A model generated the notes under the pieces. It saw only the letters and a list, made by a program, of their open reading frames with translations. It did no database searches and had not been told where the DNA came from. The translations under genes were made by a program, and so were the position numbers. Below are positions 1-64,000 of a stretch of DNA of 64,000 bases, piece after piece. Positions within the stretch are counted from its first letter, which is position 1; each line of letters starts with the position of its first letter. Origin of the DNA: Gammaproteobacteria bacterium (GTDB lineage Bacteria > Pseudomonadota > Gammaproteobacteria > JAADGQ01); NCBI GenBank assembly GCA_021648145.1, contig JAKITI010000002.1, forward strand, positions 62,001 to 126,000, read 5' to 3'.

Positions 1-178
1 TGCGAGTATTGATCGTGTTAGTAAACCAGGTTTACGGATTTATAAAGGCAAAAGTGAAATTCCTAAAGTGATGTCTGGTTTAGGGGTCGCTATTGTCTCT
101 ACCTCTGGTGGGGTTATGACAGATAAATCTGCTCGTGCTGCCGGTCTCGGTGGTGAAGTTTTGTGTTATGTTTCATAG
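1..178 (+). CDS. rpsH: 30S ribosomal protein S8, C-terminal part (cut by window edge)
   Basis: Reading from base 2 gives an open frame ending at the TAG at 176-178. It carries the typical S8 C-terminus: [13 protein letters not shown], then [15 protein letters not shown], then [13 protein letters not shown]8 binds the central domain of 16S rRNA and, in E. coli, represses the spc operon. The start lies outside the window. It is followed 14 bases later by rplF in the conserved spc operon order. Confidence 0.96.
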
Positions 179-192
179 CAGGTAAAAACAAG

Positions 193-723
193 ATGTCCAG
201 AATTGCAAAAAGTCCAGTTAACATCCCTGCCGGTGTTCAAGTGGTATTAAAAGATAGTGAAGTGACTGTTAAAGGCCCTAAAGGCGAGTTAGTTTTTAAT
301 ATTCATCATTCTGTAGATGTTTTGCAGGATGGGAATGTGTTAAAGTTCGCTCCCAAAAATCCTTCATCAGGTTTAGCTATAGTCGCTACAACTCGCTCTT
401 TATTGAATAATATGGTTGTAGGGGTGACATCTGGGTTTGAGAAGAAATTAGAACTGGTTGGGGTTGGTTATCGTGCACAATCTAAAGGAAAGCAGCTGAG
501 TTTGTCTTTAGGTTTTTCTCATCCAGTTGAATATATGATTCCAGAAGGAATTGTTGTTGAAACGCCAAGTCAGACTGAAATTTTGATCAAAGGTTCGGAT
601 AAACAGAAAGTTGGGCAGGTTGCAGCAGATATAAGAAGTTACAGACCGCCTGAGCCATATAAAGGAAAAGGGGTTCGTTATTCAGACGAAACCATTGTTA
701 GAAAAGAAGCCAAGAAAAAATAA
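193..723 (+). CDS. rplF: 50S ribosomal protein L6
   Basis: This 176-residue protein starts MSRIAKSPVNIPAGV, the normal L6 N-terminus. The frame is open further upstream (to 163), but that part overlaps rpsH and does not look like L6, so the ATG at 193 is chosen. The C-terminal L6 signature PEPYKGKGVRY is present near residues 157-167. L6 binds 23S rRNA near the sarcin-ricin loop. It lies between rpsH and rplR, as in most bacterial spc operons. Confidence 0.97.
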   Translation: MSRIAKSPVNIPAGVQVVLKDSEVTVKGPKGELVFNIHHSVDVLQDGNVLKFAPKNPSSGLAIVATTRSLLNNMVVGVTSGFEKKLELVGVGYRAQSKGKQLSLSLGFSHPVEYMIPEGIVVETPSQTEILIKGSDKQKVGQVAADIRSYRPPEPYKGKGVRYSDETIVRKEAKKK

Positions 724-748
724 GCCAAGAGAAAATTAAGGGGTTGTA

Positions 749-1102
749 GTGAATAAGAAAACTTCTCGTATACGCCGGTCTCGCCGAGGGCGCGCTAAAA
801 TAAAAGCGCTTGGCATGCACCGTTTGTGTGTTAATCGTACACCTCGTCATATATATGCCCAAATTATTGCTCCTTCTGGATCAGAGGTGCTGGCATCGGC
901 ATCAAGCCTTGATAAGGACGTGAAAGAAAGCATTTCTTCTGGTGGTAATGTTGATGCGGCAGCATTGATCGGTAAGATCATTGCAGAGCGTGCAAAATCA
1001 GCTGGGATTGAACGTGTTGCGTTTGATCGCTCTGGTTATAGATATCATGGTCGTGTTCAAGCGCTTGCAGAAGCTGCACGTGAGCATGGTTTGAAAATTT
1101 AA
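749..1102 (+). CDS. rplR: 50S ribosomal protein L18
   Basis: This 117-residue protein has the usual length and starts with GTG after an AAGGGG-type ribosome binding site. The N-terminus is very basic ([13 protein letters not shown]) and the C-terminus [20 protein letters not shown] is the family signature. L18 carries 5S rRNA into the central protuberance of the large subunit. It sits 25 bases after rplF and 15 before rpsE. Confidence 0.97.
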
Positions 1103-1117
1103 AGGGCGTATTAAGTA

Positions 1118-1621
1118 ATGGCGAATGTAAATTCTCAAGTATCCGACGGGCTGGTAGAGAAACTAGTTAATATCAGGCGGGTTGCTAAAGTTGTTAAAGG
1201 TGGTCGTCAATTCGGTTTTTCTGCACTGACTGTGGTTGGTGATGGTGAGGGTCGGGTTGGTATTGGGCGAGGTAAAGCCAGAGAGGTTCCTGCTGCAATT
1301 CAAAAAGCAATGGAAGATGCTCGCCGCAACTTGAAAACAATTAGCCTTAAAGGTAGTACATTGCAATATGCTATTACTGCACACTATGGCGCTACAAAAG
1401 TGTTTATGCAGCCTGCCTCAGAAGGTACTGGAATTATTGCAGGTGGTGCGATGCGTGCAGTCTTTGAGGTGCTCGGTGTTAAAGATGTTCTTGCCAAAAG
1501 TATCGGCTCGACGAGTCAAATAAATGTTGTACGTGCAACAATTCGTGGCTTGGAAGAGATGATGGATGTTGAGTCCGTGGCGCTTAAACGTAATAAATCT
1601 ATTGAAGATATTCTGGAGTAA
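1118..1621 (+). CDS. rpsE: 30S ribosomal protein S5
   Basis: This 167-residue protein matches the normal S5 length. The double-stranded RNA-binding N-domain ends in [20 protein letters not shown], and the S5 C-domain contains [22 protein letters not shown]5 contributes to decoding fidelity and to the mRNA entry channel. It is tightly spaced with rplR and rpmD. Confidence 0.97.
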
Positions 1622-1626
1622 AAGTC

Positions 1627-1812
1627 ATGTCAAAGAATACACTCGGCGTTACGCTGGTTCGTAGCTTGGCTAAACGATTACCTTCTCATAAAGCTTGCGC
1701 TCGTGGCTTAGGGATTCGTCGTATGCATCAAACTGTTGAAGTAGAAGATACCGCTTGTAATCGTGGAATGATTAATAAAATCTCCTATATGCTTAAAATT
1801 GAGGGTAAATAA
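1627..1812 (+). CDS. rpmD: 50S ribosomal protein L30
   Basis: This 61-residue protein has the L30 pattern [18 protein letters not shown] followed by [15 protein letters not shown]. It starts 6 bases after rpsE, and its stop overlaps the rplO start by one base (TAATG), so the two are translationally coupled. It is a small large-subunit protein that binds 23S rRNA. Confidence 0.96.
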
Positions 1813-2246
1813 TGTACTTAAATACAATCAAGCCAGCATTAGGTAGTAATAAATCTTCCAAACGCGTAGGTCGTGGAATTGGCTCTGGTAGTGGCAAGAC
1901 ATGTGGTCGTGGTCATAAAGGTCAGCGTTCTCGTTCTGGTGGGTTTCATAAGGTTGGTTTTGAAGGTGGTCAAATGCCTTTGCAACGTCGCTTGCCTAAG
2001 TTCGGCTTTACATCGCGAGTAGGTTTTAGTGTTGATGAGGTTTGCCTTCACGAACTTGAGAAGGTTGACGGTGGTGTGGCTGATATTCAATCTCTGAAAA
2101 AAGCTAATATTATTTCAAACAAAATTAAACGTGTAAAAGTCATTCTCTCTGGTGAAATTACAAAACCAGTAGTATTGAGAGGTTTGTCTGTTACCAAAGG
2201 AGCCAGAGCGGCAATTGAAGCGGCTGGCGGGAAGATAGAGGTTTAA
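1812..2246 (+). CDS. rplO: 50S ribosomal protein L15
   Basis: This 144-residue protein has the glycine/arginine-rich L15 N-terminal tail ([20 protein letters not shown]) and the C-terminal [21 protein letters not shown]15 is a late assembly factor of the 50S subunit. It begins in a TAATG overlap with rpmD, and secY begins directly after its stop. Confidence 0.97.
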
Positions 2247-3566
2247 ATGGGAACTGCCTTGCCATCTATGGGAAAAATGACCGAGCTTAGGCGTCGGATA
2301 TTTTTTGTTATTGGTGCGATTTTAGTTTATCGCATAGGTACATTTATTCCCGTTCCAGGAATTGACCCTGTTGCATTGGCTGCTTTGTTTGATCAGCAGC
2401 GTGGTTCAATTCTTGATATGTTTAACATGTTTTCCGGTGGGGCACTTGAGCGAGTTGCAATTTTTGCACTTGGAATCATGCCCTACATATCGGCTTCAAT
2501 TATTATGCAGCTTTTAACAGCTGTTTATCCGAAGTTTGAGCAGTTAAAGAAAGAAGGTGAGTCAGGCCGCAAGAAAATTAGTCAGTACACGCGTTATGGA
2601 ACGGTAGTGCTTGCTACATTTCAGGGAATAGGTATATCTATTGCATTGGAGGGTCAGTCTTATGGTGGAAGCCCTTTAGTTATAGATCCTGGGCTGGCTT
2701 TTCGCTTTATTACAGTCATGACTCTTGTGAGTGGTACGATTTTTTTGATGTGGCTTGGTGAACAAGTGACTGAAAGAGGGATAGGTAATGGTATTTCGAT
2801 TATCATCTTTGCGGGTATAGTCGCAGGGTTGCCTTCAGCGATTGGTGGGACTCTGGAGTTAAGTAGTACGGGCGAAATGAGTGCGTTGTTAGTTATTTTT
2901 CTTTTTGCTTTAGCGTTGGGTGTAACAGGCTTTGTTGTTTTTGTAGAGCGTGGTCAGCGGCGTATTACTGTTAATTATGCAAAGCGCCAACAGGGGCGTA
3001 AAGTATATGGCGGCCATACAAGTCACCTACCTCTAAAAGTAAACATGGCGGGTGTGATACCTCCCATCTTTGCATCTAGCATTATTCTTTTTCCTGCAAC
3101 AATAGCCGGTTGGTTTGGTACTAGTTCAGGAATGGAGTGGCTGCAAGATATTGCTACATTGATGTCCCCAGGTCAGCCCGTTTATGTTTTGGCATATGCT
3201 ACAGCGATTATTTTCTTTTGCTTTTTTTATACGGCTCTAGTTTTTAATCCTAAAGATACTGCGGATAATTTGAAACGTTCAGGTGCTTTTATTCCAGGGA
3301 TACGCCCTGGAGTTCAAACCACACGTTATATTGATACTATCATGACTCGATTGACAACGATCGGTGCAATCTATATTACAGCAGTATGTCTACTTCCTGA
3401 GTTTTTAATTGTTTATTGGAATGTACCATTTTATTTTGGTGGCACGTCTCTTTTGATTATCGTAGTTGTAGTGATGGACTTTATTGCTCAGGTTCAATCA
3501 CATTTGATGTCTCATCAATATGAGGGGCTTATGAAGAAAGCAAATCTTAAGGGCGGTACTAAGTAA
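2247..3566 (+). CDS. secY: Preprotein translocase channel subunit SecY
   Basis: This 439-residue protein has about ten membrane segments and normal SecY length. The N-terminus ([20 protein letters not shown]) and the plug/TM2 region ([18 protein letters not shown]) are recognisable. The segment [19 protein letters not shown] is the second SecY signature. SecY forms the protein-conducting pore with SecE and SecG in the inner membrane and is driven by SecA or the ribosome. It follows rplO with no gap, the standard spc operon position. Confidence 0.98.
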
Positions 3567-3634
3567 GCCATTATTTGTTATTACTCGCTCCATTAATTTT
3601 TATTTATTTTTCGAATGTTTAAGGGTCGTGACTC

Positions 3635-3748
3635 ATGAAAGTGCGTGCATCAGTTAAAAAAATGTGTCGAAATTGCAAAGTTGTTCGACGCAAAGGTATT
3701 GTTAGAATAATTTGCAAAGAAGCAAAACATAAGCAGCGTCAAGGTTAA
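3635..3748 (+). CDS. rpmJ: 50S ribosomal protein L36
   Basis: This is a 37-residue protein beginning [21 protein letters not shown]. It has the L36 zinc ligands C11, C14, C27 and H32, so it is the zinc-binding (C+) paralogue. It lies between secY and rpsM, its conserved place. It is too short for most automatic ORF cut-offs. Confidence 0.96.
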
Positions 3749-3786
3749 TTCTTTTTCGTATTGATTATTAAAGGTTACATATGTAG

Positions 3787-3810
3787 TATTGCCCGTTTTT
3801 TGGTGCAATA
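3787..3810 (+). promoter_or_regulatory. Hairpin in the rpsM leader
   Basis: TATTGC at 3787-3792 pairs with GCAATA at 3805-3810 around a 12-base loop, 23 bases before the rpsM start. In E. coli the alpha operon leader here folds into a pseudoknot bound by S4. This one is much simpler. A regulatory role is only inferred. Confidence 0.3.
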
Positions 3811-3833
3811 TACAAAAGATTGGAGATTTTTGG

Positions 3834-4190
3834 ATGGCTCGTATTGCCGGTATTAACATCCCTACACATAAACACACAGTCATTGCACTGCGTTCTATTT
3901 ATGGTATAGGGTCGACTCGTGCGCAGAGTATATGTGATGTAACTGGCGTTAATCCTGCTAGTAAAGTTAAAGAGTTGACAGATGATCAAGTTTCTAGTCT
4001 ACGTGATGAAGTCGCCAAGTTTTTGGTGGAGGGTGACCTACGTCGGGAAGTTTCCATGAATATTAAACGATTAATGGATCTTGGTTGCTATCGAGGACTG
4101 CGTCATCGTCGTGGTTTACCATTGCGAGGTCAACGTACTCGTACGAATGCTCGTACTCGTAAAGGGCCGCGTAAACCCATTAAGAGATAG
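3834..4190 (+). CDS. rpsM: 30S ribosomal protein S13
   Basis: This 118-residue protein equals the E. coli S13 length when started at the ATG at 3834 ([14 protein letters not shown]), which has TTGGAG just upstream. The frame runs further upstream (to 3789), but that part is not S13. The basic C-terminal tail ([20 protein letters not shown], then KGPRK) is typical. S13 contacts the P-site tRNA and the B1 inter-subunit bridges. It is the first gene of the alpha operon. Confidence 0.97.
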
Positions 4191-4257
4191 GCGTAGTCGT
4201 CTTAAAAGTTTTATAAGTTTTTCATTAATATTGTTTGTTTGATATAGGTAAAGAGTT

Positions 4258-4650
4258 ATGGCAAAAGCCACTTCAAGTCGGTCTAAAAAGAAGGTGAAAA
4301 GGAATGTTGCTGATGGTATAGCGCACATCCACGCGACATTTAATAATACCATAGTAACAATTACTGATCGTCAGGGTAATGCGCTGTCGTGGGCTACTGC
4401 GGGTGGTTGTGGTTTTAGAGGCTCACGTAAGAGTACTCCATTTGCTGCACAGGTTGCTGCTGAAAAAGCAGCGATTGCCGCGAAAGAGTGTGGTATGAAA
4501 AACCTTGATGTTATGGTTAAAGGTCCTGGGCCAGGTCGTGATTCAGCTGTGCGTTCGCTTAATGCTGCAGGCTTTAATATTGGCAGTATTAATGATGTGA
4601 CTCCGATCCCACATAATGGATGTCGACCACCCAAAAAACGTAGAGTATAG
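4258..4650 (+). CDS. rpsK: 30S ribosomal protein S11
   Basis: This 130-residue protein has the S11 motifs [37 protein letters not shown] and the C-terminal end [12 protein letters not shown]11 lies on the 30S platform near the mRNA exit. In most gammaproteobacteria rpsD follows directly. Here the next gene is rpoA, only 76 bases downstream. Confidence 0.97.
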
Positions 4651-4726
4651 TTTACGAGTTTGATATATAGAGTTCTCTCTTTATATTATTTATTGGAATA
4701 AATTTTCACTTTGATGAGGCATTTTC

Positions 4727-5710
4727 ATGCAGAGCTCAGTGTCAGATTTTCTTAGGCCTAACGTAGTCGATGTTAAGGTTAAAGATAAATATCACGCTAA
4801 AATTACACTTGAACCACTTGAACGTGGTTTTGGTTATACATTAGGTAACGCTCTTAGGCGGATATTACTGTCATCTATGCACGGTTGTGCTGTGACAGAA
4901 GTAGAAATCGAAGGTGTTTTACATGAATACACTGCAAAAGAAGGTGTTCAAGAAGATACTATTGATATTCTTCTTAACTTAAAGTGCCTTTCTATTCGTA
5001 TGCATGGACGTGATGAGATTGAATTGACTCTTTCTAAAAAAGGGGAGGGTTCTGTTTTGGCTGGTGATATTGAATTGCCACACGATGTTGAAATCATCAA
5101 TCCTGAACTTGTGATTGCTCGCCTTACTAAGGAAGGCGAGCTCAATATGAAGTTAAAAGTTGAGCGTGGTCGTGGATATCGGGCTAGTAATATTATTACT
5201 ACAGATGAAGAGTCTAGTCAGAAATTAGGAAAGCTTCCTTTGGATGCAACCTTTGCACCTATTAAAAAAGTGAGCTATGTGGTTGAAAGTACTCGTGTTG
5301 ATCAGCGTACTGATTTAGATAAATTGATTATTGACATTGAAACTAATGGCAGTATTGACCCCGAAGAAGCGATTAGGCAATCTGCTTCCATTCTTCATGA
5401 GCAATTGTCAGCATTTGTTGATTTGAAAGTTCAGCCTGAAGAAGAGCCAGAAGTTGAACAATCCGAGGTTGATCAAACACTATTGAGATCAATAGATGAC
5501 CTTGAGTTAACGGTACGTTCAGCAAATTGTTTGAAAGCAGAAAATATTTTTTATATCGGTGATCTGATTCAGCGAACTGAAGTTGAACTGCTTAAAACAC
5601 CTAATCTTGGAAAAAAATCACTTACAGAGATTAAAGATGTTTTAGCAAGGCATGAGCTATCCTTGGGGATGCGCTTAGAAAATTGGCCACCTGCTGGTTT
5701 ATACGATTAA
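4727..5710 (+). CDS. rpoA: DNA-directed RNA polymerase alpha subunit
   Basis: This 327-residue protein (E. coli 329) has the N-terminal dimerisation domain with [20 protein letters not shown] at about 33-52. A charged linker ([13 protein letters not shown]) follows at about 240-253. The C-terminal domain, with the [12 protein letters not shown] and [12 protein letters not shown] helices, binds UP elements and activators. The gene follows rpsK directly because rpsD is absent, and it is followed by an unusually long 181-base gap before rplQ. Confidence 0.98.
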
Positions 5711-5763
5711 TTAAATTTTGAAATTCAGCATTAATATGTAACTGTTCAGGTTGCCTCTAAAAG

Positions 5764-5780
5764 TCGCCAGTTCAAGGCGA
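5764..5780 (+). other. Small inverted repeat in the long rpoA-rplQ spacer
   Basis: TCGCC and GGCGA flank a 7-base loop inside the 181-base rpoA-rplQ interval, which otherwise shows no convincing ORF. It may be part of a dispersed repeat or an RNA-processing hairpin. No second copy was noticed in this window. Confidence 0.3.
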
Positions 5781-5891
5781 AAAATGTGAATTTACAGATG
5801 TGGTGTAAACGATCATTTTTTAACGCAGAAATGGCGGATTTCAGGGGTGATATGAATATTTACGGAACTAGAAGATAAGAAGGGTATATCG

Positions 5892-6272
5892 ATGCGACAT
5901 CGGAAAAGTGCTCGGCAGTTAGGCCGAAATAGTAGCCATAGAAAAGCTATGTACAAAAATATGGCTGTTTCTATTATGCAGCATGAAATGATTAAAACAA
6001 CTTTACCAAAAGCAAAAGAGCTTCGTCGTGTTGTTGAGCCATTGATTACAATGGCCAAAGAAGATAATGTTGCAAAAAGAAGGTTAGCTTTCTCTCGTTT
6101 AAGAGATAAAGAAATAGTAGCCAAGCTTTTCAACGAGTTGGGGCCTCGTTATAAAGATCGGCCTGGGGGTTATTTAAGAATCTTGAAATGTGGGTATCGA
6201 GCTGGAGATAAAGCACCGATGGCCATAGTGGAGCTGGTAGACAGGCCAGTTGCTGAAGTAGCAGAAGAGTAA
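5892..6272 (+). CDS. rplQ: 50S ribosomal protein L17
   Basis: This 126-residue protein starts [20 protein letters not shown], the highly conserved L17 N-terminus, and has [20 protein letters not shown] near residues 82-101. L17 lies close to the polypeptide exit tunnel. It is the last gene of the alpha operon and is followed at once by a strong intrinsic terminator. Confidence 0.97.
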
Positions 6273-6273
6273 T

Positions 6274-6300
6274 AAAAAAACGGGCACCGCCCGTTTTTTT
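6274..6300 (+). terminator. Intrinsic terminator of the alpha operon
   Basis: A run of A residues is followed by CGGGC-ACC-GCCCG (6281-6293) and seven T residues (6294-6300). The A and T runs extend the stem. It begins right after the rplQ stop and ends exactly at the base before the xerD ATG. Confidence 0.93.
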
Positions 6301-7185
6301 ATGTCAGTAATGCTAAGTAATTTTTTGGAGATGCTCTGGCTGGAGTGTGGTTTGAGTGAAAATACGATAGATTCCTATCATTCAGATCTAAGGTCTTTTT
6401 CAGGCTGGCTTGAAAAAAAAGGAACTGCAATTGAATATGCAGATAAAGCGACTTTACTGAGCTATTTAAATGAATGTCTAAAATGCGGAAAGAGTGCTCG
6501 TAGTACTGCGCGACTCATCACAACTCTTCGACGTTTCTATCAATATTTATTACGAGAGTCTGTGATTACTACAGACCCAAGTCTGCATCTTGTTTTGCCA
6601 AAAATAAGTCCGTTATTACCTAAGGTTTTGACAGAACAAGAAGTAGAAAAATTACTTGCGGCTCCAGATGAACATGACTTAATCGGCATAAGGGATCAAG
6701 CAATGATTGAGTTGATGTATGCGGGTGGTTTACGTGTGACAGAGCTTGTAACGCTGAATGTTGCTAATTGTAATTTACATCAAGGAGTTTTGCGTATTAA
6801 TGGTAAAGGAGCCAAAGAACGTCTTGTGCCGATTGGTGAAGAGGCGGTTAATCGTGTTGACCACTATCTCAAAGAAGTACGCCCACAATTATTAAAGAAA
6901 AATAGATCGGAAAATATTTTTGTGACAAAACGTGGAACCCGTGTATCGCGCCAAGAATTTTGGGTCTTAATTAAAAATTATGCACTGCAAGCGGGTATCT
7001 CTAAAACAATATCACCACATACACTGCGTCATAGTTTTGCGACTCATCTATTGAATCACGGTGCAGATTTGCGTGTGTTGCAGATGTTGCTTGGGCATAG
7101 TACGCTTTCAACGACACAGATTTATACACATATTTCCAGTGAACGTATAAAAAAATTTTATGTCCAACATCATCCGCGCGGCTAA
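6301..7185 (+). CDS. xerD: Site-specific tyrosine recombinase XerD
   Basis: This 294-residue protein resembles E. coli XerD along its length, from NFLEMLWLECGLSENTIDSY to the terminal QHHPRG. The catalytic residues are R145 (GGLRVTEL), H240 and R243 (SPHTLRHSF), H266 (LLGHSTLS) and nucleophile Y275 (TQIYTHI). With XerC it resolves chromosome dimers at dif under FtsK control. The followed-by-dsbC order is the usual gammaproteobacterial one, so this is the housekeeping enzyme and not an integron or phage integrase. The ATG at 6301 abuts the T run of the terminator and has no ribosome binding site; an ATG at 6310 is the alternative. Confidence 0.95.
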   Translation: MSVMLSNFLEMLWLECGLSENTIDSYHSDLRSFSGWLEKKGTAIEYADKATLLSYLNECLKCGKSARSTARLITTLRRFYQYLLRESVITTDPSLHLVLPKISPLLPKVLTEQEVEKLLAAPDEHDLIGIRDQAMIELMYAGGLRVTELVTLNVANCNLHQGVLRINGKGAKERLVPIGEEAVNRVDHYLKEVRPQLLKKNRSENIFVTKRGTRVSRQEFWVLIKNYALQAGISKTISPHTLRHSFATHLLNHGADLRVLQMLLGHSTLSTTQIYTHISSERIKKFYVQHHPRG

Positions 7186-7210
7186 TAAATATAAACGAAG
7201 AGAGAGTGCT

Positions 7211-7954
7211 ATGTATAAACAGCTTTTGAGTTGCCTGATTATTTTTTCACTTGTTGCTGGGTCATCAATACTTTTTGCAGCAGAAACAAACGAAATAAAA
7301 AAAATTAACAGCGCTCTGAATAAATTTTCACCTGGTTTGAGTGCTGATGCTATTACAGAATCCCCAGTTTCAGGAATTTATGAAGTCGAGGTCGGCTCTG
7401 AAATAATGTACATTTCCGGCGATGGAAACTTTATGTTTCAAGGTGATTTGATTGATCTAAATCAAATGAGTAATTTGACAGAAACTCGTCGTGAAAAGTC
7501 CAGAGCTAAATTAATTGCTAACATAAAAGAAGATGAGATGATTATTTTCGCGCCTGAAAAAACCAAGCATACGGTCACTATTTTTACAGATATTGATTGT
7601 GGTTATTGCCGAAAGCTGCATAGAGAGATGGATGATTATAATAAATTGGGTATTGCTGTCCGTTATCTGGCCTACCCTCGCTCTGGCGTAGGGACTGAAT
7701 CTTATTTGAAATCTGTTACTGTCTGGTGTGCTGATGATCGTAAATCAGCAATGACAGCTGCAAAATTAGGTAAAAAACTTGAAACTAATAACTGTGACAA
7801 TCACCCAGTGAAAAAGCACATGGAATTAGGAGAGGTGGTCGGTGTGCGTGGTACACCAAGTATGGTTTTATCTGATGGGACTTTTATTCCAGGTTATGTA
7901 CCTGCCGAGCGGTTATATAAAGTATTGGAAATGAGTGCAGCTGCTGTTAAATAA
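7211..7954 (+). CDS. dsbC: Periplasmic thiol:disulfide isomerase DsbC
   Basis: This 247-residue protein starts at the ATG at 7211, behind GAAGAGAGAG. The frame continues upstream into xerD, but only this start gives a signal peptide (hydrophobic core about 5-22, likely cut near FA-AET). An N-terminal dimerisation domain is followed by a thioredoxin fold with the CGYC active site (C130, C133) and the cis-proline loop RGTPSMVL. A second cysteine pair (WCADD, NNCDNH) fits the structural disulfide of DsbC. It repairs wrong disulfides and is kept reduced by DsbD. It lies 25 bases after xerD. Confidence 0.95.
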   Translation: MYKQLLSCLIIFSLVAGSSILFAAETNEIKKINSALNKFSPGLSADAITESPVSGIYEVEVGSEIMYISGDGNFMFQGDLIDLNQMSNLTETRREKSRAKLIANIKEDEMIIFAPEKTKHTVTIFTDIDCGYCRKLHREMDDYNKLGIAVRYLAYPRSGVGTESYLKSVTVWCADDRKSAMTAAKLGKKLETNNCDNHPVKKHMELGEVVGVRGTPSMVLSDGTFIPGYVPAERLYKVLEMSAAAVK

Positions 7955-7985
7955 AACTTCTTACCGAAAATCTACTTAATAACAG

Positions 7986-8023
7986 TCTCGCTGCAGCTTG
8001 TTTTCACTGCAGTGAGATTTTTT
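7986..8023 (+). terminator. Intrinsic terminator after dsbC
   Basis: An 11-base stem (7986-7996 with 8007-8017, one G-U pair) encloses a 10-base loop and is followed by TTTTTT. It separates xerD-dsbC from the chemosensory operon. Confidence 0.88.
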
Positions 8024-8153
8024 ATGCCGCGTCATTTAAATTCCCTCTTGTTCTATCACCTGTATAAAGCTTAAAGAAAATGAGCGACTTGCCGCTCTAT
8101 GCCTTGATAATTTAATTTTAATCTACACCAAGGATAGGAGTGCAATAGGCTTT

Positions 8154-10160
8154 ATGGCAGGGGTATCCTCAATAATAGGTCGCTTTTCAGTACGTACGAA
8201 AATCAACCTAATTGTGACATTAATTTTTGTCAGTGTTGTTATGTTAGTGACTATTTTTACGATGCAGCGTACGGAAGAGCGTGTATTGGAGTTAGTGACT
8301 GATCATACAAAAAGCATTTCAAATTTTTATTTCGATAGTTTAAATACCATGATGTTGACCGACACCATGGATCAACGTTCTATTTTGCGTAAAAAAATCC
8401 TGCAAGACCCTGATGTTTTAGAAGCTCGAGTTGTGCGTGGTCAAACGATCATTGATCAGTATGGCCCTGGTTTACCAGAAGAACATCCTGTCGATGAGTA
8501 TGATCGGCGCGGACTGTTGGGTGAAGAAATTATGTTCACGGAGCATCGTAATAGTGGCCGTGTGCTAACCGTCTTGACACCTATTCGAGCCACAAGTGAT
8601 GGTGACACCAATTGCCTGGCTTGCCATAACGTACCTACTGGTACTGTGAATGGATTAGTTAGAGTGAGCTATTCACTTGCTGATATTGATGAAAAAGTGA
8701 CTCAGGAGATGTGGACTGCAGCGTTTGCAAATTTACTATTGATGGTTTTAGGTTTGTTTTTGGCCAATTTTTTATTACGCCGCTGGATTTCAGAGCCTCT
8801 TTCAAATTTAATTAAAGTCGTTAAACGTCGTGCCAATGGAGATAATAGTGCCAGAGCCATTGTGACGAGCTCTGATGAAGTCGGGCGGCTTGGTTTGGCT
8901 TTGAATGCCATGTCCGACAAATTAAATGATAGTTTCAAACGTGAACAAGAAGTTGCACAAGAGTTACGCCATAAAGTTGATGTATTGCTTAAAGTAGTGA
9001 GCAGAGCCGCTAAAGGTGATTTAGAGACATCTGTTTCTATATCACGGGAAGGTGCTATTGGTGAATTAGGTGCAGGGCTGGAAGCCATGTTGGGCAATTT
9101 GCGTACATTGATGGATGAAAGGCGTACCGCAGTTGAAGAGCTAAAAGAAAAAGTCGGAGCAATATTGGATGTTGTTACAAAAGCAGCAGAAGGCGATTTG
9201 ACTGGAAAAATAACGGTCAATGGAACGGATAGTATTGGCCAGTTAGCGATGGGTGTTCAGCGTATGGTTGATCGTTTGAATGCATTGGTGACACAGGTGC
9301 AGCAATCTGGAATTAAAGTGACTTCATCGGCAACACAAATAGCCGCAACGGCTAAACAGCAAGAGGCAACACTCACTGAGCAGGCCGCGACGATTAATGA
9401 AATTGTTGCGACAGCAACAGAAATTTCAGCAACAAACAAAGATCTTGTTTTAACTATGGATGAAGTCTCTTCTGTTTCGGAGCAAACTGCAACGGCCGCA
9501 AGTAGTGGACAAGAGGGGTTGGCTAAAATGGAAGAGACAATGCGCCAAGTCGTTAATGCCTCAGGGACAATTGCAAATAAACTAGAAGTGCTAAATGAAA
9601 AAGCGAATAACATTAACACCGTTGTTACCACAATTACTAAAGTAGCCGATCAAACAAACCTGTTATCCCTCAATGCCGCAATTGAAGCAGAAAAAGCAGG
9701 TGAATATGGTGTGGGTTTTGCAGTTGTAGCAACTGAAATTCGGCGGTTGGCTGACCAAACTGCTGGAGCCACTCTAGATATTGAGCAGATGGTGAAAGAA
9801 GTTCAAACTGCCGTTTCTGCAGGCGTTATGAGTGTGGATAAATTTTCAAAAGAGGTACAAAACAGCGTCGAAGTTGTAAGCCATGTAGGGCAAGATCTAA
9901 CGCAAATTATTGAACAAGTTCAAGCGTTGAGTCCAAGATTTGAAAGTGTGCATGAGGGGATGCAATTTCAGGCCCAAGGGGCTGAGCAGATTAAGCAAGC
10001 CATCGTGCAGTTAAGCAGTGCGGCCCAACAAACCGTTGAATCACTTCATCAGTCTAACTCATCAATTGATCATTTGAATGATGCTGCGCAGGGCTTGCAA
10101 CAGGGTGTGAGCCAATTTAAAGTATTAAGTATTCATACAAAAGAATCAGAGGCGAATTAG
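8154..10160 (+). CDS. wspA: Methyl-accepting chemoreceptor of a Wsp-type system with a CxxCH sensor domain
   Basis: This 668-residue receptor has TM1 at about 17-36, a periplasmic domain, and TM2 at about 187-208. HAMP and further HAMP-like repeats follow (about 209-385), then a cytoplasmic signalling hairpin with ADQTNLLSLNAAIEAEKAGE. The periplasmic domain ends in CLACH (C154, C157, H158), a CxxCH c-type haem attachment motif, just before TM2. It heads a seven-gene run in exact wspABCDEFR order. In Pseudomonas, WspA senses surface contact and drives WspE to phosphorylate WspR. Here the CxxCH suggests a haem-based cue (redox, O2 or NO), which is inference. The wsp assignment rests on gene order. 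Confidence 0.9.
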   Translation: MAGVSSIIGRFSVRTKINLIVTLIFVSVVMLVTIFTMQRTEERVLELVTDHTKSISNFYFDSLNTMMLTDTMDQRSILRKKILQDPDVLEARVVRGQTIIDQYGPGLPEEHPVDEYDRRGLLGEEIMFTEHRNSGRVLTVLTPIRATSDGDTNCLACHNVPTGTVNGLVRVSYSLADIDEKVTQEMWTAAFANLLLMVLGLFLANFLLRRWISEPLSNLIKVVKRRANGDNSARAIVTSSDEVGRLGLALNAMSDKLNDSFKREQEVAQELRHKVDVLLKVVSRAAKGDLETSVSISREGAIGELGAGLEAMLGNLRTLMDERRTAVEELKEKVGAILDVVTKAAEGDLTGKITVNGTDSIGQLAMGVQRMVDRLNALVTQVQQSGIKVTSSATQIAATAKQQEATLTEQAATINEIVATATEISATNKDLVLTMDEVSSVSEQTATAASSGQEGLAKMEETMRQVVNASGTIANKLEVLNEKANNINTVVTTITKVADQTNLLSLNAAIEAEKAGEYGVGFAVVATEIRRLADQTAGATLDIEQMVKEVQTAVSAGVMSVDKFSKEVQNSVEVVSHVGQDLTQIIEQVQALSPRFESVHEGMQFQAQGAEQIKQAIVQLSSAAQQTVESLHQSNSSIDHLNDAAQGLQQGVSQFKVLSIHTKESEAN

Positions 10161-10162
10161 CT

Positions 10163-10654
10163 GTGATGCTTTTACTGATTACGATCGGTAATGAACGTTA
10201 TGGTATTGATGTCTCCCATGTGGTTAAAGTCATTCCGCCCGTTGCGGTTAAAGAAATTCCTTGTAGCCCTGATTACATTGCAGGGCTATTGAACTTTCAT
10301 GGAACCCCTGTCACGGTTGTTGATATTAACTACTTGTATCTACAGCAACCTGTTTCTATCTATTTAGGCTCTAGAATTATTGTTGTTGATTTGATGCACT
10401 CGAAAAAAGAAGAGGGCGCGGAATCTATTTTGTTAGGGGTACTTGCGGAGGGTGTGACGGAGGCGATTCACATTGATGAAAAGTCCTTGGTGAATTCTAA
10501 AATTGATATGGCAGACAGGTCATTTTTGAATCAGGTTGTGATGAATGATAAAGAGATCATTCAATTGGTTAATCTCGAAAATTTGATGCCAGACCAATGG
10601 AAATCTAAAATTTTACAATCACATACTTTATTGCTTCATGAAACTTTAGAATGA
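10163..10654 (+). CDS. wspB: CheW-like coupling protein of the Wsp system
   Basis: This 163-residue single CheW domain (LITIGNERYGIDVSHVVKVI, then YIAGLLNFHGTPVTVVDI) couples the receptor to the CheA-type kinase. The frame starts GTG-ATG at 10163/10166, with AGAGG about 10 bases upstream, so either codon could be used. It begins 2 bases after the receptor stop. It is the first of two CheW-type genes in the operon, matching WspB by position. Confidence 0.88.
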   Translation: MMLLLITIGNERYGIDVSHVVKVIPPVAVKEIPCSPDYIAGLLNFHGTPVTVVDINYLYLQQPVSIYLGSRIIVVDLMHSKKEEGAESILLGVLAEGVTEAIHIDEKSLVNSKIDMADRSFLNQVVMNDKEIIQLVNLENLMPDQWKSKILQSHTLLLHETLE

Positions 10655-10666
10655 TAGTTAATCTAG

Positions 10667-11905
10667 ATGATTTATAAATTAATAGAAACACTATTAAAAG
10701 ACAAAACAGGATTACATAGTGCCTCTATTGGTTCAGAGTCAATAAAAACCAATATTAAGCGGCGTATGGAAGAGTGCTCTATTATTGATGTTTCTGATTA
10801 TTATTCATTTATTAGTAAGTCAATAGATGAATTACAGCTGCTGATTAACGAAACAATGGTGCCTGAAACCTGGTTTTTTCGCGATGATATACCCTTTAAT
10901 TTTTTGAAAAGATTTATCCATAATCAATGGCTTACAGCGGAGAGAAAAAAGAAATTACGCATATTAAATATTCCATGTGCGACAGGAGAAGAGCCATACT
11001 CTGTCGCGATGACGCTACTAGGGTGTGGTATGAAGCCGCATCAGTTTTCAATTGATGCTGTGGATATTAATACAGGGGTTTTAGATTATGCAGAAAAAGG
11101 TCACTATTCGCAGCACTCTTTTCGTGGAAATGTTATTAATCAGTATCAGCACTACTTTAAAAAAGTAGTGAGCAGCTATCAATTGGATGATGCTGTAAAA
11201 AATGCTGTTTCATTCAATTACGGCAATGTTCTTGATGATGATTTCATCAAAAAATCAGGCCGTTATGACATTGTTTTTTGCCGAAATCTATTGATCTACT
11301 TTGATGATAAAACTAAAAAAAAGGTTGTTAATCATCTCAGTCAACTATTAATTGATAATGGCGTGTTGTTTGTTGGTTATGCAGATGTTAGTGCGTTAAT
11401 GAATCAACCCTTTACCCCGGTTTCTTACCCCAGTGCTTTTGCTTTTTATAAACAAGAACCCATTAAATTAAAACCTGTAACTCCGACGATCCAAAAATTT
11501 CCTTCCAATAACTCATATAAAAATTCGTTTGCATCACTGAGGAAAGCTGAAAAATTACAGATAAAAAAAATAAAGGGTGCGTATGTGCTTGAGGATGAGG
11601 AGGTTATCGAGAGTATTCAGAAATTAGCCGATCAAGGTGAGCTGCATGAAGCAAAAATATTATGTCAGCAATTTTTAGAAAAAAACAGTGTTTCTATCTC
11701 TGCTCATTATTTAATGGGGGTGATTCTTGATGTGGAAGGGCTGTGGGCTAAAGCACACGATCTATTTTGTAAAACACTCTATTTAAATCCAAAGCATTAT
11801 GAGGCACTCACTTATTTGGCTATTTATGCGGAGCGACGGGGTGATTCTACAGCGGCTAAAGTGTACCGCTCGCGTGCGACACGTATTGCTGAGAAAAAAG
11901 TATGA
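10667..11905 (+). CDS. wspC: CheR-type methyltransferase with C-terminal TPR repeats
   Basis: This 412-residue protein has a CheR N-domain, then a SAM-binding domain with VPETWFFRD, NIPCATGEEPYSVAM and IVFCRNLLIYFD. About residues 315-412 form TPR-like helices (AKILCQQFLEKNS, AHDLFCKTLYLNPKHYEAL). That CheR-TPR architecture is characteristic of WspC. It methylates glutamates on the receptor for adaptation. Its stop overlaps the next start by four bases (ATGA). Confidence 0.9.
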   Translation: MIYKLIETLLKDKTGLHSASIGSESIKTNIKRRMEECSIIDVSDYYSFISKSIDELQLLINETMVPETWFFRDDIPFNFLKRFIHNQWLTAERKKKLRILNIPCATGEEPYSVAMTLLGCGMKPHQFSIDAVDINTGVLDYAEKGHYSQHSFRGNVINQYQHYFKKVVSSYQLDDAVKNAVSFNYGNVLDDDFIKKSGRYDIVFCRNLLIYFDDKTKKKVVNHLSQLLIDNGVLFVGYADVSALMNQPFTPVSYPSAFAFYKQEPIKLKPVTPTIQKFPSNNSYKNSFASLRKAEKLQIKKIKGAYVLEDEEVIESIQKLADQGELHEAKILCQQFLEKNSVSISAHYLMGVILDVEGLWAKAHDLFCKTLYLNPKHYEALTYLAIYAERRGDSTAAKVYRSRATRIAEKKV

Positions 11906-12618
11906 CTCAGCAATCCAATATGGAAAAAATAGAAAAAAAAGTGAATGATTGTTGGAACCATATTGGTATATGGGGTAGAGAAAAACAACGTTGTTCAGAG
12001 TTAAAAAAGGTAATTCATTGTAGGAATTGTAAGGTTTACTCTAAGGCTGGCCGCCATTTATTGGAGCGCGAGCCCCCCAGCGGTTATCTGGATGAGTTGC
12101 AAAAAGTAATTGCTAAAGAGCATGAAACTGAGGACTATAAAACAGAATCTATTGTTATTTTTCGCTTGGGATATGAGTGGTTATCATTGCCGACAATATT
12201 TTTTAAAGAGGTTATTTGTATGCGTAAAGTGCATACACTACCACATAGAAGGTATGGTAGTTTGAAAGGGCTGGTGAATGTGCATGGGGAACTATTGATA
12301 TGCATTTCACTCGGGCGCTTATTAGGAATAGATAAGCAAGAAAGAGCGGAAGTAAGTGAAAAAAAGGTATATAAACGATTCATTGTTTTTTCCGGTGACG
12401 AGGGACAATATGTATTTCCTGTCAGTGAGATTAAAGGCATTTATCACTACGCGCCCTCAGAAATATATCACGCCCCTTCAACAGCGACATACTGTGCTTC
12501 AAGTTATCTCAAAGGAATGCTGGATTTGCATAGTGAAACAGGAGGCAAAAATATATTTCATGTTGGTTGTCTTGATGGCCAAAAGCTATTGAACTCACTG
12601 AAAAAAGAGGTGCGTTAG
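11902..12618 (+). CDS. wspD: Second CheW-like coupling protein with cysteine-rich N-terminus
   Basis: This 238-residue protein has a CheW domain (about 85-235: IVIFRLGYEWLSLPT, SLKGLVNVHGELLICISL). It is preceded by an N-terminal segment CWNHIGIWG, then C, then HCRNCKVYS. As far as I recall, the same cysteine-rich start is typical of WspD proteins. It overlaps wspC by four bases and ends 4 bases before the kinase gene. Two different CheW proteins are a hallmark of Wsp operons. Confidence 0.87.
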   Translation: MTQQSNMEKIEKKVNDCWNHIGIWGREKQRCSELKKVIHCRNCKVYSKAGRHLLEREPPSGYLDELQKVIAKEHETEDYKTESIVIFRLGYEWLSLPTIFFKEVICMRKVHTLPHRRYGSLKGLVNVHGELLICISLGRLLGIDKQERAEVSEKKVYKRFIVFSGDEGQYVFPVSEIKGIYHYAPSEIYHAPSTATYCASSYLKGMLDLHSETGGKNIFHVGCLDGQKLLNSLKKEVR

Positions 12619-12622
12619 TCTA

Positions 12623-15415
12623 ATGCATGAAGAAGAGTTACATAATTCTTCCATGTTAGACCTGTTCCGTCAGGAAGTGGAGCAACATGCACCCGATATT
12701 AGTAATGGTTTGCTGGAGTTGGAGCAAGGGGAACCATCCTCTGAATGTCTGGAATCTTTGATGCGAGCGGCGCACTCTATTAAAGGAGCGGCTCGTATGG
12801 TTGGAATTAATGAGGTTGTTGATGTTGCTCATCTAATGGAAGACTGTTTTGTAGCCGTTCAGTCAGGCGAGGTGAACCTGGATGAAAAGGATATTGACCT
12901 CTTATTAAATGGCATTGACCTTATTAGCCAGATTTCAGAGTCAAAAATCCCAGCAGACAAATGGGTGGTTGAGCATCAGAGTGAGTATGATGAACTGATG
13001 GTTTGCTTAAGAGCATTGATGGTAAAAAAGGGTGAAATGCTGGAGGAGAGGGTTGCCCTAGAGTCAATACAACCCTTTGAAACACCTGACTCCGAACCTA
13101 ATTCATTACCGAATGAGCTTAGCCTGAGCGATGCATCAATGCTGGAGTTGTTCCAGTTAGAAGTTGAAGAGCACTCCCGTATATTAAGTAGTGGTTTGCT
13201 AGAGTTGGAGCAAGGGCAGTCATCATCTAAGTGTTTAGAGGCTTTGATGCGTGCAGCACACTCTTTAAAGGGTGCTGCACGCATGGTGGGTTTAAATGAA
13301 GTCGTTGATATCGCACATCTGATGGAAGATTGTTTTGTAGCCTTACAGGAGGGCGGTGCTACTCTGGTTGTTGAAGATATTGATGTTTTATTTAAAAGTA
13401 TTGATGCCCTCACTATGCACCTTCAAACACCTGAAAATAAATGGCTGGATAATAATAAAAGTGAGTATGAGACACTGCTGCTTTCTTTGCAGAGTGTCAG
13501 GCAAAAGCTTGTTAGTGAGGAGCAGAGTCATTCACCTGGACTTATTCAAGCCAAGCCTGAAAAAAGAGAGCCTGATCAAGAGGTAAAGCAGCTACACTCT
13601 TTACCAAAAAAAATAAATCCCCCTCCACCTGAAGTGGTGGATGAAGAAGCAGAGGAGGTCACCTCTGTGCTACGGGTGAGCACTGCACAAATTAACCGGC
13701 TCATGGGGTTAACAGGCGAGTCAATTGTGCGAGCACGCTGGTTACGACCTTATGTTGAGTCTATGTCCAGGTTGAAACAACACCATGTCAGGTTAGCCCA
13801 GCGTCTTGATATGTTGTGGAGTGTGGTGAGTAATACGACGAATGATGAAGAAATTTATGAGTTGTTGCGTGATATCCAAAGCAGAGAAGCGGTGTGTCGC
13901 AGAGAGTTAGCAGATCGGATTGCTGCAATGGAAGAGTACGACCGACATGCGACTAACCTTTCTAGCCGATTGCATCAGGCTGTTGTAACAAGTCGTATGC
14001 GTCCATTCTCTGATGGTGTGGAAGGATTTCCACGCATGGTGCGTGATGTTGCTCGTTCATTAAATAAATCAGTTAACTTGGAAATAGAAGGAAAAGCCAC
14101 AAAACTGGATCGGGATATTCTTGAAAAAATTGAAGCGCCCCTGAATCATTTGTTACGTAATGCGGTTGATCACGGTATTGAAATGCCCGAGGTACGAAAA
14201 GCATCAGGAAAGCCTGAAAAAGGAGTTGTACGGCTTTCGGCATTTCATCAGGCGGGAATGTTATCCATCGTCATTGAGGATGATGGGGGTGGAATTGATA
14301 TCGAAAGTTTACGTGCAAAAGTTTTACAGAAGGGAATGGTCGATGAAAGCATGGCCAAAAACCTATCAGAAACTGAATTGTATGATTTTCTGTTTCTACC
14401 CGGCTTTTCAACCAAGCAGGATGTCACAGAAATTTCTGGCCGTGGTGTTGGCATGGACGTGGTTCATGAAGTCGTTCAAAAAATGCGGGGGCAAATTCGT
14501 GTTTCATCACGTTTAGGAGAAGGAACACGCTTTCATATGCAGCTTCCACTGACACTGTCGGTGATTCCATGTTTGCTTGCTTATGTCTCAGAAGAGCCAT
14601 ATGCTTTTCCATTGGCGCGTATAAAACAGATATTCAAGAAGGATAAAAGCGCTATTGAAAAAATTGAAGGGCATCAATTTATCAATATAGAGGGGCGATC
14701 TGTGGGTGTTATCTCTATGGCACAGCTACTTGAATTGCCGGGTGATTTAATATCGAATCAAGAGACGGTTTCAGTTGTTGTTTTAGGCGAAAAGAAGAGT
14801 ATTTACGGATTAGTTGTCGATAGTTTTATTGGAAAGCGGGATTTGGTGGTGCAGCAGATGCCCAGCCAACTCAAAAAAATAAAAGACATCAGTGCTGCCG
14901 CATTAATGGAGGATGGTTCCCCGGTTTTGATCGTGGATGTAGATGATATGTTGTGCTCTATTAATAAGATTGTTAATGGTGGGCAAGTCAGTGCCATCTC
15001 CTCAGAGCGTAGAAATAGAGAGGCAGATGAGCATCTAATTAAGCATGTTTTAGTTGTTGATGATTCGATTACAGTGCGGGAAGTTGAACGTAACCTGTTG
15101 CTTGCATCAGGCTACCGTGTCGATGTTGCTGTAGATGGTATGGATGGCTGGAACATGGTAAACCAAGGCAGCTACGACTTGGTCATCACCGACATTGATA
15201 TGCCAAGAATGGATGGTATTGAATTTGTAAAATATATCAAAGGAAACCCCAACACTGCTCATATTCCAGTGATTGTAGTCTCTTACAAAGATCGAGAAGA
15301 AGATCGGCTTCGTGGTCTGGAGGCGGGTGCTGACTACTATCTGACTAAAGGGAGTTTTCATGATCACAGCTTGCAAGAAGCGGTTCTGGATCTCATTGGT
15401 GAGGCGACAGTATGA
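12623..15415 (+). CDS. wspE: Hybrid CheA-type histidine kinase with two HPt domains and a receiver
   Basis: This 930-residue protein contains, in order, HPt1 with H51 (RAAHSIKGAARM), HPt2 with H213 (RAAHSLKGAARM), a proline-rich linker and a dimerisation region. The CheA ATPase follows (LLRNAVDHGIEMP, IEDDGGGID, SGRGVGMDVV), then a CheW-like domain and a C-terminal receiver (HVLVVDDS, LVITDIDMPRMDG). It should phosphorylate WspR and WspF. Pseudomonas WspE has one HPt; by hand count 54 of 71 residues match between the two copies here, so this is an in-gene duplication. Its stop overlaps wspF by four bases. Confidence 0.92.
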   Translation: MHEEELHNSSMLDLFRQEVEQHAPDISNGLLELEQGEPSSECLESLMRAAHSIKGAARMVGINEVVDVAHLMEDCFVAVQSGEVNLDEKDIDLLLNGIDLISQISESKIPADKWVVEHQSEYDELMVCLRALMVKKGEMLEERVALESIQPFETPDSEPNSLPNELSLSDASMLELFQLEVEEHSRILSSGLLELEQGQSSSKCLEALMRAAHSLKGAARMVGLNEVVDIAHLMEDCFVALQEGGATLVVEDIDVLFKSIDALTMHLQTPENKWLDNNKSEYETLLLSLQSVRQKLVSEEQSHSPGLIQAKPEKREPDQEVKQLHSLPKKINPPPPEVVDEEAEEVTSVLRVSTAQINRLMGLTGESIVRARWLRPYVESMSRLKQHHVRLAQRLDMLWSVVSNTTNDEEIYELLRDIQSREAVCRRELADRIAAMEEYDRHATNLSSRLHQAVVTSRMRPFSDGVEGFPRMVRDVARSLNKSVNLEIEGKATKLDRDILEKIEAPLNHLLRNAVDHGIEMPEVRKASGKPEKGVVRLSAFHQAGMLSIVIEDDGGGIDIESLRAKVLQKGMVDESMAKNLSETELYDFLFLPGFSTKQDVTEISGRGVGMDVVHEVVQKMRGQIRVSSRLGEGTRFHMQLPLTLSVIPCLLAYVSEEPYAFPLARIKQIFKKDKSAIEKIEGHQFINIEGRSVGVISMAQLLELPGDLISNQETVSVVVLGEKKSIYGLVVDSFIGKRDLVVQQMPSQLKKIKDISAAALMEDGSPVLIVDVDDMLCSINKIVNGGQVSAISSERRNREADEHLIKHVLVVDDSITVREVERNLLLASGYRVDVAVDGMDGWNMVNQGSYDLVITDIDMPRMDGIEFVKYIKGNPNTAHIPVIVVSYKDREEDRLRGLEAGADYYLTKGSFHDHSLQEAVLDLIGEATV

Positions 15416-16443
15416 GAATTGCCATCGTCAATGATATGAAAATGGCGGTGGAAAGTTTACGTCGGGTATTAAATTTTTCGGGAAAATATGAAGTGGCATG
15501 GGTGGCATATGATGGGGCTGAAGCAGTCGAGCGATGTCAAAAAAATTGTCCAGACCTGATTCTGATGGATTTAATCATGCCTGTTATGGATGGGGTTCAG
15601 GCAACACGTAAAATTATGCAGTATTCACCCTGTCCAATTTTAGTGGTAACAAGTTCAGTACACCATCATTCGGCGCAAGTCTTTGAAGCGATGGGAGCTG
15701 GAGCTTTGGATGCGGTGAATACGCCTGAGCTTGGTTTGAATGGTGATGGGCAAGGGCGAGATGATCTATTAAAAAAAATTGCAACACTTCAAGTCTTGAT
15801 CAATGCAAAAGATACGCTTCAAGCGAACCCAGCCCGAGTCGTTACAGAAAAGTTTGATGGCTCCAGAGTTAATAATCTTTCTCCATTAATTGTCATTGGT
15901 GCATCTTCGGGAGGGCCACAGGCATTGTTGGAAATATTGTCGGACTTGCCTGAAAACTATAACGCTTCAATTTTAGTGGTTCAGCATGTTGATGCTCAGT
16001 TTGCGGGCGACCTGGCACGTTGGTTAGATTCACAATGTAAAGTTCATGTTCGGCTGGCAAAATGTGGTGATATTCCAATGTCAGGAACAGTTTTGATTGC
16101 GGGAACAGGTGATCATATGATTATGACAGCGGCGGGTAAGCTCAGTTACAGGGCGGAGCCTGTTGATGAAGTTTATCGGCCATCAGTCGATATTTTATTT
16201 AATAGTGTTGTCAAAAATTGGAGATCAGAATTAGTGGGTGTATTACTCACCGGCATGGGACAGGATGGTGCGAAAGGTTTGTTGAATTTACGTAAAAGAG
16301 GTTGTTATACGATTGCACAAAATCGTGAGAGTAGCGCTGTGTATGGTATGCCAAAAGCGGCTATCGAAGCAGGGGCTGCTGTAGATGTATTGCCTGTTGA
16401 AATGATTAGTTCGGCATTAATGAAAAGGAGCAATGGTGGATAA
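15412..16443 (+). CDS. wspF: CheB-type receptor methylesterase with receiver domain
   Basis: This 343-residue protein has an N-terminal receiver (VNDMKMAVESLR, LILMDLIMPVMDG) and a C-terminal methylesterase with the S/H/D triad in IGASSGGPQ, VQHVDAQF and TGMGQDGAKG. It removes receptor methyl groups. In Pseudomonas its loss locks Wsp on and gives wrinkly colonies. It overlaps wspE by four bases and wspR by eleven. Confidence 0.92.
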   Translation: MRIAIVNDMKMAVESLRRVLNFSGKYEVAWVAYDGAEAVERCQKNCPDLILMDLIMPVMDGVQATRKIMQYSPCPILVVTSSVHHHSAQVFEAMGAGALDAVNTPELGLNGDGQGRDDLLKKIATLQVLINAKDTLQANPARVVTEKFDGSRVNNLSPLIVIGASSGGPQALLEILSDLPENYNASILVVQHVDAQFAGDLARWLDSQCKVHVRLAKCGDIPMSGTVLIAGTGDHMIMTAAGKLSYRAEPVDEVYRPSVDILFNSVVKNWRSELVGVLLTGMGQDGAKGLLNLRKRGCYTIAQNRESSAVYGMPKAAIEAGAAVDVLPVEMISSALMKRSNGG

Positions 16444-17404
16444 CAATACGCAAGAGAAGGTGCCTGGGCCGCGAGTTTTTTTAGTGGATGACCAACTGAT
16501 TGTTGCAGAAGGTATCAGGCGTATGCTGGCAGAAGAGAGTGATATTGATTTTCATTACTGTCAGGATTCAACGGATGCGATCAATGCTGCTGAAAAATAC
16601 CAGCCGACAGTCATTCTACAGGATTTGGTGATGCCAGATATTGATGGTATGACGCTGTTACGTCTTCTAAATAAAAGCCCGGCGACATCAAAAGTGCCGG
16701 TGATTGTTCTTTCGAGTAAAGAAGACCCAAAAATAAAAAGTGAGGCTTTTGAAAACAGCGCGGCAGACTACCTGGTTAAACCCCCTGAAAAAATTGAATT
16801 GATTGCTCGGATTCGAGCTCATTCACGTAGCTATATGGCACATCAAGCATTAGATGTGGTGCATAAAGAGTTAAAAGAAAAAAATGCTGAGTTAGAGCGA
16901 ATATCATTAGAAGATGGTTTGACAGGTATATCTAATCGCCGCAGCTTTGATCTATTTTTACAAAAAGAGTGGGATCGTGCCATTCGTGATAAAACAAATA
17001 TTGGACTGGTCATGATCGATATTGATCATTTTAAGGGGTATAACGATCACTATGGGCATCAAGGAGGGGATGATTGTTTGCGTCAAGTGGCCAGTGCGCT
17101 GGCCGAGGTTGTGGGGCGACCTGGAGATATGGTTGCACGCTATGGTGGTGAAGAATTTGTGGTTGTATTGCCCAATACTGATATTCAAGGGGCAGGCTTG
17201 ATTGCAGAAAAATTACGCCAAAAAGTGGAAAATTTAGCTTTGCCGCATAATTATTCGGCAACGGCCAATTATGTGTCAATTAGCTTGGGTGTTGCTGGAG
17301 TGCTGCCTACTGATAGTGTACCTGATGAATTAATTAAGCTGGCAGATAACGCACTGTATGAAGCTAAGGAGTCGGGGCGTAATCGGTATTGTTTGGCAAA
17401 ATAA
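16433..17404 (+). CDS. wspR: Response regulator diguanylate cyclase (REC-GGDEF)
   Basis: This 323-residue protein has a receiver domain (VFLVDDQLIVAEG, ILQDLVMPDIDG), a coiled-coil linker (about 135-160, HKELKEKNAELERIS) and a GGDEF domain. The active motif is GGEEF, and an intact RxxD inhibitory site (RPGD) lies five residues upstream, so it should be an active, product-inhibited cyclase. It makes c-di-GMP when phosphorylated by the Wsp kinase. A good ribosome binding site (AAAGGAG at 16424-16430) lies inside the end of wspF. Confidence 0.93.
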   Translation: MVDNNTQEKVPGPRVFLVDDQLIVAEGIRRMLAEESDIDFHYCQDSTDAINAAEKYQPTVILQDLVMPDIDGMTLLRLLNKSPATSKVPVIVLSSKEDPKIKSEAFENSAADYLVKPPEKIELIARIRAHSRSYMAHQALDVVHKELKEKNAELERISLEDGLTGISNRRSFDLFLQKEWDRAIRDKTNIGLVMIDIDHFKGYNDHYGHQGGDDCLRQVASALAEVVGRPGDMVARYGGEEFVVVLPNTDIQGAGLIAEKLRQKVENLALPHNYSATANYVSISLGVAGVLPTDSVPDELIKLADNALYEAKESGRNRYCLAK

Positions 17405-17442
17405 TCTGTATTGCTAAATACAGAAAGCAATATTGGCTTTTA
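17405..17442. terminator. Hairpins between convergent wspR and the EAL gene
   Basis: A perfect 8-base inverted repeat with a 4-base loop (TCTGTATT/AATACAGA, 17405-17424) starts right after the wspR stop. A weaker AAAGC/GCTTT hairpin and an A/T run follow. This fits a weak bidirectional terminator between two facing genes. Confidence 0.45.
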
Positions 17443-19191
17443 AAAAACGGGGCAGAAATCCTTTTTCTGGTGACCCTCTTCCTTGGTTTCAACTTCAAAT
17501 GATAAACGTCGGCCATCTTGAAGAAGTTTTCTAAATTGACTTTCCGGCAGTGGCTTGCTGAATAAAAAACCTTGGATATGGTCGCACCCTGTATTTTTCA
17601 AAAATAACAGTTGATTATTGGTTTCTACACCTTCAGCAATCACATCAAGTTTCAAACTGCGAGCCATGGCAACAATCAATGAAGTAATGGCTTCATCGTC
17701 GGAGTCAATGGTGAGGTCACGTATAAAAGCACGGTCTATTTTTAATGTATCGATGGGAAAACGTTTTAAATAAGCCAGAGACGAATAACCAATGCCAAAA
17801 TCGTCAATTGCAACTCTGACCCCCATTGCACTGATTGCTTTTAAAGAGTCAATGGTTGTTTGAATGTTATGCATGATCGTACTTTCGGTAATCTCAATCT
17901 CTAGCAGATGAGGTTTTATACCTGCTTTTTGCACGACTTGTTTTATCGTATCCACTATGCCAGGCCTAACAAACTGGCGGCTTGACAGGTTGACTGAAAT
18001 ACGCAAATTTTGAAACGACCCACTGCTTTGCCAATCTTTAAGTTGATTACATGCTGTTTTTAATACCCACTCACCCACTGGAATAATTAAATCAGTCTCT
18101 TCAAGGGTCGGGATAAAATCTGCCGGAGAGACAAGGCCAAGTTTAGGGTGTTGCCATCGTAATAGAGCTTCAGCCCCAAAGATTTTTCCATCACTCAGAT
18201 CAACTTGTGGTTGATAATGGAGTAAAAATTCATTCTTATCTAATGCAAGTCTTAAGCTATTTTCGAGCATCATTCTCTGATAGGACTTTTCATTCATCTC
18301 TATTTTGTAAAATTGATAGCTATTTCGCCCCTCTTCTTTTGCTTTATACATCGCAGCTTCGGCATTACGCTGCAATATAGAGAGCTCTGTTCCATCGGTC
18401 GGATATATGCTGATTCCCGCACTGCTCGTGATGTATATTTCATGGTGCGTTAGATTGAAAGGCTTACTTATATTTTCAAGTAATTTTTTTACGATCTGAT
18501 GAATATCGTCTGCTTTGCCAATACTCTCCAATGTTATTGCAAATATATCACTTGATAGACGTGCAATAGAATCACATTTTCTAAGGCAGTCGGAGAGTCG
18601 CAAGCTGACTTCTTGAAGTACCTGATCACCTGCTTCATGACCCAAAGTCTCATTGATTTTTTTAAATTGATCTAAATCAATGACTACGAGAGCCATCTGT
18701 TTATTGTCTCTTTTGGATCGGGTGATGGCCTGGTGTAGCCTGTCCATAAAAAGGTTGCGGTTCGGGAGCTCGGTGAGATCATCATAATTGGCCAAATGAT
18801 ACAGGCGATTTTCAGCTCGCTTTCTTTCACTGATATCACTGAATGTTATAACTGCGCCCTCAATATTACCACTATTCTTTATAGGGTAGGATGAGTACTC
18901 CACGGGAAATGAGGAGCCATTTTCACGGTACATTTGTTCATCATCAACGGTGCACCCTTGTCCGCTTAAAAATAGGCTGGAAATACGTGATTCATGAAGT
19001 GGAAGGCATTGACCATCCGGTTTTTCCTGGCACATTAATTTAATGATCTCTTTTCCTAAAAGTTCATCTTCTGTGCGTTCCAGCATTTTTTGTGCAGACT
19101 TATTAGCAAAGGTACATTTTCCAGTCGCATCAATAGAGATGATTCCTTTGTCAGTTGAATCAAGTATGAGCTGCATGTTTTCTTCGCTCAA
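17440..19191 (-). CDS. PAS-GGDEF-EAL cyclic-di-GMP phosphodiesterase, cyclase domain degenerate
   Basis: The protein has a PAS domain (about 5-120), a GGDEF-like domain (about 150-310) and an EAL domain (about 330-570). The GGDEF signature is SSDIF, so cyclase activity is probably lost. The EAL domain keeps EALLRWQHP, VNLSSRQF, EITES, DDFGIGYSSL, KIDRAFI and AEGVE, so c-di-GMP hydrolysis is likely. The frame is open to a GTG at 19230, but that has no ribosome binding site. AAGGAG (19203-19198) sits six bases before a TTG at 19191, which I prefer (583 residues). It faces wspR, suggesting opposing control of the same second messenger. Confidence 0.88.
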   Translation of the reverse strand: MSEENMQLILDSTDKGIISIDATGKCTFANKSAQKMLERTEDELLGKEIIKLMCQEKPDGQCLPLHESRISSLFLSGQGCTVDDEQMYRENGSSFPVEYSSYPIKNSGNIEGAVITFSDISERKRAENRLYHLANYDDLTELPNRNLFMDRLHQAITRSKRDNKQMALVVIDLDQFKKINETLGHEAGDQVLQEVSLRLSDCLRKCDSIARLSSDIFAITLESIGKADDIHQIVKKLLENISKPFNLTHHEIYITSSAGISIYPTDGTELSILQRNAEAAMYKAKEEGRNSYQFYKIEMNEKSYQRMMLENSLRLALDKNEFLLHYQPQVDLSDGKIFGAEALLRWQHPKLGLVSPADFIPTLEETDLIIPVGEWVLKTACNQLKDWQSSGSFQNLRISVNLSSRQFVRPGIVDTIKQVVQKAGIKPHLLEIEITESTIMHNIQTTIDSLKAISAMGVRVAIDDFGIGYSSLAYLKRFPIDTLKIDRAFIRDLTIDSDDEAITSLIVAMARSLKLDVIAEGVETNNQLLFLKNTGCDHIQGFLFSKPLPESQFRKLLQDGRRLSFEVETKEEGHQKKDFCPVF

Positions 19192-19300
19192 GGGGGTCTC
19201 CTTCGGGGGCTGCTGCATTGGTATATGCACTTTTGTTTCTTGAGTGTTCCGTCAAGAGGAGTATCGACAAAGGGTAGGAGATCTTTATTATTAATAACTT

Positions 19301-20296
19301 TTAAGTTTGAGCTGAAACCAGTGAAGCTATGGCCTCTATAAAGTCCGGTCTACTATTAAGTGCTGGAATATAATGATATTTTTCACCACCTGACTCAATA
19401 AAATATGCTCTGTTTTCCACAGCAATTTCTTCGAGAGTTTCCAGGCAATCAGCACTGAACCCTGGGCAGACAAGATCAAGGCTTTTGATGCCACTTTGAG
19501 CGAGCTTTTTAAGTGTTTCGTCAGTATAGGGTTTTAGCCATTCTGCTCGGCCAAAGCGTGATTGAAATGTCACAACCCACTGCTCTTTGGGCAGCTTAAG
19601 CTGCTCTGCAACGCTTTGTGCTGTTTCCAGGCACTCATCATAATAGGGGTCGCCCTGAGTGTGGTGGTGTTTGGGGCAACCATGAAAAGAGAGTACTAAT
19701 TTTTCTGCTTGACCGTGTTTTGCCCAATGCTCCTGGATTGAATTGCATAATGCACTGATATATTTGGGGTGGGTGTGGTATCGGCTGATAAATTGCAGGT
19801 GAGGCAGGTTACGCCAACTTTTGAATGTATTCGCGATTTCATCGAAAGTCGATGCCGCTGTTGTGCATGAATGTTGAGGGTATAACGGTAAAACAATAAT
19901 GCGCTTTACTCCATGCTGCCTAAGTTTTTCGAGGGCAGAAGGGATGGATGGATTGCCATAACGCATTCCGAGTTCAACTTTGACTGTATCTCCCAGTTTT
20001 TTTTGCAGCGCATCTTTTTGTGCTTGGGATATGACAAGTAGAGGTGAGCCTTCATCCGTCCATACTGATTTGTAAAGTGCTGCGGAGCGACGCGGACGTG
20101 TACGCAAAATAATGCCGTGCAAGATCAGCCACCAGGGGATGCGTGGTATATCAACAATGCGCGGATCCCATAAAAACTGCTTTAAGTAACGACGTACTGC
20201 TTTAGGGGTGGCCGCATCAGGCGTTCCTAAATTAGTGATTAAAACTCCCACGGATAAATTTTTATTGTGTGTTGAGTTACTATTTATTTTAGTCAT
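19301..20296 (-). CDS. hemH: Ferrochelatase
   Basis: This 331-residue protein has LITNLGTPDAATPKAVRRYL at the N-terminus, GSPLLVISQAQ, and the active-site region LSFHGCPKHHHTQGDPYYDEC with the metal-binding His. It inserts Fe2+ into protoporphyrin IX, the last haem step. It follows rnhA on the minus strand with a 47-base gap. Its presence is consistent with the c-type haem motif in the nearby receptor, but that link is not specific. Confidence 0.96.
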   Translation of the reverse strand: MTKINSNSTHNKNLSVGVLITNLGTPDAATPKAVRRYLKQFLWDPRIVDIPRIPWWLILHGIILRTRPRRSAALYKSVWTDEGSPLLVISQAQKDALQKKLGDTVKVELGMRYGNPSIPSALEKLRQHGVKRIIVLPLYPQHSCTTAASTFDEIANTFKSWRNLPHLQFISRYHTHPKYISALCNSIQEHWAKHGQAEKLVLSFHGCPKHHHTQGDPYYDECLETAQSVAEQLKLPKEQWVVTFQSRFGRAEWLKPYTDETLKKLAQSGIKSLDLVCPGFSADCLETLEEIAVENRAYFIESGGEKYHYIPALNSRPDFIEAIASLVSAQT

Positions 20297-20343
20297 GAGC
20301 GCTTGGTTTAAATATTAATAAAGTTTTGATTTTGGAGTATCAT

Positions 20344-20784
20344 TCACAATGTGAGTTGATCAATGCCTCTGTTGGCCAGTTCATCTGCTTTTTCATTTTC
20401 AGGGTGTCCAGAGTGCCCTTTGACCCACAGCCACTCAATTTCATGGATGCTTGTTGCGGCATCAAGACGGCGCCATAAATCATCATTTTTAACAGGCTTT
20501 TTATTGGCCGTTTTCCAACCACGCTTTTTCCAGTTGACAATCCACTGGCTAATGCCATCTTTGACATATTTTGAATCCGTGGTCAGTTGTACGTGACAGG
20601 GTTTTTTGAGTGATTCCAGACTCATGATGGCCGCCATGAGTTCCATGCGATTATTGGTTGAGTGGTTTTCACCGCCAAAAATCTCTTTTTCATGGCCGTT
20701 ATATTTTAATATGGCTCCCCAGCCCCCTGGGCCAGGGTTGCCACGACATGCGCCATCAGTAAAAATTTCAACCATAGAATTCAC
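20344..20784 (-). CDS. rnhA: Ribonuclease HI
   Basis: This 146-residue protein has the four carboxylates in [30 protein letters not shown] and NEKADELA. The typical basic handle region ([20 protein letters not shown]) is also present. It cleaves RNA in RNA-DNA hybrids. The start overlaps the stop of the upstream methyltransferase by four bases (ATGA). MVEIFTDG at the fourth codon is the alternative start. Confidence 0.96.
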
Positions 20785-21539
20785 TCTTTATTATCTGTTT
20801 TGTAATTTCTCAGTGTTGGCTGAGTCAGGCTTGAAGCCAGTGCTTTTTGTGGCCACCAACGAGGTTTGATCGGTGTGTAGGTGATCACTCGTTTTTTTAC
20901 AACTAACATATATGCACCGCCGCATTGAGGGTACCAACGCGCACCTGTTGATTCGAGAATTTTCAGGTTTTGCATTATTTTTTGTTGCTGAAGGGGGGGG
21001 CGAAAGCAGTAGTTGTGTTGTTCGATAATATCAAAACCTACTTCTTTCAGCCATTGTTTAATGTGAGATACTCCGTGAAAGTGGCCACACCAAGGGGCAT
21101 TCGTTTTTTGTTTTGAAAATACTTGCCACAGTCCGAGCAGGCTATACGGGTTAAATCCGCAGATAACAACGTGCCCTTCAGGAATCAATATTCGGTCTAT
21201 TTCACGCAAAATTAGGTCGGGCGATTGCGTGAGTTCAAGAGTATGATGAAGCAGTACAACATCAATTGTATCGGTGGTGATAGGAAGTGCATCATAGCGG
21301 CCATAGACATTAATCGCTTTATCGGGGTGCTTTGTATCAGTAGATAGAGTTGTGTGATGCTTAATCTGGCTGGCTTGACGCAAGTCCCTGCTCGTTAAAT
21401 GTTCAATTTGAAGTAGCTCGTAACCGAATAGTTTGGAAAGAGCTTCATCAATTAATATCTGCTCTGTTTCCAGTACATGCTGGCCAATGGCGCTGGAGTA
21501 CCAGCGTCGCATTTTTTGCAGCATTAACAGTTCAGACAT
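20781..21539 (-). CDS. SAM-dependent methyltransferase, YafS-like
   Basis: This 252-residue class I methyltransferase-like protein has a weakened nucleotide loop and the core [25 protein letters not shown], then [18 protein letters not shown]. coli has the equivalent gene (yafS) directly beside rnhA, and the coding overlap with rnhA here supports the same family. The substrate is unknown. It is the first gene of a minus-strand run yafS-like/rnhA/hemH and lies 77 bases from the divergent uup. Confidence 0.82.
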
Positions 21540-21616
21540 CGGTTTATGTTCCCTTTATTTAAGTGACAGTTACAGGCAGAATGTCGTCAGTTTAATTTAT
21601 AGATAAAAAAAACACT

Positions 21617-23491
21617 ATGGCATTATTAAATTTAAGAAATATTTGTGTTAGTTATGGCGGCCCATTGTTGCTTGATCATATCAACTTTCAGATCAATACG
21701 GGTGAGCGGCTCTGCTTGATTGGGCGTAATGGTGAGGGTAAATCGACCCTGATGAAGCTGATCGCTGGTGAAATTGTAGCCGATGACGGCGTGATTGAGC
21801 GTTCTCAGAGTATAAAAATTGCAAAGCTCGCTCAGGAAGTGCCGCAAAATATTGAGCAATCTATTTATGAGGTGGTGGCGGCAGGCTTGGGGCACGTCGG
21901 ACAGCTTTTGAGTGATTATCATGAAGTGTTGAATCAGCTCGAAGCTGGAGAGGATGTGCTGGATCAGCTAGAGAAAGTTCAACATGAGTTAGAGTCGCAC
22001 GATGGATGGTTGTTGCAGCAGCGAGTGGATTCAGTGCTGACTCGGCTCAGCCTGGATGCAGAACTTTCATTTGCGGGGCTTTCGGGTGGGCTTAAGCGGC
22101 GGGTTTTGCTGGCACAAGCCTTAGTCACCGAACCTGATCTATTATTACTGGATGAGCCGACCAATCATCTGGATATTGCTTCGATTGATTGGCTTGAAGC
22201 CTTTTTGTTGGGTTATAAAGGTGCACTGTTATTTGTGACTCATGATCGAATGTTGTTGCAAAATCTGGCGACACGAATGATAGAGCTGGATCGAGGTCAA
22301 CTCACCAGTTGGCCGGGTGATTATCACGCATATTTACGCCATAAAGAAGAGATGCTTGATGCCGAAGCATCACAGCGCGCTGAGTTTGATAAAAAGCTGG
22401 CAAAAGAAGAGGTGTGGGTTCGTCAGGGAATTAAAGCGAGGCGTACACGTAACGAAGGGCGAGTACGTGCGTTAGAAGCATTGCGTAAACAAGCGGGTGA
22501 AAGGCGCATGCGTTCGGGTACGGCAAAGATACAAATGCAAGAAGCGACACGCTCTGGGAAAGTCGTTGTTGAAGTTGAAAATGTCAGCTTTAACTATCCT
22601 GAAAAAGTCTGCATGCACAATTTCAGCACTACCATTATACGGGGTGATAAAATCGGCATCATTGGCCCGAACGGCTCAGGAAAAACTACACTGTTAAAAA
22701 TCTTGTTAGGAAAACTGGAGCCACAAACAGGAAGTGTCAAGCAGGGAACCAGTTTGAAAGTGGCCTATTTTGATCAGCTAAGAAGTCAGCTCGATGAAGA
22801 AAAAAGCGTTCAAGATAACGTTGCTGAAAATGGCGATGAGCTGATGATTGATGGCAAACCACGCCATGTCATGGGCTACTTGCAGGACTTTTTATTCAGC
22901 CCGGAGCGTGTTCGAACACCCGTTAAAGCGCTCTCAGGTGGAGAGCGAAATCGACTGCTGCTTGCTAAATTATTTACCAAGCCTGCTAATGTTCTCGTGA
23001 TGGATGAGCCGACCAATGATCTTGATGTGGAAACACTGGAGCTATTAGAGTCCCGCTTAGTCGCTTACCAAGGGACACTATTGCTGGTCAGTCATGATCG
23101 TGCCTTTCTCAATAATGTCGTGACGAGTACGTTAATTCTTGAAGGTGAAGGTCAGATCAGTGAATACGTGGGTGGTTACGATGATTGGCTCAGACAGCGC
23201 CCTCAGATTGAAATAAAAGCGCCAGTGAAACAAAAAAAACCTCAAGTAGAACCTAAACCAGAGAGCAATAAACCTGTTAAATTGAGTTACAAAGAGCAGC
23301 AAGAGCTAGAAGATTTACCACAACTGATCGAATCTTTGGAAGAAGAGCAAAAGTCTTTGAACCAAGCGATGGCGGATCCAGAGTTTTATAAAAAAGAAGC
23401 GGATGTGATCGCCAAGTCATCAAGCCGACTTTCAGTGATTGGTGATGAGCTGGCTAAAGCTTACGCTCGCTGGGAAATATTGGATGCCTGA
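21617..23491 (+). CDS. uup: ABC-F family ATPase Uup
   Basis: This 624-residue protein has two ABC cassettes without membrane segments. Cassette 1 has GRNGEGKST, LSGGLKRR and LLLLDEPTNHLD; cassette 2 has GPNGSGKTT, LSGGERNR and VMDEPTNDLD. A basic linker joins them and a C-terminal coiled coil (about 550-624) ends the protein, the Uup architecture. Uup acts on ribosomes and on branched DNA intermediates, and loss raises transposon precise excision in E. coli. It is divergent from the methyltransferase/rnhA/hemH run. Confidence 0.93.
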   Translation: MALLNLRNICVSYGGPLLLDHINFQINTGERLCLIGRNGEGKSTLMKLIAGEIVADDGVIERSQSIKIAKLAQEVPQNIEQSIYEVVAAGLGHVGQLLSDYHEVLNQLEAGEDVLDQLEKVQHELESHDGWLLQQRVDSVLTRLSLDAELSFAGLSGGLKRRVLLAQALVTEPDLLLLDEPTNHLDIASIDWLEAFLLGYKGALLFVTHDRMLLQNLATRMIELDRGQLTSWPGDYHAYLRHKEEMLDAEASQRAEFDKKLAKEEVWVRQGIKARRTRNEGRVRALEALRKQAGERRMRSGTAKIQMQEATRSGKVVVEVENVSFNYPEKVCMHNFSTTIIRGDKIGIIGPNGSGKTTLLKILLGKLEPQTGSVKQGTSLKVAYFDQLRSQLDEEKSVQDNVAENGDELMIDGKPRHVMGYLQDFLFSPERVRTPVKALSGGERNRLLLAKLFTKPANVLVMDEPTNDLDVETLELLESRLVAYQGTLLLVSHDRAFLNNVVTSTLILEGEGQISEYVGGYDDWLRQRPQIEIKAPVKQKKPQVEPKPESNKPVKLSYKEQQELEDLPQLIESLEEEQKSLNQAMADPEFYKKEADVIAKSSSRLSVIGDELAKAYARWEILDA

Positions 23492-23509
23492 TTGGGCGGG
23501 AGAAAAATT

Positions 23510-24181
23510 ATGAATGTACTAATTACAGGAGCCAATCGTGGCATTGGTCTGGGGTTTGTTGAACACTATCTGGATCAGGGGTATAAGGTTTGGGCGTGTT
23601 ACCGCAGTGATTTAGGTGGGCTGGCTGACATCACTTCGCCTGGTTTGCATGCCGTACGGTGGGATGTTCAGGAAGACAAAACGACAGCGGCATTAGCAGA
23701 AATGGACTTGCCTGATTCACTGGATCTATTGATAAACAATGCTGGTATTTATGGTGCTAATCAGTCGTTTGAAACGGTCACAGCCGAAACCATGAAGACC
23801 GTGTTTGATATCGACTGTCTGGGCGCACTACGAGTCGCGCAAGCCCTTAAGTCGCGTATCGAAAAAGCACGGGGTACGATTGCTAATTTAAGCTCGAAAA
23901 TGGGGTCGTCAGATGATAATAGCAGTGGAGGTTGTTACGCATACCGAGCTGCAAAAGCGGCACTGGTGATTATTTCTAAATCAATGGCCATTGATTTAGC
24001 TGAATATGGTATTCAGGTGATTACGTTGCATCCTGGCTGGGTGCGTACTGATATGACGGGGCACGGTGGATTGATTGATGTGACTCAATCCATTGCAGGA
24101 ATGAGTGATGTGATTCAACGCATTGGTGAGTATGAGCTCGGTGCATTTGTCGCATTTGATGGCAAGGTTGTGCCTTATTAA
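23510..24181 (+). CDS. Short-chain dehydrogenase/reductase
   Basis: This 223-residue protein is read from the ATG at 23510 behind GGGCGGGAG. The frame extends to 23492, but that would start at the uup stop with no ribosome binding site. It has the Rossmann motif TGANRGIG, the NNAG motif, catalytic S in NLSSKMGS and Y-x3-K in YRAAK. The family is C-factor/sniffer-like SDRs; the substrate is unknown. It follows uup closely and may be co-transcribed. Confidence 0.88.
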   Translation: MNVLITGANRGIGLGFVEHYLDQGYKVWACYRSDLGGLADITSPGLHAVRWDVQEDKTTAALAEMDLPDSLDLLINNAGIYGANQSFETVTAETMKTVFDIDCLGALRVAQALKSRIEKARGTIANLSSKMGSSDDNSSGGCYAYRAAKAALVIISKSMAIDLAEYGIQVITLHPGWVRTDMTGHGGLIDVTQSIAGMSDVIQRIGEYELGAFVAFDGKVVPY

Positions 24182-24199
24182 TGTTGACACTCAGTCGCT

Positions 24200-24218
24200 G
24201 TATTACAATGAGTAATAC
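24200..24218. promoter_or_regulatory. Palindromic operator candidate of the antitoxin gene
   Basis: GTATTAC-AATGA-GTAATAC is a perfect 7-base inverted repeat 20 bases before the antitoxin start codon. A TTGACA at 24184-24189 lies just upstream. Ribbon-helix-helix antitoxins usually bind such palindromes to repress their own operon, so this is the likely autoregulatory site. Confidence 0.55.
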
Positions 24219-24238
24219 GGTAATTATTGAGAAGGCAT

Positions 24239-24478
24239 ATGATCACTCTTAGGCTTGACCCTAAATTGGAAAAAACAATCAATCATACGGCGCAGCGATT
24301 AGGTGTCAGTAAATCTGAGTTGGTAAGAAAAAGCCTCACGGAATTTTTTGACAAATTAGAACGGCCATCCCCATGGGAGCTCGGTAGAGAACTTTTTGGA
24401 AAGTATGCGAGTGGGCAAGATAACCTTTCACAAGATAGAAAAGTTCTCATTAAAAATAAAATACGATCAAAAAAATAA
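24239..24478 (+). CDS. Ribbon-helix-helix (CopG-type) antitoxin
   Basis: This 79-residue protein starts MITLRLDPKLEKTINHTAQR, then LGVSKSELVRKSLTEFFDKL, a standard RHH fold: beta-strand binds DNA, two helices dimerise. The C-terminal segment (PWELGRELFGKYASGQ, DNLSQDRKVLIKNKI) resembles the toxin-binding tail of antitoxins paired with PIN nucleases. A TTG at 24227 keeps the frame open, but GAGAAGG before the ATG at 24239 decides the start. Its stop overlaps the toxin start by one base (TAATG). The toxin is truncated, so this is an orphan antitoxin or repressor. Confidence 0.82.
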   Translation: MITLRLDPKLEKTINHTAQRLGVSKSELVRKSLTEFFDKLERPSPWELGRELFGKYASGQDNLSQDRKVLIKNKIRSKK

Positions 24479-24540
24479 TGAAGAAAATATTAATAGATTC
24501 AGGCCCATTGATCGCTTTGTTCTCGTACGTAATCTATTAA
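24478..24540 (+). pseudogene. Truncated PIN-domain toxin (first ~15 codons remain)
   Basis: Immediately after the antitoxin, a frame reads MKKILIDSGPLIALF and then SYVIY and a stop. ILIDSGPLIALF is the start of a PIN-domain endoribonuclease, including the first conserved acidic residue (D7). Nothing resembling the remaining ~120 residues follows. From about 24508 the DNA matches a segment of the response-regulator gene at 26385-26430, so the toxin was probably cut off by recombination. Confidence 0.7.
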
Positions 24541-24553
24541 CTCTCAGCCATCC
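24508..24553 (+). repeat. 46-bp segment shared with the double-receiver regulator gene (copy 1)
   Basis: Bases 24508-24553 match 26385-26430 in 42 of 46 positions by hand alignment, with a perfect 22-base run (24524-24545 against 26401-26422). The second copy is coding, antisense to the regulator's REC2 region around GRELIDYVREQSNQSS. This copy lies across the broken end of the toxin. Confidence 0.75.
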
Positions 24554-24734
24554 CTGCCAAAAATTCACTCACTAACATGACAGCTAATTCCTTTTGCCCC
24601 GGCCGTCCTGCGTCCGTTACGGCTCCGTACAACATCGCCCTTCGTTTCATTGCGTCAATCTAAAGCCGCCGTCTGCATCACTTTGAATGACCCTTTATTA
24701 TCTAGGATTTATGACCATTTTAGAGTGAGATAAA
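24541..24734. other. Non-coding remnant block after the broken toxin
   Basis: No ORF with recognisable protein features was found here. The part at about 24595-24690 is visibly richer in G and C than its neighbours (CCCCGGCCGTCCTGCGTCCG and onward) and looks foreign. It could be the end of a decayed mobile element or repeat, but no inverted ends or target duplication were identified. Confidence 0.4.
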
Positions 24735-24765
24735 TTGAGTGAAAATATTTTTTGTATGTTATAAT
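24735..24765 (+). promoter_or_regulatory. Promoter candidate for ppk2
   Basis: A perfect TATAAT (24760-24765) is preceded by TGT, giving an extended -10 box. A weak TTGAGT lies 19 bases upstream. It is 50 bases before the ppk2 ATG at 24815. Confidence 0.5.
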
Positions 24766-24814
24766 TAAACTCATCTTAAAGGCTGTTGATCTAGTGAGGA
24801 GTCGAAATAAAATT

Positions 24815-25732
24815 ATGACTAAAAAGGCAAAAGAAAATAGCCATGGTGTAGAGGATAAAACCCAGAAAAAAATTAAATTTGATCTTAATGCTAGAAATCC
24901 AAAGATCAGATGGAACGAAGATGGGAACTATCCTTACAATAAAAAAATGGATGTGGTGACCTATGAACGAGAGAAACATTTGTTACAAATTGAGCTGTTA
25001 AAGGCTCAAGGTTGGATTCAAGATGCCAAACAGCGGGTTGTCATTGTTTTTGAGGGGCGTGATGCTGCTGGCAAAGGTGGAACGATTAAGCGTTTTATGG
25101 AGCACCTTAATCCACGTGGTGCAAAAGTAATTGCATTAGAAAAGCCTAATGCTCGAGAGCGAAATCAGTGGTATTACCAGCGTTATATCCAACACCTTCC
25201 ATCTAAAGGTGAAATCGTGTTATTTGATCGCTCTTGGTACAACCGTGCGGGTGTTGAAAGGGTGATGGGTTTTTGTGATGATCGCGAGTATTTAGAGTTC
25301 CTGCGCCAAACACCAGAATTTGAAAGAATGCTCGTTAATTCTGGATTGATTGTTTTTAAGTACTGGTTTTCAGTGAGTCGTGAAGAGCAGTTTCGTCGCT
25401 TTAAATCACGCCAAAAAGATCCTTTGAAACAATGGAAGTTAAGTCCAGTTGATATGGCATCACTTGGTAAGTGGCATGATTACACTAAAAGTAAGGAGGA
25501 GATGTTTTTCCATACAGATACGAAGGATGCTCCCTGGACAGTTATTAAATCAGATGATAAAAAACGTGGCCGCCTTAACTGTATGCGTCACTTTTTAAGT
25601 CTATTGAGCTACCCAAATAAGGATACAGATGTTGTTGGGAAGTTAGACCCCCTTATTGCTGGCTCTGCAAAGAATATTCATGAGAAAGACGAATCTACTG
25701 ATTACTATAATCAGCCAGATACAAATATATAA
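24815..25732 (+). CDS. ppk2: Polyphosphate kinase 2
   Basis: This 305-residue protein is read from the ATG at 24815 with TGAGGAG upstream. The frame is open to a TTG at 24752, but that overlaps the promoter. It has the PPK2 P-loop FEGRDAAGKGGTIKRFMEHL, the lid region LEKPNARERNQWYYQRY and the Walker B-like FDRSWYNRAGVERVMGFC. These enzymes move phosphate between polyphosphate and nucleotides. A single PPK2 domain of this type usually favours making NTP or NDP from polyphosphate; the exact class cannot be told by eye. A lysine-rich protein gene follows 87 bases later. Confidence 0.93.
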   Translation: MTKKAKENSHGVEDKTQKKIKFDLNARNPKIRWNEDGNYPYNKKMDVVTYEREKHLLQIELLKAQGWIQDAKQRVVIVFEGRDAAGKGGTIKRFMEHLNPRGAKVIALEKPNARERNQWYYQRYIQHLPSKGEIVLFDRSWYNRAGVERVMGFCDDREYLEFLRQTPEFERMLVNSGLIVFKYWFSVSREEQFRRFKSRQKDPLKQWKLSPVDMASLGKWHDYTKSKEEMFFHTDTKDAPWTVIKSDDKKRGRLNCMRHFLSLLSYPNKDTDVVGKLDPLIAGSAKNIHEKDESTDYYNQPDTNI

Positions 25733-25819
25733 AATAGCCATACAAATACATGCTATGTATTTCGACTCTAGCTAGCATTTTTATGCTTAAACGAATTTTT
25801 TACTATCAGGAGAAAAAAT

Positions 25820-26125
25820 ATGAGTTCAGAAGCAAAGAAACTGAAAATTAAAAAAAGAATTAAAAAGATCATTAAAAAGTCCCAAAAAGATATTGCAAAG
25901 GCTTTAGACTCGGCTAAAAAAGCTGAAGCAAAAGCTAACAAGGCATCTTTACAAGCTCATGCAGCTCAAGATTTGGTGATTAAAGCTGAAAATCGTCTAA
26001 AAAAAGCCACTTCACAGCTTAAACAATTAAAGGCGGATGAAAGCGCCAAGAAAAAGACGGCGAAAAAAACAGCTAAAAAGAAAGGTATTAAGGAAGCTAA
26101 AAAAAATAAGAAAAAAAACAAATAA
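25820..26125 (+). CDS. Lysine/alanine-rich helical protein, histone H1-like
   Basis: This 101-residue protein is almost entirely Lys, Ala, Glu, Ser and Gln, with an N-terminal basic stretch (KKLKIKKRIKKIIKKSQKD), a central coiled-coil-like segment (about 25-70) and a C-terminal K/A tail (KKKTAKKTAKKKGIKEAKKN). It has an AGGAG ribosome binding site. There are no cysteines, aromatic residues or signal peptide. Such proteins bind polyanions, DNA or polyphosphate. Its place right after ppk2 suggests polyphosphate granule or nucleoid binding, which is inference. Confidence 0.7.
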   Translation: MSSEAKKLKIKKRIKKIIKKSQKDIAKALDSAKKAEAKANKASLQAHAAQDLVIKAENRLKKATSQLKQLKADESAKKKTAKKTAKKKGIKEAKKNKKKNK

Positions 26126-26144
26126 ATTTTTAATAGTTCAAAAG

Positions 26145-26180
26145 AGCAGCGCACCATCAAAGGAAGGGTGTGCTGCTTTT
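26145..26180. terminator. Intrinsic terminator between convergent genes
   Basis: An 11-base stem (26145-26155 with 26167-26177, one G-U pair) is followed by T residues on the plus strand and flanked by A residues upstream. It can therefore stop both the lysine-rich gene and the opposing regulator gene. Confidence 0.85.
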
Positions 26181-26222
26181 GAAAAGGTGTCAGTTGCCAG
26201 GTAAAAGGGCTTGGTTGTTATA

Positions 26223-27044
26223 TCAGCTGGCTTGGGGAGTACCGCTGAGTATTTTTTTAATCAGTGATATAACCAATTTAGGTTCGAAAGGTTTGTCACA
26301 GATGGCTGAAATACCGGATTGCTTAATGCCAGCCAAGTGGCTGTTATTTGCATCGCTGGTGACCATTAAAACAGGAATTGATGATTGATTGCTCTGTTCG
26401 CGTACGTAATCTATTAACTCTCTGCCATCCATTTCTGGCATATTATAATCCGTTACAATCAGATCAAAAAAATCAGACTCCAGTTGATCTATAGCCTCTT
26501 TTCCATTGATGGTTTCGGTAATATTTTCAATGCCGAGAGAATTTAAAATTCGGATGATATGTTTACGAGCACTCAAACTATCGTCCACGAGAAGAATACG
26601 AAGCTCTTCAATATCAAAATCTTTAAGTGCGTTGGTATCAGGCTCTAAAAAGTCAACAGTAGCATACAGTGCATTGCGCAGTTCATTCAGATCAAAAGGT
26701 TTCGGCAGAATGGCAACAACACCAGCTTGACGGATTGGTTCAAGATAATAGTCAGATATTTCACTGGAGATAAGCATGAATGGAATATCATCAAGCTCAG
26801 GGTCATTTTTAAGTGATTGTACGAGTTCAGTGCCACTCATATCCGGCAGGTACATCGCGCTGATAATTAAATCAGGTTTGAATGATGTTTTTAGATTTTC
26901 CAGGCATGCCGCACCTTCTTGAAACCACTGTGAGCGGGAGACACCTAAACTCTCCAAGTGGTTGGATATGATTTTTTTCTGGGTCGGTGAAGGCTCAACC
27001 AGTGTGATTGAAAGATCCTGAATAGTGAGTGATTTTTCCGCCAT
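26223..27044 (-). CDS. Double-receiver response regulator without output domain
   Basis: This 273-residue protein has two CheY-like domains. REC1 (about 10-130) lacks key residues: the acidic pair is replaced (LVEPSPTQ) and the phosphorylation Asp is missing (LIISAMYLPDMSG), so it is a pseudo-receiver. REC2 (about 150-270) is intact (LLVDDSLSARK, LIVTDYNMPEMDG, the conserved Lys in CDKPFEP). No DNA-binding or enzymatic output follows, so it probably acts by protein contact. It is divergent from speA across 87 bases. A segment of its coding sequence has a second copy at 24508-24553. Confidence 0.87.
   Translation of the reverse strand: MAEKSLTIQDLSITLVEPSPTQKKIISNHLESLGVSRSQWFQEGAACLENLKTSFKPDLIISAMYLPDMSGTELVQSLKNDPELDDIPFMLISSEISDYYLEPIRQAGVVAILPKPFDLNELRNALYATVDFLEPDTNALKDFDIEELRILLVDDSLSARKHIIRILNSLGIENITETINGKEAIDQLESDFFDLIVTDYNMPEMDGRELIDYVREQSNQSSIPVLMVTSDANNSHLAGIKQSGISAICDKPFEPKLVISLIKKILSGTPQAS
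26385..26430 (+). repeat. 46-bp segment shared with the broken toxin locus (copy 2)
   Basis: This is the in-gene copy of the segment described at 24508-24553. On the minus strand it codes for part of REC2, just after the phosphorylation site (DG-RELIDYVREQSNQSS). The regulator frame is intact, so this copy is the likely source. Confidence 0.75.
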
Positions 27045-27131
27045 GAGTATACGTCCTTGTCTTCCCTGTTTCGATTCTTATCGGTAAATGCAATAATCGC
27101 TGAAGTGATTTTATCCTTAATGACTCCATAA

Positions 27132-29033
27132 ATGATGAGCTGGAATATTCAAAACGCACGTGAAACGTACAGTATCAGTCACTGGAGTGGCGGCTATTTT
27201 GATATTAATGATGCAGGGCATTTAATTGCCACCCCTAGAGGGAGTGAAAGTTCAGCAGCAATTGATTGTGTATCGTTAAGCCGTGATATTGCAAACATAG
27301 GGCTCTCTCTGCCCGTATTGGTTCGCTTTCCTGAAATTTTACACCAGCGTGTAAAAAAGCTTTGTACTGCATTTGAATCGGCTATGGTGGATGTTCAATA
27401 CCAAGGGCAATTTACCGCTGTGTATCCGATCAAAGTCAACCAGCAGCGCAGTGTTGTGAAAGAGATCTTGCGTGATTGCAGTGTACGGGTTGGCTTGGAA
27501 GCAGGGAGTAAACCTGAGTTGATGGCTGTGCTGGCTTTGTCTGAGCAAAATGGGGGCGTGGTGATATGTAATGGCTATAAAGATCGTGAATATATTCGTC
27601 TTGCTCTTATTGGGCAGTTGCTTGGTCATGATGTATGTATTGTGCTCGAAAAACTTTCTGAACTTTCTCTGGTGATTGAAGAGGCGCGTGACTTGGGTGT
27701 GACTCCCAAGCTAGGTGTTCGGGTTCGCTTGACTGCTACTGGTATGGGGAAGTGGCAAAACAGCGGGGGTGAAAAGGCAAAGTTTGGGCTCTCTGCAACG
27801 CAGATATTAGAAGCCGTTGATCGGTTACGACAAGCCAATATGCTTGATACTTTGCAGCTGCTTCATTTTCACTTGGGTTCTCAAATTTCCAATATTCGTG
27901 ATATTCAGCGAGGTTTGCATGAGGCCGCTCGTTTTTATGCAGAGCTTCACCGCATAGGCGTTAATGTTAGAGTAGTCGATGTGGGCGGTGGTCTTGGTGT
28001 GGATTACGAAGGAACGCGTTCACGCAGCTTCTGTTCGATGAATTACAGTATGCGTGAATATGCTCAAAATATTGTGCGTATTTTATGTGAAGTTTGTGAA
28101 AGTCACGGATTGAAACACCCCGATATTATCACAGAATCTGGCAGAGCGATGACGGCACACCATGCGATGCTGATGACGAATGTTATTGATGTTGAGCAGC
28201 AGTTGGGCACTACTTTATTGTCGTCACCAAATAAAAATGACCCACGCATTATTCATGACCTATGGAATGCGGTGCAAAGATTGCCAGAACATCCTGCCTT
28301 GGAAATTTACCATGATGTGGTGCATTATTTGGCTGAAGCGCAGACGATGTATGTTCATGGGGTTTTGACCCTGGAGCAGAGGGCGCAAGCTGAACAGCTC
28401 TATTTTACGACGTGTAGAAAAGTGCAGACATTATTACGTCCTGAATTGCGTGCTCATCGTGAAGTATTGGATGAGTTGAATGAAAATCTGGCAGATAAAT
28501 ATTTTTGCAATTTTTCACTGTTTCAATCGCTGCCTGATGCATGGGCGATTGATCAGGTTTTTCCGATTGTGCCGCTGCAGCGGTTAAACGAAAGGCTCAC
28601 CCAGCGTGGCATTATTCATGATATGACCTGTGATTCTGATGGTCGTATTGACCATTATGTGAATGAAGCGGGCATTGAAAGCAGTTTGCCGCTTCATGCT
28701 ATTGACCTGTCTGATAAAAATAAGCCTTATCTTTTAGGTATTTTCCTTGTGGGGGCTTATCAGGAAATTTTGGGTGACATGCACAATTTGTTTGGTGATA
28801 CTCATTCGGTGAATGTAGAGCTCAATGATGATGGGGGTTATTGTTTGACGCAGGTGACTGATGGCGATATGGTCGATTCGGTACTGAATTTTGTTCAGTT
28901 TGATGTTGATGAACTGCTTGATATTTTCCAGGAAAAAGTTAAATTGGCTTCACTGGACAATAATCAACGAACGATCTTTATGCAGGCCTTGAAAGTGGGG
29001 ATGAGTGGCTATACTTATCTTGAGAGTAAATGA
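27132..29033 (+). CDS. speA: Biosynthetic arginine decarboxylase
   Basis: This 633-residue protein (E. coli 658) has a PLP-binding barrel with the lysine in TAVYPIKVNQQRSVV, and LHFHLGSQISNI and VDVGGGLGVDYEGT typical of SpeA. The C-terminus keeps the family pattern LGDMHNLFGDTHSVNVEL and VDELLDIFQEKV. It converts arginine to agmatine, the first step of one putrescine route; speB is not in the window. The two leading ATG codons (27132, 27135) are equivalent. Confidence 0.96.
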   Translation: MMSWNIQNARETYSISHWSGGYFDINDAGHLIATPRGSESSAAIDCVSLSRDIANIGLSLPVLVRFPEILHQRVKKLCTAFESAMVDVQYQGQFTAVYPIKVNQQRSVVKEILRDCSVRVGLEAGSKPELMAVLALSEQNGGVVICNGYKDREYIRLALIGQLLGHDVCIVLEKLSELSLVIEEARDLGVTPKLGVRVRLTATGMGKWQNSGGEKAKFGLSATQILEAVDRLRQANMLDTLQLLHFHLGSQISNIRDIQRGLHEAARFYAELHRIGVNVRVVDVGGGLGVDYEGTRSRSFCSMNYSMREYAQNIVRILCEVCESHGLKHPDIITESGRAMTAHHAMLMTNVIDVEQQLGTTLLSSPNKNDPRIIHDLWNAVQRLPEHPALEIYHDVVHYLAEAQTMYVHGVLTLEQRAQAEQLYFTTCRKVQTLLRPELRAHREVLDELNENLADKYFCNFSLFQSLPDAWAIDQVFPIVPLQRLNERLTQRGIIHDMTCDSDGRIDHYVNEAGIESSLPLHAIDLSDKNKPYLLGIFLVGAYQEILGDMHNLFGDTHSVNVELNDDGGYCLTQVTDGDMVDSVLNFVQFDVDELLDIFQEKVKLASLDNNQRTIFMQALKVGMSGYTYLESK

Positions 29034-29069
29034 AAGTAAAAAATTTTAAATCCATAAGAAGGAAAACAA

Positions 29070-29585
29070 ATGAGCGAAAATAGTGATATCACAGCAGTGA
29101 TGAAAACCAGTCAGGGTACAATCCGTTTAAAACTTTATGCAGACCAGACACCGATAACCGTAGCAAATTTTGTTAATCTGGTTGAGCGTGGTTATTACAA
29201 TAATTTGAGCTTTCATCGTGTGATTGCTGATTTTATGGTTCAGGGTGGTTGCCCTTCGGGTACAGGTAGCGACGGCCCTGGTTATCAGTTTGAAGATGAG
29301 TGCAATAGTGAGCTGCGTCATGACAAACCTGGTGTTTTTTCGATGGCAAATGCAGGGCCGGGAACGAATGGCAGCCAATTTTTTATCACTCATGTGGCCA
29401 CGCCTTGGTTAGATGGTAAACATACTGTTTTTGGTGCGGTGGTCAGTGATGATGATATGGCTGTCGTTAATAAAATTTCACAAGGAGATTCGATTGAGTC
29501 TGTTGAAATCGAAGGGGATATTGCGGAGTTAAAAGCTGATATGCAGTCTCGCCTGGATGATTGGAATATAATTTTGGATAAATAA
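29070..29585 (+). CDS. ppiB: Cyclophilin-type peptidyl-prolyl cis-trans isomerase
   Basis: This 171-residue protein has no signal peptide, so it is cytoplasmic PpiB. Active-site blocks are LSFHRVIADFMVQGG (catalytic Arg), FSMANAGPGTNGSQFFIT and WLDGKHTVFG. It speeds proline isomerisation in folding. It follows speA by 36 bases and is followed by an intrinsic terminator. Confidence 0.95.
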   Translation: MSENSDITAVMKTSQGTIRLKLYADQTPITVANFVNLVERGYYNNLSFHRVIADFMVQGGCPSGTGSDGPGYQFEDECNSELRHDKPGVFSMANAGPGTNGSQFFITHVATPWLDGKHTVFGAVVSDDDMAVVNKISQGDSIESVEIEGDIAELKADMQSRLDDWNIILDK

Positions 29586-29622
29586 TAGCCTGTTGTGCTT
29601 ATGCATCGTCATGATTGTAGTC

Positions 29623-29651
29623 AAAAGCCTCGATATTGTCGGGGCTTTTTT
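29623..29651 (+). terminator. Intrinsic terminator after ppiB
   Basis: An 11-base stem (29623-29633 with 29639-29649, one G-U pair) encloses a 5-base loop and ends in a T run. It lies 37 bases after the ppiB stop. Confidence 0.87.
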
Positions 29652-29714
29652 ATGGGCAAAATGCTATAGTCGGAGTGTAGCTGTTTTTTTATACGCAGAT
29701 TGGGAGTGGATGTG

Positions 29715-30224
29715 ATGACTGACAATAATACCCATAACACTGAAAAGCTCGTTCATGCTTATAACCGTATGCTGGAACGGGTTAAAGCGTTGATTGATCA
29801 AGCTGAAAAAGAGACCTCACCCGCTGTTCAAAAAGCTCTGCAGGCGGCTCGTGAAAAAGCAGTCGAGCTGGGTGAAGTGACTCAGGAAGAAGCCAATAAA
29901 GTTTCAGACTACCTGAAGCGTGATCTGGATGATGCAGCGCACTACCTTAAGCAGACAGAGTCGCAGTTATCCGAGTGGTTCAAATTTGAATTAGAGCTCA
30001 TTGAGATAAAAGTGCTTGAGCTGTTTTCCAGCATGGCTGACCATACCCGCGAAGAGCTTGATAAGCTGTCTGAACGTGCGCGCAAGCAGAGTGAGTGGCG
30101 TACTGGAGAAGTGACCGGAATAGGTACGCTGCACTGTGTAGATTGCGGTCAGGAGATGCATTTCCACTCTACGGGTCATATTCCCCCTTGTCCCAAGTGC
30201 CACAAAACAGTTTTTAAACGGTGA
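29715..30224 (+). CDS. Zinc-ribbon-containing protein, YbeL/DUF1451-like
   Basis: This 169-residue protein starts at the ATG at 29715, eight bases after GGGAG (a TTG at 29700 also keeps the frame). About 130 residues are amphipathic helix (LVHAYNRMLERVKALIDQAE, then LGEVTQEEANKVSDYLKRDL). The C-terminus is a zinc ribbon with two CxxC pairs (CVDCGQ and CPKC). This matches the DUF1451 family with E. coli YbeL, whose function is not established. It ends 9 bases before pilS. Confidence 0.8.
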   Translation: MTDNNTHNTEKLVHAYNRMLERVKALIDQAEKETSPAVQKALQAAREKAVELGEVTQEEANKVSDYLKRDLDDAAHYLKQTESQLSEWFKFELELIEIKVLELFSSMADHTREELDKLSERARKQSEWRTGEVTGIGTLHCVDCGQEMHFHSTGHIPPCPKCHKTVFKR

Positions 30225-30233
30225 TTTTTTTAC

Positions 30234-31880
30234 GTGTCTGCTCCATCATTTGAGACCGAGTCATACGACCATTTACTAAAACCTGCTGATCTCACCACCT
30301 GGAAACCACTGTGGTACTTCAATTACTACCGCATAGCGCTCGGCTGTATTTTTGTACTTATGACACTGTACGGTAATGAATTGAAATTGCGTGCGGATGC
30401 AGGCATTTCAATTCTGTTTACTGTGAGTCTGTTTTATCTTTTAGTCGGTATTATCGCTCTCTTTAGTGTATTAAAGCGTTGGCCTGATTTTACGGGTCAA
30501 GTGTATACACTGACCGTTATTGATATCCTTTTTATCACGTTCATTATGCATGCTGCGGGTGGCGCTGGAAGTGGTTGGGGGGTGTTGCTTGTGGTGGCGA
30601 TGGCGGGCAGTAGCCTGATTATGAGTATGCAGGCTGTGCTGTTTTTTGCTTCATTTGCCAGTTTGATCGTATTAGGCGAACAGTTTTATACTCAAATTTT
30701 GACTTCTCAGCCGAGTACAAGTCTGGCGCAGTCGGGAATGCTGGCGCTCGTTATTTTAGTGGTCTCTTTAGCGAGTCACCTTCTTGCTAATAAGTTGCGT
30801 GAGAGTGAAGCACTGGCGTTGGAGCGAGGCAGTGATCTTGCTAATATGGTTCAATTGACCCAGTATGTCATTCAACAAATGCAAACCGGTATTGTTGTAT
30901 TAAATCGCCTGGATCAGGTGCACTTGGTCAATGAGTCTGCACGTCATCAATTGGGTTTGAAGGAGGATGTAGAAGGGACTCTGCTAGCCGCAATATGCCC
31001 TGCGCTTTCATCTAGACTAAATGCTTGGAAAACAGATGAAATTGATAGAGAAAGTACATTTCGCGCCAATGAAATGTCTACTGATCTGTTACCGCATTTT
31101 GCTCGTTTGGGGGCAGATCAGCAGATATCAGGAACACTGATTTTTCTTGAAGACATGGCGGCAATGGCACAGCAGGCACAGCAACTTAAGCTGGCATCGC
31201 TTGGGCAGTTGACTGCAAGTATTGCCCATGAAATTCGTAACCCACTTGGAGCAATCAGTCACGCAGGGCAACTATTGGCGGAAGCTCCCGACTTGTCGCA
31301 AAGTGACCTGCGACTGACTGAAATTATTCGCAATCATGCATTACGAGTGAACACAATTGTTGAAAATATTTTACAATTGAGCCGTAGTGGCCAATCTCGG
31401 CCTGTCCATATTGATTTACATACCTGGCTGGTACAGTTTATGGAAGAGTTCTGTTTGGCTCAGCATCTTGATCCCTTGCAGGATATTGTTACAATTTTTG
31501 AGGCCGATCCTGTTGATGTTTATTTTGATTCAACACAGCTGTATCAGGTGGTGTGGAATATTTGTCATAATGGTTTGCGTTATACTCAGCCCAGCGAGGG
31601 TGCGGCAAAACTTGAATTACGAGTGGGTTTTACTGAGGAGTCATATACACCTTATTTAGATCTTATTGATTTTGGTTCGGGTGTGAACTCTGAAGAAGTT
31701 GAGCGTATATTTGAGCCTTTTTTTACCAAAGAAGTTGAAGGGACGGGGTTGGGGTTATACATTGCTCGTGGCTTATGCGAAGCAAATCAGGCTCGATTAA
31801 ATTATTTACCAGCTTCCGGTGGTGGAAGTTGTTTTCGTATTACTTTTGCGGATATTAGAAGAACGCTTAAGAAAGGATAA
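30234..31880 (+). CDS. pilS: Sensor histidine kinase PilS
   Basis: This 548-residue protein starts with GTG. It has about six N-terminal membrane segments (residues 25-190), a PAS-like region, a HisKA box with the phosphorylated His in SIAHEIRNPLGAISHAGQLL, and an ATPase domain with N box (WNICHNGLRYTQ) and GTGLGLYIARGLC. In Pseudomonas, PilS senses pilin levels in the membrane and controls PilR. The pair with pilR directly downstream supports the name. No pilin gene is in the window. Confidence 0.93.
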   Translation: MSAPSFETESYDHLLKPADLTTWKPLWYFNYYRIALGCIFVLMTLYGNELKLRADAGISILFTVSLFYLLVGIIALFSVLKRWPDFTGQVYTLTVIDILFITFIMHAAGGAGSGWGVLLVVAMAGSSLIMSMQAVLFFASFASLIVLGEQFYTQILTSQPSTSLAQSGMLALVILVVSLASHLLANKLRESEALALERGSDLANMVQLTQYVIQQMQTGIVVLNRLDQVHLVNESARHQLGLKEDVEGTLLAAICPALSSRLNAWKTDEIDRESTFRANEMSTDLLPHFARLGADQQISGTLIFLEDMAAMAQQAQQLKLASLGQLTASIAHEIRNPLGAISHAGQLLAEAPDLSQSDLRLTEIIRNHALRVNTIVENILQLSRSGQSRPVHIDLHTWLVQFMEEFCLAQHLDPLQDIVTIFEADPVDVYFDSTQLYQVVWNICHNGLRYTQPSEGAAKLELRVGFTEESYTPYLDLIDFGSGVNSEEVERIFEPFFTKEVEGTGLGLYIARGLCEANQARLNYLPASGGGSCFRITFADIRRTLKKG

Positions 31881-31899
31881 AAACATAGGGAGGTGGTCT

Positions 31900-33264
31900 A
31901 TGAGTCAACCAATCGTGCTGATTGTTGATGATGAACCGGATATTTTAGAGTTATTGGCGTTAACTCTGGAACGTATGGAAATTTTATGCCATTCAGCAAA
32001 AAATCTTGCTGAAGCGAAGCACTTACTTAAAAACTATACGTTTAATTTATGTTTGACTGATATGCGCTTGCCCGATGGGAATGGCATTGACTTGGTGAAA
32101 CATATACAAAAATATTTTTTTGATCTGCCTGTGGCAGTGATTACTGCACATGGCAGTATGGTTTCTGCGATTGAGGCACTTAAAGCCGGTGCATTTGATT
32201 TTGTTTCAAAGCCTGTCGATTTACAGGTTCTGCGTAATCTTGTGCAAACAGCACTCAAGCTTTCTCTGGAGATTACCCCGAAAACTTTATCTATAAATAA
32301 AAATCCAACACTTGAGCTGCTCGGAGAGTCAGCGGCCATCCAGTCAACACGAGTGATGATTGATAAGCTGGCACGCAGTCAGGCACCTGTTTATATTAGT
32401 GGCGAATCAGGCTCAGGTAAAGAGCTGGTGGCACGCTCGATTCATGAAAAGAGTGCACGAAGTGACTTCTCTTTTGTTCCAGTGAATTGTGGAGCAATTC
32501 CACAGGAGTTGATGGAGAGTGAATTTTTTGGGCATAAAAAAGGAAGCTTTACGGGCGCTGTATCAGATAAAGAAGGGCTGTTTCAGGCTGCGAATGGCGG
32601 CACACTATTTTTGGATGAGGTGGCTGATCTACCGTTACAAATGCAAGTGAAGTTGCTCAGGGCAATTCAGGAGAAGGCCGTTCGCCGCGTCGGCGAACAA
32701 AAAGAGCAGTCGGTTGATGTGCGTATTTTATGTGCAACACATAAGAGCCTGTCAGCGCTGGTCGAAAATGGTTGTTTTCGACAAGACCTGTTTTATCGTA
32801 TTAATGTGATTGAGTTGCATGTGCCAAGTTTACGTAAACGTCCTGAAGACATTTCATTATTGGTGGATCATTTTCTAATTCGTTTGGCAAAAGTGTTCAA
32901 TAGCGCACCGTCACTGCTGTCTGAACAATCTTTGACTGCACTGCAAAACTACTCTTTTCCCGGAAATGTTCGTGAGCTGGAAAATATTCTCGAGCGTGCA
33001 ATGACACTTTCAGAAGGGGATAAAATTGAGCTTGAAGATTTGCTGCTCCCTGAGTCTGAAGTGATAAATACAGGCCATGGTTTAAATAAAATGACACAAA
33101 AAGTAGCATCAGGTAATTTGGATTTAATGGTCGATTCTGTGGAAAAAGAGACCATTATAAAAGCATTGGAGCAGGTGCGTTATAACAAAACGGCAGCAGC
33201 TAAGTTGTTGGGTATCAGTTTTGGTGCGTTGCGTTATCGTTTGAAAAAGCTGGATCTTGCATAG
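31900..33264 (+). CDS. pilR: Sigma-54-dependent response regulator PilR
   Basis: This 454-residue protein is read from the ATG at 31900 with AGGGAGG upstream. The frame extends into pilS, but that is not used. It has a receiver (LIVDDEPDILELL, LTDMRLPDGNGID), an AAA+ domain with GESGSGKE, the sigma-54 contact loop as GSFTGA, and GGTLFLDEVADLPL. A Fis-type helix-turn-helix (NKTAAAKLLGISFGALRYRL) ends it. It activates sigma-54 promoters such as the major pilin gene in Pseudomonas. Confidence 0.94.
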   Translation: MSQPIVLIVDDEPDILELLALTLERMEILCHSAKNLAEAKHLLKNYTFNLCLTDMRLPDGNGIDLVKHIQKYFFDLPVAVITAHGSMVSAIEALKAGAFDFVSKPVDLQVLRNLVQTALKLSLEITPKTLSINKNPTLELLGESAAIQSTRVMIDKLARSQAPVYISGESGSGKELVARSIHEKSARSDFSFVPVNCGAIPQELMESEFFGHKKGSFTGAVSDKEGLFQAANGGTLFLDEVADLPLQMQVKLLRAIQEKAVRRVGEQKEQSVDVRILCATHKSLSALVENGCFRQDLFYRINVIELHVPSLRKRPEDISLLVDHFLIRLAKVFNSAPSLLSEQSLTALQNYSFPGNVRELENILERAMTLSEGDKIELEDLLLPESEVINTGHGLNKMTQKVASGNLDLMVDSVEKETIIKALEQVRYNKTAAAKLLGISFGALRYRLKKLDLA

Positions 33265-33382
33265 ACTTCAGTCGGTTTTTGATTGTCTGGTCTCGTTGTT
33301 CACAGAATTTATGTGCAAAACATGGTATTTATAATGGGCATGTTATTATAGTGCCTAATTATTTATGGTGTAGAGACTAAAA

Positions 33383-35254
33383 ATGAAAGCAGATTACAAA
33401 CGTATTTCTGTAATTTCCCATGATTTCTTGATGGTGTCATTGGCGTGGGCAGCGGCTTATCTGACACGTTATCAGTATTCATTAAGCGGCGTAGAAATTC
33501 AGGCCATGTTACAGGCATTGCCTGCTGTACTCATTGTGCAGGGAATTGTATTGTGGAAAGTGGGTTTGTATCGGGGGGTATGGCGTTTTAGCAGTGTCCC
33601 TGATATGTGGCGTATTATTCGCATTGTCGCTATTGGTACTTTAGCGATTAGTCTGGTGCTGTTCCTGTTTACTCGTTTGGACGGCGTGCCTCGCTCCGTA
33701 TTGGCACTTTATGCAGTCTATTTAACGCTTTTTCTTGGAGTTCCTCGTTTAATCTATCGTATTTACCGTGATCAAAAGTTGCAGTGGAGCAATATTTCAC
33801 AGCGCAAGCGAGTGCTGATCTTGGGGGCTGGACGAGCAGGAGAGATGTTGGTGCGCGAAATGCGGCGTGATGATGGTTATTTGCCGGTTGGTTTTTTAGA
33901 TGATAATGCTCGCCTGAAAGGTGCAAGTGTGCATGGAACCCAAGTGATGGGGGATGTCGATCATCTGTCCAACATTGTGGAAACATTATCTGTTGATTTG
34001 GTGATGATTGCGATACCAACAGCAACAAACAGTGAAATGCAGCGTGTTGTTGACCTGTGTGAACAGCTTGATATTCCATTTAAAACGCTCCCTCGGCTGC
34101 AGGATCTCTCTTCGGATCGTACTGTATTGGAAGCACTGCGTGAAGTTAAGCTGGAAGATTTGTTGGGCAGGGATGCGATTACTTTGGATTGGAGGCGTAT
34201 TAGTAAAGGATTGACGGGAAAAACTGTGCTCATTACAGGTGCGGGAGGGTCTATTGGTTCTGAGCTTTGTCGCCAGGTGTGTCGGTTGGGGCCTGCAGCA
34301 TTAATACTTTATGAGCGCTCTGAATATCACTTATATAGCATTGAGATGGAATTACGCCAAGAGTACCCTGAGTTTGTGCTGCATGCTTGTCTTGGGGATG
34401 TGTGTGATCAAGCCACTGTTGATCACGTTATGAAACGTTGCAAACCCGATGTGATATTTCATGCCGCAGCCTATAAACATGTGCCTATTTTGGAAAATCA
34501 GGCACGGCAAGCGATTATTAATAATGTGAGTGGTACACGTACAATGGCACGCGCGGCTTCAGAGTGGGGTTGTGAGACGTTTGTAATGATCTCTACGGAC
34601 AAAGCGGTCAACCCTGCCAATGTGATGGGAGCAAGTAAACGTGCCGCTGAAATCTATTGTCAGGCACTGAACCGACGCTCGAAAACTCACTTTATTACCG
34701 TGCGCTTTGGTAATGTATTAGGGTCGGCTGGAAGTGTGGTTCCGCTGTTTAAAAAACAGATTGCTGCCGGTGAACCGGTGACTGTGACTCACCCCGAAAT
34801 TACACGTTATTTCATGACTATTCCCGAAGCATGTCGGCTTATTATGGAAGCCAGTGTCATGGGGAAGGGTGGAGAGATTTTTGTATTGGATATGGGCGAG
34901 CCTGTAAAAATCAGTTATCTGGCTGAACAGCTCATTATTCTTTCTGGTAAAAAACCAGGTAAAGATGTGAAAATAATCTACACTGGATTACGCCCAGGTG
35001 AAAAACTGTATGAAGAGCTATTTTATGAACAGGAAAACCTGAGTCCAACGGGTCATGATAAGATTTTGCTAGCACAGGCAAAAAAAGTTGATTGGGATTG
35101 GCTCAATAATGAAATTGATATCATGCATATTGCAGCCAAGGACTATGAAGAAAAAATTATGATGAATTCACTTGAACAGTTGGTGCCTGAAATGCATCGG
35201 GTTACAGGTGAGAAACAGCCTGGCAATGTTATTAATTTAAAAACAGCTTCATGA
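33383..35254 (+). CDS. Membrane-bound nucleotide-sugar 4,6-dehydratase, CapD/WbpM type
   Basis: This 623-residue protein has about four N-terminal membrane segments (residues 10-125), a first Rossmann domain (VLILGAGRAGEMLVREM) and a second catalytic one (VLITGAGGSIGSELCRQV). STDKAVNPANVMGASKRAAE carries the catalytic region of the UDP-GlcNAc 4,6-dehydratase family. It likely starts synthesis of a deoxy-amino sugar for O-antigen or capsule. It stands alone here, away from the two UDP-sugar genes at 48234-50521. Confidence 0.9.
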   Translation: MKADYKRISVISHDFLMVSLAWAAAYLTRYQYSLSGVEIQAMLQALPAVLIVQGIVLWKVGLYRGVWRFSSVPDMWRIIRIVAIGTLAISLVLFLFTRLDGVPRSVLALYAVYLTLFLGVPRLIYRIYRDQKLQWSNISQRKRVLILGAGRAGEMLVREMRRDDGYLPVGFLDDNARLKGASVHGTQVMGDVDHLSNIVETLSVDLVMIAIPTATNSEMQRVVDLCEQLDIPFKTLPRLQDLSSDRTVLEALREVKLEDLLGRDAITLDWRRISKGLTGKTVLITGAGGSIGSELCRQVCRLGPAALILYERSEYHLYSIEMELRQEYPEFVLHACLGDVCDQATVDHVMKRCKPDVIFHAAAYKHVPILENQARQAIINNVSGTRTMARAASEWGCETFVMISTDKAVNPANVMGASKRAAEIYCQALNRRSKTHFITVRFGNVLGSAGSVVPLFKKQIAAGEPVTVTHPEITRYFMTIPEACRLIMEASVMGKGGEIFVLDMGEPVKISYLAEQLIILSGKKPGKDVKIIYTGLRPGEKLYEELFYEQENLSPTGHDKILLAQAKKVDWDWLNNEIDIMHIAAKDYEEKIMMNSLEQLVPEMHRVTGEKQPGNVINLKTAS

Positions 35255-35330
35255 CTTTTTGCTCTATATTTTTCCTTTTATACCACTCATTTTAATAAAA
35301 AAACAGACTTTTATTAAATTTATTTTTGGG

Positions 35331-35336
35331 TATAAT
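35331..35336 (+). promoter_or_regulatory. -10 box candidate of nrdJa
   Basis: A perfect TATAAT lies 11 bases before the first NrdR box. No clear -35 box is seen. If used, transcription would start inside the NrdR boxes, which would let NrdR block the polymerase. Confidence 0.4.
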
Positions 35337-35346
35337 TCACTTCTTT

Positions 35347-35394
35347 CCACAATATAGTGTGTGTTTTTATCTCGGTTAACACAATATGTATAGG
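35347..35394. promoter_or_regulatory. Two NrdR boxes upstream of nrdJa
   Basis: Box 1 (35347-35362) matches the NrdR consensus ACACwATATaTwGTGT at 14 of 16 positions. Box 2 (35379-35394) matches 12 of 16, mainly in its left half. Their starts are 32 bases apart, three helical turns, the usual NrdR spacing. NrdR with bound ATP/dATP represses ribonucleotide reductase genes through such paired boxes. Confidence 0.75.
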
Positions 35395-35485
35395 TTTTAA
35401 TGCTTATATATTTTATGGTTAATAAAGTTTAAAAGTATATAAATGGAAATTTTGTTTGTGAATTGTTAGTGAGGATATCCATCCA

Positions 35486-37639
35486 ATGAAAGGCGCTGTT
35501 CTTAAATTAAATACTGTTCCTGTGACTGAAGTCCCGATGCAGTCAGCATCATTAGATATTTGGGATAAAAAATACCGCTTAAAATCTAAAGACGGCGATA
35601 TTGTCGATCGTACGATTGACGATACTTACAAACGGGTTGCGCGTGCTTTGGCTGATGTGGAAGAGACTCAAAGTCAGCGTGATGAATGGTTTGAGCAGTT
35701 TTTATGGGCATTGCGCCATGGTGCGATTCCTGCAGGCCGTATTATCTCCAATGCAGGTGCATTAGCCTATAAACCTGCCACTTCGACAATTAATTGCACT
35801 GTATCTGGCATCGTTCATGACTCAATGGATGATATTTTAAATAAGGTGCATGAAGCCGGTTTAACACTAAAATCTGGTTGTGGTATCGGTTACGAATTTT
35901 CAACACTGCGCCCGAAAGGGGCGTATGTTTCCGGCGCTGGCGCTTATACGTCGGGGCCACTCTCTTTTATGGATATCTACGACAAGATGTGTTTCACCGT
36001 CTCCTCAGCAGGAGGCCGGCGTGGGGCGCAAATGAGTACATTTGATGTGGGACATCCCGATGTGCTTGATTACATTCGTGCCAAGCGTGAAGATGGTCGT
36101 CTACGTCAATTTAATTTGTCATTGTTGATTACCAAAGAGTTTATGGAAGCGGTAAAAAATGATGAAGAATGGAAACTGGCATTTCCAATCTCTGAAAAAG
36201 AGTCAAAAACAGATAATATAAATTTTGATGACTCATCTCAGGTGATCTGGCGTGAATGGCCTATTACAGAGGGGTTTATTGCCAATGATGCTGGGCAAGT
36301 CGCTTGTCGAGTGTATAAAACAATTCGGGCGCAGCGCTTGTGGAATGTCATCATGACTTCTACTTATGATTTTGCAGAGCCAGGTTTTATTCTTATTGAC
36401 CAATACAATGAGATGAACAATAACTGGTTTTGCGAGAATATTCGTACTACGAATCCTTGTGGTGAGCAGGGGCTTCCGCCTTACGGTTCATGCTTGCTAG
36501 GATCAATTAACCTGACACGATTTGTCTTGAACCCTTTTACTGACAAAGCTGAGTTTGATTGGGATAGTTATCGTAAAGTGATTCGCATATTTACACGTAT
36601 GCTTGATAATGTGGTTGAAATCAATGGATTGCCACTGCCACAGCAGCGCCATGAAATTGAAAGTAAACGTCGGCACGGCATGGGTTATTTGGGCTTAGGT
36701 TCTACAATCACTATGTTGTGCATGAAATATGGTGGTGAAGATTCATTGGAGTTTACTTCAACCGTGACTCAAGAGCTTGCACTGATCGGTTGGGAAACAG
36801 CGTTAGATTTAGCCAAAGAAAAAGGCCCTGCACCTGTTTTAGAAGAAAATTTTGCAGTGACCGATGAGATGCTTCTCAAACGTCCGGAAATGGCTGATGA
36901 TGGCTGGAAAGTGGGCGATGCCGTTCAAGGTAAAGTGCTACATGCCAAATACAGCCGCTATATGCAACAGATTGCGAAACTAGCTCCCGAGCTGGTTGAA
37001 GAGTTGAGCAAAGTAGGCGCACGTTTCACGCATCATAGTTCAATTGCACCGACAGGAACCATTTCACTCTCTCTGGCCAATAATGCCAGCAATGGTATTG
37101 AGCCCTCATTTGCGCATCACTACTTTCGTAATGTGATTCGCGAAGGCAAAAAAACAAAAGAGAAAATCGATGTTTGTTCATATGAGTTATTAGCGTACCG
37201 TGAGCTGATCAACCATAAAGCCATGCCTGATGCAGACAAGCCTGAAGAGAGCTTGCCTGATTATTTTATTACAGCGGATAGCATCTCACCAAAACAGCAT
37301 GTGGATGTTCAAGCAGCCTCACAGAAATGGATTGACTCATCCATTTCAAAAACGGCAAATGTGCCAACAGATTATGCCTATGAAGATTTCAAAGATATCT
37401 ATCTATACGCATATGAAAAAGGATTAAAAGGCTGTACAACATTTCGCTTTAACCCAGAAGCATTTCAAGGGGTTCTGGTTAAAGAGGCTGACCTGGAAAA
37501 TACAACCTACAGCTTTACCTTGGAAAATGGTGACCAGGTTGATTTGAAAGGTAATGAAGAGGTGGAGTATGACGGTGAAATACATACCGCTGCAAATCTT
37601 TATGACGCGCTTAAAGAAGGTTATTACGGGAAGCTTTAA
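35486..37639 (+). CDS. nrdJa: Adenosylcobalamin-dependent class II ribonucleotide reductase, catalytic part NrdJa
   Basis: This 717-residue protein has the catalytic loop with NPCGEQGLPPYGSCLLGSIN (thiyl Cys region), AGGRRGAQMSTFDVGHPDVL, and FTHHSSIAPTGTISLSLANN. It lacks the C-terminal redox CxxC tail, which lies in the next gene. That split matches NrdJa/NrdJb of Pseudomonas aeruginosa. It reduces ribonucleotides using B12, with or without oxygen. It is preceded by NrdR boxes, and its stop overlaps the nrdJb start by one base (TAATG). Confidence 0.92.
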   Translation: MKGAVLKLNTVPVTEVPMQSASLDIWDKKYRLKSKDGDIVDRTIDDTYKRVARALADVEETQSQRDEWFEQFLWALRHGAIPAGRIISNAGALAYKPATSTINCTVSGIVHDSMDDILNKVHEAGLTLKSGCGIGYEFSTLRPKGAYVSGAGAYTSGPLSFMDIYDKMCFTVSSAGGRRGAQMSTFDVGHPDVLDYIRAKREDGRLRQFNLSLLITKEFMEAVKNDEEWKLAFPISEKESKTDNINFDDSSQVIWREWPITEGFIANDAGQVACRVYKTIRAQRLWNVIMTSTYDFAEPGFILIDQYNEMNNNWFCENIRTTNPCGEQGLPPYGSCLLGSINLTRFVLNPFTDKAEFDWDSYRKVIRIFTRMLDNVVEINGLPLPQQRHEIESKRRHGMGYLGLGSTITMLCMKYGGEDSLEFTSTVTQELALIGWETALDLAKEKGPAPVLEENFAVTDEMLLKRPEMADDGWKVGDAVQGKVLHAKYSRYMQQIAKLAPELVEELSKVGARFTHHSSIAPTGTISLSLANNASNGIEPSFAHHYFRNVIREGKKTKEKIDVCSYELLAYRELINHKAMPDADKPEESLPDYFITADSISPKQHVDVQAASQKWIDSSISKTANVPTDYAYEDFKDIYLYAYEKGLKGCTTFRFNPEAFQGVLVKEADLENTTYSFTLENGDQVDLKGNEEVEYDGEIHTAANLYDALKEGYYGKL

Positions 37640-38331
37640 TGATGGCTGTTAAATTAAAAAGTAAAATCGTAGGTTACAAAGTTAAATCTGCAGATGATGT
37701 AAAAGTGGAATCTGTTGCAGAAAACAGTGTAGCTGATGTCATTCAGATGCATGAAAAAGTTGAACGCCCTGAAATGCTGGTCGGTTCAACATATAAAATC
37801 AAAACACCTCTCTCCGAGCATGCGCTGTATGTCACGATCAATGACATTATTCTGAATCAAGGTACCGAACACGAATTGCGTCGTCCTTTTGAAGTGTTTA
37901 TTAACTCCAAAAATATGGATCACTTTCAATGGATCGTCGCGCTGACACGAATCATTTCTGCGGTATTTCGAAAGGGAGGAGACGTTACATTTTTAGTCGA
38001 TGAACTAAAAGCTGTGTTTGATCCGCGTGGTGGATACTTCAAGAAAGGTGGCCAGTTCATGCCATCATTAGTGGCTGAAATTGGCGATGCGATTGAATCC
38101 CACCTGCGTATGATCGGCATGATTCAAGATGAAGATCTTGATGAGCACCAGAAAAAAATGATTGCTGAAAAGCGTGCGCAATTAGAAGCAGTGCAGAGTA
38201 AAAGTGAAAAAAATAGTGACAGTGATTTTCCAGCGGGTTCTGAGCTGTGCATAAAATGCAATACCAAAGCCATGATTAAAATGGACGGCTGTTTAACCTG
38301 CCTAAATTGTGGCGATTCAAAGTGTGGCTAA
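37639..38331 (+). CDS. nrdJb: Class II ribonucleotide reductase C-terminal subunit NrdJb
   Basis: This 230-residue protein completes the split enzyme. A beta-rich part (about 40-165: YKIKTPLSEHALYVTINDII, GGYFKKGGQFMPSLVAEIGD) is followed by a zinc/redox cysteine tail (CIKCNTK, then CLTCLNCGDSKCG). The last cysteines should re-reduce the active site of NrdJa. The start is either ATG at 37639 or 37642. The family match is to P. aeruginosa NrdJb. Confidence 0.88.
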   Translation: MMAVKLKSKIVGYKVKSADDVKVESVAENSVADVIQMHEKVERPEMLVGSTYKIKTPLSEHALYVTINDIILNQGTEHELRRPFEVFINSKNMDHFQWIVALTRIISAVFRKGGDVTFLVDELKAVFDPRGGYFKKGGQFMPSLVAEIGDAIESHLRMIGMIQDEDLDEHQKKMIAEKRAQLEAVQSKSEKNSDSDFPAGSELCIKCNTKAMIKMDGCLTCLNCGDSKCG

Positions 38332-38347
38332 TGGATGATAAAAATTT

Positions 38348-38713
38348 CTATTTGAAAAAATGAACAAAGGGTAGCGTTGAAAGGTAGATGATCAATGCGA
38401 GAATGGCGGCATACATGGCAACAAAGAGCGGTTTTTCTTTGATTAAATCAAAAGCTGTTTTTTGTTGCCCCTCTTTTTTAAGTTCTTCATATTCTGAACG
38501 TTTACGCGAGGCGCGTTCAATCGCATATTCAGCTAAAAGCTTCTTGACCTGAGCATGTTGCTTTTTATCTTTAATCCATAGCGCAGGGGATGAGATGCCC
38601 CAGCGCCCTGCGGGTGTTTCATAAAAGTCGATGTGATGTTGATTGAACAGCTCTCGAACTTCTTCGAGTTCATCATCGGGAACATTATTAAGGTTAAAAA
38701 CACGGGTAGCCAT
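38348..38713 (-). CDS. Small membrane-anchored hypothetical protein (DUF6164-like)
   Basis: This 121-residue protein has an N-terminal soluble part (residues 1-80; NNVPDDELEEVRELFNQHHI, TPAGRWGISSPALWI) that resembles a small ferredoxin-fold signal domain. A charged helix follows, then one membrane segment at about 97-117 (FVAMYAAILALIIYLSTLPF). I believe it belongs to the DUF6164 family, which has no known function. It converges on nrdJb, 16 bases away. Confidence 0.65.
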   Translation of the reverse strand: MATRVFNLNNVPDDELEEVRELFNQHHIDFYETPAGRWGISSPALWIKDKKQHAQVKKLLAEYAIERASRKRSEYEELKKEGQQKTAFDLIKEKPLFVAMYAAILALIIYLSTLPFVHFFK

Positions 38714-38861
38714 TTATGAGAAACTGCCTTTTAATAATTATTGCACTACTGCGAATGGGCTCAAATAATATCTAATCTATACCCAATAGCAAAGAAATTA
38801 TTTTTTATTCAAAAATTGTTTAATTAACGGTTATAGAAATACAGGGCAGTAATTAGGCATT

Positions 38862-39395
38862 ATGTGGAATCCATTTATATATAAAAATAAAATCTATGAA
38901 TTAGGACATTTGCAGCCATTTGCATTCACTGTTGTTCAAGAGGCAAAAGGTCATAATCCAGAAAAACGGTATTCACTAGAGGTTATTTTTAGTCTTCATT
39001 GTTTCTCTCGAAAACAACTTAATGGTGAAGTGATAGAAAAAGAGCATTTATATAGTGATAATAGAGAAACAAGAGTCTTTTGTTTTGAACGTTATGAGTG
39101 GTCTAAGAAACTTCCATATATTATAAAAAGCCTAGAGAACCGTAAATGTTACCATGCAAAAAATAGCAATTTTTTCACAGTTGATGTGATGGGTGATGAA
39201 GGAGTAACAGAAAAATATGAAGTCTACTTTACTCTTTCTAAATCAAAGAAAAAAGGTGTAATTAATTTATATGTTCAAAGTGCATATGTTCGTAGTAAAG
39301 ACCATGAACAAGAGCGAAAAAATAAAAAGCCGATAGGTTTCAAAGTCATTGTTTATAATACTCATGTGAATAAAGTGATTAAACAACCACAATAA
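38862..39395 (+). CDS. Unrecognised 177-residue protein
   Basis: I do not recognise a family. The protein is soluble, basic and rich in aromatic residues, with no signal peptide or membrane segment. Blocks are WNPFIYKNKIYELGHLQPFA, RYSLEVIFSLHCFSRKQL, TRVFCFERYEWSKKLPYIIK, and a lysine-rich end. The open frame with normal codon use and a terminator right after the stop support a real gene. It stands alone and is flanked by non-coding DNA, which is common for recently acquired genes. Confidence 0.6.
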   Translation: MWNPFIYKNKIYELGHLQPFAFTVVQEAKGHNPEKRYSLEVIFSLHCFSRKQLNGEVIEKEHLYSDNRETRVFCFERYEWSKKLPYIIKSLENRKCYHAKNSNFFTVDVMGDEGVTEKYEVYFTLSKSKKKGVINLYVQSAYVRSKDHEQERKNKKPIGFKVIVYNTHVNKVIKQPQ

Positions 39396-39396
39396 A

Positions 39397-39524
39397 AAAG
39401 CCCCTGAAAAACAGGGGCTTCTAAACTAATCGGAACCTCTTTTAATCCTTACTCTTGGGTAAAGACCGATTTCTCGGCGGGGGAGTGCTAGCCTGTTCAA
39501 CCATTCCGTTTATACGCTCTACTT
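39397..39524 (-). ncRNA. Candidate structured small RNA
   Basis: On the minus strand a TTGACA (39560-39555) and a weaker -10 (GAAAAT at 39536-39531) precede about 128 bases that can fold into several hairpins. CCGA-GAAA-TCGG with a GNRA tetraloop lies at about 39468-39479. A CTTTAC/GTAAGG hairpin lies next to it, and outer CGGAA/TTCCG pairs enclose the whole. It ends in a GC-rich terminator with TTTTTTATT on this strand. I cannot match it to a known RNA family. The transcript ends are inferred. Confidence 0.35.
39398..39420. terminator. Bidirectional intrinsic terminator
   Basis: AAGCCCCTG/CAGGGGCTT forms a 9-base stem with a 5-base loop. The plus strand, after the 177-residue gene, has almost no T run. 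The minus strand has TTTTTTATT, so it is stronger for transcripts coming from the right, such as the candidate RNA. Confidence 0.8.
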
Positions 39525-39554
39525 TTTTTAATTTTCACACGGAAAATGCCAGTT

Positions 39555-39574
39555 TGTCAATAATTATATTGACA
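39555..39574. promoter_or_regulatory. Perfect palindrome carrying a TTGACA on each strand
   Basis: TGTCAATA-ATTA-TATTGACA is a perfect 8-base inverted repeat. Because the arms contain TGTCAA and TTGACA, each strand gets a consensus -35 box pointing outward. It is therefore an operator candidate for divergent transcription of the small RNA (left) and the permease genes (right). No plus-strand -10 box at a good distance is clear. Confidence 0.45.
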
Positions 39575-39604
39575 TTAGCAAGTAGTTATCGGCAATTTCA
39601 CTAG

Positions 39605-39630
39605 AACATTAATCAACATTAATCAACATT
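39605..39630 (+). repeat. Short tandem repeat upstream of the permease genes
   Basis: The 10-base unit AACATTAATC occurs twice and then partly (AACATT), and the array is flanked by CACTAGA on both sides. It lies 123 bases before the permease start. The rest of the 357-base interval 39396-39752 holds only the terminator, RNA candidate and palindrome described separately. Confidence 0.7.
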
Positions 39631-39752
39631 TAACACTAGACACACCTTGTCAACGACTACTCGATTTTGATTCAATTGAAGAAAAAACAATGCATCACTG
39701 CTAAACTGCAAAGCAGTTAAAAACAACCAAAAATATATAAACTGAATTATAA

Positions 39753-41129
39753 ATGTATAGCTACATCTTGCGCCGCTTATTACTGATGATACCGACTTTG
39801 CTGGGCATCACCCTGGTTGTATTTACGGTCATGGCCGCCGCACCAGGTGGTATCAGTGCTCAGAGTCTGATTGAAGGCCATATGGAGCCACAAGCGAAGC
39901 AGGCGATGGAGGATTATTACAATCGTCTGTACGGGCTGGATCAGCCTGCTCCTATGCAATATTTGCGTTGGCTCAATAATATCTCCCCTATTGGCTTTAC
40001 CTTTGATGAAAACAATAGCGTCAATGGCTTCTCACTTTTTAAAGGCTCCGATCTAGGTATGAGCTTTCGTTACGGCCGTTCTGTATTGGATTTAATCGAA
40101 GAACGTGTGCCGATTACGTTGCTCCTCAATGTACTTTCTCTGCCCATTATCTATCTGCTCTCTATTGCAGTCGGGGTGCGCGCCGCAACCCAGCGTGGAA
40201 AATCATTTGACACCTCATCCAGTATTGCAATGCTGGGGTTGTGGTCTATTCCAACAATGTTGGCGGGTGTGCTGTTGATCGGTTTTTTTGCCAGTGATCA
40301 GTATTGGCAATGGTTTCCGACCGCGGGTCTCAGCGACCGTGAAGCCTTGGATATGCCATTTCTACCGCATTGGGGATCTATGTGGGATGTTTTGCTGTTG
40401 ATGTTTTTTATGGTGATAGGATTATTATCGCTGGTTGCATTGAGCCAATATGCAAAACGCTCCATAAGAATGGCCATGATGGCAGGGTTGGGCGGCATTC
40501 TGGGTTTTATGATGGCCAGTGATGTGAATGCAGGCACTCTATTCATGTCTGTTTTACTCGGTGTGAGCGGCTCTGTTCTATTAGGTTTGCTTGGTTATAC
40601 AAGTTTTACTGCGCTGCGTACCAGCTTGATGGGTTTGCTGGGTATTTTTCTCGGCATATTGTTGGCGTGTACTCTAATGCAAGATGAATTTGTACGAGGT
40701 TTTTTGCTGGATCGTCTTTGGCATCTGATTTTACCTGTGCTCTGTTTGACTTATGGCGGCTTCGCCTTTTTGGCGAAATTGATGCGAACTGCAATGCTGG
40801 AAAATCTACTTGCCGATTATGCACGTACTGCACGCGCCAAAGGTTTGGCTGAGCGAGATGTTTTATGGCGGCACGTATTTCGTAACAGCTTGTTGCCGTT
40901 GATTACAGTTTCAGCGACTCTGTTGCCCAGTTTGCTAGCAGGCTCAGTAATTGTTGAGGCTATTTTCAGTATTGATGGCATGGGAAAGCTGGCGATTGAA
41001 GCTGTCAAGGGGCGGGATCGTGAGCTGATATTATCAATTACACTGATCAGTGGTGTCTTGACTCTGTTTAGCTATCTGATTGCAGATCTCTGTTACGCAG
41101 TGGCGGATCCTCGGGTGAGCTATGACTGA
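39753..41129 (+). CDS. ABC transporter permease, OppB/DppB type, with enlarged membrane region
   Basis: This 458-residue membrane protein starts like OppB/DppB (YILRRLLLMIPTLLGITLVV). It carries the permease coupling loop near the C-terminus (DYARTARAKGLAERDVLWRH, then VFRNSLLPLIT). It is over 100 residues longer than usual DppB proteins. The extra part (about 200-315) holds several added hydrophobic segments. It overlaps the next permease by eight bases. No substrate-binding protein or ATPase gene is adjacent, so the substrate cannot be deduced. Confidence 0.86.
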   Translation: MYSYILRRLLLMIPTLLGITLVVFTVMAAAPGGISAQSLIEGHMEPQAKQAMEDYYNRLYGLDQPAPMQYLRWLNNISPIGFTFDENNSVNGFSLFKGSDLGMSFRYGRSVLDLIEERVPITLLLNVLSLPIIYLLSIAVGVRAATQRGKSFDTSSSIAMLGLWSIPTMLAGVLLIGFFASDQYWQWFPTAGLSDREALDMPFLPHWGSMWDVLLLMFFMVIGLLSLVALSQYAKRSIRMAMMAGLGGILGFMMASDVNAGTLFMSVLLGVSGSVLLGLLGYTSFTALRTSLMGLLGIFLGILLACTLMQDEFVRGFLLDRLWHLILPVLCLTYGGFAFLAKLMRTAMLENLLADYARTARAKGLAERDVLWRHVFRNSLLPLITVSATLLPSLLAGSVIVEAIFSIDGMGKLAIEAVKGRDRELILSITLISGVLTLFSYLIADLCYAVADPRVSYD

Positions 41130-42300
41130 TTCAGGATTGCCCGAAAAAGGCAGCGGTTATGTCGCACAAATTTTGCGCGATACATTCAGCCGTTGGGGCG
41201 CTCGATTAGGTTTGCTCTGGATCGGAGTATTAATTTTTTGTGCTGTATTTGCACCTCTGTTAGCGAATAGCCATCCATTGCTGTTAAGTCAGAATGGAGC
41301 GTGGCAAAGCCCAATGCTGCAATTTATGACACCTAATGACGTGATCATATTGGCACTGCTATTAATCACAATAATTTTATTACTGATACCGTGGGCTTTA
41401 CGGCGTAAGGTCATGGCGGGCTTGGGTCTGTTGTTTGTAGTTGCCACATTGAGCGTCTCTTTTATTTCCCCGCCGCAACTGACGATTTACGAACAGTATC
41501 GTGATAATCAAAACACAGGTCAGTACGACTGGGTGGTGCATGCCCCCATTCCTTATTCACCGAAAGACTATTTGCGTGATGATGGTGATACCGGGCTTGA
41601 ATCACCACTCGGCAGTGAAGAGCGCACTCATTGGCTGGGCACTGAAACCGATGGTGCTGATGTATTAAGTCGCATGATTCATGCCTCACGGATTGCGCTT
41701 GCAATCGGCTTTATCGCCACCGGTATCGCAATGTTCATCGGCCTTATCCTCGGCGGATTGATGGGCTACTTCTCCGGCTGGGTGGATATGCTTGGAATGC
41801 GCTTGGTGGAAGTGTTTGAAGCCGTACCCACTCTATTTCTATTACTGATTTTTGTCGCCTTTTTTAGTCCAAACCTCTATGTCATGATGGTGATTATTGG
41901 GATAACGGGTTGGTCGGGTTATGCGCGCTATATTCGAGCAGAATTTTTACGCTTACGTCAGCAAGAATTTGTGCAAGCTGCGATTGCTTGTGACTTGCCG
42001 CTGAAATCAATTCTGTTTCGCCACATGTTACCGAATGGCATTGCGCCCATTTTGGTGGCCGCCAGCTTTGGTGTCGCATCCGCAATTTTGGCTGAAGCCA
42101 CATTGAGCTTTTTAGGGCTTGGTTTAGTGGATGATCCTTCATGGGGACAGATGTTGAATCAGGCTGTTCAGGCCTCAACATTTAACTGGTGGATGGCCGT
42201 TTTCCCAGGAGGAGCCATTTTTCTCACTGTGTTTGCCTATACCTTGATTGGGGAGTCGTTGCGTGATGCGATTGATCCTCATATTTCCAAGAATAAGTGA
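41122..42300 (+). CDS. ABC transporter permease, OppC/DppC type
   Basis: This 392-residue protein has an N-terminal membrane segment, an enlarged periplasmic/membrane region (about 60-185), and the DppC-type core. The coupling loop is EFVQAAIACDLPLKSILFRH, then MLPNGIAPILV, and the end is SLRDAIDPHISKNK. It is longer than typical DppC (about 300) because of the N-terminal additions. It pairs with the upstream permease to form the pore of a peptide-type importer. ATPases must be encoded elsewhere. Confidence 0.87.
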   Translation: MTDSGLPEKGSGYVAQILRDTFSRWGARLGLLWIGVLIFCAVFAPLLANSHPLLLSQNGAWQSPMLQFMTPNDVIILALLLITIILLLIPWALRRKVMAGLGLLFVVATLSVSFISPPQLTIYEQYRDNQNTGQYDWVVHAPIPYSPKDYLRDDGDTGLESPLGSEERTHWLGTETDGADVLSRMIHASRIALAIGFIATGIAMFIGLILGGLMGYFSGWVDMLGMRLVEVFEAVPTLFLLLIFVAFFSPNLYVMMVIIGITGWSGYARYIRAEFLRLRQQEFVQAAIACDLPLKSILFRHMLPNGIAPILVAASFGVASAILAEATLSFLGLGLVDDPSWGQMLNQAVQASTFNWWMAVFPGGAIFLTVFAYTLIGESLRDAIDPHISKNK

Positions 42301-42361
42301 TGATGTTGCCTGTGTGAAGGTTTTTGGTTTTGTTTAAGGCCGTAGTGATATAAAGCTTACC

Positions 42362-42399
42362 AAAAAAAAGCTCCGCAGGTGGGCACTTGCGGAGCTTTT
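42362..42399. terminator. Intrinsic terminator after the permease pair
   Basis: A 12-base stem (42369-42380 with 42385-42396, one G-U pair) has the loop GGGC. It is preceded by an A run and followed by T residues. It lies between the permease gene and the opposing EF-hand gene and can serve both. Confidence 0.87.
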
Positions 42400-42471
42400 G
42401 TCATCATCCGTTAATGTTTTTGGCAGTGTACGTAGATAGGATAATAACTGCCAGTCCGTTCACCTGAGATT

Positions 42472-42717
42472 TTATTGAGGTGTATATGGAGCTTCAGCTT
42501 CAGCCATTTCAAACTTGGCAAACTCTTCAGCGCTTAACTTACCATTAACATCAACATCCAGAACGTTGAATTGCTCAGTCAGACCAGGCAGAGCTGCAGC
42601 TTCAGACAGACTGATAGCGCCGCTGTTGTCAGCATCAAGCGCTGAATAAGCATCACCTGCAATAGCAGTTCCAGAAGCAGCGATGGCCAAGGCAAGAATT
42701 AGTAGTTTATTAGTCAT
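42472..42717 (-). CDS. Small secreted EF-hand protein
   Basis: This 81-residue protein has a signal peptide (KLLILALAIAASGTAIA, cut near residue 20). Two EF-hand loops follow: DADNSGAISLSE (near 29-40) and DVDVNGKLSAEE (near 54-65). Both have the D-x-D/N-x-G spacing for Ca2+ binding. It likely works in the periplasm as a calcium-binding or buffering protein. The partner is unknown. It is a stand-alone gene convergent with the permease genes. Confidence 0.85.
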   Translation of the reverse strand: MTNKLLILALAIAASGTAIAGDAYSALDADNSGAISLSEAAALPGLTEQFNVLDVDVNGKLSAEEFAKFEMAEAEAPYTPQ

Positions 42718-42746
42718 GATCTTCTCTCTCTAATAGTTATTATAAG

Positions 42747-42773
42747 AATCAATCGCAATTTTTACGATTGATT
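42747..42773. promoter_or_regulatory. Inverted repeat upstream of the EF-hand gene
   Basis: AATCAATCG and CGATTGATT form a perfect 9-base inverted repeat around a 9-base centre, 30 bases before the EF-hand start. It may be an operator or a 5' leader hairpin of that gene. Confidence 0.45.
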
Positions 42774-42872
42774 TTAATAGTGCAAATGGTATGCCATGTT
42801 CTATTAAATTTATATAATTCAATTATTTATGTATGTTTTAGTGATGTTCTTGCTCTAGCTTTCGTGATTTAT

Positions 42873-42896
42873 TGTCGTTGTTAGGCGACACTTTTT
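42873..42896 (+). terminator. Terminator-like hairpin upstream of glrK
   Basis: TGTCGT pairs with GCGACA (one G-U) and is followed by C and TTTTTT on the plus strand. No plus-strand gene lies before it in this interval, so it would end a leader or a short RNA. A TATAAT occurs at 42813-42818. Confidence 0.4.
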
Positions 42897-42938
42897 TATA
42901 AATAATTCACTCATGCCTATTAGTACAGGGTTTTTGGC

Positions 42939-42966
42939 TGTCTCTATTTAGAGACACTTCGTGTCT
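42939..42966 (+). promoter_or_regulatory. Two mutually exclusive hairpins before glrK
   Basis: TGTCTCTA/TAGAGACA (42939-42956) is a perfect 8-base inverted repeat. Its right arm overlaps AGACAC, which can instead pair with GTGTCT (42952-42966). Only one of the two can form at a time. The site is 32 bases before the glrK start, so a leader switch or operator is possible. Confidence 0.4.
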
Positions 42967-42997
42967 TTGGTTAAAAGCTGATAGAGTTTACGATATT

Positions 42998-44458
42998 GTG
43001 AATCAGAGCATAATGAAAATGAGGTTCTCCAGTTCGATTCGTCGACTTACTGTATTAGGGTTTTTGCTGGTTGTAACTCCCTTGACTATTGCTCTGATCA
43101 GCACGGTACTTCAGGTCGACAGATTAGCAGTACAAATGCAAAAAGTGATGCGGGATTCTGTGCAGGCCGTTGAGACAAGCCGACTGATTACCACGCAGGC
43201 ATTAAGCATGGAAAGAAGTGCTGGGCAGTATGGCATTTTACGTGATCCGATATTGCTTGAGCGTTATCAGGCTCAAAGAAAGCAATTGGCTGAAGCGATC
43301 ACACGCTTATTGGCTCTACCACTCGGCGTGGATTTATCGGGTCAAATTACACAGCTTTCACGGCGCGAAGAGGCGATGTATGGGCAGCTAAAAAAATGGG
43401 CTGCCATGTCAGGAAATGATGCACAAATACTTGACCCATCACTTAAGCTTGCAGGTGTTGTACGTCCGATTCCTGGCTCTGTGACAGAGTGGATTGTCGG
43501 CGATAGTGATACCATGAATTTGCAGATTGAACGTGTGCAACAGATGTTATTGTGGCAAGCCATTGCATTAATACCTCTGGCATTAATACTTTCAGGAATT
43601 TTTAGCATATTGATCACTCGGCCATTACGCAATCTGGGAAAAGCCATTCATCGTTTAGGGGCTGGGGAGTGGGCGACTCCTGTATCAGTCTCCGGCCCTC
43701 AGGATGTACTCGAGCTAGGAGAACAGCTGGATTGGATGCGGCAGCGACTGGCTGAACTGGATCAGCAAAAACTTGTTTTTTTGCAGCATGTATCACATGA
43801 GTTAAAAACACCATTGACGGCAATACGTGAAGGAGCAGGGTTACTGCGTGACAAGGTGGTTGGCTCGTTAAATGAAGAGCAGGCTGAGGTGGTGGAAATT
43901 CTTCAGGAGAGTAGTTTACAACTGCAGATGCAGGTTGAAGGCCTGTTAAATTTTAATCTTGCCATGGCGCAAAATAGACCGGCTAAACTTCAAGAGGTTG
44001 ATTTGGCCGGAATGCTTCATGAAGTCATCAAAAAGCATCAACTCGCCATGCGCCCACGACACATCAGTGTAGTCAAAGAAATTCATCCCGTAACGATTTC
44101 AGGTGAGCTTGAGCAGTTGCGAAATGTGATCGATAATCTATTGTCCAATGCTATTAAATACTCTCCGGATTCAGCAGAAATAAAAATAAAACTCGGTATT
44201 GAGGGTTCAATGGCTTGTCTGGATGTGATTGATCAGGGGACTGGAATTAGTACTGAATATCGACAACAAATTTTTGAGCCATTTTTTCAGGGCAAGCAGG
44301 TTATAAAGGGGCCTGTTAAAGGAACTGGTTTAGGCTTGGCTATTGCTCAACGTTATGTTCGTTTGCACAATGGCAGTATTCATGTGATGGAATCGGATCA
44401 TGGCGCGCACTTTAGAGTTTGTTTGCCATTAGATGAAAATAAGAAAAAAAGTGAGTAA
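42998..44458 (+). CDS. glrK: Sensor histidine kinase GlrK (QseE)
   Basis: This 486-residue protein has TM1 (about 17-38), a periplasmic helical domain, TM2 (about 185-207), HAMP, a HisKA box (FLQHVSHELKTPLTAIREG) and an ATPase domain (NLLSNAIKYSP, IDQGTGIS, GTGLGLAIAQRYV). The order kinase, lipoprotein, sigma-54 regulator is that of glrK-qseG-glrR. In enterobacteria this system controls the sRNA GlmY and envelope stress. The start is GTG at 42998, or ATG at 43013. Confidence 0.9.
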   Translation: MNQSIMKMRFSSSIRRLTVLGFLLVVTPLTIALISTVLQVDRLAVQMQKVMRDSVQAVETSRLITTQALSMERSAGQYGILRDPILLERYQAQRKQLAEAITRLLALPLGVDLSGQITQLSRREEAMYGQLKKWAAMSGNDAQILDPSLKLAGVVRPIPGSVTEWIVGDSDTMNLQIERVQQMLLWQAIALIPLALILSGIFSILITRPLRNLGKAIHRLGAGEWATPVSVSGPQDVLELGEQLDWMRQRLAELDQQKLVFLQHVSHELKTPLTAIREGAGLLRDKVVGSLNEEQAEVVEILQESSLQLQMQVEGLLNFNLAMAQNRPAKLQEVDLAGMLHEVIKKHQLAMRPRHISVVKEIHPVTISGELEQLRNVIDNLLSNAIKYSPDSAEIKIKLGIEGSMACLDVIDQGTGISTEYRQQIFEPFFQGKQVIKGPVKGTGLGLAIAQRYVRLHNGSIHVMESDHGAHFRVCLPLDENKKKSE

Positions 44459-44462
44459 TCAA

Positions 44463-45107
44463 ATGCAAGGTTTATTGTCTATCATATTAATATTGTTGCT
44501 TGGAGCGCTTTCCGCTTGTGCACCGATTCATTATGACAAACCAAAAGTGCAACATGAGCCGTTACAAGTGCCATATGAAAATCTGAAAGCTCAACCAAAA
44601 TTAAAGGAAAAGCCTGTAACGGACGTGGTTAGCCAATGTGGTGGAATGTTGAATTACTATGAAACGCTCAGGCTTATGTCTACGAATGAGCTGAAACTGG
44701 GGTTGGTCTCTCTTCGCCTGAGCTTGAATTATACAAAAGACAACTGTAATCGACTGCGTTTGGCTATGCTGCTTGGTTTGCCGGAATTCAGATTGAAAAA
44801 TGATGCAGAAGCAGAACAACTACTCAAGGACTTTCTTGAAAAAGGAGAAGTGCCAGTCATTCAAGATAGGCAAATTGCATGGCTGTTGTCAGATGAAATT
44901 CATTGGCGTAAAAAAATGCAGAGTCACCAGAACTTTTTAAAAAAACAGCTCGAAACAGAACAAACACTCGCTTTAAATTTATGGGAGCGCTTGGCAAAAG
45001 CACAGTCACAATTAGAGCAGCTTCAAAAAATTGATAAAAATATTAATGCTAGGGAGCAGGAAATCAGTGCGCCTTTGACGGATAAGATACTTAATGAACC
45101 AAAATAG
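44463..45107 (+). CDS. qseG: QseG-like outer-membrane lipoprotein
   Basis: This 214-residue protein has a lipoprotein signal (IILILLLGALSAC) with the lipidated Cys at residue 19 from the ATG at 44463, behind GTGAG. The frame is open to an ATG at 44433 inside glrK. The mature part is helical and ends in a coiled coil (EQTLALNLWERLAKAQSQLE). The position between glrK and glrR matches QseG (YfhG), which interacts with the kinase. Sequence similarity alone would be weak. Confidence 0.78.
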   Translation: MQGLLSIILILLLGALSACAPIHYDKPKVQHEPLQVPYENLKAQPKLKEKPVTDVVSQCGGMLNYYETLRLMSTNELKLGLVSLRLSLNYTKDNCNRLRLAMLLGLPEFRLKNDAEAEQLLKDFLEKGEVPVIQDRQIAWLLSDEIHWRKKMQSHQNFLKKQLETEQTLALNLWERLAKAQSQLEQLQKIDKNINAREQEISAPLTDKILNEPK

Positions 45108-46449
45108 AGTTTTACTGGTTGATGATGATCCAAGGCTATTAAAGTTATTGTCGCTTCGGTTGAAATCGGCTGATTTTCAGATTGAAACTGCAACGAGCGG
45201 GCGACAAGCGCTTGGTAAACTCGAAGCTTTTCATCCACATTTAATCATTACCGATTTACAGATGGAAGGGATGGATGGGTTGGCGCTTTTTGATGCGGTG
45301 CAAGATAAGTACCCATCGCTCCCCGTGATTATTTTGACAGCACACGGCACTATTCCCGATGCGATTGATGCAACACATAAAGGGGTTTTTAGTTATCTGA
45401 CCAAACCCTTTGACAGTCAGCAGTTAATCTCTAATGTAAAATCAGCTATTAAACAGTGTTACCCAGTCATGGAAAAAACCGGCGAGGAGATGGCGGCGGA
45501 TTGGCACAATGAAATAATGACACAAAGCCCAGTGATGAACGAATTGCTGAAACAGACGCAACGTATCGCGCAAAGTGAAGTCAGCATACTGATTCAGAGT
45601 GACAGTGGTACAGGTAAGGAGCTACTGGCTCGCGCTGTACATAGAGCTAGCCCTCGACATGAAAAACCTTTTGTGCCGATCAATTGTGCTGCGATTCCTG
45701 ATAACCTGCTGGAGTCGGAGTTGTTTGGTCATCGCAAAGGAGCCTTTACCGGAGCTGACTTTAATCATGTTGGTTTAATTGAGGCCGCTGATGGTGGGGT
45801 TTTGTTTCTTGACGAAATCGGTGATATGCCGCTTGAGTTTCAAGCTAAATTATTGCGCGTATTACAAGAAGGGGAGGTTCGACCTGTGGGTGCGACCCAA
45901 TCCATACCCGTCGATGTAAGAGTTATTTCTGCAACACATACCGATCTGGAAGCCGCCATTCAGGCAGGCACTTTTCGTGAAGATTTATATTACCGTCTTA
46001 ACGTGGTCATGTTGGAGTTGCCGCCACTCAGTGAGCGGCGTGAAGATATTTCATTACTGGCGAATCATTTTTTGAAGCAGTTACAAAAGCGTTCTGAAAA
46101 TTGTATCGCTAAATATTTTTCGCCCGAAGCGATGGAAGCACTGATGACTGCACCATGGCCTGGCAATATACGACAGTTGCTGAATGTGGTGGAGCAGGTT
46201 GCTGTATTAAGTGTTACACCTGCGATATCAGAAGTGCAGATAAATAAAGCGCTGAGAGGAAAGATGGGAGAAATTACTCCGCTGGCTGATGCGCAAAGTG
46301 AATTCGAGAGAAATTACCTGGTGCGTATTTTGCAGATGACCCAGGGAAATGTGACGCAGGCAGCACGCTTGGCAAAACGAAACCGAACTGAGTTTTACAA
46401 ATTGCTGGGTCGTCATCAGCTGGAGCCGAAAATCTTTCGGCATGACTGA
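45094..46449 (+). CDS. glrR: Sigma-54-dependent response regulator GlrR (QseF)
   Basis: This 451-residue protein has a receiver (VLLVDDDPRLLKLL, IITDLQMEGMDG), an AAA+ domain with SDSGTGKELLARAV, an exact GAFTGA loop and GGVLFLDEIGDMPL, and a Fis-type HTH at the end (GNVTQAARLAKRNRTEFYKL). It activates sigma-54 promoters after phosphorylation by GlrK. It overlaps the lipoprotein gene by 14 bases. Confidence 0.93.
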   Translation: MNQNRVLLVDDDPRLLKLLSLRLKSADFQIETATSGRQALGKLEAFHPHLIITDLQMEGMDGLALFDAVQDKYPSLPVIILTAHGTIPDAIDATHKGVFSYLTKPFDSQQLISNVKSAIKQCYPVMEKTGEEMAADWHNEIMTQSPVMNELLKQTQRIAQSEVSILIQSDSGTGKELLARAVHRASPRHEKPFVPINCAAIPDNLLESELFGHRKGAFTGADFNHVGLIEAADGGVLFLDEIGDMPLEFQAKLLRVLQEGEVRPVGATQSIPVDVRVISATHTDLEAAIQAGTFREDLYYRLNVVMLELPPLSERREDISLLANHFLKQLQKRSENCIAKYFSPEAMEALMTAPWPGNIRQLLNVVEQVAVLSVTPAISEVQINKALRGKMGEITPLADAQSEFERNYLVRILQMTQGNVTQAARLAKRNRTEFYKLLGRHQLEPKIFRHD

Positions 46450-46491
46450 GCTTTTCTGAAGCCTAGACATAATGTTTAGCCATTCAAAATT

Positions 46492-46581
46492 TTATTCTAA
46501 CATCCTGAGTAATTGCCACTATTTTGTTTTATACTTCGCGCCCTTTGCCGTTATAAGTAGCCAAGACAAATTATTCTAACA
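46492..46581 (+). repeat. Direct repeat pair upstream of the SulP gene
   Basis: TTATTCTAACA occurs at 46492-46502 and again at 46571-46581, the second copy inside the loop of the hairpin at 46555-46600. It may be a regulator binding site. Confidence 0.4.
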
Positions 46582-46600
46582 AAATTTCGCTTGGCTACTT
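46555..46600. promoter_or_regulatory. Long perfect inverted repeat before the SulP gene
   Basis: AAGTAGCCAAG and CTTGGCTACTT form a perfect 11-base stem with a 24-base loop, ending 25 bases before the start codon. It is not followed by a T run. A 5' leader hairpin controlling translation, or an operator, is plausible. Confidence 0.5.
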
Positions 46601-46625
46601 AAATCTATTTTAGAGACTTTATTTC

Positions 46626-48158
46626 ATGTTTGAAGCACACGCGAGCTCAAAAGTTCGTCTAAAAAATGAACTGCTGTCTGGGTTGACTGTTGCTCTGGCA
46701 TTAGTGCCTGAAGCGGTCGCGTTTGCCTTTGTTGCGGGAGTTCAGCCACTGGTGGGGCTTTATGCTGCTTTTATGGTGGGGCTGATTACCGCTTGCATTG
46801 GCGGCCGACCTGGTATGATTTCTGGTGCAACTGGTGCCTTGGCGGTCGTTATGGTGGCGCTGGTGGCTGATCATGGTGTTGAATATCTATTTGCAGCTGT
46901 GGTGCTGATGGGGGTTATCCAGATATCCGCAGGGGCGCTGAAGATGGGTAAATTCATTCGTATGGTACCGTACCCCGTCATGTTGGGGTTTGTGAATGGT
47001 TTGGCCATTGTTATTTTTCTTGCACAACTACAACACTTTCAAATGCCCGTTGGGGATGATGGTGTGGTTCAGTGGCTCAGCGGCTCGGTTTTGGCTGTAT
47101 TACTTGGGCTTATTCTACTGACTATGGCAATTATTCACTATTTGCCTCGTTTTACCAAAGCAGTTCCCTCCTCTCTGGCCGCTATTATTGTAGTGACGGC
47201 GATTGTTATGATCTTCAATATGGATGTAAAAACAGTCGGTGATCTTGCATCAATTTCAGGGGGATTACCCGATTTTCATATTCCTATGGTGCCACTGACA
47301 TGGGAAACTTTTTGGATTATTTTACCATACTCTGTGATTTTGGCGGCTGTGGGGCTTATTGAATCACTATTAACATTAACTCTTATTGACGAACTAACGG
47401 ATACACGAGGGCATGGTAATCGTGAGTGTCTGGGGCAGGGCACTGCAAATGTTGTGACGGGTTTCTTCGGTGGCATGGGCGGTTGTGCGATGATCGGTCA
47501 AAGCATGATTAACGTCAATTCAGGTGGGCGAGGGCGTTTATCGGGTATTTCAGCTGCGCTGTTCTTACTGGGATTTATTCTGTTTGCATCAGGTCTGATC
47601 GAAATGATTCCTTTGGCGGCATTGATTGGTGTGATGTTTATTGTTGTCATTGGCACTTTTGAGTGGTCAAGCTTTCGTATCCTGAAAAAAATTCCGCGTG
47701 CTGATGCTTTTGTTCTTATTTTAGTCTCTGGAGTGACTGTGGCAACGGATTTGGCGATGGCCGTTGTTGTTGGAGTCATTGTGTCGGCACTTGTATTTGC
47801 TTGGAATGTTGCTAAACGTATGGAGTGTCATATTTCTATCGATGAAAATGGCAGCAAGATTTATGAGTTGAATGGCCCGCTATTCTTTGGATCTATCCAG
47901 AGCTTTCGTGATCTTTTTGATCCTAAAGGTGACCCTGACGATGTTGTTGTTGATTTTAAGAATACGCGTGTCTACGATCACTCAGGGTTAGAGGCAATTG
48001 ATGCTTTAGCTGTGCGTTATGTGAAAGTGGGTAAAAAATTGCATATACGCCATCTAAGTCCTGAATGTAGAAAGTTATTACATCAAGCTGAGGATCTTGT
48101 AGAGGTCAATGTTATTGAAGACCCAAAATACAAAGTTGCAGATAATCAGCTGGGCTGA
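46626..48158 (+). CDS. SulP family anion transporter with STAS domain
   Basis: This 510-residue protein has 10-12 membrane segments. It has the SulP signatures at the N-terminus ([20 protein letters not shown], then [10 protein letters not shown]) and [20 protein letters not shown] in the middle. A C-terminal STAS domain occupies about 395-500 ([20 protein letters not shown]). Members carry sulfate, bicarbonate or other anions, and the substrate cannot be told from this. No carbonic anhydrase or sulfur gene is adjacent. Confidence 0.9.
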
Positions 48159-48183
48159 TTTAAGGAACACGCTGTAATCACTT

Positions 48184-48216
48184 ATCTGAGACCTTTGTAT
48201 ATTGTTGGTCTCAGAT
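48184..48216. terminator. Hairpin between convergent genes
   Basis: ATCTGAGACC pairs perfectly with GGTCTCAGAT around a 13-base loop. It lies between the stops of the SulP gene and the opposing epimerase gene. T runs are poor, so it may be an RNA-stabilising end hairpin as much as a terminator. Confidence 0.55.
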
Positions 48217-48233
48217 GAGAGCGATCAGTCTTA

Positions 48234-49241
48234 TTATATTTTATAAAAATCTCTGTACCACTCTATAAAGAGTGCGATGCCGTCTTCAATGGATGTTGCG
48301 GGCTTAAAGCCAACATCGTTAATTAAATCATCAACATTAGCGTAGGTTTCAGGCACATCACCGGGTTGTAGTGGCATCATATTTCTTTGTGCTTTGATCC
48401 CTAGATTCTTTTCAATAACATCAATGAAATATTGTAATTCAACAGGCTGATTATTGCCTATGTTGTATAGTTTGAACGGCGCGTAGCTGGTTCCACAGTC
48501 GGGGTTTTCTCCTGACCAGTCAGGATTAGGTTTTGATATGTTATCCATCGTGCGTGTGACACCTTCTACGATGTCATCAATGAATGTGAAATCACGTTTG
48601 CACTTGCCGTAGTTGAATACATCAATCGGTTTGCCTTCGAGAATATTTTTAGTAAACATAAAAAGCGCCATATCAGGGCGACCCCACGGGCCATATACGG
48701 TGAAAAATCGTAATCCGGTCGTAGGGAGTTGGTAGAGATGGCTGTATGTATGTGCCATCAGCTCATTGGCTTTTTTACTTGCTGCATAAAGGCTGACGGG
48801 ATGGTCAACATTATCATGCACAGAGAATGGCATCTTTTTATTAGCGCCGTAAACAGAGCTGCTGGATGCATAAACCAAGTGCTCTACACTGTTGTGCCGA
48901 CAGCCTTCCAATATGTTGGTGAAACCGACAATATTGCTGTCAATATAGGCATGAGGGTTCACAAGTGAATAACGAACACCCGCTTGAGCGGCCAGATTAA
49001 CGACACGTTGTGGCTGATGCTTTTTAAAAATCGCAGCAACGGCATCACGGTCTTCAATATCAATTTTAACTTCTGTAAAGTTGTTATGGCTTTTTATTTT
49101 ATCTAATCGTGCCAGTTTTAAATTGACATCATAATAGTCATTGAGGTTGTCAATGCCTATAATTTCATCACCTCTTTCCAGTAATTTTTGTGCAAGTGCG
49201 TTGCCAATAAAACCCGCTGTTCCGGTAATTAAAATTTTCAT
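48234..49241 (-). CDS. NAD-dependent epimerase, UDP-glucuronate 4-epimerase type
   Basis: This 335-residue SDR has [15 protein letters not shown] (nucleotide loop), the catalytic S in [10 protein letters not shown] and Y-x3-K in YAASKKANE. It shows the GlcA 4-epimerase pattern [18 protein letters not shown] and [20 protein letters not shown]. It would turn UDP-GlcA into UDP-GalA for capsule or lipopolysaccharide. It begins two bases after the upstream dehydrogenase stop, so both are in one operon. Confidence 0.88.
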
Positions 49242-49243
49242 TT

Positions 49244-50521
49244 TTATAGTCGACCATCAGTTTGTTCGGCTGGGAAAAGGTGCTTGATATCATATAGAAC
49301 TGATTTCTCTTTACCCAGTGCACGAATTTTATCCACACCCATTTCAATGAATTGCTTATGTGATACCGCAACGATAATTGCATCATAAATTCCATTTTCC
49401 AATGAATCTATCGTAGTAATACCGTACTCTTTCTGGGCTTCACTATTGTCAATCCATGGATCATAAACATCAAGTTGAGTATGATAGTCATTAAACTCTT
49501 CAATAATATCAACAACACGAGTGTTGCGCATATCTGGACAATTTTCTTTGAAGGTCAGGCCGAGAAGCAGAATCTTTGAGCCTGACACATGAATCTGCTT
49601 TTTGGTCATTAATTTAACAACCTGCTGGGCAACATAAGCTCCCATTCCATCATTGACGCGCCGTCCGGCGAGGATCATTTCGGGGTGATAACCAATTTCC
49701 TGAGCTTTGTGGGTGAGGTAATAAGGGTCAACACCAATGCAGTGCCCACCGACTAAACCTGGACGGAATGGCAGGAAGTTCCACTTTGTACCTGCGGCAA
49801 GTAAAACTTCTTCAGTATCAATGTCTAATTTATTAAAAATAAGCGCAAGCTCATTGATCAGGGCAATATTGACATCGCGCTGGGTATTTTCAATGACTTT
49901 TGCAGCTTCGGCAACACGAATGGTGCTGGCTTTGTAAGTGCCGGCTGTGATGACCTGTTGGTAAAGTAGATCGACAAAATCAGCCACTTCTGGTGTTGAC
50001 CCTGAGGTGACTTTAAGAATATTACTGACGCGATGCTCTTTGTCACCAGGGTTGATGCGTTCAGGGCTGTAACCTGCATAAAAATCCTGATTATATACAA
50101 GCCCAGACTGTGCCTCCAGGATTGGAATGCAAACTTCTTCAGTTGCACCAGGGTAAACGGTTGATTCATAGATAACAATATCATTAGGTTTAAGCAGTTT
50201 GCCAACAGTTTCACTGGCTTTTTCCAGTGGGGTCAGGTCTGGGCGCTTATTTTTATCAATAGGTGTGGGTACGGTAATGATAAAAATATTACACTCTGCG
50301 AGGTCTTCGGGAGCTGTCGTGTAAGAGAGCAGTGTCGCTTCTTTGAGTATTTCAGGCTCAACTTCCAGAGAGCTGTCTTTTCCTTGTTTTAATTCAGCAA
50401 TGCGTGCGGTGTTCACATCTAGGCCAATGATTGTCATTTTCTTGCCGAATTCGACAGCCAGTGGCAGACCGACATAACCTAGGCCTATCATGCCAATTTT
50501 TGTGGAGTTTAAGTCAAACAT
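49244..50521 (-). CDS. UDP-sugar dehydrogenase (TviB-like, UDP-N-acetyl-hexosamine 6-dehydrogenase type)
   Basis: This 425-residue protein has the Rossmann motif [15 protein letters not shown], the middle domain with [20 protein letters not shown], and the catalytic Cys in [33 protein letters not shown] starts the C-terminal domain. The pattern is closest to TviB/VipA, which oxidises UDP-GlcNAc or UDP-GalNAc to the uronic acid, rather than to UDP-glucose dehydrogenase. With the epimerase it should supply an acidic sugar for surface polysaccharide. Confidence 0.87.
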
Positions 50522-50748
50522 TATTTTTCCTTTATTACTTGAGCTTTAATATGATAATACGAAGCGATCTCTTGCTTTTTGTTTGGTGCCAATCAATAGT
50601 ATGGTAGATATAACTGATGAATTATAAAATGTAAAGCCATCCTATTGGTCATTAATTAAGGTATTTATCGTACTAATTTAAAGTAAGATGAATGTCCAAA
50701 AATGTATAATATATGAAACGCTGATAAATCAATAATTTAAGTTCTTAT

Positions 50749-51234
50749 TTAATCTTTAATTTTATTGTTAATAAAGAGGGAGTTCATATCGCTGCCCCAT
50801 ATTCTTAATAACTTCCGCACCTCTCCAAGATTAACCTCAGCCGCTGTACTCAACGACTCTCCCAACTCAAATTGATACCCTCGAATACGCAGCATATAAG
50901 CAGGCGGCGCTTCTTTTCCATACGTTTTCCAATAAGCATAAAGCAGCGCTTCAGGAGTCATTGCATGGCTGGTATATGAACAATCTTTACGTGCTGAGAT
51001 TTGTGAATACTGGAAGGGTGCTTCGCAAGACATATCCGCATCAATGAATATAATTTTTTCACGCCCAGTAAGCTCGGTAATATCTTCAACCTGAAGCTGC
51101 ATGTCACAGATGCACTCAACATTTTTAAGTTCCTGAGTTTCTATATAATTGATAAGTTCAGGGCCTAGTGCATCATCACCTCGGCCAGGATTTCCATAAC
51201 CAAAACAGAGAATTTTTTTAGGGGAAGGGGGCAT
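50749..51234 (-). CDS. hoxW: NiFe hydrogenase maturation endopeptidase HoxW
   Basis: This 161-residue protein is read from the ATG at 51234, 7 bases after the hoxH stop. The frame is open to 51375 inside hoxH, but the family starts at KKILCFGYGNPGRGDDALGP. The conserved nickel-binding acidic residues lie in GRGDDALG (near 20) and FIDADMS (near 67). It cleaves the C-terminal tail of HoxH after nickel is inserted. It is the last gene of the hydrogenase run. Confidence 0.9.
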   Translation of the reverse strand: MPPSPKKILCFGYGNPGRGDDALGPELINYIETQELKNVECICDMQLQVEDITELTGREKIIFIDADMSCEAPFQYSQISARKDCSYTSHAMTPEALLYAYWKTYGKEAPPAYMLRIRGYQFELGESLSTAAEVNLGEVRKLLRIWGSDMNSLFINNKIKD

Positions 51235-51241
51235 AGCTGGA

Positions 51242-52720
51242 TTAGCGCTCAATTGTTCCGTCAGAATGTTTAAATAAACGATCAACTTGTTGGCCTGATG
51301 CACCAATGAGTTCAACTTGTAACGGCATTTTCCCCAGTGCGTGTGTTGCACAAGAGAGGCAGGGGTCGTAAGCACGTACCGCGACTTCCAGGTGATTCAG
51401 TAATCCTTCGGTGATTTCGTTACCATCAATATAAGCATCCGCAACGGCGCGTACTGATTCGTTCATTGCTTGATTATTGCTGGTGGTGGATACGATCAGG
51501 TTGGCTTTTTCTACTAAGCCTTCCTCGTTAATAATGTAGTGGTGAAACAGTGTGCCACGTGGTGCTTCAATGACACCGATGCCTTCTTTTCGTTTCTCAT
51601 TACTATGCACCATAAGATCAGTGCCACAAATATCAGGGTCGTGAAGTAGGTCATGAATCGCTTCAGCACAATGCAAGGTTTCAATCATGCGTGCCCAGTG
51701 GTAAGCCAACGTATCCTGAACTAAGCCACCATCAGCAAAAGCACGAAATCTTTTTCTCGCTGCTTCAGCTTGGGGTGTGGAGATAAAGTCACAACTGTTC
51801 AAACGTGCTAATGGGCCCACTCGATACCAGCCGTTCTCTTTGCCCAGTTCGGTAAGAAATGGAAATTTCATGTAGGACCATGGTCGAACTTCTTCACGAA
51901 TGATCTCTTGATAACCACGATAATCAAACTGATCAAATATTTTTTCACCAGTGATTGATGTCGCACGTAGGCCGCCGTGATAAAGCTCCAGCGCACCTTC
52001 CCCATCGACCATGGATAGAAAATGGCTTTGAATGGCTGCAAAATTGTGGTTCTCTGCATGGCTGGTATGGATCTGCTCATTCAGTGTGACGGCTTCTTGC
52101 GTCCAGCTCAGTATGTCATTGATATTTTCCAAAAGCCCATTGCGATCTTCCAGGCTTAAAGCTTTATTCATGCCCCCAGCAATGGCAGCTGTACCATGGA
52201 TACGTTTGCCCGTAATCGCTTTAATAATTTGCTGGCCGTATTTACGAAGTTTAACCCCTTTGAGCGCTAGGTCTGGGTAATCTTCAATAACACCTACGAT
52301 ATTACGATGTGCCAGGTTTGAGCCAAAACCAAACAGAAGATCAGGTGATGAGAGGTGAAAGAAGTGCAGGGCGTGTGATTGTAATACTTGGCCAAAATGC
52401 AGCAGCCGACGCAGTTTTTCCGCTGTTGGTGTCAGTTGCTCGACACCCACAAGCTGGTCAATCGCTTTGGCGGCGGCTAAATGGTGAGAGACTGGACAGA
52501 TGCCACACAAGCGCTGCACGAAAAATGGGACTTCCCAATAGGGTCGCCCTTGGATAAATTTTTCAAAACCACGGAACTCAACAATATGCAAACGTGCTTC
52601 CTGAACGCGACTGTTCTCATCAAGCAATAGTGTGATTTTACCGTGACCCTCAACACGGGTGATAGGATCAATCGCGACACGACGCAGGTTTTGTCTTTTT
52701 TTATTCTCTTTCATACTCAC
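51242..52720 (-). CDS. hoxH: NAD-linked NiFe hydrogenase large subunit HoxH
   Basis: This 492-residue protein has the N-terminal nickel ligands C72 and C75 (RLCGICPVSHH) and the C-terminal ligands C454 and C457 in DPCLSCATH. A 32-residue tail follows H460 and should be removed by HoxW, so this is a precursor that matures normally. It holds the NiFe(CN)2CO centre of the soluble, bidirectional group 3d hydrogenase and works with HoxY. It is 3 bases downstream of hoxY. Confidence 0.95.
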   Translation of the reverse strand: MSMKENKKRQNLRRVAIDPITRVEGHGKITLLLDENSRVQEARLHIVEFRGFEKFIQGRPYWEVPFFVQRLCGICPVSHHLAAAKAIDQLVGVEQLTPTAEKLRRLLHFGQVLQSHALHFFHLSSPDLLFGFGSNLAHRNIVGVIEDYPDLALKGVKLRKYGQQIIKAITGKRIHGTAAIAGGMNKALSLEDRNGLLENINDILSWTQEAVTLNEQIHTSHAENHNFAAIQSHFLSMVDGEGALELYHGGLRATSITGEKIFDQFDYRGYQEIIREEVRPWSYMKFPFLTELGKENGWYRVGPLARLNSCDFISTPQAEAARKRFRAFADGGLVQDTLAYHWARMIETLHCAEAIHDLLHDPDICGTDLMVHSNEKRKEGIGVIEAPRGTLFHHYIINEEGLVEKANLIVSTTSNNQAMNESVRAVADAYIDGNEITEGLLNHLEVAVRAYDPCLSCATHALGKMPLQVELIGASGQQVDRLFKHSDGTIER

Positions 52721-52723
52721 TTC

Positions 52724-53260
52724 CTAATCGTAACGCAGCATCGTTTTTGGTAAAGAGGGTTCACGCCCTTCAATCAGATCACCCAGTACCTTCATAAAAG
52801 CATCAGCTGGGGGTGGGCAACCAGGCAGGTAATAATCTATTTTTACAACTTCATGAATAGGGTGAACTTTATTGAGCAAAAGCGGAACCTCTACATCATT
52901 AGGAATTTGTGGGTTTTCTACGCCTATACCGTTGAGATATGACTCTGCCAAGCACTCTGCTAGTTGGTGATGATTGCGCATGGCAGGCACGCCACCATTG
53001 ATAGAACAGGCTCCGACGGCAATAAGAACTTTACAGTTTGCACGAAACTCTTTGAGCACATGAATATTGTCTGCATTGCATAAACCGCCTTCAACCAAGC
53101 CGATATCACAAATGTCGCAGTGTTTAATATCCGTCAATGGTGAGCGGTTAAACTCGATATGCTCAAGCAGCTCGAAAATTCTTTCATCGATATCAAGAAA
53201 TGACATATGGCAGCCAAAACAGCCCGCGAGGGACGTGGTTGCGATGCGTATTTTATTCAT
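52724..53260 (-). CDS. hoxY: NAD-linked NiFe hydrogenase small subunit HoxY
   Basis: This 178-residue protein has the proximal 4Fe-4S ligands C14 and C17 (AGCFGCHMS), C85 (VGACSINGG) and C148 (LPGCPPPAD). There is no signal peptide, so it is cytoplasmic, as in group 3d enzymes. It passes electrons between HoxH and HoxU. The start overlaps the hoxU stop by eight bases. Confidence 0.94.
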   Translation of the reverse strand: MNKIRIATTSLAGCFGCHMSFLDIDERIFELLEHIEFNRSPLTDIKHCDICDIGLVEGGLCNADNIHVLKEFRANCKVLIAVGACSINGGVPAMRNHHQLAECLAESYLNGIGVENPQIPNDVEVPLLLNKVHPIHEVVKIDYYLPGCPPPADAFMKVLGDLIEGREPSLPKTMLRYD

Positions 53261-53984
53261 TGTGTTGACTCTTTTCAGAGAGTTTTACATCGCCCAAATC
53301 GATTTCAGCGATGCTACGCAGATCAAAAGTTCGGCAGCCAATCGGAATTTCGTAACCGTGCTCTTTAATCAGAATTGCACCTACGGGGCAGATATGAACG
53401 GCGAGATCATCTTTATCAATATTTGAATCGACCAGTTTACCTGTGGGTGAATTGACGCTCAAGTGTGAATCAGTACCACGCCCCGAAATGGCAAATACAT
53501 TTTTGCCATCCATATCACGACTGGCACGTACGCAGAGTTCGCAGAGAATACAACGATCCCGATCCAGCATAATCGAAGGGTGCGAAGCATCGACTTCACG
53601 CTTGGGGTAAAACTGTGGGAAATGGCCATCAAGCATGCCAAGGTGGTAAGCCACTGCTTGCAGTGTGCAGTGACCTGTTTTTTCACAAGTCGGGCAGAGG
53701 TGGTTGCCCTCAATAAAAAGCATCTGGGTGATCGTGAGGCGTGCTTTATTGAGCTTTTCACTGTTGTTGATGATCTCCTGTCCATCCTCTGCTTTCGTTG
53801 TGCAGGAGGAGACAGACCGCCCGTTGACTTCGACGCTACAGAGTTTGCAGCTGCCATGAGGTTTAAGGCATGGATTGTGGCAAAGGTGCGGGATATAGAT
53901 GCCTGCAGCCAGTGCCGCATCCATAATCGTCTGGCCACTTTCAAAGGGAACTTCAATATCATCAATTGAAATAGATTGGCTCAT
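53253..53984 (-). CDS. hoxU: Hydrogenase diaphorase iron-sulfur subunit HoxU
   Basis: This 243-residue protein resembles the N-terminus of NuoG. It has a 2Fe-2S ferredoxin domain (CHNPCLKPHGSCKLCSVEV), the His/Cys cluster region (CPTCEKTGHCTLQ), and a 4Fe-4S site (CILCELCVRASRD, then HICPVGA). It wires HoxF to HoxY. It overlaps hoxF by four bases. Confidence 0.94.
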   Translation of the reverse strand: MSQSISIDDIEVPFESGQTIMDAALAAGIYIPHLCHNPCLKPHGSCKLCSVEVNGRSVSSCTTKAEDGQEIINNSEKLNKARLTITQMLFIEGNHLCPTCEKTGHCTLQAVAYHLGMLDGHFPQFYPKREVDASHPSIMLDRDRCILCELCVRASRDMDGKNVFAISGRGTDSHLSVNSPTGKLVDSNIDKDDLAVHICPVGAILIKEHGYEIPIGCRTFDLRSIAEIDLGDVKLSEKSQHNE

Positions 53985-55720
53985 AAGTGGGCTCCAGGAT
54001 CATCTCTATCTGTAATAGCACGCGCTTCTGATAGTTCAGAATCGAGATCGAACTCAGGTTCCATCTCTTTTTTTAATATTTTCTCTTCAAAGGATTTTTG
54101 GAAATATTTTAGACCATCCAGAATCGGGTGAGCCGCAGAGACACCCAAGCCACAATGGGAATACTGTGAAACCAATGCGGAGATATGCTTGATCTCATCA
54201 ATATCGTAAGCGGTGCTGTGACCATTGCATAGCTTGCTCATGCTGTTTTCCAGCAGCCGAGTGCCTACTCGACAGGGCGTACAGAAACCGCAGCTTTCAT
54301 GGGCAAAAAAGTGGCTGAAGTTATGAATGAGAGCGAGTATATCTCGGTGTTTTGCGAAAATCATTAAAGAACCTCCCGTTGAAAGGCCTTCAAAGCTGAT
54401 GAGATGATTGAAGTGATCGGGCCCAAGCAGTCGGCCTGAGGGGCCGCCCACTTGAACCGCCTGTACATTTTCAGCGCCAACATCGTTGAGCACTTCTTGC
54501 AGGCTCACTCCAAAATCATATTCGTAAATACCCGGTCGAGCGCAGTTGCCGGAGACTGAAAGTAGTTTGCTGCCTTTGGATCGGTTCGTGCCATGGCTTT
54601 CAAACCAGTGATGACCGTGCAATACAATTTTAGCCACCGTTGCCAGCGTCTCCACGTTATTTACAACAGTGGGTTGTTCTTTATAACCTTGTGTTACTGG
54701 AAAGGGTGGGCGAATGCGTGGAATACCACGCTTCTCTTCCAATGACTCAATCAGGGCTGACTCTTCACCGCAGATGTAAGCGCCTGCTCCGACAATAATG
54801 GAGATATCAAAGTCAAAGCCTTGCCCGAGAATATTGCCTCCTAACAGTCCCGTTTCACGTCGTTTCTGCAGTGTGGCATTGAGCGTATCCAGCAGGTAGC
54901 GATATTCACCGCGCAGATAGAGAAACCCCTGCTTTGCACCAATAACGTATGCACAGATTGTCATACCCTCGAAGACCAGATCAGCATAGCTGTTAAGAAG
55001 AACGCGATCTTTGAATGTTCCAGGCTCGCCTTCATCTGCATTACAGATCACGTAATGTGCATCACCTATCGCTTCACGGCATAGTTTCCACTTTAACCCT
55101 GTCGAAAATCCGGCACCGCCACGCCCTTTGAGACCCGAGACAATGATCTCGTTGAGAATTTCAGGAGGGTTGTGTTCGATCATCACTTTCAGAGCTGAGC
55201 CAGGTTGAAAGGGTTCAGTGAGTAAAAGCCCTCTTTTGTGAACGTTGTCGCTAATATCAAACCAGTGCTTAGGCCACTCTTGCAGGGCGGTGCTGGACTC
55301 AACCAGTTTGACTATTTGGTCAATACGCTTCGCAGTGAGTGAGGTGATTGTGAGGCTGTTATTAAGAAGGAGTGATGCACCGTGGTCACACATGCCGATG
55401 CACGAAGTTTGATCAATTGATACGAGTCCATCGCTGCGTGTCTCTCCCAATTTGACGTTTAATTTGTCACAGAGTCGCTGTCTTAACCAGGCATCACCAC
55501 AGCTTGTGCAATTGCTGAATAGAATATCAAATTGGCCTCGTGGCTCTCGGTGGAAAAAAGCATAAAACTCAACGACACCTTCCACTTGTGCATGTGGTAA
55601 ATTCAGCGATTTTGATATATTTTGAATGGCATTGTTTGAAATGAAATGAGCACGCTGTTGCTCCTCAAAAAGAACATGGAGTAGATGGTTCGTAGGGTTA
55701 TATGGGTATTTAATGCTCAT
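53981..55720 (-). CDS. hoxF: Hydrogenase diaphorase subunit HoxF (NuoE-NuoF fusion)
   Basis: This 579-residue protein joins a NuoE-like part (about 1-150, cysteines in SNCTSCGDAW and SCIGMCDHG) to a NuoF-like part. The latter has the FMN/NADH site GRGGAGFSTGLKWKL, GAGAYICGEESALIESLEEK, and the 4Fe-4S ligands ESCGFCTPCRVGT with a later HCGLG. It reduces NAD+ with electrons from H2, or the reverse. No separate hoxE is present, as in the Ralstonia eutropha soluble hydrogenase. Confidence 0.94.
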   Translation of the reverse strand: MSIKYPYNPTNHLLHVLFEEQQRAHFISNNAIQNISKSLNLPHAQVEGVVEFYAFFHREPRGQFDILFSNCTSCGDAWLRQRLCDKLNVKLGETRSDGLVSIDQTSCIGMCDHGASLLLNNSLTITSLTAKRIDQIVKLVESSTALQEWPKHWFDISDNVHKRGLLLTEPFQPGSALKVMIEHNPPEILNEIIVSGLKGRGGAGFSTGLKWKLCREAIGDAHYVICNADEGEPGTFKDRVLLNSYADLVFEGMTICAYVIGAKQGFLYLRGEYRYLLDTLNATLQKRRETGLLGGNILGQGFDFDISIIVGAGAYICGEESALIESLEEKRGIPRIRPPFPVTQGYKEQPTVVNNVETLATVAKIVLHGHHWFESHGTNRSKGSKLLSVSGNCARPGIYEYDFGVSLQEVLNDVGAENVQAVQVGGPSGRLLGPDHFNHLISFEGLSTGGSLMIFAKHRDILALIHNFSHFFAHESCGFCTPCRVGTRLLENSMSKLCNGHSTAYDIDEIKHISALVSQYSHCGLGVSAAHPILDGLKYFQKSFEEKILKKEMEPEFDLDSELSEARAITDRDDPGAHL

Positions 55721-55762
55721 AATAAAACCATTATCATACTTTTATTAGGTTTGTGTTCCATT

Positions 55763-56923
55763 TTATATTGAACGAGCCGCTGCAATTATCGCTTGACCTA
55801 TCGCTAATCCACCATCGTGAGATGGAATCTTCTGATGTTGTAATACCTTAAAGCCACTCTTTTTTAGTGCTATTGGAAGGTGAGTAGAGATCAGCTGATT
55901 TTGGAAGACACCACCAGAAAGTGCGACATGGCCAAAATCATGGATTTCCTTAAATGTTGTGGCGACTCCACTCAACGCGTGAATCAATGTGTGATGAAAA
56001 CGAGATGCGATACGCTCAGTTTTTTGGCCTTCTTGAATATCTTTTAGTATCTCTAACCACATCGCTTGCCAGCCGATTTGTAATATATTTTTATTGCCAA
56101 TAATATCGAAAGAGTAAGGCTCGGTCTCTTGTTCAAAGCAAGAGGAGGCCAGTGCCTCTAAATGAATGGCGGCTTGGGCTTCAAATTCAACATGTTCGCG
56201 ATGAAGACCTAATGCAGCGGCAACGGCATCAAATAGGCGACCACACGAAGAGGTGAGAGGGGCATTAACACCTTTATCAACCATTGTTTTTAATACTGAA
56301 GTCGGTTTCGTGTTAAGAAATTGTATGATGTCAGTATCTGCAAAGTTTTCTTTAACTTGTCCCCAGATTGGAAGCAAGTGTGCCAGAGTGTTACGCCAAG
56401 GCTCATGGATTGCAGCGGCTCCACCGATCATTGGTACGGGTTTAAAACTGGCGACTCTTTTAAAGTCTTGGTAATTCGAGAGTAATATTTCCCCTCCCCA
56501 AATTGTGCCATCATCCCCAAAACCGAGGCCATCAAGCGCAAAACCCAATACAGGTTTAGAGTTTAGAGGGTACTGATTGTCGGCCATCACAGCGGCAATA
56601 TGGGCATGATGGTGTTGGACTTGAGTGAGCTTGATGTTGTCTGTGTGAGCTCGCTGATGCCCTAATTGGCTGGATTGATAATCAGGGTGTTTATCAATCA
56701 CCAGTTGCGTTGGTTTCATGTGGTTAAAAACAGCATCAACTTGCTCTAAAAAATGGCGATACACCGCTTCCTCTTCAAGATCACCTATTATTTTGCTGAG
56801 GTGTGCCTGACCATCACTGAGTAGACAGATGCTGCTTTTAAGCTCTCCACCCAGCGCAAGTATCTCCGAGGCTTTTTCAAGGCCTTCAGGCAGCGGTATT
56901 GTAGTTGCAAAAAAATGAGCCAT
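55763..56923 (-). CDS. hypF1: Short HypF (HypF1-type) carbamoyltransferase domain
   Basis: This 386-residue protein carries only the C-terminal Kae1/TobZ-like part of HypF: VQHHHAHIAAVMADN, FALDGLGFGDDGTIWGGEIL, SSCGRLFDAVAAALGL and ALSGGVFQN. The usual HypF is about 750 residues. The acylphosphatase, zinc-finger and YrdC-like regions that make carbamoyl-AMP are absent. A similar short HypF1 is functional in Ralstonia eutropha, so this need not be a pseudogene. It provides cyanide ligands for the NiFe site with HypE. It lies 6 bases after hypE. Confidence 0.87.
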   Translation of the reverse strand: MAHFFATTIPLPEGLEKASEILALGGELKSSICLLSDGQAHLSKIIGDLEEEAVYRHFLEQVDAVFNHMKPTQLVIDKHPDYQSSQLGHQRAHTDNIKLTQVQHHHAHIAAVMADNQYPLNSKPVLGFALDGLGFGDDGTIWGGEILLSNYQDFKRVASFKPVPMIGGAAAIHEPWRNTLAHLLPIWGQVKENFADTDIIQFLNTKPTSVLKTMVDKGVNAPLTSSCGRLFDAVAAALGLHREHVEFEAQAAIHLEALASSCFEQETEPYSFDIIGNKNILQIGWQAMWLEILKDIQEGQKTERIASRFHHTLIHALSGVATTFKEIHDFGHVALSGGVFQNQLISTHLPIALKKSGFKVLQHQKIPSHDGGLAIGQAIIAAARSI

Positions 56924-56929
56924 ATTTTA

Positions 56930-57955
56930 TTAGCAAATACGTGGTAGTTGCTCTCCAGCCAGCCAGTCAACGACACGTTGACCGCCGAAGGTTGTTTTCA
57001 TTACGACAAGTTGCTGACGATCTTCAACCACTTGTCCAATTATGACGGCATCTTTTCCCAGAGGGTGTTGCTGCATGATATTGAGCAGATTCTTCGCCGA
57101 CTCTTTGGGGCAGATACAGACCAACTTTCCTTCGTTTGCAATATAAAGCGGATCAAGCCCGAGCAGTTCGCAAGCACCTTGAGTTTCGTCACGAACAGGA
57201 ATGGTTGTTTCATTGATTTGTATCCCGACTTCGGACTGCTTAGCCAGTTCATTGAGTGTTGTCGCGAGACCGCCGCGAGTAGGGTCTCTTAAACAATGAA
57301 TGTCTGGCTCCGCTTGTACCATCTCTGATACAAGTTCATTTAAAGCGGCAGAGTCGGATTTAATGGTTGTATTAAACTCCAACCCCTCCCGACTGGAGAG
57401 AATGGCAATGCCGTGATCTCCAATGAAACCATTTAACAAAACCAGATCCCCCGGTTGAGCGAGATCACCCGAAATATTCACTCCATCAGGAACGATGCCG
57501 ATGCCGGTGGTACTGATAAACAGGCCGTCACCTTTGCCACGCTCAACCACCTTGGTATCACCAGCAATAATGGGTACATTTGCTTTACGGCTGGCAGCGG
57601 CCATGCTGATAACAATTTTTTCCAGATCAGCCAGAGGAAACCCCTCTTCAAGAATGACACTGGCTGAAAGGTAAAGTGGCTTTGCGCCGCTCATCGCGAC
57701 ATCGTTAATGGTGCCATGCACTGAAAGTGAACCAATATCTCCACCAGGGAAAAACAGGGGAGAGACGACATGGGCATCGGTTGTGATGACCATGCGACCC
57801 GCAGGTATATCAAAAACAGTCGCATCATTTCCCTGGCGTAACAGTTCGTTATCAAAGTGGGGGATGAACAGCTCTTCAATCAGCTGGCTTGATGCTCTTC
57901 CACCACTGCCATGACTCATTTCAATGACACCATTTCTAAGATCTAAACGACTCAT
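56930..57955 (-). CDS. hypE: Hydrogenase maturation factor HypE
   Basis: This 341-residue protein is an AIR-synthase-like ATPase (MSHGSGGRASSQLIEELFIP, NDVAMSGAKPLYLSASVI, AGDTKVVERGKGDG). It ends in PRIC, where the final Cys carries the thiocarbamate that is dehydrated to thiocyanate. It overlaps hypD by four bases. Confidence 0.96.
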   Translation of the reverse strand: MSRLDLRNGVIEMSHGSGGRASSQLIEELFIPHFDNELLRQGNDATVFDIPAGRMVITTDAHVVSPLFFPGGDIGSLSVHGTINDVAMSGAKPLYLSASVILEEGFPLADLEKIVISMAAASRKANVPIIAGDTKVVERGKGDGLFISTTGIGIVPDGVNISGDLAQPGDLVLLNGFIGDHGIAILSSREGLEFNTTIKSDSAALNELVSEMVQAEPDIHCLRDPTRGGLATTLNELAKQSEVGIQINETTIPVRDETQGACELLGLDPLYIANEGKLVCICPKESAKNLLNIMQQHPLGKDAVIIGQVVEDRQQLVVMKTTFGGQRVVDWLAGEQLPRIC

Positions 57956-59073
57956 AAGTTTGTGACCTCAGTTCGATATCGACCATAGCTATAATAAGCA
58001 GCGCAAGCTCCTTCGGATGAAACCATGCAGGCTCCTTTAGGGTCTTCTGGTGTGCAGGCAGCACCAAACAGCTTGCATTCATTGGGGTTGCTGACTCCAC
58101 GCAGCACTGCGGGGCAAATACAACCTTTGATATCTGCTATTTCGATATGCTCTATGGCAAAGCGTTTCTCTGCATCAAAATCGGCAAACTTGTTTTTGAT
58201 CTGTATGGCACTATTTTCCAGCTCACCTAAACCACGCCATTCAAACAACGGTCGCTGCTCGAATATTTCACTCATCAGAGCTTGTGCTTTTTTATTGCCA
58301 CTCTCTGTGACGGCACGACGATATTGGTTTTCGACCTCAAAGCGCCTTTCATTTATCTGGCGAACTAACAACAGTGTTGATTGAATTACATCGAGAGGTT
58401 CAAAACCTGCAATTACTAATGGCATGAAGTACTGCTTGCAGCACTCGGTATAGGCATGGCTGCCGATAATCGTGCTGACATGTGATGGTCCAAGAATGCC
58501 ATCAAGGTGAGCTTCACCCGAAGATAAAATATGAGCCATTGCAGGGGGCGTTTCGACATGATTACAAAATACAGTGAAGTTTTTTAACCCTTCTTGATGA
58601 GCGATTTTAATTGCAGCGGCGGTTGGTGGCGTGGTGGTTTCAAAGCCGATAGCGAAAAAAACCACTTGTTTTTCAGGGTTATGACGAGCGATATTAAGTG
58701 CATCGGTGCTGGAGTAGATCATTCGAATGTCTGCGCCGTGTGCTTTTGCTCTATTTAAACTGTCACGTTTTCCAGCAGGAACGCGCATCAGATCAGCATA
58801 AGTGCAGAGAATCAGATTTTCACTGTTTTCAACAAGCTTGATCGCCGCTTCGATACGGCCTGCTGGCAATACACAGACAGGGCAACCAGGTCCATGTATA
58901 AACTGTAGGTTCTTAGGCATGAGGTCAATAATGCCAAAGCGGAATATGGCATGAGTATGGCCACCGCAGAACTCCATTAAGCGATACTGACGATCAGATC
59001 TGACCTCTGCTTGAATCAGTTCGGCGATTTTCCTGGCTTTATTGCCATCTCGAAACTCATCTACATACTTCAT
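57952..59073 (-). CDS. hypD: Hydrogenase maturation factor HypD
   Basis: This 373-residue iron-sulfur protein has MEFCGGHTHAIFRFG, GPGCPVCVLPAGRIEAAI and the C-terminal cysteine set (GCICPAVLRG, CKLFGAACTPEDPKGAC). With HypC it assembles the Fe(CN)2CO unit. It overlaps both hypC and hypE by four bases. Confidence 0.96.
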   Translation of the reverse strand: MKYVDEFRDGNKARKIAELIQAEVRSDRQYRLMEFCGGHTHAIFRFGIIDLMPKNLQFIHGPGCPVCVLPAGRIEAAIKLVENSENLILCTYADLMRVPAGKRDSLNRAKAHGADIRMIYSSTDALNIARHNPEKQVVFFAIGFETTTPPTAAAIKIAHQEGLKNFTVFCNHVETPPAMAHILSSGEAHLDGILGPSHVSTIIGSHAYTECCKQYFMPLVIAGFEPLDVIQSTLLLVRQINERRFEVENQYRRAVTESGNKKAQALMSEIFEQRPLFEWRGLGELENSAIQIKNKFADFDAEKRFAIEHIEIADIKGCICPAVLRGVSNPNECKLFGAACTPEDPKGACMVSSEGACAAYYSYGRYRTEVTNL

Positions 59074-59303
59074 TCGGCATCACTCAAGGTGCGCAGTTCA
59101 TCAAACATCGTCAGTGTCTTTGCCGCTTCTTCAGGGTTGATGCGTTCCAGTGCATAACCAACATGCACTAATACATAATCATCCACAGCAACTTCATCAA
59201 GCAGCAGTGTAGAGATCTCTTTGCGAATACCATTGAGTTCAACAATGGCTGTTGACTCGAAAGCATTCAGGGATTCAACTCGGGCAGGTATCGATAGGCA
59301 CAT
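59070..59303 (-). CDS. hypC: Hydrogenase maturation chaperone HypC
   Basis: This 77-residue protein starts MCLSIPARV, with the essential Cys2 exposed after Met removal, and has GYALERINPEEA at the end. It carries the iron unit from HypD to the HoxH precursor. It lies 4 bases after hypB. Confidence 0.96.
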   Translation of the reverse strand: MCLSIPARVESLNAFESTAIVELNGIRKEISTLLLDEVAVDDYVLVHVGYALERINPEEAAKTLTMFDELRTLSDAE

Positions 59304-59307
59304 GAGC

Positions 59308-59988
59308 TTATTCTCTATGTTGTTCGATCCAGTTTAACCATGATTTCATACCATCACCTCTTGTTGCCGAGAGCGTTAAAATTTGAATGTCAGGATTGAC
59401 TTGCAGTGCATATTGAAAGCAGAGCTCGATATCAAAATCAACATAGGGTAGAAGGTCGGTTTTATTTAGAATCATCAGGTCAGCTGCGTGGAACATATCT
59501 GGGTATTTAAGTGGCTTATCCGTACCTTCTGTGACCGATAAAATGACCACTTTTTTTGCTTCACCGAGGTCGAAAGCAGCGGGGCAGATCAAATTTCCCA
59601 CATTCTCGATAAACAGAATGCTGTGTGACTCCGGCTTGAGCTCATCAATTGCCCGCCCCACCATCTGGCCATCTAGGTGGCAACCTTTACCCGTGTTGAT
59701 TTGTACCGCTTTCACGCCCGTTTTTCGAATGCGCTCAGCATCAAAGCTTGTTTGCTGATCACCTTCAATGACGGTGATTGGAGTCTCATGTCCCAGGGCT
59801 TTGATTGTTTCGCACAGAAGCGTTGTTTTACCTGAGCCAGGGCTGGAGACAAGATTCAGGCAAAAAATGTTACGCTCATTGAGGTAGTCTCGATTGATTG
59901 TGGCATAGCGGTTATTTTTGCTTAGAATGTCCTGCTCAATACTAATCAGGCGGGATTGTTCGTTGTGACATCCGCATACGCTACACAT
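59308..59988 (-). CDS. hypB: Hydrogenase nickel-insertion GTPase HypB
   Basis: This 226-residue protein has the N-terminal high-affinity nickel motif CxxCxC (C2, C5, C7). It has a SIMIBI GTPase domain ([55 protein letters not shown]). There is no histidine-rich stretch, so nickel storage is not expected. It inserts nickel together with HypA, whose stop it overlaps by one base. Confidence 0.95.
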
Positions 59989-60329
59989 CAGATCACCTCA
60001 ACATATTTGATTCGCATTTTATCACCCTGCCTGATCTCCAGTGGATAATAATCACAATGTGGACAGGTATCAAAGCGTTGTTCGATTGTGACCTCTGAAG
60101 CACATTGATCGCACCATCCCTGGCCAGGAATTTCGTTAATTTTAAGTGTTGCATTTTCAGCTAGCGAGCCTTTGGCAGCCGCACTAAAGGCAAAAATCAA
60201 TGCATAGGACTCGACGCAGGAGAGCTTGCCAATCTCAATCTGAATACTTTTTATTTGGCTGTAGTGGTCGACCTTTGCTCGTTCCCGTAGCAGATCAATC
60301 ATATCTTCGCATAACGAGAGCTCATGCAT
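59988..60329 (-). CDS. hypA: Hydrogenase nickel-delivery protein HypA
   Basis: This 113-residue protein starts [14 protein letters not shown], with the nickel-binding His2. It has a zinc site of two CxxC pairs (CDQCASE and CPHCDYY). It hands nickel to the large subunit with HypB. It is the first hyp gene and begins 24 bases after the P-type ATPase stop, so its promoter lies in that gene or it is co-transcribed. Confidence 0.95.
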
Positions 60330-60353
60330 ATCTGTTTACCATCATTAATATTT

Positions 60354-62813
60354 TCACTCTTTTTTCCCATAACCGTGCAGAGGTTGTTGTACACGGGTGA
60401 GAAACTCTTGATGTTGCCGTGTACGACGCTCCAGGTGTCGATAGACTTGAACCTTGATGGCATCAGTCAATAGCGCTGAACCAATAGAGTACCCCCAAAT
60501 GAGAGCAATTTCAGGCCAGGTGATGGGAACCATAAGACCAAAGCCATAGGCGGCTAAAAGAGTGGCGGCCAGTTTGGTGATCAAAGCCGACCAGATCATG
60601 ATAGGCGCGGGCCACGGCTGTTTCCAGAAATAGTCTTTACTGCGAGCAACGAACAGTACAAGATGACCTGCTACAGCCATTTTCAAAAAGACATACGTCT
60701 GAATCTGTGCCACATCAAGTTTCAGCCAATCCATCGCAATCAGCAACATGCCAAAACTACCGATCACACCAACAACTCCCATCACGGTTGCCACCGTGAT
60801 GACCTGCTTCATATTCCAGCGGACTGGTTTTTTCTCCAGCCGAGTACGGTCATAGGCGATTGACATAATGGGAACATCATTGAGAAATGCGAGCAGAATG
60901 ATCATGATCGCAGTGATGGGGTAGAAATTGAAAAATATCATCGTTAGCACGACAAAAAGCATGATGCGAATTGTTTCGCAGATGCGGTAAATGGCGTAAG
61001 CATTCATGCGCTCAAAAATACGCCGCGCCTCTTCAATGGCATTAATAATCACCGATAATCCAGGGGCGGTGAGCACCAGATCCGCCGCCGCCCGCGCGGC
61101 ATCTGTCGCGCCACTGACAGCAATACCCACATCAGCCTGTTTTAAAGCAGGCGCATCGTTGACACCATCACCGGTCATTCCAATGATGTGATTACGCGCC
61201 TGAAGTAGTTTGACAATACCGAATTTATGCTCTGGAAAAACTTCAGAAAAACCGTCAGTGCTCTCTATACGCTCACCATCGCTGACATCTCGACGGCCAT
61301 CTTTATCCAGAGCAAGTGCGCTGGCTGGCAGAATGTTCGTACCCAGGCCGAGCTTACCGGAAATCTGTTTGGCGATGGCTTGATTATCACCTGTCAGCAT
61401 TTTCATACTCACACCATAGGCTTGGGCGCTGGCAATTGTCTCCGCTGAATCCTCTCGAGGCGGATCAAACAGCGAGATAATACCTTGAAATTGCCACTGC
61501 TCTGCATCTTGTTCCTTACGTGCTACTCCCAGAGCACGATAGCCCTGCTCGGCAAAAGTATTCACAACCTGTTGTGCCCGCTGGGTTTCTTCATCCGTTA
61601 GGCCAGATATTTGCCTAATCACCTGGGGTGCGCCCTTGGTCACTTGAAAGGTTTCTCCCTGGCTATCCACTACGGTAGCTTCAGTGCGCTTATGCACCGG
61701 GTCGAAAGGCACATAGCGGCTCTGACGATAAGATTTGAAGAGCTCTTGGTTCTTCAGCCCTTCCAGCACCGCCTGGTCGATGGCATCTTGATTCTCTGCT
61801 CTGGAAGCCAGTGATGCCATCAATAGCACCGCCTGTTCATCCTCGGAGTGAAACACCTCGACTTTACCCAGCGTCAGGCGATTCTGAGTCAGTGTGCCGG
61901 TTTTGTCTGAGCAGAGCAGATCCATGCTAGCCATCTCTTCGATGGATTCCAGCCGAGTCACAATAGCCTTGAGTTTAGAGAGTGCCACAGCACCCACCGC
62001 CATCGTCATAGAGAGCACTGCTGGCATGGCCACAGGAATGGATGCGACAGTCAAAATCAGAGCAAACTGCACCAGTTCCAGCCATGGGGCATTACGATGC
62101 AACTGCACCAGCACAAGAATGACCACCAGCACCAAACTGACATAAATCAGATAGTTGCCGATGGTCAGCACGGCTTTTTGAAAGTGGGAGACCGTGGTGG
62201 CCTGTTCGACCAAACTGGCGGTTTTACCAAATTTAGTCTGCCCGCCAGTCGCACTCACTTCAGCAACAACTTCCCCCTGTTTCACAACAGTACCTGAATA
62301 TGCCTCATCCCCGGCCTGCTTGGTCACGGGCAGAGATTCCCCCGTAAGGGCTGACTGATCTACATTCAAATAACCCTCTTCAATCAATGTCACATCAGCC
62401 GGAACCACATCCCCCAAGCGGATACGGATAACATCGCCTGGCACCAATCGTTTAGCATCAACCTCTTGCCACGCACCATCACGCAGTACTCGCGCTCTGA
62501 GCGCAAGCTGTTTTTTTAACGCTTCCACGGCATTGCCTGCGGTGTACTCTTGCCAGAAGCCAATGCCAGCATTAAAGACCAATAACCCCATGATGATCCA
62601 GAAATCAGGCCAGTGTTGAACCAGCGCGGAGAGAATGGCCGCGACCTCAATCATCCATGGAATGGGTCCCCAAAAATAACCCAGCAAGCGCAGCAGTGGT
62701 GAGCGCTTTTTCTCCTGCAACGCATTGGGGCCGTACTGTTGCAGCCGCTCTTCTGCCTGAGCGGAACTGAGACCCTGCACTGAATTTTTGGTATCTGTCT
62801 CTGGTTTAACCAT
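60354..62813 (-). CDS. P-type ATPase, P3A (plasma-membrane H+-ATPase-like)
   Basis: This 819-residue protein has the cation-ATPase N-domain (GLSSAQAEERLQQYGPNALQ), TGES at 157-160, and the membrane motif SIPVAMPAVLSM. The phosphorylated Asp is D303 (CSDKTGTLTQ). MLTGDNQAIAKQ and MTGDGVNDAPALKQADVGIA follow. The pattern and the lack of metal-binding motifs fit fungal/plant-like H+-ATPases of class P3A. It likely pumps protons out. It lies directly between ppsA and the hyp-hox run, all on one strand. Confidence 0.9.
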   Translation of the reverse strand: MVKPETDTKNSVQGLSSAQAEERLQQYGPNALQEKKRSPLLRLLGYFWGPIPWMIEVAAILSALVQHWPDFWIIMGLLVFNAGIGFWQEYTAGNAVEALKKQLALRARVLRDGAWQEVDAKRLVPGDVIRIRLGDVVPADVTLIEEGYLNVDQSALTGESLPVTKQAGDEAYSGTVVKQGEVVAEVSATGGQTKFGKTASLVEQATTVSHFQKAVLTIGNYLIYVSLVLVVILVLVQLHRNAPWLELVQFALILTVASIPVAMPAVLSMTMAVGAVALSKLKAIVTRLESIEEMASMDLLCSDKTGTLTQNRLTLGKVEVFHSEDEQAVLLMASLASRAENQDAIDQAVLEGLKNQELFKSYRQSRYVPFDPVHKRTEATVVDSQGETFQVTKGAPQVIRQISGLTDEETQRAQQVVNTFAEQGYRALGVARKEQDAEQWQFQGIISLFDPPREDSAETIASAQAYGVSMKMLTGDNQAIAKQISGKLGLGTNILPASALALDKDGRRDVSDGERIESTDGFSEVFPEHKFGIVKLLQARNHIIGMTGDGVNDAPALKQADVGIAVSGATDAARAAADLVLTAPGLSVIINAIEEARRIFERMNAYAIYRICETIRIMLFVVLTMIFFNFYPITAIMIILLAFLNDVPIMSIAYDRTRLEKKPVRWNMKQVITVATVMGVVGVIGSFGMLLIAMDWLKLDVAQIQTYVFLKMAVAGHLVLFVARSKDYFWKQPWPAPIMIWSALITKLAATLLAAYGFGLMVPITWPEIALIWGYSIGSALLTDAIKVQVYRHLERRTRQHQEFLTRVQQPLHGYGKKE

Positions 62814-62833
62814 TATGAGTGCCTTGTACTGAG

Positions 62834-64000
62834 CTATTTCTCCCTGATGTCCTTGTCAGGGCACGCCCGCAGACGCTGCTCAACCTCCAATATAAGCTGC
62901 GTGGTCGTCAGCACCGTATCGGGGTTTAGACTGATTGAATCAATACCGAGCTCTACCAAATACTCAGCCATCTCGGGATAGTCCGAGGGTGCCTGGCCAC
63001 AAATACCAGAGTGGCGACCGTTACGTTTTGCACCTGTCACTGCGAGGCGAATCATCTCTTTTACGCCGGAATCACGTTCGTCAAAGTCAAAGGCAACGAT
63101 CTCTGAATCACGATCTACACCCAAAGTAAGCTGAGTAAGATCATTGGAACCGATGGAAAAACCATCGAATAGTTTGGCAAATTCATCAATGAGAATAACG
63201 TTATTGGGGATCTCACACATGACGTAAACCTCCAGCCCGTTTTTGCCCCGTTCAAGGCCATTAACAGCCATCGCTGCCAGCACTTGTTCGCCCTCCTGCA
63301 CACGACGACAAAAAGGGATCATCAACTTGACATTAGTTAAGCCCATCTCGTCACGCACTCGTTTCATTGCCGCGCACTCCAGTGCAAAGCCTGCGGCATA
63401 AGCAGGATGAGTGTAACGGGAAGCCCCCCGAAAACCGATCATCGGATTCTCTTCTTCCGGTTCAAAAAAATGCCCTCCCAAGAGGGTCGCATATTCATTA
63501 CTTTTGAAATCACTCATGCGCACCACGCAGGGCTTTGGATAAACCGCTGCGGCAATTGTGGCGACACCTTCGGCAAGCGTTTTGATGAAAAAATCAGTCG
63601 GATCATCGTAAGCGACACTCATGGCGGCGATTTTATTGCGTGTTACATCATCCACTTTTTCTGGGTGTATCAACGCCATAGGATGCGCTTTGATATATTC
63701 GTTAATAATGAATTCCATACGCGCCAGACCGATGCCATCCACCGGCAGTGAAGCGAAACTGAACGCCTGGTCTGGATTGCCCAGGTTCATCATGATCGCA
63801 GTTTCAGGATGCGCTAACTGGCTAAGATCCGTTTGCTGAATCTCGAAATCAAGAATCCCATCATAGATTTTTCCAGTCTCGCCTTCGGCGCAGCAGACCG
63901 TCACTTCCTGAGAACTTTTGAGCACTTCCATTGCATTACCCGCCCCCACAATGGCAGGAACACCGAGTTCACGAGAAACGATGGCCGCATGGCAGGTGCG
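62834..64000 (-). CDS. ppsA: Phosphoenolpyruvate synthase, C-terminal part (cut by window edge)
   Basis: At least 388 residues are visible in frame up to the window edge, starting within RTCHAAIVSREL. That carries the phospho-carrier His of PEP synthase. Downstream are the PEP-utilising barrel motifs GIGLARMEFII, MIGFRGASRYTHPAY, FSIGSNDLTQLTLGVDRDS and SGICGQAPSDYPE (catalytic Cys). It makes PEP from pyruvate and ATP. The ATG at 63949 is internal; the real start is outside. The H+-ATPase follows 20 bases later. Confidence 0.96.
   Translation of the reverse strand, partial: RTCHAAIVSRELGVPAIVGAGNAMEVLKSSQEVTVCCAEGETGKIYDGILDFEIQQTDLSQLAHPETAIMMNLGNPDQAFSFASLPVDGIGLARMEFIINEYIKAHPMALIHPEKVDDVTRNKIAAMSVAYDDPTDFFIKTLAEGVATIAAAVYPKPCVVRMSDFKSNEYATLLGGHFFEPEEENPMIGFRGASRYTHPAYAAGFALECAAMKRVRDEMGLTNVKLMIPFCRRVQEGEQVLAAMAVNGLERGKNGLEVYVMCEIPNNVILIDEFAKLFDGFSIGSNDLTQLTLGVDRDSEIVAFDFDERDSGVKEMIRLAVTGAKRNGRHSGICGQAPSDYPEMAEYLVELGIDSISLNPDTVLTTTQLILEVEQRLRACPDKDIREK

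Follow-up and report, generated by a model that had tools for sequence, protein, structure and literature searches.

What does a Wsp-type operon respond to when the periplasmic part of its receptor carries a motif for the attachment of c-type haem? The question is raised by a locus in the window, by which I mean the whole stretch of 64,000 nucleotides that was analysed. In Pseudomonas the Wsp cluster serves biofilm signalling and senses contact with a surface. The stimulus of WspA has been described in the c-di-GMP literature as a mystery (PMC8846402), and the sensory domain is the part of WspA with the greatest sequence variation, for which stimuli beyond surface contact have been suggested (Kessler, PMC8552884). 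The initial annotation of the window described a receptor with the motif CLACH at the head of seven genes in the order wspABCDEFR, and proposed that redox state, O2 or NO sets the production of c-di-GMP. On balance I consider it probable that this is a Wsp-type operon whose receptor senses through a covalent periplasmic c-type haem, with control of WspR linked to redox. The features on which the argument turns are collected in Table 1.

Table 1. Features of the haem-Wsp locus and its convergent neighbour, in coordinates of the window. Limits of membrane helices are approximate.
Feature	Coordinates	Strand	Details or basis
wspA-like chemoreceptor	8154..10160	+	668 aa; TM1, predicted periplasmic c-haem domain, TM2, three HAMP-type units, MCP signalling domain (MCPsignal E = 1e-32; HAMP in three stretches)
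TM1 (about residues 17-38), continuing into long first helix	8202..8267	+	sequence and AF2 helix 13-68
Periplasmic sCache_heme-type domain (about residues 39-183), predicted	8268..8702	+	AF2 model, Foldseek, profile alignments
Codon of M67, predicted distal axial haem ligand (equivalent to Met60 of GSU0582/GSU0935)	8352..8354	+	alignment to 3b47
CLACH (C154-H158), predicted c-type haem attachment motif with proximal histidine H158	8613..8627	+	sequence and conservation
TM2 (about residues 184-206)	8703..8771	+	AF2 helix 176-206
First HAMP domain (residues 207-258)	8772..8927	+	domain search; two more HAMP-type units to about base 9311
wspB-like CheW	10163..10654	+	PF01584 E = 5e-18
wspC-like CheR methyltransferase with TPR	10667..11905	+	PF01739 E = 2e-43, and TPR
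wspD-like CheW	11902..12618	+	PF01584 E = 4e-12
wspE-like CheA: two Hpt domains (H51, H213), kinase, CheW, C-terminal REC	12623..15415	+	domain search and motif check
wspF-like CheB methylesterase	15412..16443	+	PF01339 E = 4e-58; NCBIfam PRK12555 above cut-off
wspR-like REC-GGDEF diguanylate cyclase; GGEEF at residue 238, I-site RPGD at 229	16433..17404	+	domains, motifs, 3bre match
PAS-GGDEF-EAL protein, convergent neighbour	17440..19230	-	domain search

The CLACH motif (C154-L155-A156-C157-H158) lies at exactly the bases given for it by the initial annotation, which also placed it just before TM2. It does precede TM2, but not immediately: about 25 residues intervene, among them a beta strand (165-174). 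A CxxCH would be expected by chance about 0.0025 times in a protein of the receptor's length and composition. It is kept in all 25 relatives found by similarity (set A1) and in all 80 receptor loci fetched from named genomes by a domain pattern, which did not include CxxCH and lay in a different part of the domain. Judged by these sequences, the motif is not there by chance. The invariant residues of the 25-sequence alignment are C154, C157, H158, Y59, M67 and M72. Since C154, C157, H158, M67 and much of the rest of the domain are strictly conserved across diverged receptors, the domain appears to be put to use. The receptor of a locus from the same genus, L037, is 91% identical to that of the window.

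The family of the periplasmic domain was approached from several sides. Compared singly, the window receptor matched no sensor domain in Pfam and its periplasmic domain no chain in a search of the PDB; the Geobacter sensors GSU0582 (3b47) and GSU0935 (3b42) were reached by profile and fold searches only. An AF2 model (pLDDT 88, pTM 0.77) has a Cache fold, in which a long helix is followed by a second helix, strand 1, further helices, strand 2, strand 3, a loop (146-164) containing the CxxCH, strand 4 and TM2. In the sCache_heme topology, too, the CxxCH occupies a segment inserted after strand 3 and before strand 4 (PMC12889525). The top Foldseek matches to the model were WalK, the c-haem sensor of GSU0935 (E = 2e-5) and CitA, with Tll0287 lower in the list (0.03). 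TM-scores to the Geobacter domains are low (0.3-0.5) at 14-15% identity, and in the solved Geobacter structures the domains form swapped dimers, which was counted against the assignment to a haem domain. A profile of the 25 sequences runs colinear with GSU0582 over 137 positions, CxxCH upon CxxCH, at an E-value (0.34) that is not significant alone.

Comparison with Pfam families led in the same direction at low scores. The window domain scores 12.7 bits against PF11845, below the gathering cut-off of 24.1. That family is listed for 15 of the 25 relatives, mostly weakly (E up to 10, best 4e-4), and is matched in 9 of 75 relatives at E up to 0.01, while PF21563 (the Mcp40H-20 sensor) is listed for 4 of the 25, again mostly weakly (best E = 2e-5). 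In a single hhalign comparison with 27 PF11845 domains, strands 2-3 and the CxxCH aligned with P = 1.4e-5 and a probability of 80. On the strength of the AF2 topology, the Foldseek and profile matches and the CxxCH together, the domain most likely falls in the sCache_heme fold family, as a divergent subfamily, GSU0582/GSU0935/Tll0287-like, that scores below the Pfam cut-off. With sCache_heme (DUF3365/Tll0287, PF11845; Deshpande 2026 preprint, PMC12889525) it shares the Cache fold, the site of the CxxCH, an extracytoplasmic position and fusion to signalling modules, which in that family include MCPs; it differs from the family as modelled by Pfam in its score and in its conserved YFDSLNTMMLTGTM helix and M67. 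Two more Tll0287-like (PF11845) proteins are encoded in the same genome (G000:C2:219233-219718 and G000:C3:52179-52658, with frames 223 and 569 aa long).

Might CLACH do without haem altogether, as a disulphide, a metal site or an accident? The score of the window domain under the cut-off of the haem family would fit such a view, and so would the DsbC gene (7160-7954) that adjoins the cluster; but dsbC was recognised beside the cluster elsewhere only in the same-genus locus L037, the full CxxCH, H158 included, is kept in 25/25 and 80/80 relatives, and both the position of the motif in the fold and the presence of a Met60 equivalent agree with the haem proteins. I find this alternative scarcely credible. 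(As a functional partner dsbC was dropped, its linkage being confined to L037.) The solved members of the fold family, GSU0582, GSU0935 and Tll0287, carry covalent haem c, and CcmE is encoded in the window's genome, so haem c can probably be made there.

The candidate for the second axial ligand of a c-type haem in this domain is M67. In an ungapped but weak profile alignment (E = 0.34), its column faces M26 of the 3b47 chain; the motif histidine of that chain, residue 109, is His143 (PMC8396549), an offset of 34 that makes M26 the residue known as Met60. Met60 reportedly binds the reduced haem, is released on oxidation and is displaced by CO or NO (PMC8396549). M67 is present in 25 of 25 sequences of set A1, which was not fetched by way of it, and the adjacent M66 varies; the 75-row set A2 was left out of this count because M67 belonged to its fetching pattern. 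From these alignments I infer that M67 would be the distal haem ligand. GSU0582 and GSU0935 thus resemble the window receptor in being MCPs with a periplasmic c-haem sensor (predicted here) and a methionine at the Met60 position; in the literature they are chemotaxis receptors, and their similarity to the window receptor in sequence is remote.

The claimed wspABCDEFR order holds: the seven genes are tightly packed, overlapping or almost abutting. The window's WspR aligns over its full length to WspR of P. aeruginosa (3bre, E = 7e-97) and retains the GGEEF, the RxxD I-site and the REC aspartate, as WspE retains its Hpt histidines and REC aspartate. The content and order of the genes, the CheR with TPR, the CheA with a C-terminal REC and the REC-GGDEF output are those of the Wsp systems of Pseudomonas and Burkholderia (wspABCDEF with wspR or wspH; Kessler 2021, PMC8552884), from which the window differs in the two Hpt domains of WspE. 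Both carry the histidine, and many relatives match only the part of the protein that holds one.

Kessler assigned Wsp by an identity of at least 30% between each protein and known Wsp proteins. The recognised proteins of the window are 28-61% identical to those of the Azoarcus, Cupriavidus and B. cenocepacia clusters. Against Azoarcus (L138) the range is 31-57%, although the alignment of WspA (0.48 of the query) is limited to the cytoplasmic half, and the 28% is that of WspD against B. cenocepacia and Cupriavidus. A more distant likeness is seen in chemosensory cluster 2 of Halomonas titanicae (PMC5907407), a Wsp-like cluster with a diguanylate cyclase, which differs in its gene order, an extra CheY and a cyclase of the form Hpt-REC-REC-GGDEF.

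The receptor differs as well. The initial annotation contrasted it with Pseudomonas WspA, described there as free of such a motif. The receptors of the known alpha- and betaproteobacterial systems do have a different domain, and no CxxCH was found in the Wsp receptors of Azoarcus, Cupriavidus, B. cenocepacia, Variovorax, Mesorhizobium and Novosphingobium. All four receptors that were scanned (Azoarcus, Cupriavidus, Burkholderia and Mesorhizobium) have 4HB_MCP_1 above cut-off, a usual trait of WspA though not the one by which Kessler defines it, and a domain search of the window receptor gave no match to it. Canonical WspA joins 4HB_MCP_1 to one HAMP, whereas the window receptor joins a predicted c-haem sCache-type domain to three HAMP units. 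Other gammaproteobacterial Wsp clusters have other helical or dCache_3-type receptor domains, likewise free of CxxCH. With 4HB, other helical, dCache_3-like and haem receptors all found upon the same core, the core of Wsp evidently stays constant while its sensor changes. Two of the non-haem gammaproteobacterial clusters (L127 and L137) have two tandem receptors ahead of BCDEFR, which in L137 are one dCache_3-like and one unclassified, probably helical. Complete clusters of wspABCDEFR type also occur on plasmids of the alphaproteobacteria Mesorhizobium (pMLb, L142) and Novosphingobium (L143), a system that had been described as exclusive to beta- and gammaproteobacteria. Wsp is also reported from Zetaproteobacteria, in passages of PMC5513912 that do not mention haem in WspA.

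Beyond wspR lies the convergent gene for a PAS-GGDEF-EAL protein, which may be the matching c-di-GMP phosphodiesterase of the system. The same neighbour is found in L037. Relatives with GGDEF-EAL stand upstream of the receptor in L049, L053, L056, L058, L061, L063, L071 and L090, and there they are divergent from the cluster rather than convergent with it. Next comes a ferrochelatase gene (19301-20296, minus strand), 70 bases from the GGDEF-EAL gene and on the same strand, a proximity that is probably incidental; as a functional partner it was dropped, since it is a neighbour in just one other fetched locus. Farther off, at 50749-59073 (minus strand), lie genes for a [NiFe] hydrogenase, together with HypD and one subunit of HoxF/NuoF type; a match to HypF in this group (55763-56923) is confined to the C-terminal HypF domains.

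Looked for in other Wsp operons, as the initial annotation had suggested, the same architecture recurs in dozens of genomes of uncultured bacteria. The complete ABCDEFR order is present in 46 of the 80 fetched loci. In three more, six of the seven genes were recognised, nine keep the order up to the end of the contig, five have the order A-D-E-R and one is rearranged. In six the receptor is shorter and is followed by no Wsp genes, and the contigs of the remaining ten end at or near the receptor. Linkage to wsp genes is therefore seen in 64 of the 70 loci whose downstream genes can be judged (46 complete, 18 partial or rearranged). The five A-D-E-R clusters (L103:10007-16048 and those of L096, L097, L110 and L112) consist of the receptor, one CheW, a CheA-REC and a REC-GGDEF protein; no CheR or CheB was recognised in them (open reading frames were listed for L103 alone), and by gene content they are apparently a Wsp-like system that works without adaptation through methylation.

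A count made from the kinase gave the complementary view. In 369 gammaproteobacterial genomes, 63 WspE-like places scored at E <= 1e-110. At 30 of these a haem receptor precedes the kinase by about 3-6 kb in the same orientation; for four it lies elsewhere or on a different contig, and the other 29 lack one. Far from being an oddity of this one operon, the haem-Wsp arrangement is common among gammaproteobacteria.

A change of periplasmic domain does not have to bring a change of cue, for chimeras of Pseudomonas WspA with the Pct or CtpM domains keep their response to surfaces, and the transmembrane regions are suspected of being the sensing part (PMC8846402). The window receptor might accordingly be mainly a sensor of surfaces or envelope stress, acting through its transmembrane and cytoplasmic parts, with a haem domain that tunes or stabilises it, and the retention of the Wsp core under at least the four kinds of periplasmic domain named above would be in keeping with this. 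Strict conservation of C154, C157, H158, M67 and much of the domain speaks against it, as does the presence of the same domain on shorter receptors (about 543 aa) outside recognised Wsp clusters. I judge it improbable, and take the haem domain to be the likelier input.

How old that input may be was approached with a tree of the WspE core, rooted on three CheA-type outgroup kinases and built without Pseudomonas WspE. Kinases of haem and other Wsp-type clusters group together against the three outgroups (100/99), the outgroup kinase from Halomonas falling outside the Wsp-type kinases. On the best rooted tree the haem label requires three changes, as against 18.6 when labels are shuffled. Two separate non-haem clades sit among the haem clades, the basal branches lack resolution, and the AU test does not reject a single haem clade (p-AU 0.226). 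Names of records from Desulfuromonadales and Acidobacteriota appear inside gammaproteobacterial clades and may reflect transfer or misbinning. It is a tentative suggestion, and one I hold with more doubt than belief, that a c-haem receptor for redox or NO is ancestral in gammaproteobacterial Wsp-type systems and that the surface-sensing 4HB Wsp of betaproteobacteria (and also that of Pseudomonas, to follow Kessler's phylogeny) arose later by a swap of the periplasmic domain.

If the domain does sense through haem, the signal could run as follows. Haem would be attached at C154 and C157 after export, with H158 as proximal ligand and M67, from the first helix, as distal ligand. While the haem is reduced, M67 would sit on the iron in a low-spin complex; oxidation of the haem, or displacement by NO, would release it. 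Release would shift the signalling helices, and the movement would pass through TM2 and the three HAMP units to the tip of the MCP domain, by which the receptor would gate autophosphorylation of WspE through WspB and WspD. WspE would then phosphorylate WspR, c-di-GMP would be made, and WspC and WspF would tune the receptor through methylation and demethylation. If the Geobacter sensors are a guide, it would be the oxidised receptor that signals.

Nitric oxide might be the cue in place of redox poise, binding the haem, displacing M67 and so switching the Wsp output and setting biofilm formation. A signalling-type sCache_heme protein of P. azotoformans is described as having the properties of an NO sensor, with tight binding of NO (koff about 6e-4 per s; PMC12889525). 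In GSU0582 and GSU0935, NO binds to oxidised and reduced haem alike, and Met60 is lost when the form is the reduced one (PMC8396549). The distribution of nitrite reductases tells a different story. Among 59 gammaproteobacterial genomes, with matches scored below 1e-50, NirS is found in 0 of 30 that have haem-Wsp (nor is it in the window's genome) and in 15 of 29 that have other Wsp receptors (Fisher p = 2e-6, uncorrected for kinship); NirK is found in 0 of 30 and 1 of 29, respectively. NnrS belongs to a protein family associated with NO. It is encoded in the window's genome, and in 12 of the 30 haem-Wsp genomes against 25 of the 29 others (again uncorrected for kinship). Since both NirS and NirK are absent from the haem-Wsp genomes, self-made NO from these enzymes is unlikely to be the main cue; NO from outside or by other routes remains a candidate. 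Overall I regard NO as a rather unlikely principal cue, though one to be taken seriously.

Direct sensing of O2, bound to ferrous haem and setting c-di-GMP as in globin-coupled cyclases, is very improbable. DcrA of Desulfovibrio, a c-haem chemoreceptor, reportedly responds to O2 as well as to redox potential (PMC8396549), but the sCache_heme proteins that have been characterised undergo autoxidation and do not hold O2 in a stable complex (PMC12889525), and a methionine as sixth ligand would compete with O2. Oxygen could act indirectly by oxidising the haem, which amounts to a reading of redox. The proposal of a c-haem domain coupled to Wsp and WspR is thus upheld by the fold family, the invariant CxxCH and the linkage in 64 of 70 loci, and by analogy it loses the part in which O2 would be a stably bound ligand. 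The lack of nirS and nirK in haem-Wsp genomes and of a stable oxy complex leads me to put redox poise ahead of NO, and NO ahead of direct O2, and I infer on that footing that redox poise would be the main cue.

The two halves of the system are already known separately: Wsp (PMC8552884), and c-haem Cache domains on MCPs (PMC12889525, PMC8396549). The open-access literature, which leaves most subscription papers outside its coverage, yielded papers on c-haem chemoreceptors and papers on Wsp and none that joins the two, and the text of PMC12889525 names MCP fusions with no mention of Wsp. The finding, to which the frequency of haem-Wsp clusters adds interest, extends the Wsp core beyond the taxa usually listed, brings out an sCache_heme subfamily overlooked by the current Pfam model, and suggests that sensors can be exchanged on a core that serves as a reusable platform. 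Haem-Wsp systems form a large, well-defined class, and since the cofactor chemistry of the domain on their receptors is known, the input becomes directly testable. The reading would tie the decision to attach to the redox state outside the cell or to NO; in cells with haem-Wsp, settling is probably governed by redox state or by some gas, of which nitric oxide is an example.
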